DNA from: Taxillus chinensis
Taxonomy: Eukaryota; Streptophyta; Magnoliopsida; Santalales; Loranthaceae
Assembly (NCBI GenBank): GCA_023512835.1
Contig: CM042090.1
Coordinates: 55,229,865-55,293,864, forward strand
Direction of reading: 5' to 3'
DNA length: 64,000 nucleotides
Of this stretch, positions 1 to 64,000 are shown one piece after another; the first letter of the stretch is position 1; every line of letters begins with the position of its first letter. Under the pieces are notes generated by a model. It saw only the letters and a list, made by a program, of their open reading frames with translations, was not told the DNA's origin and ran no database searches. The position numbers were made by a program, and so were the translations under genes.

Positions 1-723
1 GGACAGAGAGGGATTAGCAGAAACAGAACCCCTACCTCAAGTAAAATGCAACAACACAGCAATATTCCGTTCCCACGCCGAACGCCGTCCGCCTACGAGA
101 CACAGACCACCCACGCAAGACGCCCGGCAGCAACCAGGAGCTCTCCTTCCCTCTCTCTCTCTCTCTCTCTCTGCGACGGCTGGTGGAGCAACAAACCCTA
201 AACCTAAAACAGAGGGGCTTCTCCTCCTTATATAGACAACACAACATCAAAACGACGTAGTTTTGATTAAGTGAATCCCAGCATCAAAACGACATAGTTT
301 TGATGGAACAAGCTATGACCTTCCCACATCCATACACACCAAAATATCCACAATTCCAACATGGTCCTTTGGGAAAAGATGATTAGAATGACAAAACCAA
401 GGTAACCATGCAAAAACATGCTTGCACGCCAATTTGAACGCCAATTCCCCAATTGGCGTGCAGCTCCAAATGCACTCAAACTTTACCCCAAGCCTCCTTG
501 CATCATGTAAAAGACATCCATGCAATAAAAACCTTGCACGCCAAATGGGTCCAATTCACGTGCACGTCCGTTTGGCCTGAAACTTCTGTGGTAGATAGAA
601 GACATCATTCTAAGAATCTTTTGGTCTGCACGCCAATTCATCTGAGCCCATCTACTAGGTCAAAATCTAGAAAGTTCCCATTCAGAAGGCAAGACTGACT
701 AACTCAAAATACGGGTCCTTACA
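1..723 (-). mobile_element. Truncated Tekay-type LTR, antisense, cut by the window edge
   Basis: The segment is a diverged copy of the LTR seen complete at 28370-30109 (compare 29385-30109). Its right end, GGGTCCTTACA at 713-723, is the reverse complement of the LTR start TGTAAGGACCC. On the minus strand it holds a TATATAAGG-type TATA box (229-236) and two dyads with ATCAAAAC/GTTTTGAT arms (246-267 and 283-304). It also has a CT/GA microsatellite (about 150-172) and an array of CACGCCAATT/AATTGGCGTGCA repeats (about 421-640). The left part lies outside the window, so it could be a solo LTR or the end of a longer element. It abuts Athila gag matter, which suggests an insertion into element F. 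Confidence 0.8.
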
Positions 724-919
724 TCCAAGGTGTTTTAGCTAAAGTGTGTGGGAAGGAAACTCCCTAAAACCCAACAATTCCACTCACAAGGCATCTGTGG
801 TTAACTTCGTACATACCACAAACATGGGTCATTATAGGTACAATTAGAACCAATAACAATCTCAGGGATATCAGAAGAATCAGAACTGAGGGGGAGATAC
901 ATCAGCTCACTATAAGTAT
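724..919 (+). pseudogene. Athila gag remnant with in-frame stops (F)
   Basis: From about 835 the sequence aligns with the end of gag in copy E (56000-56110), in the same frame as the ORF that opens at 920. Stops occur at 845-847 (TAG), 854-856 (TAA) and 887-889 (TGA). At these positions E reads CAG, CAG and CGA, so each involves a C-to-T change. Bases 724-834 lie between the LTR fragment and recognisable gag, and I could not assign them. The translation is glutamine/asparagine-rich, like the E copy. Confidence 0.65.
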
Positions 920-2233
920 GTGCCTCGAGGGATGAAGCAAAATCCATATGCTACTGATAATTTCTTACATCCACCTCCTAGATTCGAGCAACAGCAGCCT
1001 CAGCCTCAGCAGCAAAGAAGAACATATCAGCATGAGGATGAGACAGCTAGAAGAGAGGTGGGTGATTTGAAGGAAAGGGTAGGCAGTATGGAGTCTTCAA
1101 TTAAGAATATGGAGAAGTTACTTGTGAGTATGGCACAGAATGCTAATCAAAGGGTGTCAACCAACACTTTTCCAAGTGACACTGAGGTGAACCCCAAGGA
1201 GAGTTGCAAGGCTATCACTTTGAGGAGTGGGAAAGCATTAAAAGAAGCTGAAGAGCCTAAGAAAAGATCTATTCCAGAAGAACAAAGCAGACCCTTGGAA
1301 GCTGATGACCAAGGAAAATCAGATAAAGAAGAAGAAAGGTTGCGAGACAAGAAGGAACAACAGCTGACTAAAGGCAAAATAGTTGAAGAACAAAGGCAAG
1401 AGCTTAGGCCCACCATGCCATTTCCTCAGCGGATGAGAAATCAGAGGGTTGAGGAAGAGTATGAGCGCTTCCTGAGTTTATTCAAGTGGCTTGAGATTAA
1501 TATTCCATTTGTGGAAACTTTGGAGCAGATGCCTAGATACATAAAATATATTAAAGATTTTGTGAAGAAAAAGAGAAGGTATGGGGATCATGAGACGGTG
1601 GCTGTCACTAATGAGGTGAGTAGTGTTGTTCAAAAGAGCTTGCCTATCAAGCATAAAGATCCGGGCAGTTGTAACCTCCCTTGTGTGATTGGCAATGCAC
1701 CGCAGCAGCAAGCTTTATGTGATTTAGGGGCCAGCATAAATTTGATCTCTTTCGCTTTGTACAAGCAGCTTGGGCTCACAGGAATGAAGCCAACTTCCAT
1801 CTCATTGCAGTTTGCAGACCAGTCCACTGGAATACTTGAAGGAATCATTGAAGATGTGCTAGTTAAGGTGGGCTCCTTCATTTTTCCAGCAGACTTTGTA
1901 GTTTTGGAAATGGAAGAAGATAAAGGAGTTCAGCTCCTCCTTGGTAGACCATTTCTCAGAACAGGGTATGCATTGATAGATGTGGCTCAAGGACAACTGA
2001 CTCTGAGAATCAATGAAGAGACCTTAGTCTTCCATATGGGGAAGGCTTTACAAGGTCAAGAGGAAGAGGACTGCCTATGGGTTGAAGATTTTGAGGAGTT
2101 GGTGGAAGACTTTTTGGCAGAAGAAATTACAACAGCGAATGATGGAGTGCTCCAGCTTATAGAAGCTCAACAAGATGAAGAAGTGGACTTGACAGCTGAG
2201 GAGGACGAGCAAACATCAAATTCTCTGGAGTAA
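920..2233 (+). pseudogene. Athila gag C-terminus and aspartic protease (F)
   Basis: This is an open stretch of 437 codons, but its first ATG is internal to a longer gag-pol frame; copy E shows that coding continues upstream. A Gln-rich region comes first, then a charged Lys/Glu-rich segment (about residues 80-160). The retroviral-type aspartic protease follows, with catalytic motif CDLGAS (Asp268, codon 1721-1723), a flap-like region, and the second conserved motif LLGRPFL (about residue 345). The protease would process the Gag-Pol polyprotein in the virus-like particle. The terminal TAA at 2231-2233 replaces CAA seen in E, and the frame simply continues into RT. The stop is therefore a mutation, not the natural end. 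Confidence 0.85.
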
Positions 2234-3940
2234 GCAAAGGAGGAGAAGGAAGAGGACATACCTCTAGCTCTAGAACTGAAAGAACTGCCTGGACACCTAA
2301 GGTATGAATTTCTTGACTTTACAAATAAATTTCCAGTTATAGTTGCTGCTAATTTAAATGATGTAGAGTGCACTCAACTGCTAGAAATCCTTAGGAAACA
2401 CAAAAAGGCCCTAGGGTGGAACATTAAAGACATTAGGGGTATAAGTCCAGGGATTTGTATGCACAAAATTCTAATGAATGATGACTTTAAACCCACAGCT
2501 GAAAGACAAAGAAGATTAAACCCTTCCATGAAAGAAGTAGTAAGAAAAGAAATTCTAAAATGGAAAAATACGGGTATAATTTATGCTATTTCAGATAGTG
2601 AGTGGGTGAGTCCGTTGCATGTTGTGCCCAAGAAGGGGGGTATGACAGTGATTAAAAATGAGAAGAATGAATTGATTCCATCTGGGACTGTGACGGGATG
2701 GACAGTGTGTGTTGACTATAGGAAGCTGAATAAGGCCACCAGGAAGGATCACTTTCCCCTTCCTTTCATTGACCAGATGTTGGATAGGTTAGCTGGCTAT
2801 AGTCACTACTGCTTTTTAGATGGATACTCCGGGTATAATCAGATCATGGTTAAACCCAAAGACCAAGAAAAGACCACTTTCACGTGCCCCTTTGGCACCT
2901 TTGCTTTTAGGAGGATGCCATTTGGGCTATGCAATGCACCTGCCACCTTTCAAAGGTGCATGATGGCCATTTTCCAGGGCCTGGTGGAGGAGACCATGGA
3001 GGTTTTCATGGATGACTTTTTGGTGTTTGGTTCCTCCTACCAACAGTGTTTGAAAAATTTAGATGTGGTCTTAGAAAGATGTGAGGAGAAGGAACTAGTA
3101 CTAAATTGGGAAAAATGCCATTTTATGGTAACTGAGAGTATAGTTCTAGGGCACAAGGTGTCTTCACAAGGTTTGGAGGTGGACAAGGCAAAAATCTCCA
3201 CTATTGAGACTTTGCCACCTCCAACAAATGAAAAAGGGGTGAGAAGTTTCCTTGGCCATGCTGGCTTTTATAGGAGATTCATTAAGGACTTCTCTAAAAT
3301 TGCAAAACCCATGAGTAGGCTGTTAGAGAAAGACACAAGCTTTGAGTTCAATGAAGATTGCTTAGAAGCTTTCAACATCCTCAAGGGTAAGTTAGTCACT
3401 GCACCAGTTATAGTCACACCAGACTGGGCTCAGCCTTTTGAGCTAATGTGTGACACAAGTGATTTTGCTGTGGGGGTAGTCTTAAGGCAAAGACGTGATA
3501 AGGTGTTTAGGGTCATTTACTATGCTAGTAAGACCATAGATGATGCTCAACTGAACTACACCACCACTGAAAAAGAGTTGCTGGCCGTGGTTTATGGCTG
3601 CAACAAGTTTAGACCCTACCTTTTTGGGTCTAAAGTAATTGTTTATACTGATCATGCAGCTTTGAAATATTTATTTGCTAAAAAGGAAGCTAAGCCACGC
3701 TTGATTAGGTGGGTACTCCTTTTACAGGAATTTGATCTTGAAATTAGAGACACCAAGGGAGCCCTAAATTCTGTGGTTGACCACCTCTCCCGTGTGGAGA
3801 ATGCACCTAAGTCTCTACCCATTGTAGATGACTTTCCTGATGAGAAGTTGTTTGAGGTGCACCAGCTTCCTTGGTTTGCTGATATAGCAAACTATTTAGC
3901 CACTGGGTTTATACCCAAGCAATTGGACTACCATCAGTGA
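2234..3940 (+). pseudogene. Athila reverse transcriptase and RNase H (F)
   Basis: The frame continues in phase from the protease; the longest ATG-led piece is 2459-3940 (493 aa). Reverse transcriptase motifs appear in order: [11 protein letters not shown], the CVDYRKLN block, [25 protein letters not shown], and the active site FMDD (codons 3005-3016). RT connection motifs follow ([19 protein letters not shown]). RNase H comes next ([50 protein letters not shown]). These copy the element RNA into cDNA inside particles. A TGA at 3938-3940 separates this part from integrase in the same phase. The domain set is complete and of normal order. The family call is firm; function of this copy is unlikely. 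Confidence 0.9.
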
Positions 3941-5103
3941 AAGAGGTTGGTAGTGGATGCTAAGAAATACATTTGGGAAGACCCTATTCTCTATAGGAGG
4001 TGTCCAGACCAAATAATTAGAAGGTGTGTCCTTGAGGAGGAGATAGATGACATAATATACCATTGTCATTCATCACATTATGGGGGCCACTTTGGGGTAC
4101 AGAGAACTGTGGCTAAGATCATGCAGTGTGGCTTCTATTGGCCTCACATGGTGAAAGACACCTATGTCTACATCAAAACCTGTGATAGATATCAAAGGGT
4201 AGGTGGTCTGTCTAGGAAGAATGAGATGCCATTAACTGGAATTCTTCCAGTTGAAATTTTTGATATATGGGGCATTGATTTTATGGGGCCATTCCCCAAT
4301 TCTGATGGGTATTCATATATCCTATTGGCTGTGGATTATGTGTCAAAGTGGGTAGAAGCTATACCAACCAGAGTGAATGATGCTAGAGTAGTGACTCACT
4401 TCTTTACCAGAGACATCTTTAGCCGATTTGGGACACCAAGGGCTATAATTAGTGATGAGGGTAGTCACTTCTGCAATAAACCGTTTGACACGTTGTTGAA
4501 CAAATATGGGATAACTCATAGGAAGTCTTTAGCTTACCACCCACAAGCTAATGGACAAGTAGAGGTGTCCAACAGAGAGATTAAAGCCATTTTAGAGAAA
4601 ACTGTTGGAGCAAATAGGAAAGACTGGTCTCAAAGGCTTGATGAAGCCTTATGGGCATATAGGACAGCCTATAAAACTCCCATTGGGATGTCACCTTACC
4701 GTATTCTTTATGGGAAGGCTTGTCACTTACCTGTGGAATTAGAGCACAAGGCTCACTGGGCCTTGAGGAAGTTAAATTTTGATCCACAAGAGGCCAAAGA
4801 GCATAGGATGACTCAATTAATTGAATTAGATGAGTTCAGGATGGATGCCTATGAAAGTGCTAAAATTTATAAATAAAGAACCAAGAAATGGCATGATAGG
4901 CAATTAACCAATGAATCTTTAACCTTGGGGCAGAAAGTTTTCTTATTTAACACAAGGTTAAGGCTATTTCCTGGAAAATTAAGGTCAAAGTGGATGGGAC
5001 CTTTTGTGATAGTTCATAAGAAGCCATATGGGAGCTTTGAGCTCCAAGTTTGTAGATGGCAAGAAATTTTGGGTGAATGGCAACAGATCAAAACCATACT
5101 TTG
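3941..5103 (+). pseudogene. Athila integrase (F), zinc finger damaged and truncated
   Basis: The frame is open at 3941-4873, then TAA (4874-4876) interrupts it where E reads GAA. Coding similarity continues to about 5103 with a frameshift. The core has catalytic Asp (4277), Asp (4454) and Glu (4562), with 35 residues between the last two, the DD35E spacing of integrases. The N-terminal HHCC zinc finger should end CDRC, but here reads CDRY because codon 4190-4192 is TAT; E keeps Cys. Integrase joins the cDNA ends to host DNA. Loss of a zinc ligand and of the C-terminal DNA-binding part makes this copy non-functional. Confidence 0.88.
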
Positions 5104-5494
5104 ATCCAACTCGAGAGGGAGATTGTTGATTCCCTCTCTTTCACCACCTCATGATCTTAATTGAAAGTCTAGCTACAGACTTTAAATAAAGCGTTGGTTG
5201 GGAGGCAACCCAATGTTTTATTTTATTTATTTTTATTCAACAATTTTGTTTGCAAGCTAACCCTGGTGCAGTAGATTTTGTTTCTTTCTTGACTAACCAT
5301 TTGCAGGATGAGCCAAAATTATTAGGCCTTGGACTTCTGAATTTATCTTAAGGAACAAGTCCTCGAGCAAGGAATAAGTGAAGCCACAAGTACTTGAATT
5401 TAAGCCCAACGAATTGGCGTGCAAGCATAGAGGTTGATCCATACTGCAAAAGCAACTCAGAGGAAAAGTTTGGGCTAATTTGGGCCTGCACGCC
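5104..5494 (+). other. Athila post-pol spacer with conserved hairpin motif
   Basis: There is no gene here. At 5191-5215 lies GGTTGGGAGGCAACCC, a short inverted repeat also present antisense in E (51712-51740) directly after the integrase. It belongs to the family structure, not to chance. AT-rich sequence follows, then the first CACGCC/AATTGGCGTGCA repeats (about 5410-5494) that continue beyond the solo LTR. The spacer is cut by the copia solo LTR at 5495. Confidence 0.7.
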
Positions 5495-6780
5495 TGTTGG
5501 ATCAAACCCAGAATTTGGATAATGCTGATAAAGCCCTATGTAATTCGATCTGAGATCTTTTGTGATTATTTGATCGTTGCAGAAGATATGTTATTAATCC
5601 GAAGATGCACTCGTGAGAGCAAAGCTAAGGACAGGATACATAATCCTGATCCGGACAAGAGTGAGTGTCGTCAAACACTTGGTAAATAACCAAGTCATCA
5701 ATACATACGGAATAAGGATCCGAGCCTTTATTCGCACGGAGTAAACAAACTAGATGCGGAGTAAGGAATCTGGACAACTTACTCATACGGAGTAAGGAAG
5801 CTCTAGTACGGAGTAAGGACTTCGATCCCTTAGACTCGCCCGGAGTAAGGAACTTACATACGGAGTAAGGAATTTACATACGGAGTAAGGAACTTACATA
5901 CAGAGTAAGGAATTTATATACGGAGTAAGGAACTTACATGCGGAGTAAGGAAGCACTGATACGGAATAAGTTATCCGACCTTTTAAGACTCGCCCGGAGT
6001 AAGGAACTTACATACGGAGTAAAAAACTTACATGTGGAGTAAGGAAGCGCTGGCACGGACTAAGGATTCCAGTACTAAACAGATACGGAGTAAGCAACCA
6101 CTGACACGGAGTAAGGTTCCGAACTTCATTAGCAACGGAGTAATGAGAATTACACCGGACCAAGAAGATACTACTTCAACTCACCGCATTCAATGTTATC
6201 AGCTCGTGGCGTCCCGATGTAAGACAAACTTATTGAGATGCTGAAGAATCTTACACGTGGATCATCCGGATATGTGGACACAACCTCAATTGTACTTGGG
6301 AACTCACAAATGCACTTATACTCTTCAAACTCAAGATCTTGAGCTCCACAAACCGCAGCAGTCAAGGCAGAGAGATTACCGAGGAATAGTTAGTGCTGAA
6401 CGCATTCCGGAACTACAAGTTCCAAGGTTGTCTCTTAGGAATGTTTGTATAAATATTCATAATTGTATATTTGTAACAAAAGAGCGTGTGTGTGCATTTG
6501 TAAGCAAAGATTAACCCTGTGTATGTACAAGCGGCTTCTTTTTGGGAGATAGAATTTGGCTAGTGTGTGAGTTCATTTGTAAACAGAGTGTAAGAGAGTC
6601 TTGCTTCTATTTTGTTGTATTTATCTTGTGATAATAAAATAAAATACTTCCACTATCTGGTTATCTTCCGCAGTGATTTTATCACTTAACTAGATAAGTG
6701 TTTGTGTCTTAAGAGAAAGAAAAGAGTTTCGATAAGAGCCTATTCACCCCCCCTCTAGGCTCCAAGGGACCATCAACGCC
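5490..6780 (+). mobile_element. Solo LTR of the copia family, TSD ACGCC
   Basis: The LTR spans 5495-6775 (1281 bp), starts TGTTGG and ends CCATCA. It is flanked by ACGCC at 5490-5494 and 6776-6780. It matches the 5' LTR at 11779-13239 over its length, and no copia internal sequence accompanies it. That is the expected product of LTR-LTR recombination. The middle (about 5700-6150) is a degenerate array of CGGAGTAAGGA-type repeats with a 20-bp period. The insertion split one of the CACGCC motifs upstream of ORF3 in F. Confidence 0.93.
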
Positions 6781-7268
6781 ATATTGAACGCCAATTGACC
6801 AATTGGTGTGCACCGCTTTTGCTTCTGAAAATTTCTAGGCCAGTGGATAAACATCACATGAAGCACTTTACTTCTTGCACGCCAATTGCTAGCTGTCATC
6901 TGAAGGGATAAAAAGGCAAAATACCAATTTTGGACCTCCTAGAAGCTTCAATGATATCACGTGCAGAAGAGACTATTGCTTTATAGCTCATGAGGGACCT
7001 ACCACCAAAATTGGGGACGATTCTGACCTGAACGCCAATTCACCCATATGACGTGCAAGGGTTAAAATGGTCCAAAGGCCCTGAAAATTGGAGGACACGT
7101 GTATGATCCAAATTGGGACACTTCTTCTTCTGCACGCTATAAATAAAGAGGCCGGGAGCTAGGTCATTCACACCAAAAACTCATTTCTAGATCTGCAATT
7201 TGTGAAGCTCGGTTCTTGTCGCTTCTAGCCGAATTCCATCTTTCTTTTCTCTAAATTCCTGAAGCAAG
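6781..7268 (+). promoter_or_regulatory. Putative ORF3 promoter region (F)
   Basis: Repeated motifs AACGCCAATT, GCACGCCAATT, ATGACGTGCA and CACGTG lie between 6781 and 7100. A TATA box, CTATAAATAA at 7137-7146, stands about 125 bp before the ORF3 ATG (7269). In copy E the same arrangement exists: TATATAAA at about 51050-51058 on the minus strand, about 130 bp before its ATG, in the same context GCACGCTATA. Position and sequence conservation in two copies support a promoter. No transcript evidence is available. Confidence 0.5.
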
Positions 7269-9391
7269 ATGGTGCGCACAAGGAGATCAGGCAAGGAAGA
7301 AGTTCATTCATCCAGTTCTTCCAGCAGTGAGGATGGGGAGATGTTCCTGGGGCATGCTTTGGATCTAAGTGCCTTGGAGGAATCAGACCTGGGATGGTCA
7401 AGTGAGGTGGCCTTAAAGCTTCAGAATCTTGGGTTAGTGAGGTTAGTTTCAGCCAGATGTACAGTTTATTATCTTGCTTTGCATGAGTTTTACCATTCCA
7501 TTTACTTAAATGAGGAGGAGGATGCAATTCTAGGGCAGGTGCAAGGGGTGTATATTCGTATCACACCTGAGACAATTAGGAAGACCTTTAACCTTCCTGT
7601 ACCTACTGATCACTTCCCTCACCTAACCTTAGGGGAGTATGGTACTCCCTTAAATTATGCCAAACGTTTTGAGAGGAGGAGGCAGTTTACTAAAAATGGT
7701 TTTGTGGGAAAATTTAGATGTTTAGCTCATCTGGTAGGAAAGTGCTTGTTGTTGCAAACTAGTGGAAAGGATGGTGTGCCTATGACCCATCTTGAATTCA
7801 TGTATAGCATTGACCATATGTTAGATGTGGACTGGGGTGCTGCTATTTTCAATTGGTGGAAGAAAAACATGACAAAGAGGGTATATTGCAGAATGTTATG
7901 TGTTATTTTTCAGAGCCAGCATGCTCAGCATTTTGCCCATTTAGACAGCACCCCATTCCCCTCTCAATGGGTTTTGAGAGTACTGCATACTGAAGGCGGT
8001 TTGGGAGTCAGTACAAGAGGTCATTGGGCAAACAATGTTCCTCCTCCATCACAACCATCTAGGCACAGCGTTCATGTGGAGAGATCCACTGACTTTGCAC
8101 GAGACACCTCCACTTCATTGGATGAAAGGAAACAAACCCTATTCAGGCTTACTGCCATGTATATGCAATATAATGTGCACAAGGAAGATGTGTTTAACTT
8201 CTTTCAAGGTATCAGTGGCCAGGTGGTAAGTGAGGTAGAAGTTATCAATTGGGCATTTACAAATGGACATATTCGAGTGCTCGGTTGAAGAGTTAATGGT
8301 ACTTGTCTCTCAAGACCCGGATGCTACTTCTAGACCGTCACCAGGAGCATGGGAAGCCCCTAAGCTCCTGCTTACCGAATTCATCAAGCATGGAGAAAAG
8401 AAACACAAGAGCTCAGGGAGGCAAATGCTAGAACCCAACGTGAAGTTGAAGCATTAAGGAAGAATAACAAAGAAGTCAAGGGCCTCCTAGGAAAAATTTG
8501 GAAGGCCTTGAGCAAGAAGAAAGCATCCAAACACTCTCCCGTAGTGGAGATATCTGAAGAAGACTTACCTTCAGTTCATGAAGACTCTTCCCATGCCCAG
8601 GAAGACCCACCACAACCAGAAACCTCAAGGGCACGCTTATTATCCAGAAGAGGCGAGCCAGAAGCGGGCATTCCCCTTTTCAGCCCTTTATGGATCCTAA
8701 CTATTCTCAGGCTATTGTGCCTATGGCGCTTCCTGTCTCATGGGGGACATACATTCCTACTGCACCTCAAGACCTGCTCGAAGAGCCTATACATTTGACC
8801 ATAGATCCAGCCCTATCATCTGCTGAGAGTCAAGCAGCATTTGAGGACTTCATTAACTCACAGGTGTTGAGAGCTCGCTTTGCAAGGGATATGGACCTCT
8901 TCACCTCGTTTGTCCTTCAACGGATTTTAGGTGATGAATATCTATACTCAGATGAGGTGGACTTATTTTGCAGGACTATGCGTTTTGTAGTGGAGGCTGA
9001 GCCTCATAATTACCCACTGTCCCAGTATACCTCTATTATGCTGTGCGAGCTTTATGAGCAACCTTTGACTGAAAGTGTGTGGCACCAGCGTATAAATGGT
9101 CAGAATGAAGGGCACCGTCCTTGGCATGGTATGCACGAGGTGCTGATCCCTGTGCACATTGATCGTCACTATGTCTTAGTACGTGTGGATTTGAGTGCAG
9201 GGCATATGGAAATCCCTCAGCAGCCTGACCAATTTAGCTGTGGGATTTTCGTTTGCTACTATATGATGGCTATTCTACAACTGAGGGAAAACTGGGAGAT
9301 ACGCGGAGAAACCTCAGCTGATTTTGTTACTTGTGCACGTCGAATGGTGGCCAATGTTATCTACTATTACAGCTTGCCAACTGAGAGGTAA
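7269..9391 (+). pseudogene. ORF3 of element F: ULP1-like protease gene, broken
   Basis: The start is ATGGTGCGC at 7269, matching the ORF3 start in E. The N-terminal domain reads 339 codons (7269-8288), then frameshifts divide the middle (8263-8457, 8508-8798). The C-terminal protease part is open at 8690-9391. Compared with E, 48 codons are missing in frame between 9205 and 9206. The loss removes the catalytic Asp region but leaves the His (codon 9167-9169), the oxyanion Gln and the Cys (9239-9241). The SUMO-interaction-like VVEISEED and the following acidic stretch survive in the middle frame. This copy is a pseudogene. It is useful as a comparison because the protease motif residues are identical to E where present. 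Confidence 0.82.
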
Positions 9392-10881
9392 GTATTTTCC
9401 TACTCCCTATTTCATGCCACGAGGACATAGCATATTTTAAGTGTGGTGTATTGGGGAGTGACTTTTGCCACTTGCTTGTCTTGTATGTTATGTGATTGCA
9501 TGTAAAAAATATCGTTTGAGTTGCCTGCTTGAGTGATTTGCATGTGGAGACATGGATATTAAGTATGCAATTTTGGCCTACAAATTTTACTTTTTGTGCC
9601 ACATTAGTATCATATTGTGATAAGGGTGTTAAAGTAGTTAAAATGTGCTCTGATTTGGTTTAATCATGTCTTTATCTTTTGAATGATATCACCATGTTTT
9701 TGGAGCTGAAGTTTGAATATTAGCTAAGCATAACATGCTAAGATAAACTTTAGTGACCCTTAAAGTTGAGTGACAAAAATAAAAAGAAAACATAAGAAAA
9801 GCTTCTTTTTAGCCCTTGAGTGACATTTATGGTTTATGGGTAATAGTTTGATTTGATACTCCTCTCTGCACTTAACATTAGTTATTTAATGGTAGGAGTC
9901 AAGTAAGCATGTGATTACTTATTAGTGCTCAATGTTTGGTGTGTAGATAGGGAGCAAGGCCTTTAAGCCACTTTGACTTCCTATGTATCCTAATTTTTGT
10001 TTGTTGTGTTGTAAATATAAAAGGTTGTGATATAGAATGTGAAAAAGCCATCACTTAATTGGAAAATGGGATGTGAGACATCAATGAATTTCTGTCTCTC
10101 CTTATGTAGCAAAATGGCAAGGGGTATGCATTAGAAAAATCAGTCTTATTTATGTGTTATGTGAGTAAAAAAATAATCCATCAAGGGAGAGCATAAAATG
10201 CAACCTTGTAAGGTTATTGAAAAAAAAAATTTAAAAAGAAAGATTTGTTTAGATTTGTAGCCACACTAGCTGAGTTTTGTTATTTGAGAGTGTTGAGCGC
10301 AATTCTTTATCTCATGGTTTTGTTTTATAAGTTATTAGAATAGAGTGTGAGTTTATTGAGTTTAGACTAGAGTGTGAGTTCAAATAAAGTAGAATAGAGA
10401 GTGTGTTTTCTTTGATGAGTACAAGAGGGAACTCTCATGATTGCTTGGCAAGTACTTAATCAATAGCTGATGGCGGATGTAGAGATAAAGTTTACCATCC
10501 TTTGTTAATTGATAGGTATGGGGCTTGAGATTAAAGAGAAATAGAAAAGTTATATTTGAGTGAGGCAGTTTTATCCTTTGTGAGAACTTAAAGGGAAACT
10601 AGGTGCTGTGTTAGCATGGACTGCTTGCTGATATCTGAATTTTCAGTAAGAAAATTGCATGGTTGTTGGACTTAGGGATATGGACATGAATGAATTAAGC
10701 TATGACTCATTTCGGTTGCTTAAAATGTCCATTTCATCATGATAGAGTTGCATGCTTGGGAAACCATGACTCTCCTTGATTGATATTTTATTTTTCTTCC
10801 GTTTGATTAAGTGTTTATTTTATTTCTGCATACTTGTATGTTTTTGCTTGGGGACAAGCAATGGTTCAAGTGTGGTGTATT
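9392..10881 (+). other. Noncoding 3' spacer of F with polypurine-like ends
   Basis: There is no convincing ORF; the stretch is AT-rich and homologous along its length to 47054-48608 in E. The 14-mer AAGTGTGGTGTATT occurs at 9439-9452, just after ORF3, and again at 10868-10881, directly before the LTR start. The second copy is at the polypurine-tract position where plus-strand DNA synthesis would be primed. The first copy may be a second priming site or the mark of an old 3'-end duplication. Confidence 0.65.
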
Positions 10882-11778
10882 TGATAACGTGCATTTTATG
10901 CCGTTATTCCAGTGTTTATGTAGGGTGTTTAAGAGCATGATTAGAGCCTTATTCTATTATATTTCACATATATCTGCTCTAACCCCTAGGAAGATGCTAT
11001 TTGCAAATACATGTGTTTTTAAGCTGTTTTGGTAGGTTTTGGAGATCACTTTGGACCAAGTATATGGCCTCAAACAAATTGGCGTGCGAACAAACATTTC
11101 TCAAAGATGATATCCTCTATCTCCCACAGAAGTTTCAGAGCAATCGGACGTGAACGCCAATTGGACTGAAATGGCGTGCAAGCATATGTTTGCTTATCTG
11201 CCCTCCACAAGATGCAAGGAAGCTTGGGGAAGAATTTCAGCTAATTTGGAGGTGCACGCCAATTGGGCATATGACGTTCAAATTGACGTGCAGCCATATT
11301 TTTGCACCGATCCAGTCATTTTTCTATGCTGATCATTCTTTCCTAAAGGGCCTTGTCCATATTGTGCTTAGATTGAGAGATTTTAAAGTTTGTAGTGTCA
11401 TTTATCAAAACTACGTCGTTTTGATAGATGGGCTAGGGTACACTTTATAACACACATCAAGGCCCATCCATTCTCTATAAATAGAGGCTGTACACGTCCA
11501 AAGAAGAGATCAACACATTCTACACGTTTTTGAAGAGAGAGAGACGTTTTGGAGGCTATTCCTGACCTAGGAGAGCAGCCATCACGGATTTTGGAAACTT
11601 GGGTTGAAGGTTTGCTGTGCGCATGGATAAGAAGAAGATGTTGAGCTTTTCTGCTTTGCATTTGCTTGTAATCATGTGTGAGTAGTTTCCTTTATCTAGG
11701 GGAGCAATGTAGCCCCCTATGTTGTCAAACTAATTGATTGAATTTTGAGTTTGTTTAATTGAGATTGCATGTTTTATG
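10882..11778 (+). mobile_element. 3' LTR of element F, interrupted
   Basis: It begins TGATAACGTGC and matches the reverse complement of E's LTRs (47053 downward). It carries CACGCC/GGCGTGCA repeats (about 11080-11310), one dyad with ATCAAAAC/GTTTTGAT arms (about 11406-11427), and a TATA box, CTATAAATAGAGG (about 11475-11487). The copia LTR begins at 11779; the remaining 3' part of this LTR would lie beyond the right edge of the window. The block around 11105-11140 (CTCTATCTCCCACAGAAG) is nearly identical to one in the Tekay-type LTR at 16943-16965. Confidence 0.85.
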
Positions 11779-13239
11779 TGTTGGATCAAGCCTAGAATTT
11801 GGATAATGCTGATAAAGCCTTATGTAATTTGATCTGAGATCTTTTGTGTTTCTTTGATCGTTGCAGAAGATATGTTATTAATCCGGAGATACACTCGTGA
11901 GAGCAAAGCTAAGGACAGGATACATAATCCTGATCCGGACAAGAGTGAGTGTCGCCAAACACTTGGTAAATAACCAAGTCACCAATACATACAGAATAAG
12001 GAACATTCGTGCGGACTAAGAACTTAAAAGTTATGGATTACGGAATCTGTTCCTAATGCCTCAAACGGACTAAGTCAAACTAATGCGGAGTAAGAGTCTT
12101 GGTCTACAAGGTCGCATAAAGTAAAAGGTTTGACATGGAGTTAAAAAGTTAAGTCTTCCCCTCAAGCGAACTAAAGTAAAGAAGACACGGAGTAAGGCAT
12201 CCGAGCCTTTCATACATACGGAGTAAGGAAGTATTGATGCGGAATAAGCACCCAAGTCTTTATTCGCACGGAATAAGGAAACTAGATGCGGAGTAAGGAA
12301 TCCGGGCCACATACTCATACGGAGTAAGGATGGCTAGTACGGAGTAAGCCATCCGGTCCTTTAAATTCATACGGAGTAAAGAACTTACATACGGAGTAAG
12401 GAACTTACATACGGAGTAAGGAACTTACATACGGAGTAAGGAACTTACATACGGAGTAAGGACTTACATGCGGAATAAGGAAGCGCTGATACGGAATAAG
12501 CACTCCGACCTTCTCATTCACACGGAGTAAAGAAGCGCTAACACGGACTAAGGATTCCAGTACCAAATAGATACGGAGTAAGCAACCACTGACACGGAGT
12601 AAGGTTCCGAGCCTCATTAGCAACGGAGTAAGGAAAATTACACCGGACCAAGAAGATGCTACTTCAAACTACCGCATTTAAAGTTATCAGCTCGTGGTGT
12701 CCCGATGTAAGACAAACTCGTTGAGAACCTGAAGAATCCTACACGTGGATCACCCGGATATGTGGACACAACGTTAATTATATTTGGGAACTCATAAAGG
12801 CACTTATACTCTTCAAACCCAAGTTCTTGAGCTCCACAAACCGCAGCAATCAAGGCAGAGAGATTACCGAGGAATAGTTAGTGCTGAACGCATTCCGGAA
12901 CTCCAAGTTCCAAGGTTCTCTTAGGAATGTTTGTATAAATATTCATACTTGTACATTTGTGTGGGTGTGCGAATAAGCCTGAATTAACCCTGTGTATGCA
13001 CAAGAGCTCAAAGATATAATCTAAGCTAATGTGTGAATCCTTTTGTAAACAGAGTGTAAGAGAGTCTTGCTTCTATTTTGTTGTAATTATCTCTTGATAA
13101 TAAAACAAAATACTTCCACTATCTGGTTATCTTCCGCAGTGATTCTATCACTTAACAAGATAAGTGTGGTGTCTTAAGAGATTAAAAAGAGTTTCGATAA
13201 GAGCTTATTCACCCCCCTCTAGGCTCCAAGGGACCATCA
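11779..13239 (+). repeat. 5' LTR of the copia element
   Basis: It starts TGTTGGATCAAG and ends GGGACCATCA, 1461 bp. It is the full-length relative of the solo LTR at 5495-6775. An internal array of CGGAGTAAGGAACTTACATA-type units (clearest at about 12368-12470, five near-perfect 20-bp units) makes it length-variable. The preceding five bases are TTATG; the matching target copy would be beyond 64000. Confidence 0.9.
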
Positions 13240-13241
13240 AG

Positions 13242-13256
13242 TGGTATCAGAGCAAT
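13242..13256 (+). other. Primer-binding site, initiator Met tRNA (copia)
   Basis: TGGTATCAGAGCAAT follows the 5' LTR after two bases. TGGTATCAGAGC is complementary to the 3' end of plant initiator Met tRNA, the usual minus-strand primer of copia elements. Confidence 0.9.
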
Positions 13257-13299
13257 CTATTTGTTCTAAAGTAGAGATCCCACTCTTTTACTCGAAGCA

Positions 13300-14757
13300 A
13301 TGGCCGAAGAAAGTAATATGCTATTCAACACTCGCCTTAACTCTGGAGGTGCACAAGAGCCCATCCCGAATCGAAGCAGCAGTGAAAACGTCGACCAACC
13401 TCAACCTGTTGCTACCACCGCTCCTCAACCACAGAGTTCTAGTTTTACTCTGACAAAACCGCCCAAATTCACACCTGAGCTTTTCTCCCAGTGGAAAGCT
13501 CGCATGAAGATGTTTATGGTATGCCATGATAATTTCATGTGGCCATGCCTTCATCAGGAGATTCCAATTCCGATGACTATCGGAGAACATGGAGTTAGGA
13601 GGCCACAGACGGATGCTGAACTTACCAACGATGAAAGAGCCTGGCAGTGCGCAAGTGAAAAGGCTCTGGCTTATGTTACATCGTCCTTGGATTCCGAGGC
13701 TTTCACGGACGTCCAGGGCTGCACGTCAGCAAAAGCTGTCTGGGATAAACTGACAATCCTCTATGAGGGGAGTCAGTCCCTGATGCAAAATGTGATATGT
13801 GCTCTTAGACAGAATTTTGAGAGTTTCAATCACAAACCTGGCGAATCCCTTGAAAGCATCTATCGGAGATTCGGCAAGCTCATTCTAGAGCTAAAAACTG
13901 TCAATGAGCACTACACTCAGTCTCAAATCAATGACAAGTTCTTTCGATCCTTGCCGGATCGCTACTATTCCAAGCAGCTCCAGATGCAAGCTGACAAAAA
14001 CTGGCCATTTACTACCCTTGAGGAAATATATGGAGAACTTCAGACTCATGAGGTCAGATTCAGATACACTGACCGTGATGAGAAAATAGCTTGGAAAGAA
14101 AAAGGGGTAGCTCTCAAAGCTACGGAATGCTCCAGTAATCATCAAGAGGATGATACGGATGAGTCAGAGAACTCTGACTCAGACGCAAAAGAGGAAATAG
14201 CTCTTCTTGTCAAATCCTTTGAACGATTCCTTCGGAAAAGTAGAAAAGGATTCAGAAGAGGCTCCTCATCATCCAGAAGGAAGGAACGATCGGAGTCGAG
14301 CTCCCAAGAATGCTTTAATTGTGGGAAACCCGGTCACTGGGCCAAGGAATGCAGATCCAAATCTAAGACGGCAGAGAAAAGTGACAAGGTTACTCCAAGA
14401 CGTACCACCTCAGACAACAGCAAGAACAAGAGGAAACCGTTCGTGACAAAGTACATCAGTGGCTCGGAAGAAGAGGAGGAATCCTCAGATGATGAGCCAA
14501 CTCCTAAGCCAAACGTCTGCCTCATGGCAAATACTGAGGTACCTTCTATCTCTGAGCTCATGAGTAAATTAGAATCTTTTACTACTGTATGTGATCATGA
14601 AAAGAATGAGAGACTAATAATTACTCAAATGTACAAAGATATGGAAAGTCAGAATAAACGTCTTGAATTTACTATTACTAGACTTGAAAAGGACATAGCT
14701 GACTTCAGAGGAAAAGAAGCTTGGTATCACGATCTAAGAGCTGAAAATATCTGCTAA
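13300..14757 (+). CDS. Copia gag (nucleocapsid), ORF of 485 aa
   Basis: ATG at 13300 follows the PBS by 44 bp and opens a 485-codon frame. A copia-type gag region comes first (residues about 45-250, including FTPELFSQWKARM and AVWDKLTILYEG). A Ser/Arg and acidic region follows, then a CCHC zinc knuckle CFNCGKPGHWAKEC (residues 338-351; 14311-14352). It would coat the RNA and form virus-like particles. The C-terminal part is Lys/Glu-rich and probably coiled-coil. The TAA at 14755-14757 is reached after an apparent frameshift near 14750, because a coiled-coil-like frame continues beyond it in another phase. The original gag-pol was therefore longer. Confidence 0.85.
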   Translation: MAEESNMLFNTRLNSGGAQEPIPNRSSSENVDQPQPVATTAPQPQSSSFTLTKPPKFTPELFSQWKARMKMFMVCHDNFMWPCLHQEIPIPMTIGEHGVRRPQTDAELTNDERAWQCASEKALAYVTSSLDSEAFTDVQGCTSAKAVWDKLTILYEGSQSLMQNVICALRQNFESFNHKPGESLESIYRRFGKLILELKTVNEHYTQSQINDKFFRSLPDRYYSKQLQMQADKNWPFTTLEEIYGELQTHEVRFRYTDRDEKIAWKEKGVALKATECSSNHQEDDTDESENSDSDAKEEIALLVKSFERFLRKSRKGFRRGSSSSRRKERSESSSQECFNCGKPGHWAKECRSKSKTAEKSDKVTPRRTTSDNSKNKRKPFVTKYISGSEEEEESSDDEPTPKPNVCLMANTEVPSISELMSKLESFTTVCDHEKNERLIITQMYKDMESQNKRLEFTITRLEKDIADFRGKEAWYHDLRAENIC

Positions 14758-15598
14758 ATACCAATCTTTCAAGCCTAAAAGTTATAGTAAAAAGACTCGA
14801 GAATGAACTTGAACAGGAAAGGGAAATAAATCGTAAGTGGCTTAAATCCGAGGAAATAGCCTCTACATTTAGGACTGATCCAGACAATATTCGAGTCAAA
14901 CCTGGCCTAGGCTCCGAATCATCAACCTCCAATGCTCAAGTTACTAAGTGTCCTCCGGATTTCACTCCAAAACTAACCAACTTATATCCTGTTAGTACAT
15001 CTAAACCGTTGGATGGTTTCATTTCAGGTGGCACCATAGTTTATGACTGTGGAGTTGAGGTCTTCTTGCACTTCCCGAAGCAGTAGCACCCGTAACTAAT
15101 GATGAAGGGAAGGCTGCTGCAGTTAAAGCCAAAACTGTAGCACCCAAAAAGAAAGTAAAGGTCAAGGCTGACGCATCTAGGGCCAAGAGCGCGTCACCCA
15201 AATGCAATGGATTAGGCCACAGGGATCAGAGTAGAAAGTCTATAAAATCTAAGAGACCTGTATCCCCTATTTGTACTTCGCATTATAGTGTCTGTTCCAT
15301 TTGTAGGGAAATGGGTCATTATCACTATGAATGTTGGAGTTTATCTGATAACTGGCTTTGCAATCAAATTCGTACCAATAAAGATCAGTTTAATAAAAAG
15401 GTTTCTTCGAGCAAGACAAAATCTAAACCACAAAGGAGTGTCTCTCCCAAGAAAACCCAAATAAAAGAGGCAGCTGAAACTAACAAGTTAAAGTCAACTT
15501 GGAGAGCTAAAAGTCCTAGCAAAATCAAATCCGGAACTGTTGACATTATTGCTGCTCTCTCTAACCGCCCGAAACAAGTTTGGGCACCAAAAGTGTAA
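14758..15598 (+). pseudogene. Copia gag extension with second zinc knuckle, frameshifted
   Basis: The frame beginning near 14752 continues with a Leu/Glu-rich coiled-coil-like segment to a TAG at about 15085. A further frame carries a second CCHC knuckle, CSICREMGHYHYEC (15292-15333). The open piece 15311-15598 is Lys/Ser-rich and ends just before the protease region. A second knuckle before the protease is a SIRE-like trait. At least two frame changes separate the pieces. Confidence 0.6.
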
Positions 15599-15958
15599 AC
15601 TGTTGTCTTTCAGGAGCATCTCTGGAATGCATTGCCGGATCACTTGAAGTTAAAGATCAATCAAAGCAAGTGGATCCTCGATAGTGGATGCTCCGGACAT
15701 ATGACGGGTGATCAGAATCTACTTGTAGAAATTAAAGAAAAACGAGGTCCATACGTTTCATATGGTGACAACAGCAAAGGTAAGACTGTCGGGTATGGCA
15801 CTTTAACTAACGGCTGTGTATCAATCACTAGAGTTGCACTAGTCGAAGGTTTAAAGCATAATTTGCTAAGTGTCAGTAATTTATGTGACAAAGGATTTCA
15901 TCGTTTCCTTTATGTCCAACACTTGTACAAGAAGAGAAAACTTATCCGGAGATGTTAA
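15599..15958 (+). pseudogene. Copia protease, ends in a frameshift
   Basis: The open piece 15632-15958 holds the aspartic protease motif WILDSGCSGHMTG (about 15670-15708) and the GLKHNLLSVSNLCDKG block that follows in copia polyproteins. An extra base near 15900 shifts the frame: the following integrase is read in another phase, from about 15870 onwards. The protease would cleave the polyprotein. Confidence 0.8.
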
Positions 15959-16823
15959 GTTATCCGGATCAAGAGATGGGGACATATACTCAGTGGTCTT
16001 AAGAAATAATTCTTCTGACCCTGTATGCTTCCTCACTAAAGCTTCAGATGAAGATAGTTGGTTATGGCACAAGCGATGCGCACATTTAAACTTTAAGACA
16101 TTGTCTAAAATAGCGTCACTTGATCTTGTCACTGGTCTACCTAAACTTAAATTCTCCAGAGACACTCTCTGTCGAGAATGCCAACTGGGCAAACAGACCA
16201 AACATAGCTTTAAGAGCAAATCTGTTAATTCAATAACTGCTCCTCTACAACTTCTTCATATGGACCTCTGTGGTCCTATTTCTGTTTCGTCACTGGCTGG
16301 TGCGAGATATACCCTTGTGGTTATCGATGATTTCACCAGATACACATGGGTGATGTTCCTGAAATCAAAGGATCAAACTTTTGAGCATCTTGTAGATCTT
16401 TTCAACTGGATAAGCAACTTACAAGGACTGAGCATAAAGTGCATCAGGAGTGATCATGGTATAGAATTTGATTTTTCAGAAATGAGATCATATTGTTCTA
16501 AACAGGGCATACAGCATGACTTCTCTGCGCCAAGAACTCCACAACAAAATAGGGTTGCTAAGCGCAAGAATCGTACCTTAGTTGAGGCTGGTAGATCTAT
16601 GTTAGCAGGGGCAACGCTTCCTCTCAGTCTATGGGCTGAAGCTGTGTCCACTGCCTGCTATGTTCATAACAGAACTCTAATGAATAAATCTACCATGAAA
16701 ACACCCTATGAGATGTGGAGAGGACGAAAACCTTCAATTTCACATTTCAGAGCTTTTGGGTGTACTTGCTATATATTGATAAATGGCAAACAGGCCCGGA
16801 ATAAATTTGAACCAAAATCTGAT
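15890..16823 (+). pseudogene. Copia integrase, N-terminal part; split by element A
   Basis: A GAG-pre-integrase zinc region (WHKRCAHLN...CRECQLGKQTKHSF) precedes the core. The core has Asp at 16263 (HMDLCGP) and Asp at 16452 (RSDHG). The third catalytic position, 35 residues later at 16560-16562, reads AAG (Lys; NRVAKRKN), where the family has Glu. Integrase in this copy would be inactive even without the insertion. Element A enters after codon Ser-Asp at 16823. The downstream sequence at 61109 repeats CTGAT and the protein frame resumes with DGIFVGYS. Confidence 0.88.
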
Positions 16824-18607
16824 TGTAAGGACCCGTACCTTGAGTTAGTCAGTTTTGCCTCCTGAGTAGAGTTTTTCTAGATTTTGACCTAGTAAATGGA
16901 CTCCAATGAATTCACGTGCAAAAGGAAAGATGCTTAGAATGATGTCCTCTATCTACCACAGAAGTTTCAGGCCAAATGGACATGTATGTGAGGTGCACGT
17001 GATATGGGTCCAATTCACGTGCAAGTGTGGTTGTCTTCTAAATGATGCAAGGAGGCTAGGGGTGAAGTTTGAGAGCATTTGGAGTTCATATGGAGTTGCA
17101 CGTGAATTGGGAATTCACGTTCAAATTGGCGTGCAGGCATATTTTTGCATGGTTCCCTTGGTTCTGACATTCTAATGAACTTTCTCCAAAGGACCATGTT
17201 GAAATTCAGAATATTTTGGTGTGTATGGATGTGGAAAGGTCTTAGCTTGTTCCACCACAACTACGTCGTTTTGATGCTGTGATTCACTTAATCAAAACTA
17301 CGTCGTTTTGATGTTGTGTTGTCTATATAAGGAGGAGAAGCCCTCTGTTTTAGGTTTAGGGTTCTCTTCAGCTGCTGCAGCCGTCGTAGAGAGAGAGAGA
17401 GAGAGCTAGAGAGAGAGAAGGAAGGGGAGTTGCTGGTTGCTGCCGGAGCATCTTGCGTGGGGAGGACGGCGTTTAGCGCGGGAGCAAGGAAGATCTGTTT
17501 TAAGGTAGGGATTCTATTCTTCCTAAATCCTCCTCTGTCCTAGGGTCCTAGGGCAGAATATGGGTTATAACTGTTATATTATTTATATGTAAATTCATAT
17601 AGGTGTGACCTCCTATATGAATGTTGGCCTTCAATGGCGATTTTGGTGTTTCTGGTGTTTGGGTGATGCATGAAAAGTGTTTGATAAAATGCCTGTATGA
17701 CATGCCTGCTACATGTTTGATGAAATGCCTGTGTGAACTTAGCTGTGTGTGTATGCCCATTATGCGTTTGGTAATATGTCCGGGTGACTGGACTTGTGGT
17801 TTAGTGTATGTATGTATGCTGGATGTTTGTTCTGTTGCCTGAATGGCTGGGTTTGTACACTTGTGAACGGGTGCACACCAAGTGGTTGGTTTTATGTTTG
17901 TGTGACTGGTGTACGTTGTGTGCATGACTGTGGTATCTGGCCTGAAGAGGCGGTTAAATTACTTTGCCTGAGAGGCGGTTAAATCACTTGGCCTGAAGAG
18001 GCGGTTAAATCACTTGGCCTGAAGAGGCGGTTAAATCACTTGGCCTGAAGAGGCGGTTAAATCACTTGGCCTGAAGAGGCGGTTAAATCACTTGTGGATA
18101 AAGTGTTAGCCTGTGGCAGTGGAAGGTTGTAATTGTTGATGTGGTTTTTATTATGTTTGTTGAAATTATTGTAACACAACACTGCACTTGTACACATGGC
18201 ATGTAGATGCTAGGAACATGGGATGGGTTGGGGAGACATGATCCCTACTGAGCTGTGGTTGCTCACCCCTCCTACTGTGTTTGTTTGTTTTCCAGGGGCT
18301 TACAGGCGTTAGGTGGAAACACCAAGGTGGAAGACCCTCTCCACTTTATTGTTCTTTTCAGTAATGTACTTTTATGATTTATGTAACCCCAGGGAGGGGA
18401 ATGTACTAAGGGATTGAACTGTAATCAGGGACTTGGTTGTTTTGTGAACCTTTGATTTGGAATTAAATAAAGATGTGGCTTATTTGATTTATTGTAATTG
18501 TTAGACTTGCTTGTGTGGCATCCAGTAATCCAACCCCATTGCCCTCCGTGTGGGTGAATGGGGAGTCACGTACCGGTTTCCTCGGGTTGGAAATCCGGGG
18601 CGTGACA
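16824..18607 (+). repeat. 5' LTR of element A
   Basis: It is 1784 bp, TGTAAGGACCCG to GGGGCGTGACA. U3 carries GCACGTGAATT/AATTCACGTGC repeats (about 16911-17130). An incomplete dyad (about 17255-17275) and a complete one (17289-17312) precede TATA box CTATATAAGG (17323-17332). A GA-rich tract follows at about 17390-17420. A minisatellite occupies 17939-18092. It differs from the 3' LTR at few positions, mainly one minisatellite unit and a short patch near 17370-17450, so insertion was recent. Confidence 0.92.
17939..18092 (+). repeat. 26-bp minisatellite in the A LTR, six units
   Basis: The unit is GGCCTGAAGAGG-CGGTTAAATCACTT. Six copies occur here and five in the 3' LTR (about 60475-60594). 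The one-unit difference accounts for almost all of the 27-bp length difference between the LTRs. Confidence 0.9.
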
Positions 18608-18610
18608 ATA

Positions 18611-18626
18611 TGGTATCAGAGCATGG
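18611..18626 (+). other. Primer-binding site, initiator Met tRNA (A)
   Basis: TGGTATCAGAGCATGG lies three bases after the LTR end. The first 12 bases complement the 3' end of initiator Met tRNA. Confidence 0.9.
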
Positions 18627-19103
18627 TCTAGTTGGCCTAGGGTAGTGGGCGGATCTGGTTATCCTGAGTCCTTTGGAGGAACCTGGAGGGACGTGCCTGA
18701 TCAACACGGTCCTCTTTGAGCCTCTAGGGTGTACTTGGGGTAGTCCAGACCTGGGGTAGGATTTGCATGCATTGGCATTAGGGCACTAGTTACATTGGTT
18801 GTCTTTGTGTGATTGACCGAGATAAGCATGTGAGAGAAAATATGAAGAACATGTTTTAATATGTGCAACTCTGATTAACTCTGATTTTATGACAACTTGA
18901 GCTGTATGCTTGTGGAATTGCTGTTTGTGCAATGTGGTTTAATGAGAACTGAAATGTGTACAGTGTGTGTAATTGCATGGATAAATGGTTTGAACGTGAT
19001 AACATGGAAAAGAATTTGTGATGGTTCGAGCATGAAAACATGGAAAAGAAATTGTGGAAGTGAAACTGTGTGCTTGGAAACTTGAGGCTTGTGACCTGTT
19101 AAC
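18627..19103 (+). other. Element A leader, noncoding
   Basis: This is untranslated leader downstream of the PBS. It is homologous, reversed, to the C leader at about 35380-35640 (for example the GAGGCTCAAAGAGGACC block). There is no ORF. It ends with the target copy TTAAC (19099-19103) of element B. Confidence 0.7.
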
Positions 19104-21005
19104 GGCCCCGGGGAACCCGGAACCGGGTACATGACTTCCGCGACCCAAAGGTCAAGGGTGTTAACCAAAGGACAGCGGGTGCTGTCTCAATGACCCGTCC
19201 TAATCAAGGGTAATCGTACTTTCCCACTCATCATGCATACATAAGCCAAACATCTACGGACATCGCATCACCAACGTGAAATATAACGTCCACGGACTCT
19301 GTCCGGAACAAACATAATACAAACATGGTTGCGCATGGAGGTAGTCATACATCGGGGTGGGAAGAAAGTCCTCCACTGTCTCGGGTCACAAAAAAGGTAA
19401 ACAACAAGTAGGGGTGAGCGACAAGCTCGCAGGTGACCACACTCCACTCATGCAACACATTAGTTATACTATGCTCGTGTACCGTGTAGTGTGCACAAAC
19501 ATCGGGACTCGGCGCGACAAATATCAGACACGTCCACGTCTCCATGGGATCCCGGCCGGGGCACTGCCCTGGTCCACAGCTCAACGGCTCACTGGCCTTA
19601 GCCTGTCCACAACGCAATTGCCCGGGGCCCACCCAGGCCGCCTCGGTGCGTAGATCACACATAGACCATCGGGATCACGGTGAGACCAAACAAGTCACGG
19701 AGTCCATGTCCCATACCTCACACCAACATCTAACATTAGTTGGCATGTCTGCTCACATTTCCTTTGGAGGCCAGGGTCTTATAAATCCTCACCCTTTTTT
19801 AAGGAAGTACCCTAGCGCTTTTTCTTGAAATTAAAAGTCCCGGCATTGGGTTCCCTAGATAAATAAGATATCTGATTTTTGGGGATTTTTCGGTCAACCC
19901 CACTTTCCAAAAATTCACCACACGAACTTTTGGGTTTTAAATTTTACACTAAAACCCAATTTTCACATTTTGCATAGTGGGAATTAATTTTTCTAGTATT
20001 TTTCTTGAATCCAAATGGGGTTTGTTATTTCTTACTTAAATACTTAATTGTGTAGATGGGTATAGGTGAATGTAAATAGTCCACGATCCCAGTATTTCAA
20101 TGCCAGTGAAACTACATTTCAATCGCATTTCGAATGCTTTGAATCTCGTTTCGACTCGCCCCCTACACTCGAACTACCTTGAAAACTACCTCGAGACCCA
20201 TGAACCGCCTCGAAACTCCTGAAACTCCTTCGAACCTTCGAAACGACACTCAAAATTTCACATTCGACACTGATTACACTACTCGAACCTACCTGAACCT
20301 GACCGCCTTCGATTTTCAATTTCCCGTCGTCGTTTTCACCCGTCACGACGCTCGTTCATCATCGTTTTTCCTTTCCTCGGATTCAACCGAATTCACAAAA
20401 CTCATACTAATACTATATTTAGGTTTTAATCACGCTTACCCTCGAACGCATTTATACAAGATTCAACCAAAATTTGTTTTTCCCCAAATTCTAGGGTTCA
20501 CATTTGCATGTTTCATCAAATTCTTACTGTTAACCAAAAAACAGAAGAAAAGGGTGAAGTCGGTGGAACACCTACCGGAATGATTCTTGTGCTTGGACGG
20601 CTCAAACGCCCCAAATCGCCAAGGCCTCCAAGCTTCTTCTCTCTTCTCTCTCAGCTCTCCAACGCGAAACGTAACGCTCAAACGTAACGTGGAAGCTCTC
20701 TTTCCCTTTTTTTTTACCACCAATGACTAGTCACCATTGACCCATCTAATTAACCTCTTGAGGTCCCGAACTCCAAATTGAGTCAAACTACGCTAAAGCT
20801 CGGAATGACGAGCCCAATACTACAGAATATTAGTACACCCAAATGACCGCTCAAACGCAACGTCGACCAATAACCCAAAAGTCAACATCGGGTCAAACGG
20901 GGCCCCGACTTCGGGCCCAGCGGTCAAAATGCTCACTTGACGGTCTACCGTCCGATAGTTACTTCCCATAGCGCTATCTCTCAAGACTACCCAATACGAG
21001 TCTTT
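19104..21005 (-). repeat. 3' LTR of element B
   Basis: It is a direct copy of 25874-27881. Landmarks shared with that copy include GAACCCGGAACCGGG near the left end, CGGGTCACA...GGTAAACAACAAGTAGGGGTGAGCGACAAGCTCG, and ACTACCCAATACGAGTCTTT at the right end. It is about 100 bp shorter, through many small gaps. No CACGTG-type U3 module is seen, unlike the LTRs of A and C. Confidence 0.8.
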
Positions 21006-23990
21006 CTCCTCCCCCCTTAGGACTTTTCGTCCTCGAAAATAAAACACATGCCCAAATGACTAGCAAATTCAAGCCGTCCCAACAACAAAACATCAAACAT
21101 GATCACCGATCACACATGTGCAAGGCAATGACAACAAGCCAAACAGAACCCACATTGGGCACAAGATCCAACGAGAACGAGTTAAACCACATCTCAAACA
21201 ACATTGGCATCGGGGTTACTCATACCTCGGGGATGCCTCCATCCTCCCCACCTCGGCCGTCTCCTCGAATAGCTCGGGATGATCCGCTCTGGCTCTCTTT
21301 CTCCCAAGTTTGCTCCTCCTGCCTCTGTGCCTAACACCGCTAGTGGGATCGTCTGCTCGCAAGACCTGGTCCCGCTGTCCAAAATCTCCGGCATCTCAGC
21401 ACGACGGCACCATCGTCGCCGAGTCGATTCGCGATAGTCCAACACATGAGAGGATCGGGTGAACCGTCTCAACCGAGACACTGAAACACATCATGTACCC
21501 GCGCAACTCCGGTGGCAAAGCTCGAAAGCCAGCGCCCACGGTGGCAACAATCTCAAACGGCCCCACAAAACAGGGAGAGTTTGGATCCACGTCCAACCCC
21601 GTGCCCTCGACGCGAAACCCGCAAAAATACACGGTCACCCACCCAACCGCAAGGGTCGACGCCTCGGTCCGCGTAGGACTTCGCTCTTCTGGTGTCGGCA
21701 TCGGTCTAATCAACCGCACTTCTCCGTGGTTTCTCGAACCATATCGGGACCGAGTTGCTGTCTCCCCGTCGTGCCCACACAAGGGTGATCTCAAGGCCGC
21801 CCATAGCGCCTCCTACGGAGCCTCCCTCGTGGCCGTCTGTTGTTGTAAGAGAACTCCACCAAAGGAAGGTGAGTCTCCCAACAACCTCCAAAATCTAGGA
21901 CACGGGCACGACATTCCTCGAGTGTCGAATCGTCCGCTCCGGTCGACCATCCGTCTGCGGGTGAAAGGTCATCGAGGTTCACCCTAGTACCCAAAGCTCG
22001 CTGCAATCGAAAAGAGAGGTGAACCTCGCTCCGTCGATCATGACAATGGGACTCCTGCAACCGCACTCTCATATACCTCCAGTCCTCAGTCTGTCTCTCG
22101 ATCGGATAAATGCGCCGTTTGGTCTCGGTCCAATACCCATTAGTTCGTGTCCCCTGCAGGAAGTCCTGACAAATCCATGGTCCGTGGTCCCATTTCCCTC
22201 CGGCCTGCAAGGCAACTCACCGGTCGATCTCGGGTGCTCGCTTGACGCAGGGGTCAAACACCTCCTCACAAAATCGCAACGGCCTCTTCGGGCCCCAACG
22301 CCTTCTCACGATGGTACATCTTGGTCCCACCGGGTGTCGTACCTCGCGTGATTCCAGAACCTCCTCCCGAAGAGAGTGGGAACTTCATCTACCCCATCCG
22401 CGCGTGCTCGCGTCCTCGGTCCGTCGGAAGATACCGCCGCGATCTGTCGCGGAACCTCACAATCAACGTCCCCGCCGATCCTCGTCTGTGCTCTCCGGGA
22501 TTCACAACAACCCGAGGGTCCTCGCCCTCGTGGTCACCATCCACCTCGTCGCTGCATTGACCCTCTCTCCCTTCTGGCCCATAGGCCACCACGGCCCCCT
22601 CTTCCCTGGCATCGCACCACGTACCCTTCCCGGTTCTTATCAAGCCGACTCTGGGGGTACTCCACCCACCGCCTCGCCTAAGGTTCAAGTCTCGCAAGAA
22701 GATATCTCAAGCTCGTGGTCGTACACCCCTTCTCCCCAAGGAGTAAGCCGGCTTTTTTTTTTTTAAGGCAAAGATCACTGCGGCCAACTCCAAATCATGC
22801 GTGGTGCTCTGGTTTCTCCTGCGGTCCTAGCAATCACCTGGGGGGCATCACACCCGACCAAGTCCCACCCCGGAAGCATCACTCACCTGAAGCACACCCT
22901 CCGTGGAAGAATCAAGATAGGTGCTGAGGTCTGTGCCTTCCCATGAAGCACTCCACACGCTCGACCAAATGAAAGGACTCCTTCTAGTCAGTGTGTCTGG
23001 AGGCGGCGGGTGGGAAAAATCCTCCACGAACCTCCGTAATAGCGCCAAACCAAGGAAGCCGAATCTCAAACACATTCGTGGGCCTCTTCCACGACAGGCC
23101 TCGTCTTCTCGGGATCCACGTGATACCCTCCGAAGATACCACGCCCCAAGAAGGACTTGTGCAACCAAGTCACATTTTGTGAACTCGGACAACCGATGCT
23201 CCAAGGTCACACAACCGCAATGCTCCTCATGCTCCCTCTGGTCGCATGACCAAAATATCATCGATGAACACCACAAAACATATCAAAAATGGAGCAAAAC
23301 CGGTTCATCATCCCATAAACACTGGGGAGCATTCGGAGCCCAAACGGCTCCAAGCCACTCGTAATGCCCTAGCGACAACTAAACGGGTCTTAGGGATATC
23401 CGCCCCCTAACCCTCAACGATGTATCCGGATTCAAGTCTACTGGAAAACCATCCGCACCTCGACCGATCGAACGGGTCATCGTCCCGGAATGGTACCGTT
23501 CTTCACGTCCCGGTTCGCTTCCTAGCATACACGCGAAGTGAACCATCCGCCTTCTGGCGAACAACACCGGAGCACCCCACGGGAGTCTCCGCCGATAAAG
23601 CCTCGCGCCAATAGGTCATCTTCTGTTTGAGCTCTCAAGCTCTGGTGCCATCCAGGCCGCTAACCTGATCGGTGTGTCCCCGCAACACTCGATCGAACTC
23701 TACCCCTCACGGGTGTAAACCGACCAAGTCCTCGGGAAACACATCCGGCGTCTACAATGGGTGGCAAAACAGCCTTCCCTCTCTCCGCCCGTCAACCAAT
23801 GTCAAGCGCTACGGTGGGTCACATCACCCCACCCATGCCTCGTGGTCCCAACCTCGCTGCTTCTCGCCCCTCACCCACAAAGACACCCCGCGTGCCCCCT
23901 GGTGTGAGGAACGTCCCACGCCGTCGAAAACAATCAATCTTGGCCTCCACGGAGACCAACCGGTCCATACCCGGGATAACATCGAAATCA
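21006..23990 (-). pseudogene. Element B pol remnant (integrase, RNase H, RT)
   Basis: Only short frames survive. Integrase is shown by LDFGGCWETHLPLVEFSYNN at about 21839-21898 (minus), matching C's LDFGGSWATHLPLVEFAYNN. RT connection is shown by FLGLALLRRFVEDF at about 23012-23067, matching C's [15 protein letters not shown]. The order on the minus strand is RT then integrase, as in Ty3/gypsy. The frames change every 100-400 bp, so no protein could be made from the sequence as given. Confidence 0.7.
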
Positions 23991-24169
23991 TCAACTCCAT
24001 GATATACAAATCACACAACAGTTAACACCCCAGTGTTACGACAAGCACGACGGATACTCAGTATCACAATTCCACCCAAAGGTGAAGAACCATCGAGACG
24101 ACTCAGCTGTCTCCCGGTCTAACCTAATCCAACCACCGTAGATACGAAATAAAAAGAATGGGAGCACCA

Positions 24170-25626
24170 GATCAATCAAAACCGAACAAATAGATGAGAA
24201 ATGATGATGGTACCTCCACCACCGAAGGTCCCGCTCCCCCTCTCCACCGGTGGAACCTGCCTCTCTGTGGTGAGGGCAAAAGTCCTCCTCGTGGTCCGCC
24301 GCCTGCTCGTTGGGGCCTTGCCCCGCTGATCAACATGACCCCGGGCCTCCCGCCGAGGCCGCCGCACCGCAGTCGCATCGCGTGCCTGCCGGTGGCACCG
24401 ACCTCCGAGATGGAGCCCCACTCCTCGTCCCCGTCTCCGGACGAGGGCCTACCCGCTGGTTGAGCTAAGGGTAACACATTCCCTAGCTCCATGTCCCACC
24501 TTCCCACATCGGAAGCATGTCTCTTTTCCTTGGGCGCCTCTCGAGACATGCCCGGTCAAGCCCCACTCCAACAGCTGGGGGAGGACTCTCACGGGTCCCA
24601 TCGCCCGGCTAGAAACCCTCGCACCTGCCTCCTCTCGGGCCGAGCGACACCGCTCTCCCCACTCGCCTCTTCGCTCGGTCCGCGAACCGCCCGGCCTCTG
24701 AGCTCTGCCCGATCCCGCCTCGCTCATATGATCGCCTTGTCGACCGCCTCCCGTACCGGTCAACCGCATCGGTTCCAATGTCTTTTCAAAGATGGCCTCA
24801 AGCCCCGAATGAAGTCCCGCGTCTTCCGGCCTTCCTTTTCCCAAGACTCCGAGCAAACCGCCCCAAATCCGCAAGGCTGCACATACTCACCCACGTCATG
24901 CTACCGCACAAGCTCTATACTCTACGTCGGTATCCGCAACGAGTGGGAAAATACTCCCCAAAGAGCGCTCACAAACTCTCTCCGGCTCTCCGATCCATGG
25001 ACAGCTTAGTGGATTCCCACCACTGCGTGGGATACCCGACGATAGGCGGCGCCACGCGCACCCGCTCCTCATCCGGCACCCCTCATCTCAAAGATGTCCT
25101 CTGTCCTCTAATCCGGCCTCGGCTACCTCGGGCCGTGAACCATCCTCAAAAGTCCCGGGTGCATGTTTAACCGGCACCGATCCACTCCTGTCGTCTGGCT
25201 CTTCACGACCTCCCGTTGGGGCACATCCGCACCCCCGCCCCCCGCCGGCCGAGGCCGTGGTGGCCGGGGGCCTCTTGCTCGTCCACCTCTCAGCCTATCC
25301 TCTCGAGCCCCGCGTACCCTGGCCTCCCGTAACGATACCCGAGCCAAATCAGGTCCCACAACGGAGGCGCGATCTCGCGCGGGCTCCCCCCGGTGCCCAC
25401 CTGTGGGCTCCTCTCCGGGCCTTGGCCTCGACGGCCTCTCGGTGGTGCCATCACCCGCCCCACAACAAACAACAAACGATCGATAAGCAAACGGCCTCAA
25501 AGGCGCCGACTTGAGGTTCTCACCACCGACGAGGTCCACCATTTGACGGTCCCCCATCGGGTACACCACGTGACCCGTAGGTCCCAACCATGCATATAGC
25601 ATCGTGTCACCCCTAGGGTACACCAC
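24170..25626 (-). pseudogene. Element B gag remnant with zinc knuckle
   Basis: The minus strand reads CFRCGKVGHGARECV at about 24487-24531, a CX2CX4HX4C nucleocapsid knuckle typical of Tekay-type gag. An Arg/Gly/Pro-rich reading frame lies upstream (25123-25626, minus). The frames are interrupted by shifts. The leader up to the 5' LTR (25627-25873) contains a degenerate PBS near 25857-25873. Confidence 0.65.
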
Positions 25627-25873
25627 TCCGTCCCGGCTCTCACGGCACGTGCCATCCCGGCACCACTACGAGCACATCACACACAAAGACATCTAGTGCC
25701 CTCACACAATCATACCACTAGCAGCACCCATGATGCTCTAGGATGATCACGACACCAACATAACCTAGAATACCCGTAAGACGCGTGCGGCGCCCTCCTA
25801 CAGCTTTTCCAAGTCACATTGAATCAATTAACCACCCCTCACTAACCTAGGTCCCTGACCATGCTCGTCCACT

Positions 25874-27881
25874 TGTCACGCCCCGATTCCGGAACCCGGA
25901 ACCGGGACATGACTTCCCTGCACCCGAAAGTCAAGGGGTGGGCAAGACCAAAAGAGACACACCGCGGTGTTGTCTCAAAATGCACCCGTACGCTCTCAAG
26001 GGAATCCCGACTTTCCCATACATCATCATGCTACATAAGCCAAACAACACGACATCGCATCACCAACGGAAATATAAGGTCCACGGACCATGTCCGGGAT
26101 ACAAACATAATCAATACACACGTAATACAGATCGATCTACATCGAGTAGTGGGCCGTCCTCCTGGAAGAAAGTCCCCCGTCTCGGGTCACACCGAAAAAG
26201 GTAAACAACAAGTAGGGGTGAGCGACAAGCTCGAGGGACCCCACACTCCACATCTGCAACACATATAAGTCCTATTGCTCGGGTACTGGCCGGTAGGGCA
26301 CAAACATCGGGGACTGCCGCGACAAATATCGGACAACTGTCCACGATCCTCCATGGGATCCCGCCGGGGCACTCACCCTGCCCCGAGCTCAACGGCTCAC
26401 CAGGGCCCGCCCCAACGCAATATGCCCGGCCACGCGCCACAGTGCTGCCATCGGGAGCGCATGTCACCACTGACCATCGGCATCACGGTGAGACCCAAAC
26501 AAGTCACGGAGTCCTGTCCCTACCTCACACCAACTCTAACATTAGATGGCTGTCAGCTCAACATTTCCTTTGGCGAGCGTCTTCCCAAGTAAATCCTCAA
26601 CCCTGATTTATGAAGGAAGTACCCATAGCGACTATTTTCTTGAAATTAAAAGTCCCGATTGGGTTCCCATAGATAAATAAGATAATCATTTTTGGGGATT
26701 TTTCGAGATGTCACCCCACTTCCAAAAATTCACCACTACGAACTTTTGGGTTTTTCCAAATTTTACACTAAAACCCAATTTTCACATTTTCAATGTGGGA
26801 ATTAATTTTCTAGTATTTTCTTTGAATCCAAATGGGGGATTTGTATTTCATTGTAACTTAAATACTTAATTGTGTAGATGGGTATAGGTTGCAATGTAAA
26901 TAGGTCCACCGATCAACGTATTTGAATCGGTGAAACTACATTTTCGAATCGCATTCGAATCGCATTTCGAATCTCGTTTGAACGCCTGACTCTCGAACCA
27001 CACTCGAACTACCTTAAAACTACCTGAGTACCCATGAACCGCCTTCGAAACTCCCTTGAAACTCCTTCGAACCCAACGACACTCGAAAATTTCACATTCG
27101 ACACTAATTACACTACATCGAACCTACCTTACCTTAAATGCACATTCGAAATTTTCTTTCCAGTCGATCCATCGGTGTTCTTACCGGTTCACGACTCTGT
27201 CTCATCGTTTTCTTTTCGTCTGGATTCAACCCGATCTCACAAAACTCATACCTAATACTATATTTAGGTTTTAAATCACGTCTTACCCCTCGAACGCATT
27301 TAAATACAAAGATTCAACCAAAATTTGTTTTCCCCAAATTCTAGGGTTCAACACGAATTGCATGATTTCATCAAATTCTACATGTTAATCCAAAAAGCAA
27401 AGAAAAGGGTGAAGAATCGGTGGAACACTACCTGGAATGATTCTTGATGCTGACGAGCTCAAACGCCCCAAATCGCCAAGGCCTCCAAGCTTCCTCTCTC
27501 TCTCTCTCTAAGCTCTCCAACGGATAAACGTGAACGCTCAAACGTAACGTGGAAGCTCTCTTTCCCTATTTATATTTTTACCTCAACGACCTAGTCAACC
27601 ATTGACCCGCCAATAATTAACCTCTCGAGGTCCGAACTCCAAATTGAGTCAAACACGTCAAACGCTCGAAATGGCGAGCACAATACTACAAGCCATATAG
27701 TACACCCAAATGACCGCTCAAACGCAACGTCACCAATAGACCCCAAAAGTCAACAATCGGGTCAAACGGGGCCCCGACTCGGAATCGGGCCCAAGACAAC
27801 AAATGCTCACATGACGGCCCTACCGTCCTGTAGCATTCCCTAGGACTATCTCTCAAGACTACCCAATTACGAGTCTTTACA
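25874..27881 (-). repeat. 5' LTR of element B
   Basis: It is 2008 bp, TGTCACGCCCCG to GAGTCTTTACA on +, that is TGTAAAGACTC...GGGCGTGACA on the coding strand. The 5-bp target copy TTAAC follows at 27882. Confidence 0.85.
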
Positions 27882-27886
27882 TTAAC

Positions 27887-28369
27887 AAAGAAAAAAAAAA
27901 ATTATATATGATTTGTTTGGTGTTCTGTGAATGGTTGAGCATGTGATTTGCTTGGTACTGTGTGAAACAAGCGTGGTTATGAGCAATGCAATGAAATGTA
28001 AAATTGGTATAGTCTGTTAAATGTGAACCTATGGACTTGTGTGGTAATAATGCGTGTTATAGCTTAAGCTGCTTAGTCGGTAGTGATCTCGCGATTGTTG
28101 AGATTATTGAGTGAGATTATTGAGTGATAACCTAGAGCGCTGCCTTTTCGTGGAGCCAATGTCTCCAAAAATTGTGACCAGTACGACTATTGAGGTAGCG
28201 AAGAAGCCCCCCCCAGGCTGGGCAAGTGGGAGAGCTGCAGGATGTAAGTAATGAGGTTGGCATCTTAAGCCTGGTAATTCAAGAGTTGAAGGATGAGATT
28301 CGACAACGACAACTGATTAAGAGCGAGGTACGTCGAGAGCTATCAACCCACATCATCGGGGGGATCTTG
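27887..28369 (+). pseudogene. Element A gag-like N-terminal fragment
   Basis: The A internal region resumes after B with AT-rich noncoding sequence. A short open piece at 28226-28364 encodes a charged, coiled-coil-like peptide (VIQELKDEIRQRQLIKSEVRREL). It resembles the start of C's gag (EVRELREGLRRDVREEVRREM, about 35060-35130 minus). Element C interrupts it at 28370. After C, coding similarity ends within about 200 bp. Confidence 0.5.
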
Positions 28370-30109
28370 TGTCACGCCCCGGATTTCCAACCCGAGGAAA
28401 CCGGTACGTGACTCCCCTTTTACCCACACGGAGGGCAAAGGGGTTAGGATACAAATCAAGAATTTAACATTTTAAACATTCACAACACAATCAAGAAATA
28501 TAAAGTCCATCAAAGCAGTCCACAAACCAAATCAGTCTTTATTACAAAGTCCTCCTTTCAATCCATCCCCATTGGGGTTACATCAGTTCCCATAAAAAAA
28601 AATAACATAAACAGTAAAGTAAATAAGGTCTTCCACCTTGGGGTCCCACCTAACGCCTGTAGGTTCCTGTAAAGAAAACAACATGGTAGGAGGGGTGAGC
28701 AACCACAGCTCAGTAGGGATCATGTCTCCCCAACCCATCCCATGCACCTAACATCTACATGCCTCGTGTACAAATGCTGTGTCGTGATACAATTATTCCA
28801 CCAGATATAGTTACGAGGGCTATAACAAAAAACACAATCATACATGGACCGGTACATAAACACTCCCGGGCTTCCACAGCCACCGGGTTTCAAGAACAGT
28901 CCCGGGCTTCCACAACCACCGGGTTCCACAAAACGTCCCGGGCTTCCACAGCACCGGGTTCCACAAAACAGTCCCGGGCTTCCACGCCCACCGGGTGTAC
29001 AAGCAAACACGCAGACACAAGGCCATACAGGCATAACATCACACTTAATATACTTAGTCACACGGGAATAACGTCGAACACTTAGCATGCATATATTCAC
29101 AGGCTCACAAACCCAACCCACACATGAGTATTCCAAACACATAATACGCATAGCCTCACAGGCATTATTTCAAACACGTTCCGAGCATACACACGGGCAT
29201 ATTCATACAGGCATATCCACACCGACATTTTATCAAACACTTAACATGCACTAACCACCCAACCTCGAAATCACACCAAAACGCCACTGAAGGCCAACAT
29301 TCATATAGGAGATCACACCTATATGAATTTACATATAAATAATATAACATATATAACTCATATTCTGCCCTAGGACCCTAGGACAGAGGAGGACTTAGGA
29401 AGAACAGAATCCCTACCTCAAGTAAAACGCAACAACACAGCAAAGTCCCGATCCCACGTCGAACGCCGTCCACCCACGAGTCACCGACCACCCACGCTAG
29501 ACGTCCGGCAGCAACCAGGAGCTCTCCTTCCCTCTCTCTCTCTCTCTGCGACGGCTGGTGGAGCAACAAACCCTAACCCTAAAACAGAGGGCTTCTCCTC
29601 CTTATATAGACAACACAACATCAAAACGACGTAGTTTTGATTAAGTGAATCCCAAAGATCAAAACGACGTAGTTTTGATTACACAAGTTAGCACCTTTTC
29701 GCACCCATACAAGCCAAAATACTCGAATTTCAACATGGTCCTTTGGAGAAAGTTCCTTAGAATGTCAAAACCAAGGGAACCATGCAAAAATAAGCCTGCA
29801 CGCCAATTTGCACGTGAATTCCCCAATTCACGTGCACCTCCATATGGACTCCAAATGCTCTCAAACTTCACCCCTAGCCTCCTTGCATCATTTAGAAGAC
29901 AATTACACTTGCACGTGAATTGGACCCATATCACGTGCACCTCACATACATGTCCATTTGGCCTGAAACTTCTGTGGTAGATAGAGGACACCATTCTAAG
30001 CATCTTTCCTTTTGCACGTGAATTCATTGGAGTCCATTTACTAGGTCAAAATCTAGAAAAACTCTACTCAGGAGGCAAAACTGACTAACTCAAGGTACGG
30101 GTCCTTACA
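28370..30109 (-). repeat. 3' LTR of element C, complete
   Basis: It is 1740 bp, TGTCACGCCCCGG to GGGTCCTTACA on +. On the minus strand it carries the CACGTG-AATT array (29790-30030), two dyads (about 29621-29642 and 29659-29680), TATA (about 29602-29610) and a CT tract. It also has its own minisatellite at 28862-29000, about four units of some 36 bp with GGGCTTCCACAGCCACCGGG. That repeat occupies the place of the 26-bp repeat in A but has a different sequence. Confidence 0.9.
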
Positions 30110-30456
30110 TCCTCTCCCCCTTAAGACTTTTCGTCCTCGAAAAGAAATGACATAAGAGGAAAACAAACTCAAACTACCCATTTGCCACACGGCGAGCCAC
30201 AACACCCAAATGGGTCACACACCACACACAGCACAACAGCACATAACAGTACCACCATAATCCATAACCACAATAATGCACATAACACCACAATAATGCA
30301 CATAACACATGTCCGCATGGCACGAATACACATCTCAAAGCACATCACAATTAAGCACATGTCTTTAAAAGACAATACAAATACATCAACTAATACAAGA
30401 AAACACATCACAAGAAAACACATCACTATCCCTTGGCCAACAGCCACCTCCCACGC
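30110..30456 (-). other. Polypurine tract and 3' untranslated region of C
   Basis: TCCTCTCCCCCTTAAG (30110-30125) is the antisense polypurine tract. The inverted repeat CTTTTCG-n4-CGAAAAG lies beside it (30126-30143). A CA-rich noncoding stretch follows to the end of pol at about 30457. A related TTCG/CGAA repeat marks the end of pol itself. Confidence 0.75.
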
Positions 30457-31906
30457 TTAAGATTGTTCGCCCTCGAACAAGTCTGGGTGCTGCTCACGCA
30501 TCACGGACTCACGTTCCCATGTCTCCTCCTCAATACCACGGTGTTGCCACAGCACGCGAACCAAAGGAATAGCACGACCACGCAATAGCTTCTCTCGCCG
30601 ATCCAGGATACGGATAGGGGCCTCAATGACGGACATGTCATCCTCAATGTCCAATTTCTCCCAATCAATCACATGAGTGGGGTCAGGGTGATACTTCCGC
30701 AACTGGGACACGTGAAACACGTTGTGCACTCGACTCAGCCGCGGTGGTAACGCTAACCGGTAGGCCACAGGCCCCACACGATCCAGAATCTCAAAAGGAC
30801 CAATAAACCGCGGAGAGAGCTTGGAACCTCGCCCAAACCGTCGATGTCCACGACGTGGAGAGACACGAAGGAACACATGATCACCAACAGAAAACTCCAA
30901 AGGTCGTCGTCGCTGATCCGCATAAGATTTCTGCCGACTCTGAGCGGACAACAAATGCTGACGAATCAACTTGACCTTCTCAGTAGCCTCTTGAACCAAC
31001 TGCGGTCCCAAGAGAGCTGTCTCCCCCACCTCGGTCCAACACAAAGGTGACCGACACGGCCGTCCGTACAACGCCTCAAAAGGAGCCATCCCAATGGATG
31101 CCTGATAAGCGTTGTTGTAGGCAAACTCCACCAAAGGAAGGTGAGTTGCCCACGAACCCCCAAAATCTAGCACACAAGCCCTCAACATGTCCTCCATGGT
31201 CCGATTCGTCCGCTCGGTCTGACCGTCTCAGGGAAAGGCTATACTCAGGTGAAGCTTGGTCCCCATAGCCTCCTGCAAACCTGCCCGAAACGGGAAGTGA
31301 ACCTCGAATCCCGGTCCGAGACAACCGATGAGGGTACGCCATGCGAGCTCATAATTTCGTTCATGTACAACTGACTCAAGGTCCCAATAGAGTCCCGCTC
31401 GCGAACAAGAAGGAAATGGGCCGACTTTGTGAGTCGATCCACAATCACCCAAATCATATCCTTCCTCCCAAGTTGTGGGTGGAAGACTAGTCACAAAATC
31501 CATCGCGATATGGTCCCACTTCCATTCTGCTATGGGCAAGGGCCGTAACATGCCCGCCGGCCGCCGATGCTCGGCCTTCACCTGCCGACACGTGAGGCAC
31601 CGCGAAACAAAGGCGGCTACATCGCGTTTCATCCCAGGCCACCAAAAATGTCCCCGAAGCGCATGGTACATCTTCGTACCCCCTGGATGCACAAGCAACT
31701 CTAGATTGGTGAAACTCCCTCATCACCTCATCCCCGAGGGAAGAAGCTACTACCAACCGCCCCTGAAACGACAACTCATGCTCGGGACCCTCTCGTCCGG
31801 TCCCCGATAGCTCCCCAGCCTCAATACGGGCACGGAGAACCTCACACTCAATGTCACCCACTGTTCCTCCCGGACGCGCCGGTACAACTCCAGGCACTAC
31901 CACCAA
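30457..31906 (-). pseudogene. Chromovirus integrase with chromodomain (C)
   Basis: On the minus strand, an N-terminal zinc region (CLTCRQVK), the core Asp of AMDFVTSLP (about 31500) and the second Asp of VVSDRDSRF (about 31330) lie in different frames. DGQTERTN with the catalytic Glu (codon complement 31213-31215) and the conserved LPLVEFAYNNAYQASIGMAP complete the core. The open piece 30457-31197 (246 aa) ends in a chromodomain-like stretch (PLVRVLWQHRGIEEETWE) and LFEGEQS. Chromodomains are thought to guide such integrases to histone-marked heterochromatin. At least two frame changes are present. Confidence 0.85.
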
Positions 31907-33170
31907 AGGACTCAGGGCTGTCCCACCATCACGAACAACAGGCCGCAGTCAAACGTCGCCAACCGCTCCATCGCCTTCCACTCTCTCACGGCCACCTCGG
32001 CTTTCCCTTTTCCGCTCAATGCATCGGCCACAACATTACCCTTGCCCGGGGTATAGGCAAGAGTAAAGTCAAAGGTCCGCAAATACTCCACCCATCTCCT
32101 TTGCCTCAAATTCAAGTCCTTCGAGTAAAGATGTACCGAAGGCTCTTGTGATCCGAGAACACCACAAACTTTTCCCCCAAGAGGTAGTGCGGCCAACTCT
32201 TCAGGGCGAAGATAACGGCCGCTAACTCAAGGTCATGAGTAGGATAATTCGCTCATGAGGCTTGACCTGCCTCGACCCATAAGCTACCACACCGTGCTCC
32301 TGCATAAGCACACACCCCAAACCAACCCTGGACGCATCACAGTATACCTCATATGGGATATCCTCCCTAGGCAACCTCAACACGGGTGCGGTGGTCAAAC
32401 GGGTTTTGAGAGTCTCAAACGCCTGCTGGCACTTGTCCGTCCACTCCAAATTTCACTCCTTTCCTAGTCAACGCCGTCATAGGAGCCGCCAAACGGGAGA
32501 ACCCCTCTACAAAACGACGATAGTACCCCGCCAAACCAAGAAAACTACGGATCTCAAAAACGTTGGTTGGCCTCGCCCACGATGCCACGGCCTCAATCTT
32601 GGCTGGGTCCACCCTAACTCCCTCAGCGGACACCACATGGCCAAGAAAGTGAACCTCCTGCAACCAAAACTCACACTTGCTAAACTTAGCAAACAGCTGC
32701 TGGTCCCTCAAGGTTTGCAACACTGTTGCCAAGTGCTCCACATGCTCCCTCTCAGTCTTGGAATACACCAAGATATCGTCGATAAACACCACCACGAACG
32801 AGTCTAAGTATGGGGCAAAGACTTGGTTCATCAAATGCATGAACACTGCTGGCGCATTAGTGAGCCCGAAAGGCATCACTACCCACTCATAATGCCCATA
32901 CCTGCACCGAAAAGCCGTCTTAGGGATGTCCTCCTCCCTAACCCTGAGCTGGTGATACTCCGACCGTAAATCTATTTTGGAAAACCACTGGGCCCCACCC
33001 AATTGGTCAAACAGGTCATCTATCCGAGGCAACGGGTACTTGTTCTTCACTGTCACTGAATTCAGCTTCCTGTAGTCGATGCAGAGACGTAGTGTACCAT
33101 CAGCCTTCTTCGCAAAGAGCACCGGAGCACCCCAAGGTGAGGTACTCGGTCTGATATACCCCTGACCCAC
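31907..33170 (-). pseudogene. Chromovirus reverse transcriptase and RNase H (C)
   Basis: The RT piece 32415-33170 (251 aa) reads [46 protein letters not shown], the active site FIDD (about 32775-32787) and [20 protein letters not shown]. RNase H follows in two frames (32222-32449, with VYCDASRVGLGCVLMQ; 31912-32196, with DFTLAYTPGKGNVVADALS). RT changes the conserved DLRSGYHQ Gly to Glu (LRSEYH). Domain content is complete but the frame is broken near 32415 and 32210. Confidence 0.87.
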
Positions 33171-33760
33171 CGGCTCCTCGATTTGCCTCGAAGCTCCCTC
33201 AACTCAGCTGGCCCCATACGATACGCTACCCGGGAAATCGGACCCGTCCCTGGCACCAACTCAATGGTGAACTCCACACTCCTCTTAGGTGGCAAACTCC
33301 TCAACCGCTCGGGAAAAACATCCCGAAATTGGTCCACAACAGCGGGCCACACCCTCTTTTCCACCTTACCCTCCTCGCAAGAAAGGTCGGGGCTGCTAAC
33401 CTGTGGGTAATGGCACCCCACTGGTCCAACACCGGCCCGGCCCGACTCGCCTCACAATCCCACTCCCCTGCAGGGTGCAAGAGGTCCCTGTAGGCGTCAC
33501 GAAGGTCACACGCCGCCGATAACAATCTATCTTGGCCTGGAAAGCCATAAGCCAATCCATACCCAAGATCGGGTCAAACGTTCTCAAAGGCATCACATGC
33601 AAGTCAAAACTCGGCTCCACCTCGCCTATGGTTAACACACGATCACGACACACTCGCCGTACCTCAATCATGCCTCCTACCGGAGACTCCACAACTAGGG
33701 GGCCTCGCGGCCTCCACACAAGCTAACCCCCAAGCCGTCTATTACAAGCTCGGAACAAAT
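33171..33760 (-). pseudogene. Chromovirus protease region (C)
   Basis: The minus-strand piece 33396-33719 carries MPLRTFDPILGMDWL, the C-terminal motif of chromovirus aspartic proteases. The linker to RT is read in another frame (33062-33421, with LRSLPPKRSVEFTIELVPG). The catalytic DSGA motif is not legible in a continuous frame near 33750, probably through frame loss. Confidence 0.7.
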
Positions 33761-35370
33761 GAACATGATGCACCCGTATCGAAAAGAACAGAAGCTAAGG
33801 TACGGGAGATCAAGAGGGTACCTCTAACCACCGATGGTCCTGCTCCACCCTCGGTGGTGGGGGTGGTAGCTCGGCCTCCTCCGGTACGTCGCCTCCAGCC
33901 GCAAACACACTCCCTTGGCCCGTGCCACTGGTCGGCTCACTCACCGGGCGCTTCCCGCCAAGGCCGCCTCCGACTCGGTCTGCTGCCGCTCCGGCCTCCC
34001 CCGAGGTCGGGTCCGATTCGATCCTGCCCGACTAGCCGGCCACCGACGAGCTGGTCTCTCTCGTTGGTGCACGAAAACGGGCATCGCTCCTTGTGCTGGA
34101 TGTCATGCCTCCAACTCCCCTGTTGCCACTCCGGCAAACCCGGCTCAGATGGCCCTCTCGTCCACATCTATGGCATTTCCGGTCCCTCTTTGGACACTCC
34201 TTTCTCAAGTGGCCTTGCCCCCCACAAAGAAGAACGGCCGGGGAGACCCCCCGCTTGGACCGCCCCTGTCACCGCCAAAGCTAGACCTCCCTGGGTTCGG
34301 TTCACCAATGTCTGCCCCCTCGCCCGGGAAGGAACCGCTATCCCTCTCCTCCGTCTTGAGCCTCTTGGACCCTGGCATCTCGATCAGGCCCACTCTTGGC
34401 ACGGGGGGCGCCGATGGGCCTGCCTCCCACCATCCAGCTCTCTCTCTCGGCTATACGGGCCGTCTCCACGGCCTCGATAAGTCCTCAAGCGTAGAATTGC
34501 CACCCTCTCCCTAAGGGCGGGCCGAAGACCCGAGTGAACTTGTGGGCCTTCAGGTCCTCCTTTGCCATTCTCGGGGGCGGGCCGGGGGGCAGGAACCTAC
34601 TCAGGCTCCGGAACTCCCGCTCATACTCGGGCACCGTCTTTGATCCTTGCTTCCGGTGCCAAATTCCTCCCTCTTCGCCATCTCACCGATTCCGGGAAGA
34701 ACTCATCATGGAAGAGTTGCAAGAATTCCTCCCAAAACATGAGTGGCACGGCTCCCCGCTCCACTCGTCCACCACTCCAACGCATCCCCCCTCCGGTGCC
34801 GACACTTATCCTCCTCCCCCCTCCTGGGGCAGGAGAAAGGAGAACACATGCTCAATCTGCCTCAACCACCGCTCGGCCTACCACGAGATCTTCCCCCCCC
34901 CCCTTAAATCGGGGGCGGAGGTTGTTCCTTTCGGAACCATGTCACCACGTCATCCTCTCGCACGGTTCGGTACACCACCCAGTAACTCTCACGCTCACGA
35001 GGCGGCTCTCCCTCTGGTGGTGGTGGTGGTGGCACCACCTTGCCGTGCCATTTCACGGCGCACCTCCTCCCGAACGTCCCGCCGGAGTCCCTCCCGTAGC
35101 TCTCGTACCTCCAGCCGAATGCCTTCTTGTAAGCAGAATGCCTGGGAACAACGCATGCCCTCCAACGGATGGTCCCGCACCCGGACCCTCATGGGCAGAT
35201 GACTCATCGGCCACTGCCTCGGACGCACGTGTCACTCTTCTCGGCGGCATTCTTACTACACGAAGTAAGAAGCACAACGTCAAAAAAAAAATAAAAAATT
35301 TTTTATAATCTATCGCGTCACTACCTCTACCCCACTGGTTCAATGACATTACACACATACATTGCATCAA
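33761..35370 (-). pseudogene. Chromovirus gag (C), frameshifted, zinc knuckle
   Basis: The start is around 35255, reading MPPRRVTRASEAVADESS on the minus strand, followed by a charged coiled-coil-like stretch. The capsid region is scattered over three frames. The nucleocapsid knuckle CHRCGREGHLSRVC is at 34134-34175 (minus), preceded by a second Cys/His box, CGGQGHLRKEC. The number of frame changes is higher than in pol. Confidence 0.7.
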
Positions 35371-38300
35371 TCACATTTCACAGTTCACGATCCAGGGCAC
35401 ATTGCCAAACAAATCGAGTTGCACATTTCACTTAATCATGTGATCTTATCCACAGCATATACATTCACAAGAAATGCAACTAGGGCCCTAATGCCAATGC
35501 ATGCAAATCCTATCACAAGATTGGACTACCCTAAGTACACCTTGGAGGCTCAAAGAGGACCATGTTGATCAGGCATGTCCCTCCCGGCTCCTCCAAAGGA
35601 CTCAAGATAACCAAGTCCGCCCACTACCCTAGGGCCAACTAGACCATGCTCGATACCATATTGTCACGCCCCGGATTTCCAACCCGAGGAAACCGGTACG
35701 TGACTCCCCCTTTACCCACACGGAGGGCAAAGGGGTTAGGATACAAATCAAGAATTTAACATTTTAAACATTCACAACACAATCAAGAAATATAAAGTCC
35801 ATCAAAGCAGTCCACAAACCAAATCAGCTCTTTATTACAAAGTCCTCCTTTCAATCCATCCCCATTGGGGTCTACACAAAATCATAAAAAAAAATAACAT
35901 AAACAAGTAAAATTAAATAAGGTCTTCCACCTTGGGGTCCCACCTAACGCCCGTAGGTTCCTGTAAAGAAAACAACATGGTAGGAGGGGTGAGCAACCAC
36001 CATGGGAAGGGGATCATGTCTCCCCAACCCATCCCATGCACCTAACATCTACATGCCTCGTGTACAAATGCTGTGTCGTGATACAATTATTCCACCAGAT
36101 ATAGTTACAGGCTATAACAAAGAAACACAATCATACATGGATCGGTACATAAACACTCCGCGACCACGGGTTTCAAGAACAGATCCCGGCTCCACACCAC
36201 CGGGTTCCAAAAACAGTCCCTGGCTTCCACCCCACCGGGTTCCACAAAACGGTCCCAGGCTTCCACAGCCACCGGGTGTACAAGCAAACACGCAGCACAC
36301 AAGGCCATACGGGCATAACATCACACTTAATATACTTAGTCACACGGGAATAACGTCGAACACTTAGCATGCATATATTCACAAGGCTCACAAACCCAAC
36401 GCACACAGGAGTATTCCAAACACATAATACGCATAGCCTCACGGGCATTATTTCAAACACGTTCCGAGCATACACACAGGCATATTCATACAGGCATATC
36501 CACACCGACATTTTATCAAACACTTAACATGCACTAACCACCCAACCTCGGAAATCATACCAAAACGCCACCTGAAGGCCAACATTCATATAGAGATCAC
36601 ACCTATATGAATTTACATATAAATAATATAACAGATATAACTCATATTCTGCCTAGGACCCTAGGACGGGGAGGAGACTTAGGAAGAACAGAATCCCTAC
36701 CTCAAGTAAAACGCAACAACACAAAGAAAGTCCCGATCCCACGTCGAACGCCGTCCACCCACGAGTCACCGACCACCCACGGCAGAAACCAGAGCTCTCG
36801 CCTCTGGTGTGGCAAGCCCTACCCAAAGAGGCTTCTCCTCTTATGACAACATGTAAGGACCCGCCTGTGCCGGCTTTCGAGTAGAGTTTTTTGACCTAAG
36901 GTAAGTCCCAAAAGGAAAGTGCTGATGTGTCCTCTCCACGTTCGGCCAAGTGTAGGTGCCGTGATATGGGCCAATACGGCAAGGTGTGTCTTAAAGAGCA
37001 GGCTGGGGTGAGTGAGAGCGGAGCCTTTGGGCCGATGGGCCGTCGCATTTGTGTTCCCTTGTTTTCTCTAGTCTTTCCCAAAGGCCATGTGAACGTTTTT
37101 GCCTATGGCAAAGGGCCTGGTCAAACACGCGTTTGTCCTGGCCAAACGGTGGTGTAAAGGGGGTTTAGGTCTGGTCTTCCTTGTTCCCCAGAGAGAGAAG
37201 AGAGAGAGGAAGGGGGGCGGGCGTCGGGGGGGGGTGCGCGTCGTTGGAAGGGTAGCGAGGATAGGCAAGAGCCCGAGGTGGGATTTTGTTCTTCCTACTC
37301 CCCTCTGAGGCCCTTTTATAAATTAGGTGTGATCTCCTATTGGGCGTTCAGGGTGTTTGTTGTTCCGTGTTATTTGGCCCGAGGTTTTGGTTTGTTTGCC
37401 CACTATGTGTTTGTTGAAGAGGGGTGAGGGCCCGCAGTGTGGAGGCCTGCCTGTGTATTCATTGGTATGGGACCCGGTTTGGTGTGCCTGGTGGGGGGGT
37501 GTTGTAGTGAGGGGGGTTTCTCTGTTGTCGAGAGTGTATGCTGTTGGTACAGTGAGATGGAAGTTCTTTGGGTGGGGGGGGGGGGTGGGGGGGGGGGGAG
37601 GACCGTGGTGGTTGGGCCGAGGGGGGGGGGGGTGAGTCTGTCACGGTGGGTCTACCATTCCCGAGGGGGATGGCGCCCGAGAGGGGCCTCGACTCGGGTG
37701 GAAGGCGGGCGCACGATTGCGCCGTGTGGCGGGGGGGTCGGCGGGTTGTGTAAGGGTTTAGGGGGGGTATTGGGGGCTTGGCACAGCCACTCGTGGTGGA
37801 CGGGGAGGGGTGGGCGCTGGGCCCCCTTTAGGGGGGGGGGGGGGGGGGGGAGCCGGGGGGGGGGGGGGGGGTGGGGGGGGGGGGGGGGGGGGGGGGGGGA
37901 AGGCCTGAGGGGAGTTTATATTTTCCTGCTTTGTGGTGTTTTGTGGTTTGGTTTATAGGGTTTTCCCGACGGAACTTGCTTAGAAAAATGAGGTGGTGTT
38001 AAATGGGTTTGGGAGGGGAGCGCCCCCCTGCCGTGCAAGTTTGGGACAGCACCCGGGTGTGGAGGTCCTTTAAGGTGTTGCACCAACCCCTGCCCTTGGG
38101 TGCGGGCATGGGCGTTACTCCTTTAGGGAGGAGGGGGGCTGGTGGGTGAGTCCGGGTTCTGTGGGTACCGCGTTTGGGAGGTTTTCTTGGTTGGCGGCGC
38201 CCATGACGCTCTTACAAAGGGGCCTGGGGAAGGGCTCGGGAAGCCGCCGCCCTTGAGCCCCGCGGAGGGGTCGGGTGTGGGGGTCTGTTTGGGGTGGGTG

Positions 38301-38479
38301 TGAAACGCCAAGTGTTGGTCGCGACTGAGCCATGAGCAAAACCCCAACACACGAGGAGGGGGTTGATTTTTGCCCGAGTTGGCGCATTACTGTTGGGAGA
38401 GAGTGTGGTCGCCACAAAGCCACGCATAGGAGGGACCTAAATTGTTTGCGGAGGTGGGTCTTTTTTTTTTTTTGGGGGT

Positions 38480-38518
38480 GGAGTACAGGGGGGGGGGGGG
38501 GGGGGGGGGGGGGCCCGT

Positions 38519-38554
<36 letters not shown>

Positions 38555-38584
38555 TTTTGGGGGAGGGGGAAGGAGAGGTTTCCA

Positions 38585-38624
<40 letters not shown>

Positions 38625-38710
38625 GGGGGGAGGAGAATGGATGGGGGGGGGGGGGGCAGGGGGGGGGGGGGGGGTCCTCTCACGGGGCGGGGGGGGGGGG
38701 GGGGGCGGAT

Positions 38711-38746
<36 letters not shown>

Positions 38747-38760
38747 GAGGGGGGGTGTTT
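38480..38760. repeat. G-homopolymer block
   Basis: It is almost uninterrupted G for about 280 bp with few other bases. Similar blocks lie at 37574-37600, 37829-37900, 39078-39132, 39557-39595, 40468-40578, 40988-41054 and 41220-41250. They sit only inside D. Reading frames in them (poly-Gly on +, poly-Pro on -) are meaningless. Confidence 0.9.
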
Positions 38761-39009
38761 TCGGGGCGTTCCCCTTTGGTGGGGGGGTGGGGGGGGGCTC
38801 TTCCCGTTTGGGCTCCGGGAGGAAAGTGTCTGCGTTGGACGTTCGGTGGGGGAGAACGGGGTAGAGGTGTTGGGGGGGTTTTGGGGGTGACCCGTCGTGA
38901 AGGGAGAACACCGAGGGGAGGCGGGGGGGGTTGGTGGAGGGAGTAGGTGGTGAGTGGAAGTGGGAGTTTCCTGGCTTGTGGATGGTTCCTACCCCTGGGA
39001 GGAAGGGCT

Positions 39010-39880
39010 GATTTGGGTCTAGTGGGCTTGACTAAGTCAGCCCATTTCTGGCTGAGGCCGACTCTCGGCACGAGCCTTGGGGGGGGGGGGGGGGGGGGGG
39101 GGGCGGTGGGGGTTGGGGGGGGGGGGGGGGGTGTGGGGAGGTCTGGGAGCTTGGGCCGAATTGAGTCCGTTCCTCCTGAGCGTGGTCGTCCAGGGACCTC
39201 AAACATTGGAGACTGTTGAGGGCTGGTCTTGTTTTGGAGGTCATGGGCTTCCCTCCTCCGGGTTTGCCAAGGGTAGGGGGTCTTCGTTGGGTGGCGTTTG
39301 AGGCTTGTGGCCGTCCGTGTCGGTCTCCTTTGCATTTGGGGGGGGGGGGGGGGGGGGGGGGGCAGCTTTGTTAGGACCTCATTGGTCCAGGAGGCTACGG
39401 GAAAGTTCGGGTGGGAGGGGGGCAACGGCTTCTTCCGCCGCTCACGGGCCGCGGACCGTTGGAGTTGGTGGGGGACCACGTTTTTGTTTCTCCACGAAGA
39501 GGGCATAAGGTTTGGGACGGGTCCGTTGTCCCCTCGGCATTGGACCGTGAGTTTTGAGGGGGGGGGGGGGGGGGGGGGGGGCGGGGGGGGGGGGCGTTGG
39601 TTATAGGTTGGCGTTACCATCCCGTTTGATTTTTGGGCGGAGTTCATAATGTTTTCCATGTTCCCGGCTTGGAAATATCATCCAGTCCCACCCACGTGCT
39701 AGTTGGGGTCGTCTGGAGAGGTGGGTCGAGACACCCTTCGTTGTCGATAGCGCGGCATGCGGAAGCTTTCCGTGGTTCGGGTGTGGCAACACCGAGGGCT
39801 GAGGAAGAGACCCGGGAGCGTGAGACCGAGATGCGTGCTCATTATCCTGATCGTTCGAGGACGAACACTCCGGGGGGGGA
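39010..39880 (+). pseudogene. Element D pol scraps (integrase core and C-terminus)
   Basis: LTKSAHF (about 39025-39050) corresponds to VDRLTKSAHFLLV in C. HNVFHV followed by SPTHV (about 39645-39700) corresponds to HNVFHVSQLRKYHPDPTHV. EEETRERE...YPDRS (about 39800-39870) corresponds to the chromodomain end. The order and strand (+) agree with D's orientation. Confidence 0.6.
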
Positions 39881-40466
39881 GGGGGGGAGGGGGGGGCAAG
39901 CATCAAACTTCAACATAATCGGGCTGCCCTAGTGACCATGTGAGGTAAAGGTGAAGATGGAGTGTTGTGTTTTTGTCTTAGATGTGTTAGAGGCCGTGGT
40001 TGGTTGTTTCTTCTCCACCTTTTTTTTCAGGACGAAAAGTGGGGCTTGAAGGGGGGGGGGGGGGGGGGGGGGGGGTGGGGTTTTGGGGTTAGTGACCGCT
40101 TTTCGAGTATTTCAGATTGCTGAACGGGGGGGCTCAAATGAATCCGTGCAAAAGGAAAGGTAGAAGATGCCTCACCCTTCGGCCAAACGGACGGGTGAGG
40201 GCCGTGATATGGGTCCATCACGGCAAGGTGTCTAAAGAGCGCTAGTGTGGGTGGGCCTTTGGCCGGTTGGGACCGGCAATTGGCGGCTGGGTCCTTGGTT
40301 TTGACATCTAATGATCTTTCTCCTAAAGGACCGGGGGGGTGGGGGGCAGGGCTTTTGTGAGGGGGGCGTGGCAAAACTCGCGTGCCTGGGTTTACTAACA
40401 AACCGCGTTTTTGTGGGGGGTGCTATGTAAGAGGGCTGAGTTTGATTTAGGGTTCTTGTGTCTCCG

Positions 40467-40520
<54 letters not shown>

Positions 40521-40535
40521 GGGGGGGGGGGGGGG

Positions 40536-40580
<45 letters not shown>

Positions 40581-42173
40581 GGGGTGGTGGGTGGGGGGGG
40601 TAGGGGGTGACAAGAGCAGGGGGGGTGGGTTCCTAACCCCCTCGTTTAGGTTCCCTTATATGAACCATATAGGTGGTCCCTGGTGGATGGGGGTCTTGGG
40701 GGGGGGGTTTTGGTGATTACGGTGGGAGGTTTCTGGTTTGTTTATGCCTGGTGTGAAGTGGGGAGCGCCCGGTTTGGTTGAGGCCCGTTTAATTATGCTG
40801 GGGGCCGGTATGGGGTTTTGTTGGACGTGGTGGGGGTGGCTTGTTTGTTTGTTTTAAGCTTGTGAGGCGTGTGTGTGTTCGACCATGTTAGTCCTTGAGA
40901 TAAAGTGAAGGGCTTTTGGGATGGTGACTACTTTGATGTTGGGGTATGTATGCGTTGGTTGGGGGGGGGGGTCGGGGGGTGTTTGAGGGGGGGGGGGGGG
41001 GGGGGGGGGGGACGGCCTTGAGGTGGCCGGGGGGGGGGGGGGGGGGGGGGGGGGTGGGGGTTGGGGGGGACGTGGTCCGTCTCGGTGTGCACTCCGACGG
41101 TGGGCAAGTCACACCGTTCCGAGGGTAGTGGCGCCCGGGGGGAGGAGGTCGGGGGGGACTCGGGTGGATGTGCGGGTCCATGCACGCGGTGGGTCTGGCC
41201 GTGGTGGCGGGGTGTCCTGCGGGGGGGGGGGGGGGGGGGGGGGGGGGGGTCGGGGGAGAGGGGTTTTGTGGGGGTTTTTTTGCTTTAGCCTTGGCCGCAC
41301 GAGCCGACCTTGGGACGGGGGGGGTGGGCTGGGGGAGGCGGGTCCCTGCGGGTGGGGTTTGCCACCCCCATAACGATTCTTTGGGGGTTGCGGGGGTAGG
41401 TGAAGGGAGGGGGCCCCTGGGCTGAAAGTTTTATTATTTCCTGTGACTTTGGTTTTGTGTTGTTTTGGTTGGTTTTTTTGGCTTTATAGGGGTTTCCCGG
41501 GGGCTTGCCTTGTGAAAAAAATGGGGGTTGGTTGGGCATGGTTGGGAGCGGGCTGCCCCTTGCGTGGCGTGCGGTTGGGACGCCGGGAGGTCCTAAGGGC
41601 TGCACCAACCCCTTGTCCCTTCGGGTGCGGGCTGGGCGTTCTCCTTCCGGGAAGGATTAGGGCGTGACACAACACAACATCAAAACGACGTAGTTTTGAT
41701 TAAGTGAATCCCAGCATCAAAACGACGTAGTTTTGATTACACAAGTTAGCACCTTTTCGCACCCATACAGGCCAAAATACTCAGAATTTCAACATGGTCC
41801 TTTGGAGAAAGTTCCTTAGAATGTCAAAACCAAGGGAACCATGCAAAAATAAGCCTGCACGCCAATTTGCACGTGAATTCCCCAATTCACGTGCACCTCC
41901 ATATGGACTCCAAATGCTCTCAAACTTCACCCCTAGCCTCCTTGCATCATTTAGAAGATAATTACACTTGCACGTGAATTGGACCCATATCACGTGCACC
42001 TCACATACATGTCCATTTGGCCTGAAACTTCTGTGGTAGATAGAGGACACCATTCTAAGCATCTTTCCTTTTGCACGTGAATTCATTGGAGTCCATTTAC
42101 TAGGTCAAAATCTAGAAAAACTCTACTCAGGAGGCAAAACTGACTAACTCAAGGTACGGGTCCTTACATCTTG

Positions 42174-45100
42174 GGTGAAGATTAATTGAAGCATAGTTGT
42201 CCTGATCAGCAGAAAGGGGCTCAAGAGGTAGAGACCAGTTTCCCAAAGGGGTTGTTCTTGCAGTGGGCAACCGGGACATTGGAAAGTAGGACATCTCCAG
42301 ACAGCCTGTTTTGGTAAAGCAAGTCATGGTGCTAGAAGACTGGCTCAACGAGCTAGGGATAAAGCAAAATTCAAGTGAGGCTAGGAGGAGAGCATGGCAG
42401 AACTTTCCTTAGTCAAGGGTACGATTTTGATTCTCGCGTGTGAAGATTTCTGTTTAGTGGTGGTATCATATTTCTTTAATGATAGTGATCGGTTGAGTCT
42501 CGTGCAGGATTAGGTGAGGCTGGGTGAACCTTTGATTGTTGCGTTTCTAGCAATTTAATTAAGACACTTGTGATAGAGGGGTATTTTTGCTGGGTGGGCT
42601 CTTGAGCCACTGTTTTGTGTTAGGTGAGGCTTAGAAGGTCGTTTGAGTTACCATTTTGGATGGACGTAGTTGGGGACCTACTAGAGAATAAATGAGTAAA
42701 ATAAATAAAAATATATATATGATACCAAAAGACTAATAAATTACTAATGGTTATAAACAGTTGTTGTATCTTTGTGTGGTAGTCAATTTTGGGCGCCCGT
42801 GTGTGAGGAAAGTAATAAATGTTACTGTGTTACCCCTAATACTCTAGCGTAGGTGAGATTACCTCTGGCCTAGCTAGCCTAGGAAGCTGGAGGCATGAGT
42901 TAGTGGCTTGTGGGTAGTGTGTGACCCCGCTGTGGCAACCTTGAGTAATAGAAATGTGTTTTCATGTGAGTAGAGGTTTCGTAGATGTGCTTACTTAAGA
43001 AGGATGTTCTTCTGGTAACCTTTCCAAGTGTCAAGGTTGAGGGAGGAAATTGCCACTAGTATAACCCACCCCTTGAGTCATTGAAATCTAAATGGATTGG
43101 CGAGAGTGGTATGTGGTTTTAAGATTCTTATGGGTGTCCTGTGGAGATGGCTGCAAATTCTTGGGTGGCCAAACATTGACCATGTGTCATGTTTGTCGAG
43201 TATGAAAGACCATGAGTGATGTTCTTAGAACATGTTGTGAAATGGGGATGCGCACGTGTAAAATGTGAAGTGTTCTGGAGCTCAACTATCGGCTATGAGT
43301 GGGTTTTGAGGGTTATGCCCGGTGCATCAACTTGGTAAAAAGAGGTAAGCAAGTGAGATTTGGCAGGCCTTGTTCGGGCTATCTTTCTCTAGGGACTAAG
43401 GGTGTGCTTTTGCGTGTTAGGGCCATTCCTTCGGTTCGTATCTTGTGGGAGTAGGCTTAGAGGAGGAGAGAAGGTGTAAGGTTGGTATGTTCTACTCGTC
43501 AGGTGTCTTGTGTTCCATTGCTTGTGTTGCAAATGTGCTGGAAATTTGGTATTGTGTTGTTGTATGTATTGCATTCGTGGTAAAGGTATACAACAGAGTT
43601 ACTACATGTGGGTGTTGTGACATGTGTGTAGAGAAGGATGAGGTGTAGTGTATTAGAATATTAAATGTGGTGTGAGGATGAAGGAGAGTGTTCTAGGTGA
43701 TGTTGTGTATGTTATACCTTGTCTAGTGCGATGGCCGGCTAAGCTAAATATTAAAGTGTTGTTGTGCTGGAAAAAGGTTGTTTGATGCCCGAGTTGAGTC
43801 AGTTATGACATTTTTGCTTGGACGGGGTGTTAGTGCTACTCCTTGAGGAGAGATTTATGTCGGACAGATGTCACAAAGGTGTATGTTTTAGAGCAGTGGT
43901 GGTAGACGGATGACCTCCATCTGTACTCCTTGGAAACCTTTCATGTGCAGTATAACGGGGTAAGTGAGATGGTTCATGCCATCAAGGTGTTGGGGTGTTT
44001 GGAAGTCCCGAATCAGGAGTTTGCATGTCTTGTTTCTTATGCCTATCCGGAGGAATTGTAGTGACCACATTAAACTGAGGTTAAAGCCTGAGTATTTCTT
44101 GGTCCATTTGAGTGTTTCATTGGTGTGTAGGAATAGAACGTGATGGTTGGTATGGCGGAGATGGTGGGAGCTTCCCTTGTGACCTGTGAGTGGTGACATA
44201 GAGGATTCCGTTGTTGTCATGTTGCAGGTAGGAGAGTTTTTCATGGTGGAGAGAACTATGTTGTTGGTACCTACCCATCGTCAAAGGATTCCTATCGCAT
44301 GGAATGTCTGCTGACTGAGTAAGGCGTTATCACTTGGGTTGTAACAGAAGCCTCAGTTCGTGAAGGCTGTGTGGGACCTTGGTGGATCCCTATCTGACCG
44401 TAGTCAGAGAGGTGTTATTTGTGTGGCGTTTTGGTTCACGGGATTCTTTGGTAGATTCTCACCGTTGGTGACTGGTGTTAGCCCGATCGTAGTTTTTAGT
44501 CTTGCCGTGGTTGTGTCTGGTACTGAATTTGTCATCCCTGGGCTCCATTGGGCATCATGTTGACTGTAACCGAATGGAAACTTCATCCTAGTATAGCTGT
44601 GTCCTGGATTGTCAGCTGTGGCAAGCCATCATTGGTGCTGGTTGGGTTTTAATGTGGCTTGCTAGCAGATGTATTCTTCGGATCCCTAAGCCTGTTCTAC
44701 GTTCGCGTGAGGGGATTCAGCTGTGATGCTGGTGCTGCTGTGGTGATATCAAATGTGGCACTATGATTGTGGTTTACATCATGCTCTTATCCCGTTTGTT
44801 TGTCTTTCATTGTGGCCTCCTGGTGCTTGCTGTAAGGGTGAGGTCTACATCTGGGGTGTCGCGGGTTACTGTTGGGGTACCGTTCATTGGGGAGTGTTGG
44901 TTCTATTGTGACGCGCGTAGGCTAATGGTGTTGGCCTTGTTCGGTTGTTGGGGTCTTAGCGAATTTGTGGGAGGTTTCTTGACCTCACTGTTGTCCGACT
45001 TGCTCACATGAGTTGTTGTCAGCGCGCTACTTAACTACGCTCTAGTTCTTGATATGCTCTTGCGTGTTACGCTAGTGTTGGCTAAATGGAGGTACTCCTT

Positions 45101-45536
45101 TGGAGCGTACTAACAATGTTAGTATTTGTTAATGCATTCTGTATTGCTTTGATCTCATTGTGGTGTTTGCAATTGGGTTTCTCTTTTCGAGGACGAAAAG
45201 TCCAAAGGTGGGAAGGTTGTGAGGGAACTTCCAACGGATGTGTTTGTATGGTGTTGGCGGATGGGCAGTGGAACATTAAATGTGCAGTAGTGTTTGTACT
45301 GTGAGTTGGTCTGTGACCTATGTGATTTGTTAAACGTACGTGTTGGGGATGGGCGTATATGTCGTACACCGTCGTGACATGTGAATACTTGTGACATGTG
45401 TTAGGTGCGGAGAACAAGGATTGTTTGTGAGTTTAGAATATGTGTTTCCCTATCATGCTGTGTTGTATTGGGTTTGTGGGTACGTGCCTCCATGTGTGTT
45501 ATTCTGTGATATCTTCATTCGCGGGTGTGTGTGTGT
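42174..45536 (+). other. Element A internal region, no recognisable coding
   Basis: It is some 3.4 kb with no ORF above about 120 codons and no motif of protease, RT, RNase H or integrase in any frame. The first 200 bases may be the tail of the gag-like fragment. CTTTTCGAGGACGAAAAG at about 45184-45201 is the inverted repeat normally found beside the polypurine tract in this family. This suggests an internal rearranged 3' end. Filler of this type is typical of large non-autonomous LTR derivatives. Confidence 0.6.
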
Positions 45537-45541
45537 GCATG

Positions 45542-47053
45542 TGACAGACAAGATTTTTAGCCTCTCTAAAAGAGCTAGCTAATGTCGTTAAATCTCTCTT
45601 CAAAATAATAAATTCCCTAAGTTTGCACTAAAAGAATAGCAGCAAGAAAGGGGTCGAACCCACAGGGATTAACCTAGTTCTCTAGTTCTCAAATCAAATC
45701 ACCCAATTACTCTTGTTCTATAAAATGTCTTGGCAAAAAGTTTTCTTTTTTAAACTAAAGATCTAATTTTTATGTGATTTTCTGAATAAACAAAGAAAGT
45801 AAACTGATTTTAGGATTAAGTTTCAAGGATTAAAAGCATTTAGGGTCACAATTTCACCTCCTTATGTTATCTCTACTGGTTCATGGTATTAGGGTTGTCT
45901 GATTGAAAACATGCTAAACATAAGCCAAGGACAACAAATGGTCATTGAGGTCCTTTTAAGAGTTGTATGCCAGAATGTTCATCTAAACACACAAACATGC
46001 AAAGCCAATAAATCATACTTGCAAAAGGATAATGATCACACCAATTACAAATAAGTTATGAATCTCAATCCGCCCCAGACTAGGGCTAAGAATACCAAGG
46101 TGTACATCCAAAGATAGAACTTAAGAACAGATTCATAAAACATGCAAAACTTCAATCATCCAAACCCAATATTCATAAACACAAAGAAAGCAACAAGGGG
46201 GCTACATTGCTCCCCTAGATTAAAAGAACTACTCACGCATGATTACAAGCAAAACCATAGCAGAAAAGCTAAACATCTTCTTCTTGATCACACGCACAGC
46301 AAAGCTTCAAATCCAAGCTCCAAAATCCGCGACGGCTGCTGCGACGGCTGCTCTCCTAGGTCAAGGAGCACCTCCAAGTCGTGGAGCCTCTCTCTCTCTC
46401 TAAAAACGTGTAGGGGGGTTTTGCATAGATAGCAGAGGCGTGGAGGCTTGTATTTATAGAGTTTGGATGGGCTTTGAGGTGTGTAACCTAGCCCACTTAT
46501 CAAAACGGCGTAGTTTTGATAAGTAACACTCGAAACATTAAAAACTCTATCTTCCATCCACAATTTGGACTTGGGCCTTCAGGAACAAATGATCAGCATG
46601 GAAAAACGATTGGATCGGTCCAAAAATATCTCTGCACGCCAATTTGCACGTGATATGGTGAATTCACGTGCACCTCCAAATCAGCTCAAACTTCTCCCCA
46701 AGCTTCCTTGCATCATGTAGAGGCCTGAGAGGCAAAAATAGGCTTGCACGTGAATTGGGTGAATTCACGTGCAGATCCAAATCAGCTCCAAATGCTCTGA
46801 AATTTCTGTGGTAGGTAGAGGACATCATTCCAAGCAACTTTGCTTCTTGCACGCCAATTGTTTGAGGCCATCTACTATGTCAAAAGTGAGGTCCAAAACC
46901 TGCCAAAACAGCTTAAAAACGCATGTATTTGCAACTAGCATCTTCCTAGGGGTTAGAGCAAATATATATGAAATATGAAGCAATAAGGCTCTAATCATGC
47001 TCTTAAACATCCTACATAAACACTATAATAATGGCATAAAATGCACGTTATCA
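45542..47053 (-). repeat. 3' LTR of element E
   Basis: It is 1512 bp, TGACAGACAAGA to CACGTTATCA on +. On the coding strand it carries CACGTG-AATT repeats (46630-46860), one dyad (about 46499-46520), TATA (about 46450-46458, TATAAATAC) and a GA tract. The array includes the near-perfect inverted repeat GCACGTGAATT-n5-AATTCACGTGC (46745-46771). Confidence 0.92.
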
Positions 47054-48608
47054 AATACACCACACTTGAACCATTGCTTGTCCTCAAGCAAAAACATACA
47101 AGCATGCAAAAATAAAATAAACACGCAGTCAAACGGAAGAAAAATAAAATAACAATCAAGGAGAATCATGGTTTCCTAAGCATGCAACTCTATCATGATG
47201 AAATGGGAATTTAAGCATCAAAATGAGTCATAACTTAGTTCATTCATGTCCATATCCCTAGTCCAACAACCATGCAATATCTCCACTTAAATTTCAGATA
47301 TGAGCAAGCAATCCATGATAAAATAGCACCTAGTTTCCCTTTAAGTTCTTACCAAGGATAAGCAGCCTCACTCAAATATAATAATTCTCAAGCCCAATAC
47401 CTATCAATGAACAATGGATGGAAAACTCTATCTCTACACTTGCCATCAGCTATTGATTAAGTACTTGCCAAGCAATCATGAGAGTTCCCTATTGTGCTCA
47501 TCAAAGAAAACACACTCTCTATTCTACTTTATTTGAACTCACACGCTAGTCTAAACTCAATAAACTCACACTCTATTCTAATAATTGATAAAACAAAACA
47601 TGAGCCAAAGAATTAAGCTCAACACTCTCAAAACAAAACACAATTCAGCCAATGTGGCTTCACATAAATAATCACACATAAACATCAAGCCAGTGTGGCA
47701 TTTATTCTGAATTTTTTTTTCTCTTTTTTTCTGTTTTTTTTTAAGTAATAACCTTACAAGGTTGCATTTTATGCTCTCCCTTGATGGATCATTCACTCTT
47801 TTTTTTTTACTCACATAACACATAAATGAGACTGATTTTTCTGATGTATGCCCCTTGCCATTTTGCTACATAAGGAGAGACAGAAATTCATTGATGTCTC
47901 ACATCCCATTTCCCAATTAAGTGATGGCTTTTTCACATTCCATATCACAGCCTTTTCCAATAATACCTCATAATAAAGAAAAGAATGCAAAGACAGTCAC
48001 AGTGACTTAGAGGTCTTGCATCCTAACTCCACACACCAAACACTGAGCACTAATAAGTAATCACATGCTTACTTGACTCCTACCATTAAATAACCAATGT
48101 TGAATGCAAGATGAGTAGCAAATCAAACTATTACCCATACCCTAAATGTCACTCAAGGGCTAAAAAGAAGCTGTTCTCATTTTGCATTTCTGTTTCACTC
48201 AACTTTAAGGGTTACTTAGGTCTATCATAGCATTTCATACTCAGCTAATATTCAAAACTCAGCTCCAAAAACATGGTGATATCATTCAAGAGATATAGAC
48301 ATGATTAAACCAATTCAGAGCACATTTTAACTACTTTAACACCCTTATCACAACATGATACTAATGTGGCATAAAAATTAAATTTTTAAGCCAAAATTGC
48401 ATACTTAATATCCATGCTTCCACAAGCAAATCATTCAAGCAAACAACTCAAACAATCATGCAACTAAAAACAGTTTTTTTTTTTAAATTATAAATAAAAC
48501 ATGCAATCACAACATAAAAGACAAGCAAGTGGCTCAAGTCACTCCCCATATACCACACTTAAAATATGCTATGTCCGCATGGCATAAAAGAAGGAGTAGG
48601 AAAAACAG
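47054..48608 (-). other. Noncoding 3' spacer of E
   Basis: It is homologous throughout to 9392-10881 in F and has no ORF. The tract AAGTGTGGTGTATT abuts the LTR (complement of 47054-47067). A near copy, AAGTGTGGTATATG, lies just after ORF3 (complement of 48547-48560). Confidence 0.65.
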
Positions 48609-50924
48609 TTACCCCTGGTTTGGTACACTGTAATAGTAGATGACATTGGCCACCATTCGTCGCACCTGAGCCACAAAGTCAGCCGACGTCTCGCCGCGCA
48701 CTTCCCAATTTTCCTTCCCTTGCAGAATACCCATCATGTAGTAGCAAACAAAGATCCCACAGCTGAATTGGTCAGGCTGTTGGGGAATTTGCATTTCATG
48801 GTAGTGAATAAGAGGGAGCTTGTCCGCCAACAAGCCTTCTTTGATCATTGCCACTTTCATGCGTTTGATGAACCCATGCACTAACTGTCTTTTCCGTCTA
48901 GCAAACCCTTCGCCTTGGCTTGGATCATATAGCACAGCATGGCCTACATCCAGATTCACACGGACAAGTACATAGTGGCGGTCAATGTGCACCGGAATCA
49001 GCACCTCATGCATACCATGCCAAGGGCGGTGCCCTTCATTCTCTCCATTAATGCGTTGGCGCCACACCTCTTCGGACAAGGGTTGATTGAAAAGCTCACA
49101 CAGCATGATGGAAGTGTACCCAGCTAAGGGGTAATTATGAGGCTCAGCCTCCACTACATACCGCATGGTCCGGCAGAAGAGGTCTATCTCGTCGGCATAG
49201 AGATATTCATTCTCTGAGATCCTCTTCAAGCTAAAAGGAGTGAAGATATCATTATCCCGTATAAATCGAGCCCTATGACCTGTGGAATTGATGAATTCTT
49301 CAAATGCTGCTTGGCTCTCTTCAGACGATAAAGCTGGATTAATGATTAAATGAACAGGAGGGCCAAGTAGATCTTCAGGTTCAGCAGGCATGTATGCACC
49401 CCAAGATACTGGAAGTATAGTAGGCACCAGGGCCTGAGAATATGCAGGATCTGTAAAAGGCTGGAAGGGTGAATACCCTGCTGCTGGCTCTGCCTCCTCT
49501 TGAGGTTGATAGTAAGATGGCTGAGCTGAAGGTTCTGGTTGAGGTGGATCTGCCTGGGCTGGATAAGCATCTTCAGGGGATGGAGAGGGTTCTTCATCAG
49601 ATATCTCCACTATAGGAGAACGTTTTGAGGCTTTCCTCTTGCTCAAAGCCTTCCAGATTTTGCCTAGGAGGCCCTTGACTTCTTTATTGTCCTTCTTTAG
49701 GGCTTCCACCTCGCGCTGGGTTCTGGCATTGGCCTCCCTGAGCTGCTGTGTTTCTTGCCTCCAAGCTTCGATAGATGCAGCAGGAGGAGCTTCTGGGGCC
49801 TCCCATGCTCTAGGTGATGCATGAGCAGCTACATCTGGGGCCTCCCATGCTCTGGTTCTAGGTTGTGAAGTAGCTTGTTGGTCTCCAGAGATGAGTGCCA
49901 TTAATTCTTCAAATTGGGCATTAGTGATGTGCCCATTAGTGACTGCCCAATTGATGACCTCCACTTCACTCACCACCTGCCCACTAATGCCTTGAAAGAA
50001 ATTGAAAATGTCTTCTTTGTGTACATTGAACTGCATGTACATGGCAGTGAGTCGGTATAGAGTCTGCTTCCTTTGATCCAAATGAGGAGAGGTCTCCCTT
50101 GCAAAGTCTGTGGATCGCTCCACATGAACACTGTGCCTAGCGGGCTGTGATGGAGGAGGAACATTGGTTGCCCAATGGCCTCTGGTACTGACCCCCAAAC
50201 CTCCTTCAGCTTGCAATACTCTTAACACCCAGTGAGAAGGAAAAGTAATGCTCTCCATGGAGGAAAATTGCAAAGCAGGCATGCTTTGAAATATCACACA
50301 CAAAATTCTGCCATTGATCTGCTTGGATGAGTTTTTCTTCCACCAGTTAAAAATGGTAGTGGCCCAATCCACATTTAGCATATGATCAATGCTATACATG
50401 AACTCCAGGTGTGGCTTAGGCACACTATCTAGCCCACTGGTCTGAATCAATAAGCATTTCCCTACCAGGTAAGCTAGGCATCTAAATTTTCCAACAAAAC
50501 CATTCTTGGTATACTGCCTTCGACTTTGAAATTTTCTAGCATAGTTACATGCAGTACCAAATTCTCCTAGGCTTAGCTGAGGGAAACTATTACTGGGTTC
50601 AGGGAGGTTAAAGCAATTTCTAATAATATCAGGGGTTATTCTGACATAAACCCCTTGCACAACCCCTATCAGTTCATCCTCATTCCCAGAGACAGATGCA
50701 TAGAAGTCTTGTAAGGCAGAATAGGAAATAGCTGGCTGGGCAGATACTAACCTTTGTAATCCCAGAGTTTGAATTTTAACAGCCACCTCTCTAGCCCAGC
50801 CCAGCTCTGAAGCCTCCAAAGCCTGTATATCAAGAGCATGCCCCAAGAGTATCTCCTCCTCAGTTTGGCTATCAGCACTAGGTGAGTGCACCTCCTCCTG
50901 GCCAGTCCTCCTTGTGCGCACCAT
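48609..50924 (-). CDS. ORF3: 771-aa protein with C-terminal ULP1/SENP-like cysteine protease
   Basis: A continuous 771-codon frame starts with ATG at 50924. Residues 1-335 form a domain I cannot name; its blocks TKNGFVGKFRCLAYLVGKCL and FMYSIDHMLNVDW are conserved in F. A coiled coil (about 384-430), a basic cluster (KRKASKR, 429-435), a SUMO-interaction-like IVEISDEE (438-445) and a Pro/Glu-rich linker follow. Residues 520-771 match clan CE (C48) peptidases: His650 (RHYVLV), Asp667 (LYDPS), Gln716 and Cys722 (PQQPDQFSCGIF). The His-Asp spacing is 17 and Gln-Cys 6, as in SENP/Ulp1. Such enzymes cleave SUMO or related modifiers. There is no signal peptide or membrane segment, so an envelope role is unlikely. 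It could act on SUMO conjugates or on the element's own proteins; that is inference. Confidence 0.8.
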   Translation of the reverse strand: MVRTRRTGQEEVHSPSADSQTEEEILLGHALDIQALEASELGWAREVAVKIQTLGLQRLVSAQPAISYSALQDFYASVSGNEDELIGVVQGVYVRITPDIIRNCFNLPEPSNSFPQLSLGEFGTACNYARKFQSRRQYTKNGFVGKFRCLAYLVGKCLLIQTSGLDSVPKPHLEFMYSIDHMLNVDWATTIFNWWKKNSSKQINGRILCVIFQSMPALQFSSMESITFPSHWVLRVLQAEGGLGVSTRGHWATNVPPPSQPARHSVHVERSTDFARETSPHLDQRKQTLYRLTAMYMQFNVHKEDIFNFFQGISGQVVSEVEVINWAVTNGHITNAQFEELMALISGDQQATSQPRTRAWEAPDVAAHASPRAWEAPEAPPAASIEAWRQETQQLREANARTQREVEALKKDNKEVKGLLGKIWKALSKRKASKRSPIVEISDEEPSPSPEDAYPAQADPPQPEPSAQPSYYQPQEEAEPAAGYSPFQPFTDPAYSQALVPTILPVSWGAYMPAEPEDLLGPPVHLIINPALSSEESQAAFEEFINSTGHRARFIRDNDIFTPFSLKRISENEYLYADEIDLFCRTMRYVVEAEPHNYPLAGYTSIMLCELFNQPLSEEVWRQRINGENEGHRPWHGMHEVLIPVHIDRHYVLVRVNLDVGHAVLYDPSQGEGFARRKRQLVHGFIKRMKVAMIKEGLLADKLPLIHYHEMQIPQQPDQFSCGIFVCYYMMGILQGKENWEVRGETSADFVAQVRRMVANVIYYYSVPNQG

Positions 50925-51530
50925 CTTTGGAATGAGAAGATAAAAGCAAAGAGCTGAAAACTGAAGAGCAAGAGAGCAAAAGGGCAGAGCTTCTCTAATA
51001 CTCAGATCTGGAGTGATTTTGGTGTGGAAGCCTTTGAAGATGGCCTCCCTTTATATAGCGTGCAGAAGGAAAGATGCTCCAATTAGCGTGATACACGTGC
51101 CCCTAACTTTTCAGAGTGTTCTGACCAAAATACCCTCTGCACGTGAATTGGCTGAAATGGTGTGCAGGTCAGAATCGTCCTAAACTTTGGTGGTGGGTCC
51201 CCCTTGAGCTGGCAAGCAATAGCCCCTTCTGCACGTGAATTGTGGGAAGCTTCTAGGAGGGCTAAAATCGGTATTTTGCATTTTTGGGCCTCCATATGAC
51301 AGCTAGAAATTCGCGTGCAAGAGTAAACGTGATTCACATGGTCTTCATCTACCATTCCAGAAAGTTACAGCTCAAAAGGAGGTGCACGTGAATTGGGCAA
51401 TTCACGTGCAAATTCACGTTCAGGCCCAAACTGGCCCAAATTTCTCCACTGAGTTGATTATGCATTATGGACCATCTTTAACTCTTGCACGTGAATTGTT
51501 TGAGCCCATCTTCAAGCACTTTTGGGCTTC
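50925..51530 (-). promoter_or_regulatory. Putative ORF3 promoter with CACGTG array (E)
   Basis: On the minus strand, GCACGTGAATT-type motifs occur at about 51140, 51231, 51383, 51400 and 51488 (+ coordinates). A TATA box, CTATATAAAG at about 51050-51059, stands about 130 bp before the ORF3 ATG. One array member is an inverted repeat, GCACGTGAATT-n3-CAATTCACGTGC. The same layout with CACGCC in place of most CACGTG stands before ORF3 in F. The array resembles the U3 arrays in the LTRs of E, A and C. Confidence 0.5.
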
Positions 51531-51772
51531 ACTTGCTCCTTGACTTTGACTTTAAAAACAATTCCACAAGTTCAGGACCCAAAAATTTTCTCATCCTGCA
51601 CATGGTTAGTTAAGAAAGGAGCAAAGTCTCCTGCACAATGGTTAGCTTGCAAACAAATTTATTGAATAAAATAAATAAAAGAAATAACATAAAATAAAAC
51701 ATAGCAATAAACATTGGGTTGCCTCCCAACCAGCGCTTTATTTAAAGTCTGTAGCTAGACTTGCAGTTATGA
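51531..51772 (-). other. Post-integrase spacer of E with hairpin motif
   Basis: AT-rich. GGTTGGGAGGCAACCC in antisense lies at about 51717-51732, as in F. No ORF. Confidence 0.65.
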
Positions 51773-52978
51773 TCAAGCAATGGTGAAAGAGAGGGAATCA
51801 ACTATCTCCCTCTGAGTTGAATCAAAGTAAGGTTTCAGCCTATTGCCATTCACCCAAAATTTCTTGCCATCTACAGCTTGGAGCTCAAAGCTCCCATATG
51901 GCTTCTTATCAACTATCACAAAAGGTCCCATCCACTTGGACCTTAATTTGCCAGGAAATAACATCAACCTTGTGTTAAATAGAAGAACTTTCTGTCCTAA
52001 GGTTAAAGGTTCATTGTTGAGTTGCCTATCATGCCATTTCTTAGTTCTTTCTTTGTAAAATTTAGCACTATCATAGGCATCCAACCTAAGCTCATCTAAC
52101 TCAATTAATTGAGTCATCCTAAGTTCCTTGATCTCTTGTGGGTTGAAATTTAACTTCTTCAAGGCCCAATGAGCCTTGTGTTCAAGTTCCACAGGCAAGT
52201 GACATGCCTTACCATATAGAATACGGTAAGGTGACATCCCAATGGGAGTCTTGTAAGCTGTCCTATATGCCCATAAGGCTTCATCAAGCCTTTGAGACCA
52301 ATCTTTCCTATTGGCTCCAACAGTTTTCTCTAAAATGGCCTTAATCTCCTTGTTGGACACTTCTGCTTGTCCATTAGCTTGTGGGTGGTAAGCTAAAGAC
52401 TTCCTATGAGTGACACCATACTTGTTCAATAATTTATCAAACAATTTATTGCAGAAATGACTACCCTCATCACTGATTATAGCCCTTGGTGTCCCAAAAC
52501 GGCTAAAGATGTTCCTAGTAAGGAAGTGAGTCACAACCATAGCATCATTCACTCTAGTAGGAATAGCTTCTACCCACTTAGACACATAATCCATAGCAAG
52601 CAAAATGTATGAATACCCATCAGAATTGGGGAAGGGCCCCATGAAGTCAATGCCCCAAATGTCAAAAATTTCAACTGGAAGAATTCCAGTTAATGGCATC
52701 TCATTTTTCCTAGATAGACCACCTACCCTTTGACATCTATCACACTTTTTGATGTAGACATAGGTGTCTTTTACCATGTGAGGCCAATAAAAGCCACACT
52801 GCATGATCTTAGCCACAGTTCTTTGCACCCCAAAGTGGCCCCCATAATGTGATGCATGACAATGATGTATTATGTCATCTACCTCCTCCTCAAGGACACA
52901 CTTTCTTATGATTTGGTCTGGACACCTCCTATAAAGAATTGGGTCTTCCCAAATGTATTTCCTAGCATCCACTACCAA
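51773..52978 (-). CDS. Athila integrase (E), intact 401-aa frame
   Basis: The frame opens at a TTG codon and has no ATG of its own, because it is the 3' part of the gag-pol polyprotein. The zinc finger HHCC is complete (His44, His48, Cys79, Cys82). The catalytic residues are Asp111 (WGIDFMGPF), Asp170 (ISDEGSHF) and Glu206 (ANGQAEVSN), with DD35E spacing. The C-terminal DNA-binding region ([17 protein letters not shown]) is present and ends at 51773. No chromodomain is seen, as expected for Athila. A one-base difference near 52980 puts it out of phase with RNase H. It is the best-preserved enzyme part of the window. Confidence 0.9.
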
Positions 52979-54422
52979 TTTCTTTCTCCTGGTGGTAGTC
53001 TAACCGTTTGGGTATGAACCCAGGTGGCTAAATAATTTGCTATGTCAACAAACCAAGGAAGATGATGCACCTCAAACAACTTCTCATCAGGAAAGTCATC
53101 TACAATGGGTAGAGACTTAGGTGCATTCTCCACACGGGAGAGGTGATCAGCCACGGAATTTAGGGCTCCCTTTGTGTCTCTAATTTCAAGGTCAAATTCT
53201 GTAAGAGGAGAACCCATCTAATCAAGCGTGGCTTAGCTTCTTTTTTAGCAAACAAATATTTCAACGCAGCATGATCAGTATAAACAATTACTTTAGACCC
53301 CAAAAGGTAGGGTCTAAACTTGTTGCACCATAAACCACAGCTAAGAACTCTTTCTCGGTGGTGGTATAGTTCCGTTGAGCATCATCTAAGGTCTTACTAG
53401 CATAGTAAATGACCCTAAACACCTTTTCTCGCCTTTGCCCTCGGACTACCCCCACAAAGATAATCACTCGCATCGCACATTAGCTCAAAAGGTTGAGCCC
53501 AGTCGGGTGTGACTATAACAGGTGCGATGACTAACTTACCCTTGAGGATGTTAAAAGCCTCTAAGCAATCTTCATTAAACTCAAAGCTTGTGTCTTTTTC
53601 TAACAACCTACTCATGGGTTTTGCAATTTTTGAGAAGTCCTTAATGAATCTCCTATAAAAGCCAGCATGGCCAAGGAAACTTCTCACTCCTTTTTCATTA
53701 GTTGGAGGTGGCAGAGTCTCAATAGTGGAGATTTTTGCCTTGTCTACCTCCAAACCATGTGCAGACACCCCGTGCCCTAGAACTATCCCCTCGGTTACCA
53801 TGAAATGGCATTTCTCCCAATTTAGGACTAGTTCCTTCTCCTCACATCTCTCTAAGACCACATCTAGATTTTTCAAGCACCGTTGGTAGGAGGAACCAAA
53901 CACCGAGAAGTCATCCATGAAGACCTCCATGATCTCCTCAACCAAACCCTGAAAAATAGCCATCATACACCTTTGAAAGGTGGCAGGGGCATTACAAAGC
54001 CCAAATGGCATTCTCCTAAATGCAAATGTGCCAAAAGGGCACGTGAAGGTGGTCTTTTCTTGGTCCTCGGGCTTAACCATGATCTGATTATACCCGGAAT
54101 AGCCATCTAAAAAGCAGTAGTGACTATAGCCAGCTAACCTATCCAACATTTGGTCAATGAAAGGAAGAGGAAAATGATCCTTCCTAGTGGCCTTGTTCAG
54201 CTTCCTATAGTCAACACACACTCTCCACCCCGTCACGGTGCGAGATGGGATCAATTCATTTTTCTCATTCTTAATCACAATCATGCCCCCTTTCTTGGGC
54301 ACAACATGCAATGGACTCACCCACTCACTATCGAAGTAGCATAAATTATACCCGCATTTTTCCATTTTAAAATTTCTTTTCTAACAACTTCTTTCATAGC
54401 AGGGTTTAATCTTCTTTGTCTT
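52979..54422 (-). pseudogene. Athila RT and RNase H (E), frameshifted
   Basis: RT is in the minus-strand frame 53415-54365, with [46 protein letters not shown] and active site FMDD (about 53910-53921). RNase H is divided over two further frames (53288-53473, with ASKTLDDAQ; 52972-53217, with [21 protein letters not shown]). Differences from F are single-base insertions near 53450, 53310, 53200 and 54400. All RT motifs are present, so the copy may have been damaged only lately. Confidence 0.87.
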
Positions 54423-55889
54423 TCAACAGATGGGTTTAAAATCATCATTCATCAAAATCTTATGCATGCAAATCCCTGGACTAATACCCCTAATGTCTTC
54501 AATGTTCCATCCTAGGGCCTTTTTGTGTTTCCTAAGGACTTCTAACAATTGAGTACACTCCACATCATTCAAATTAGAAGCAACAATGACAGGGAATTGA
54601 TTTGTAGAGTCTAGAAATTCATACCTTAGGTGTCCAGGCAGCTCCTTCAGTTCTGGAGCTGGATGCACGTCATCTTCTTTCTCCTCCTCAGCTTGCTCCA
54701 AAGAGTTTGTAGTTTGCTCATCTTTCTCAGCCGTCAAGTACATCTCTTCATCTTGTTGAGCTTCTATAAGCTGAAGGGCTTCATCATTGGTGGTGGTAAT
54801 TTCTTCTGCCAAGTAATCTTCCACCAATTCCTCAAGGTCTTCAACCCAAAGGCAATCCTCCTCCTCATGACCTTGCAGAGCCTTCCCCATGTGGAAGACT
54901 AAGGTCTCCTCATTAATTCTCAGAGTAAGCTGCCCTTGAGCAACATCAATCAATGCACAACCCGTTCTGAGAAACAGTCTTCCAAGGAGTAGCTGAACTC
55001 CTCTATCTTCTTCCATCTCCAAAACAACAAAATCCGCTGGAAATATGAAGGAGCCCACTTTAACTAGCACATCTTCAATGATTCCTTCAGGTCTTCCAGT
55101 GGACCGGTCTGCGAACTGCAATGATATGGAAGTGGGCTTCATGCCCTTAAGCCCAAGCTGCTTGTACAAAGCAAAGGAAATCAAATTGATGCTGGCCCCT
55201 AAATCACATAGGGCCTGCTGCTGCGGTGCATTGCCAATCACACAAGGGAGATTAAAGCTGCCCGGATCTTTATGCTTGATGGGCAAACTCGTTGAACAAC
55301 ACTTGCTCACCTCGTTAGTGACTGCCACCGTCTCATGATCCCCATATTTCCTCTTCTTTGTCACAAAATCTTTGATGTATTTTCTGTACCTAGGCATCTG
55401 CTCCAAAACTTCCACAAATGGAATGTTAATCTCAAGCTTCTTGAACAAACTCAGGAAGCGCTCATACTCTTCTTCAACCCTCTGGTTCCTCAGCCTCTGA
55501 GGAAATGGCATAGTAGGCCTGAGCTCTTGCCTTTGTTCTTCAGCTATTCTGTCTTGACTCAGCTGCTTGTCCTTCTTCTCTTGCACTCTTTCTTCAGCTT
55601 TATCTGATTTTCCTTGGTCATCAGCTTCCAAGGGTCTGCTTTGTTCTTCTGGAATTGCCTTCTTCTTAGGCTCTTCAGCTTCATTCAGTGTCTTCCCGCT
55701 CCTTAGAGTTATAGCCTTGCAACTCTCCTTGGGGTTCACCTCAGTGTCACTTGGAAAAGTATTGGTTGACACCCCTTGATTTACATTCTGAGCCAAACTC
55801 ACAAGCAGCTTTTCTATATTCTTCATTGAAGATTCCATGGTGACTACCCTTTCCTCCAAACTATCCTCTCTTTTGGTTGGCTCATCCAC
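54423..55889 (-). pseudogene. Athila gag C-terminus and protease (E)
   Basis: This is a 488-codon open piece in the minus strand, parallel to F 920-2233 and beyond. The protease motif CDLGASINLISF is at about 55180-55215, and the LLGRLFL second motif has Pro changed to Leu (F: LLGRPFL). It runs through the linker that is interrupted by a stop in F, and ends at a one-base insertion (TGTTGA) near 54430 just before RT. Confidence 0.85.
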
Positions 55890-57191
55890 ATTCTGATATA
55901 CCCTTCCTCTTTGCTGTTGCGGCTGAGGCTGTTTCGCTCGAATCCTGGAGGTGGGTGTAAATAATTATCCGTAGCATACGGATTCGCTTCATCCCCGGGG
56001 GCACATATTTGTACTGAAATGAGGTATCTCCCCCTCGGTTCTGAGTTCTCCGAAATGGTTGAGATTGCTGCTGATTCTGGTTGTACCCTAGCTATTGTTG
56101 TTGAGGATAAAATTTCCTTTCTGGTACAAGCCCTTTCCTCCAACATAATTTGCTTCTTCAAGCTCCACTCCAGCCCGCTCAACTACCGGTAAAGCTTGTG
56201 ATCCTTCAACTTTAAAAGCCAATACTTCCATGCCTTTCACTAAAGCTTGAATCCGTGCTTGCACATCATTGGAAGAATTTTCAACTGAAGCAATCTTCTC
56301 CCTTGGCTTTGAAGTACGCACATTAGACCACTGCCAATCAGCTAATGACAACCTCTCCAAGAGCTCTGCTGCTGCGTCAGGCTCTAGATTCATCAAGCAT
56401 CCTCCAGCAGCTGCATTCACCTTGTCTTGTGAATGGGACTGAAGACCTGTGTAGAAAGATTCAATTTGAATCCACTGGGGCCTTCCATGATCAGGGCATC
56501 TTCTCACTAAGTCTTTGAAACGCTCCCAAGCTTCATGAAGAGTCTCCATCTCATCTTGCCTGAACCTGCTAATCTCTCCTCTTAGCTGGATCACCTTGGA
56601 AGGAGGGAAGTACTTTGACATGAACTTGGTCTCGCATCTCCTCCCAAGTGTTGATTGAACCTGTTGGCAGACTGTTGAACCAGCCAAGAGCTCTATCCCT
56701 TAAAGAGAAAGGGAAAAGCCTTAGCTTTATGGCCTCCTCCGACACATTGTTGATCTTGATGGTGTCACACACCTGGTAGAACCTCATCATATGCTGGTGT
56801 GGATCATCCACGGCTGTTCCTCCAAACGCGTTGTTGCTCACCATGTTGATCAATGCCGGCTTCAGCTCGAAGCTATTCGCTTGGACTCTTGTCTGCCAAA
56901 TCCCCAGAATAATGGTCCGACATCATCGGCCTCGCATAATCTAAGAAGGTTCGGGGCATAAACCTATTACCCTCTTCTTCTGGATATTGGCCATTGTAAT
57001 TGGCCCCTCCTTGCGGTGCACCACCATCAGGTCCGAGATCTGCCATCAGATCGCCTACGGATTGCTCTAAGCCTTGCAATGCTTCTTCAGCCTCACGTGC
57101 TGCTTCCCTAGCTGCTCTACGCCGAGCTCTGAACAACCTTTCAGGTTCCCGAGTAAATTGTATATCCTCCTCTCTTTGCATGCACAACTAG
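55890..57191 (-). pseudogene. Athila gag N-terminus (E), frameshifted
   Basis: The probable start is ATG at 57181 (complement), about 190 bp after the PBS, followed by an Arg/Ala/Glu-rich helix (RAARREAAREAEE type). Gag is then read in at least three frames: 56873-57187, 56569-56853 (with LRLFPFSLRDRALGWFNSLP, the capsid hallmark of Athila and related gypsy elements) and 56088-56687 (with FPPSKVIQLRGEISRFRQ). The C-terminal part is Gln/Asn-rich, as in F. Confidence 0.82.
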
Positions 57192-57370
57192 GAATCCTTG
57201 ATGTATGTTCCTGTAAAACAACAAGAACACACCCAGCAGCTCCGAACAATGCAAAATAAACAAATAAAGAACACAAAATAACAAAAAAGTAAAGACAAAA
57301 TAAAACACCAAGATCAGAATTCAAACAATTTCACTCAATGTTGATTTCTAAAAACTAGTTAACCGTTGAA

Positions 57371-57388
57371 TCCCCGGCAACGGCGCCA
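57371..57388 (-). other. Primer-binding site, Asp tRNA (E)
   Basis: TCCCCGGCAACGGCGCCA on + is the reverse complement of TGGCGCCGTTGCCGGGGA, which pairs with the 3' end of plant Asp tRNA. Athila elements characteristically use this primer. It lies three bases from the 5' LTR. Confidence 0.9.
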
Positions 57389-57391
57389 ATT

Positions 57392-58895
57392 TGACAGACA
57401 AGATTTTTAGCCTCTCTAAAAGAGCTAGCTAATGTCGTTAAATCTCTCTTCAAAATAATAAATTCCCTAAGTTTGCACTAAAAGAATAGCAGCAAGAAAG
57501 GGGTCGAACCCACAGGGATTAACCTAGTTCTCTAGTTCTCAAATCAAATCACCCAATTACTCTTGTTCTATAAAATGTCTTGGCAAAAAGTTTTCTTTTC
57601 TAAACTAAAGATCTAATTTTTATGTGATTTTCTGAATAAACAAAGAAAGTAAACTGATTTTAGGATTAAGTTTCAAGGATTAAAAGCATTTAGGGTCACA
57701 ATTTCACCTCCTTATGTTATCTCTACTGGTTCATGGTATTAGGGTTGTCTGATTGAAAACATGCTAAACATAAGCCAAGGACAACAAATGGTCATTGAGG
57801 TCCTTTTAAGAGTTGTATGCCAGAATGTTCATCTAAACACACAAACATGCAAAGCCAATAAATCATACTTGCAAAAGGATAATGATCACACCAATTACAA
57901 ATAAGTTATGAATCTCAATCCGCCCCAGACTAGGGCTAAGAATACCAAGGTGTACATCCAAAGATAGAACTTAAGAACAGATTCATAAAACATGCAAAAC
58001 TTCAATCATCCAAACCCAATATTCATAAACACAGCAAAGCAACAAGGGGGCTACATTGCTCCCCTAGATTAAAAGAACTACTCACGCATGATTACAAGCA
58101 AAACCATAGCAGAAAAGCTAAACATCTTCTTCTTGATCACACGCACAGCAAAGCTTCAAATCCAAGCTCCAAAATCCGCGACGGCTGCTGCGACGGCTGC
58201 TCTCCTAGGTCAAGGAGCACCTCCAAGTCGTGGAGCCTCTCTCTCTCTCTAAAAACATGTAGGGGGTTTTGCATAGATAGCAGAGGCGTGGAGGCTTGTA
58301 TTTATAGAGTTTGGATGGGCTTTGAGGTGTGTAACCTAGCCCACTTATCAAAACGGCGTAGTTTTGATAAGTAACACTCGAAACATTAAAAACTCTATCT
58401 TCCATCCACAATTTGGACTTGGGCCTTCAGGAACAAATGATCAGCATGGAAAAACGATTGGATCGGTCCAAAAATATCTCTGCACGCCAATTTGCACGTG
58501 ATATGGTGAATTCACGTGCACCTCCAAATCAGCTCAAACTTCTCCCCAAGCTTCCTTGCATCATGTAGAGGCCTGAGAGGCAAAAATAGGCTTGCACGTG
58601 AATTGGGTGAATTCACGTGCAGATCCAAATCAGCTCCAAATGCTCTGAAATTTCTGTGGTAGGTAGAGGACATCATTCCAAGCAACTTTGCTTCTTGCAC
58701 GCCAATTGTTTGAGGCAATCTACTATGTCAAAAGTGAGGTCCAAAACCTGCCAAAACAAAACGCATGTATTTGCAACTAGCATCTTCCTAGGGGTTAGAG
58801 CAAATATATATGAAATATGAGGCAATAAGGCTCTAATCATGCTCTTAAACATCCTACATAAACACTAGAATAACGGCATAAAATGCACGTTATCA
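57392..58895 (-). repeat. 5' LTR of element E
   Basis: It is 1504 bp and nearly identical to 45542-47053; differences include an 8-base gap (AGCTTAAA region) near 58757 and a handful of substitutions. The array, dyad and TATA positions are as in the 3' LTR. Confidence 0.93.
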
Positions 58896-58900
58896 GCATG

Positions 58901-59338
58901 GTTGTGGACGATGTGCCTCAGCATGTGCATTATGGAAAGTGTATTGTCTTTTCGAGGATGACACGTCCTATGGAGGAAATATGGAAACGCGAATCCATGA
59001 TGCGTGAGCAACCCCCCCGAGTTGTTCGAGGACGAACAATCTTAAGGGTGGAGGGGTGGCTGTTGGCTGGTGTATTTGTATTTCCTTTCGACTTTTGACT
59101 TTTATTTATATTGAATGTGTTAATGAAATGTGCTTGTGATGGATATTTGTAACATGTGGCTGTGTTTCCATAGATTGTGATGCATGTGGTTATGGACTGT
59201 GGTGGCACTATGTTATATGCTATTGTGTGCAATGTGCGGTGTATGACCCATTTGGGTGTTGTGGCTCGTCGTGTGGCAAATGGGTAGCTTGTGTTTGTTT
59301 TCCTCGTATGTCATTTCTTTTCGAGGACGAAAAGTCTT
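58901..59338 (+). pseudogene. Element A pol C-terminal remnant and 3' UTR
   Basis: At about 58970-59043 the frame reads MEEIWKRESMMREQ and then, with a shift, ELFEDEQS and a stop. This corresponds to the chromodomain end of C (IEEETWERESVMREQ...LFEGEQS). TTGTTCGAGGACGAACAA is a perfect inverted repeat at the stop. The remaining 300 bp are noncoding and match the C 3' UTR. It is the only clear pol matter in A. Confidence 0.7.
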
Positions 59339-59351
59339 AAGGGGGAGAGGA
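59316..59351 (+). other. Polypurine tract and inverted repeat of A
   Basis: CTTTTCGAGGACGAAAAG, an inverted repeat, is followed by TCTTAAGGGGGAGAGGA, which abuts TGTAAGG of the 3' LTR. AAGGGGGAGAGGA is the likely plus-strand primer. The same pair occurs antisense in C (30110-30143) and, degraded, in B (about 21008-21040). Confidence 0.85.
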
Positions 59352-61108
59352 TGTAAGGACCCGTACCTTGAGTTAGTCAGTTTTGCCTCCTGAGTAGAGT
59401 TTTTCTAGATTTTGACCTAGTAAATGGACTCCAATGAATTCACGTGCAAAAGGAAAGATGCTTAGAATGATGTCCTCTATCTACCACAGAAGTTTCAGGC
59501 CAAATGGACATGTATGTGAGGTGCACGTGATATGGGTCCAATTCACGTGCAAGTGTGGTTGTCTTCTAAATGATGCAAGGAGGCTAGGGGTGAAGTTTGA
59601 GAGCATTTGGAGTTCATATGGAGTTGCACGTGAATTGGGAATTCACGTTCAAATTGGCGTGCAGGCATATTTTTGCATGGTTCCCTTGGTTTCGACATTC
59701 TAATGAACTTTCTCCAAAGGACCATGTTGAAATTCTGAATATTTTGGTGTGTATGGATGTGGAAAGGTCTTAGCTTGTTCCACCAAAACTACGTCGTTTT
59801 GATGCTGTGATTCACTTAATCAAAACTACGTCGTTTTGATGTTGTGTTGTCTATATAAGGAGGAGAAGCCCTCTGTTTTAGGTTTAGAGTTCTCTTCAGC
59901 GGCATCGGCCGTCGTGAGAGAGAGAGAGCTAGAGAGAGAGAAGGAAGGGGAGTTGCTGGTTCTTCCTGGGAGCATCTTGCGTGGGGAGGACGGCGTTTAG
60001 CGCGGGAGCAAGGAAGATCTGTTTTAAGGTAGGGATTCTTGTTCTTCCTAAATCCTCCTCTGGTCCTAGGGTCCTAGGACGGAATATGGGTTATAACTGT
60101 TATATTATTTATATGTAAATTCATATAGGTGTGACCTCCTATATGAATGTTGGCCTTCAATGGCGATTTTGGTGTTTCGGTGTTTGGGTGATGCATGAAA
60201 AGTGTTTGATAAAATGCCTGTATGACATGCCCGCTACATGTTTGATGAAATGCCTGTGTGAACTTAGCTGTGTGTGTGTATGCCCATTATGCGTTTGGTA
60301 ATATGTCCGGGTGACTGGACTTGTGGTTTAGTGTATGTATGTATGCTGGATGTGTGTTCTGTTGCCTGAATGGCTGGGTTTGTGCACTTGTGAACGGGTG
60401 CACACCAAGTGGTTGGTTTTATGTTTGTGTGACTGGTGTACATTGTGTGCATGACTGTGGTATCTGGCCTGAAGAGGCGGTTAAATTACTTTGCCTGAGA
60501 GGCGGTTAAATCACTTGGCCTGAAGAGGCGGTTAAATCACTTGGCCTGAAGAGGCGGTTAAATCACTTGGCCTGAAGAGGCGGTTAAATCACTTGTGGAT
60601 AAAGTGTTAGCCTGTGGCAGTGGAAGGTTGTAATTGTTGATGTGGTTTTTATTATGTTTGTTGAAATTATTGTAACACAACACTGCACTTGTACACATGG
60701 CATGTAGATGCTAGGAACATGGGATGGGTTGGGGAGACATGATCCCTACTGAGCTGTGGTTGCTCACCCCTCCTACTGTGTTTGTTTGTTTTCCAGGGGC
60801 TTACAGGCGTTAGGTGGAAACACCAAGGTGGAAGACCCTCTCCACTTTATTGTTCTTTTCAGTAATGTACTTTTATGATTTATGTAACCCCAGGGAGGGG
60901 AATGTACTAAGGGATTGAACTGTAATCAGGGACTTGGTTGTTTTGTGAACCTTTGATTTGGAATTAAATAAAGATGTGGCTTATTTGATTTATTGTAATT
61001 GTTAGACTTGCTTGTGTGGCATCCAGTAATCCAACCCCATTGCCCTCCGTGTGGGTGAATGGGGAGTCACGTACCGGTTTCCTCGGGTTGGAAATCCGGG
61101 GCGTGACA
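59352..61108 (+). repeat. 3' LTR of element A
   Basis: It is 1757 bp and nearly identical to 16824-18607, with five instead of six 26-bp units at about 60475-60594. The TSD CTGAT follows at 61109-61113. Confidence 0.93.
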
Positions 61109-62022
61109 CTGATGATGGGATTTTTGTTGGGTACTCATTACATAGCAAGGCTTATTGGGTCTTCAATAGAAAACTTTTTAAAGTTGAAGAATCTATCCAT
61201 GTGACTTTTGATGAAGCTAATCTTGATTGGTCAAAAGTTGCTTCTTCAAGTTCTAATGTGCAGGTCCTGGACAGCAACATCGATTATTCGAAGTTTATGA
61301 TTGTTCCTATTACACAATCTGACCAACCACGTGGCATCAGCAAGGCACAAAGAAATTATATGGATGATGCTACAGATGACTCGGACTTAGGACTACCATT
61401 AAGCTCCGGACATACTCCTACGGATACCCAAAATTCCGGAGCACCTTCAAGTCCGTTCGGACAAGTTAACACTAAAAGAAACAGTGTTGAAGAACCACCT
61501 AGTTCTACCATACCTTCTAATACGGAAACATCTAGTCCGGACGAAGCTCAACCAGCAGATACACCTGCACCACCTAATCTAGCAGAGCTTCAAATTGTTC
61601 AAGATCATCCATCACATGCACAGAATTACAGATGGACCCGAAACCATCCCTCAGATCAAGTGATTGGTGATCCTACTGTTGGTGTAAGAACAAGAGCAGC
61701 CACCTCCAACATGAGTCTTTACTCGTGTTTTCTATCTCAAATAGAACCAAAGGTGGTAGATGAAGCTCTTCAGGATTCGAATTGGATAGAAGCCATGCAA
61801 GAAGAGCTGAATCAATTTAAGAGAAATAATGTGTGGACTTTAGTACCAAGGCCTAAGTCTCAGCAAGTCATTGGAGTTAAATGGGTGTTCCGGAACAAGC
61901 TTGATACGGATGGAATAGTAATCCGGACCACAGCTAGACTGGTAGCCAAAGGATATCGTCAAGAAGAAGGAATAGACTATGATGAGACCTTTGCTCCAAT
62001 AGCAAGACTTGAGGCAATCTGA
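61109..62022 (+). pseudogene. Copia integrase C-terminus and start of RT
   Basis: The copia frame resumes after A with [18 protein letters not shown], the integrase C-terminal GKY-like region. A Pro/Ser-rich linker follows (about 61280-61640), then RT ([61 protein letters not shown]). TGA at 62020-62022 replaces the CGA (Arg) expected at this position of the copia RT. Confidence 0.88.
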
Positions 62023-63271
62023 ATGTTTCTGGCATATGCTTCATATGAAAACTTCATAGTTTATCAAATGGATGTCAAGAGCGCATTCCTGAATGGAGAT
62101 CTTCAAGAGGAGGTTTACGTAGAACAACCTCCCGGTTTCATTGAACCTAAAGCAGGACATTTAGTCTACAAACTTCGGAAAGCTTTATATGGTTTGAAGC
62201 AAGCTCCAAGAGCCTGGTATGATACACTGTCAGAATTCTTACTTGCTCACAACTTCCAAAAAGGGAAGATAGACACCACCTTATTTCTACGAAAAGAGAA
62301 AGGACACACTCTAATCGTACAGATATACGTGGATGATATCATTTTCGGATCAACGAATCCGAAGCTTTGTGAAGAGTTTGCTAAGTTGATGACAGGCAAG
62401 TTTGAGATGAGCATGATGGGAGAACTGTCCTACTTCCTCGGAATAGAAGTTAAACAATTGAAGGAAGGAATCTTCATTAATCAAGCTAAGTACACTCGCG
62501 ATCTTATTAAGAAGTTTGGTATGGAAGGTTCATCTCCCGTCAAAACTCCCATGCCTGTCAGTGCGAAGTTAGATCCTGATGTGGACGGCATATCAGTAAA
62601 TGTTACTGACTACAGAGGGATGATAGGATCCTTCCTGTATCTTACAGCAAGTCGCCCAGACATTATGTTTGCAACTTGCATCTGTGCATGATATCAGGTG
62701 AATCTAAAGGAGTCACATATGCTTCATGTTAAACGGATATTAAGGTATCTCAAGGGAATGATGAATTTGGGACTCTGGTACCCAAAGGAGTCCAACTTCA
62801 CCTTATCTGGATACTTTGATTCCGACTTCGCTAGATGTCGCATCTACAGGAAGAGCACAAGTGGTACGTGTCAATTTCTTGGAAATAGATTAATTTCATG
62901 GTTCAATAAGAAGCAGAATTCCGTATCAACCTCTACTCTTGAGAGGCGAATATATAGGCTTGGGAGTTGCGCCGCACCTACTCTGGATGCAAAGTCAACT
63001 TACTGACTACGGTTTCAACATGTCATCTATTCCACTCTACTGCGACAACACTAGTGCAATTGCTATCAGCAACAATCCTGTCATGCACCCTAAGACGAAG
63101 CATATTGAGGTCTGGTATCACTTCATACGCGACCATGTTCTCAAAAATCACATTTCCCTGGAATATGTTGCTACTGAAGATCAACTGGCAGACATACTTA
63201 CAAAGCCCCTACCTAATGCAAGATTCTCTGAACTACTCATCCGATTAGGTATGTTTGACTTCTCTGCATAG
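62023..63271 (+). pseudogene. Copia RT and RNase H, stop and frameshift
   Basis: RT continues in the same phase: QMDVKSAFLNGDL, YGLKQAPRAWYD, the active site YVDD (about 62326-62337), and DYRGMIGSFLYLTASRPDI. A second TGA at 62689-62691 again stands where CGA (Arg) is expected. RNase H follows (KSTSGTCQFLGNRLISW), then a frame change near 62945 leads to EYIGLGVAPHLLWMQ, YCDNTSAIAIS, HIEVWYHFIRDHV and DILTKPLP. It ends with TAG at 63269-63271. The enzyme set is complete but needs three repairs to be read through. Confidence 0.88.
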
Positions 63272-64000
63272 TTTCACATTTAAATTACCCAACAGTATAC
63301 TTACTATCAGAACATGCATTATGCTTTTAGTGAAAGTAGAAGATACATACTGATTTTAATACTGATCATACTTACTGATTAACGGCTTCATGCTTCTGAT
63401 ATTAATATCAACTTCGTAATGGGAGGATGCTTGTGTTTCCCGACTGAAGTCGTTTAAGCCAACATGATTAAAGTTTATATGATTAACCTCATTTTGGTTT
63501 CATGATCTTAATTTCCACTGATCACCACAAGACAAAAGCCTGTTCATTTAGATTACTCTATTAATATGTATAGTTGAAGAAATGAAATGGGTTAGCTTGG
63601 AATGCCTGGTGGATGAATACTCAATCGCAGTCTGATCAGCTTCTGAAGTATAGTTTCCTAAAAAGATAGACAGTGCTGAATTTCCATAAGCCGGAAAGGT
63701 CTACCGAGAGGATTACGCAATCTACGGGGGAGAAAATGCTTTATAAATTATTCGAGTAATACCCCCCCCCCCCCCCCCCCGTATATGTCTCATGACCTCT
63801 TTCCTGGCTGTCTATCTGAGGGGGAGCCTTTCATTGAGAGGATCAAATGATCTACGGGGGAGCTTAAGCTTCATCTATTACCTCAGTAATGGCCCCCTAA
63901 TATGTGTCAGATACTCTCTCCTCTAAACCTTTACTTCCGGATCTGACTGGACATGCGGTTTTGGAACAGAATAGTGGCATGCTTGGTTGTATTATTTTTT
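63272..64000 (+). other. Copia 3' noncoding region with repeated purine tracts
   Basis: There is no ORF. A diverged tandem pair begins GAGAGGAT...ATCTACGGGGGAG (63698-63732 and 63836-63864), each followed by TTA-rich sequence and a C-rich run. The first copy has an 18-base C homopolymer (about 63763-63780). ACGGGGGAG-type tracts could serve as polypurine tracts. The 3' LTR start (TGTTGG) is not reached before 64000. Confidence 0.6.

Follow-up and report, generated by a model that had tools for sequence, protein, structure and literature searches.

The window analysed here, a 64,000-nucleotide stretch of contig CM042090.1 of Taxillus chinensis, held a 13.4-kb LTR element (element E) on the minus strand, in which a third open reading frame (ORF3) sat between the integrase and the 3' LTR. 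A second element (F), collinear with E, was located on the plus strand at about positions 837-11778. The features of both were as follows:

58896..58900 (other copy 45537-45541), no strand: target site duplication CATGC, in the flanks of element E
57392..58895, minus strand: 5' LTR of element E, from LTR comparison
57371..57388, minus strand: primer binding site TGGCGCCGTTGCCGGGGA, read from the sequence, three bases inside the 5' LTR of E
54426..55964, minus strand: gag/protease open piece of E, 513 codons, collinear with element F
53415..54365, minus strand: reverse transcriptase frame of E (PF00078)
51773..52978, minus strand: integrase frame of E (PF00665 and PF17921)
48609..50924, minus strand: ORF3 of E, 771 codons, with N-terminal domain, linker and C48 protease domain (open frame, Pfam)
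50120..50924, minus strand: N-terminal domain of ORF3, residues 1-268, with a sub-threshold match to PF20167 (Transposase_32)
49590..49613, minus strand: SUMO-interaction-motif (SIM)-like IVEISDEE, residues 438-445 of ORF3, preceded by a basic cluster
48612..49358, minus strand: C-terminal region of ORF3, residues 523-771, containing the C48 domain (Pfam core residues 641-741)
45542..47053, minus strand: 3' LTR of element E, from LTR comparison
7269..9385, plus strand: broken ORF3 of element F, with stops, a frame change and 48 codons including the catalytic Asp gone

The two LTRs of E differed by 8 substitutions over 1,504 aligned sites (K2P 0.0053, a divergence of 0.5%), with 8 gap columns. 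At the substitution rates used for LTR dating (1.3e-8 or 7e-9 per site per year), the LTR divergence corresponded to an insertion age of approximately 0.2-0.4 million years, showing that E is a young insertion. Its primer binding site, TGGCGCCGTTGCCGGGGA, is presumably of the tRNA-Asp type. Reverse transcriptase (RT) and integrase were both upstream of ORF3, in gypsy order, and the Athila features of LTRs with a target duplication and RT before integrase were present; the names Athila and Sirevirus-like as used here refer to element structure, not to RT trees. The position of ORF3 between LTRs, after RT and integrase, was not that of a gene in Mutator-like (KI-MULE/VANC) elements, which have a MuDR-type transposase and neither LTRs nor RT. 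ORF3 was open throughout, and gag-pol of E was found in separate open pieces of 203, 513, 321 and 408 codons. This split, because of which the copy is probably not autonomous as such, counts against the main explanation of ORF3 given below. Elsewhere in the window, positions 37500-41000 consisted of long G runs with short interrupting motifs (GC up to 65%, GC skew 0.47), which may reflect either an assembly fault or a true low-complexity array. Another repeat family was represented by pieces up to 99% alike, some in one orientation and some in the other, at 16824-18607, 28370-30272, 35467-36781, 41669-42170 and 59185-61108; they are seemingly parts of other inserted elements.

The sequence-only reading that preceded this analysis had described a 771-codon frame downstream of integrase, placed it as the third ORF of an Athila-like element and assigned it to the Ulp1/SENP peptidases. 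The open frame was recovered at 50924-48609 after gypsy-type gag, RT and integrase, and the assignment held, as PF02902 (Peptidase_C48) matched residues 641-741 with an E value of 1.2e-10 and 42.1 bits (cut-off 20.7). His650, Asp667, Gln716 and Cys722, the residues it had named, were all verified by script; their order and spacing were those of C48, and they aligned with SENP1. When ORF3 was searched as a single sequence against solved structures, SENP1 was matched weakly (E 0.02). A profile built from 20 retroelement C48 domains matched SENP1, SENP5 and SENP2 at 2.5e-11, 7e-8 and 9e-8, respectively, followed by yeast Ulp1 (7e-7) and SENP7 (2e-5). The residue after the catalytic His was Tyr or Phe in E-, L015- and L005-like rows and Trp in copia rows and SENP1; in SENPs, this residue helps to clamp the Gly-Gly tail. 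A structure model of residues 523-771, made from an alignment of two rows only, reached a pLDDT of only 36.7, too low to support a fold. ORF3 very likely encodes an active C48-type protease.

The same 20-domain profile also matched the Chlamydia proteins Dub1/Dub2 at approximately 3e-5 to 4e-5, and because these deubiquitinases/deneddylases match too, the modifier recognised by the retroelement C48 domain is not fixed by the profile. An isopeptidase that acts on ubiquitin, NEDD8 or a different ubiquitin-like protein, shielding element proteins from degradation, would agree with the Chlamydia matches; however, SENP1, SENP5, SENP2 and Ulp1 scored better and ORF3 contains a SIM-like motif, so we consider this alternative unlikely. 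The C48 domain might also serve in maturation, cutting Gag, Pol or ORF3 of its own element, with no action on SUMO. Such a role is suggested by an element type that forms particles and encodes a protease domain, by a modifier specificity that is not readable from the present data, and by the adenovirus protease, a maturation enzyme of the same clan. Nevertheless, gypsy pol already has its own aspartic protease, SENPs were the nearest solved structures by profile, and the SIM-like motif beside the basic cluster would have no evident use in a maturation enzyme, which makes this role improbable. Among the modifiers, SUMO is probably the main substrate of the ORF3 protease.

The N-terminal domain of E matched PF20167 with 24.8 bits, under the cut-off of 45. 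No NCBIfam family matched ORF3. A search of a presumably plant-poor protein database returned no hit at E ≤ 1e-5 among the 7,993 candidates sharing most words with ORF3, and none of the 8 stretches of viral contigs that fitted a pattern encoded a relative.

The IVEISDEE that had been proposed as SUMO-interaction-like beside a basic cluster was present at residues 438-445 of E, preceded by KALSKRKASKRSP, and is a candidate SIM by sequence pattern. This pattern, which was picked for the shuffle test after the motif had been seen, arose by chance in 5.9% of 20,000 whole-protein shuffles and in 0.4% of the same number of shuffles of the linker (residues 346-480). When five K/R in the preceding 12 residues were added to the pattern, the rate was 0.015% of 20,000 whole-protein shuffles. 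After the basic cluster, E had IVEISDEE, F, L040 and L041 had VVEISEED (its retention in F had been pointed out from the sequence and was found again), L042 had IVEIFDKE and L048 had VVEICDDD. The hydrophobic core was retained in all six family copies, and four of them also had the complete pattern with its three acidic/Ser residues. Of 26 other C48 frames, nine had VISDSDD or IISDSDD after GRKRAHRTT (or a variant), each of them L010-type copia, and chance is less likely for the motif because a like arrangement occurs in two element classes. SIM patterns were absent in the remaining 17 frames (L015, L003, L006 and L014 included), some of which stop before the linker; this absence counts against the main explanation.

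Comparison of E with F showed that the two ORF3s were more diverged than gag-pol and the region after ORF3. DNA identity was 87.6% in gag-pol, 76% in an 888-column ORF3 piece and 82-87% in the region after ORF3, and the whole ORF3s were just 63-64% identical. The surviving protease blocks of F, described earlier as identical to those of E, were indeed so, both the block HRPWHGMHEVLIPVHIDRHYVL and those around His and Cys, but ORF3 of F is broken, and a 48-codon deletion equivalent to E residues 663-710 removed D667, so that F as it stands is without one catalytic residue. Neither the damage to F nor the low overall identity had been mentioned in the sequence-only reading. The E-F dS was 1.2 in ORF3 versus 0.42-0.58 in gag-protease, RT and integrase. 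With this higher dS, the ORF3s of E and F seem to have separated earlier than their pols, which would fit an exchange of the third ORF by recombination. Purifying selection and exchange by recombination have both been reported for the env of Arabidopsis Athila (PMC2410132, in part). A further copy, L042 (G000:C4:19777200-19779000), had a mosaic ORF3, in part E-like and in part F-like, and its SIM tail was altered; its nucleotide identity was 0.91-0.97 to E over codons 281-490 and 0.94 to F over codons 561-700, and after codon 700 it was nearer E again (0.90 vs 0.82 to F).

The source genome (521 Mb) was searched with PF02902, which gave 4,308 first-look candidates. The 150 that were scored and listed all matched, so the genome holds at least 150 matches. 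Thirty-seven of these 150 places (L001-L028 and L040-L048) were examined in a non-random choice of the 8 best-scoring, 20 taken mostly for long open frames and 9 taken for variety; 36 were akin to ORF3 of E or to the ORF of the L010 type, by protein match or DNA similarity. The exception, L001 (G000:C191, a small contig of 208,818 bases), was the best C48 match of this genome search; it was Ser- and acid-rich, unlike the retroelement ORFs, and may be either a host gene or a contaminant.

L015 belonged to a second gypsy element type, which shared 71% identity with E in RT and 52-59% in integrase, and its 661-codon ORF was placed after gypsy pol and laid out like ORF3 of E. The L010-type ORF, of 997 codons, was located downstream of a copia gag-pol with RVT_2, copia gag and copia integrase parts. 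L029 and L030, on the gag-pol side, matched PF07727, PF14223 and PF13976, which are Ty1/copia gag and pol families. Copia pol matches preceded the ORF in L031/L012, L038/L006 and L039/L023 as well; the C48 domains of the last two were 21% and 19% identical, respectively, to that of L010. A nested insertion of the ORF into a copia element was rejected, because L029 and L030 were 94% alike over 6.9 kb, L010 and L011 (the ORF side) were 91% alike over 5.4 kb, all four were on the same strand, and the other three locus pairs showed copia pol before the ORF too. The C48 ORF is not peculiar to Athila, and the copia carriers had been missed by the sequence-only reading. As applied to these copia relatives, 'Sirevirus-like' refers only to their copia pol and third ORF.

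When the gypsy and copia ORFs were compared by hhalign, the N-terminal domains aligned with a probability of 99.9 (E 4.8e-32, 225 columns, 24% identity). The C48 domains aligned with a probability of 99.7 (E 6.3e-26, 225 columns, 21% identity), the gypsy side including L005, L026 and L027, which were assigned by ORF similarity. A crosswise control of the gypsy N-terminal domain against the copia C48 domain gave a probability of only 0.2%, and false homology from composition was rejected. The best Pfam match of six N-terminal domain pieces was PF20167, at 12.9-35.5 bits and below the cut-off in every case; it was not among the Pfam matches of the whole L010 protein at E ≤ 0.1. These alignments indicate that the third ORFs of Ty3/gypsy and Ty1/copia elements here form, judged by sequence, a single family with two domains, the last of which is a ULP/SENP-type protease. 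In the stretches examined, the ORFs of L003, L005, L007, L026 and L027 (757-1440) had no recognisable pol of their own element beside them; L036, upstream of L026, had only distant RT and integrase matches, and the gag match in L037 was on the opposite strand. At L027, an E-like (757-1440) and a copia-type (2631-5597) C48 ORF were observed within 5 kb. In a C48 tree of 20 rows, in which the labels of L005, L026, L027 (757-1440) and several L010-type rows came from ORF/DNA similarity and not from adjoining pol, a single gypsy clade was neither rejected (p-AU 0.225) nor established, so the tree settles neither the number nor the direction of gypsy-copia exchanges.

With E as the reference, the catalytic residues were compared in 19 rows, made up of E, F and 17 further loci. 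H650 was present in all 19, D667 in 18 (deleted in F), Q716 in 18 (Ile in L002) and C722 in 18 (Tyr in L027); 8 of the 19 rows were damaged between residues 520 and 771, by one or more stops or, for F, by the deletion. Four further E-family copies (L040, L041, L042 and L048) retained all four residues, as did 11 of 11 L010-type copia rows, while L023 (680-1534) ended before the Cys. The catalytic residues were kept across element classes at about 20-26% identity; the sampling favours rows that have the motif, because the loci were taken from the list of C48 matches. This retention bears on the view of ORF3 as an envelope-like or cell-to-cell movement protein in which the protease fold is incidental. 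The highest Kyte-Doolittle 19-residue mean in ORF3 of E was 1.35, against a usual transmembrane cut-off of 1.6, showing no transmembrane-like segment of the retroviral-envelope kind. Such a protein is suggested by the position of ORF3 after pol and by usage in the literature (PMC7264820, in part), but with the catalytic residues kept and no transmembrane-like segment we regard it as very improbable.

The E-F dN/dS was 0.17 for the whole ORF3 (bootstrap 0.13-0.22), with 0.19 in the N-terminal domain, 0.33 in linker residues 346-480 and 0.11 in residues 601-771 (bootstrap 95% 0.05-0.21). Values in the other genes were 0.13 (gag-protease), 0.07 (RT) and 0.18 (integrase); all are Nei-Gojobori estimates, which are imprecise where dS exceeds 1. 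The sequence-only reading had named two outcomes as contrary to its proposal, a missing C48 match together with a fold lacking the triad, and a dN/dS near 1 across the family. Neither was obtained: the C48 match was significant, and the estimate of 0.11 for residues 601-771 was joined by 0.10-0.37 over residues 520-771 in all 15 pairs of E, F, L040, L041, L042 and L048. In the L010 copia family, C48 pairs with dS > 0.8 (L014, L017, L025, L007, L027 and L023) gave 0.11-0.17. Twelve closer pairs of that family gave 0.15-0.60, and values in the N-terminal domain went up to 0.82, as would be expected from decay of copies after insertion. ORF3 is under purifying selection, like gag and integrase. 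A functionless fragment of a captured host ULP gene, carried as a passenger, would be in keeping with the broken state of F and several other copies; however, it is contradicted by the dN/dS of the 15 family pairs and the deep copia pairs, and catalytic residues kept across element classes, at loci found by a C48 search, also speak against it. We hold this origin to be extremely unlikely.

Our main explanation, which as a whole we favour by a small measure, is that ORF3 of E is an accessory intracellular isopeptidase of an Athila-like Ty3/gypsy element. The protein would consist of an N-terminal domain common to other LTR-element third ORFs here, a linker with the basic cluster and SIM-like motif, and the C48 domain, and it would act inside the cell, not as an envelope. 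It may be made from a separate or spliced mRNA and be taken into the nucleus by the basic cluster, where the SIM-like motif could tether it to chromatin complexes, or to Gag/integrase, that bear SUMO. The protease would then strip SUMO from silencing factors or from proteins of the element itself, with the predicted outcome that host silencing is weakened or the element's own proteins are freed. That the host silencing machinery is the main target is a tentative suggestion and rather doubtful. The wider proposal is that plant copia and gypsy 'envelope-like' genes, at least here, are one family that moved between superfamilies and encodes a nuclear, SUMO-targeted, anti-silencing isopeptidase; we give it somewhat less than an even chance.

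Work on other hosts bears on this role in both directions. Yeast Ty1 RNA rises when SUMO conjugation is lost (Ubc9, or Siz1 with Siz2), and an ulp1 mutant likewise derepresses Ty1 (PMC8585004, in part); because loss of Ulp1 has this effect too, the direction in which SUMO acts on Ty1 is not simple. Silencing in Arabidopsis involves MOM1 and the SUMO-ligase-like PIAL2, and a section heading in the same paper states that silencing does not need the MOM1-SUMO interaction (PMC6084981, in part), which counts against the main explanation. For KIU-carrying Vandals, which are ULP-bearing Mutator-like elements, it was reported that they cause related copies to lose methylation (PMC13317346, in part). 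With the same two-domain ORF, a complete protease and purifying selection in both superfamilies, the function of third ORFs becomes testable. If ORF3 is a deSUMOylase, LTR and Mutator-like elements would both be armed with the same type of enzyme, and SUMO would be a front line between plants and transposons. If the anti-silencing reading is true, the supposed plant envelope would be an anti-silencing enzyme.

The third ORFs of plant LTR elements were called unknown in origin and function (PMC3414828, in part). Those of Athila and Sirevirus are also treated in PMC6317226 and PMC7264820, and those of the Retand lineage in PMC11963269 (all in part). Of the extra ORFs, 21.4% resembled various CDD domains (PMC6317226), and only two of the env-like proteins appeared homologous (PMC1142308, in part). 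In beet, the gypsy group Elbe is env-like and the family Cotzilla belongs to the SIRE clade (PMC4881148, in part). In the accessible parts of the open-access literature, no report was found that places a ULP/C48 domain in the third ORF of Athila or of Sirevirus elements.

The Athila third ORF ('env', 3' aORF) has the same position and orientation as ORF3 of E, and that of sunflower Athila has a Transposase_32 match (PMC11728184, in part); unlike ORF3 of E, it is described without mention of a protease domain in the portions of the literature available. The Sirevirus ENV-like gene, like the ORF of the L010 type, follows pol as the third ORF of a copia element, and the accessible part of its description mentions neither a protease nor kinship with Athila ORF3 (PMC3414828). 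In bdelloid rotifer LTR elements, the same enzymatic ORF3 types are common to unrelated retroelement classes (PMC5408684, in part); those are GDSL esterases and DEDDy exonucleases of animals, whereas ORF3 of E would be a SUMO-type protease. Ginger1 transposons carry Ulp1 (PF02902) or OTU domains (PMC2836005, in part) and are, like E, Ulp1-bearing mobile elements, but they are animal cut-and-paste DNA transposons with the domain inside the transposase. In Kaonashi/KIU, of the VANC-class Mutator-like transposons, a Ulp1-type domain is likewise encoded by a gene of a plant transposon. Compared by description only, they are DNA transposons, whereas E is an LTR retrotransposon with gag-pol and an N-terminal domain weakly matching PF20167.
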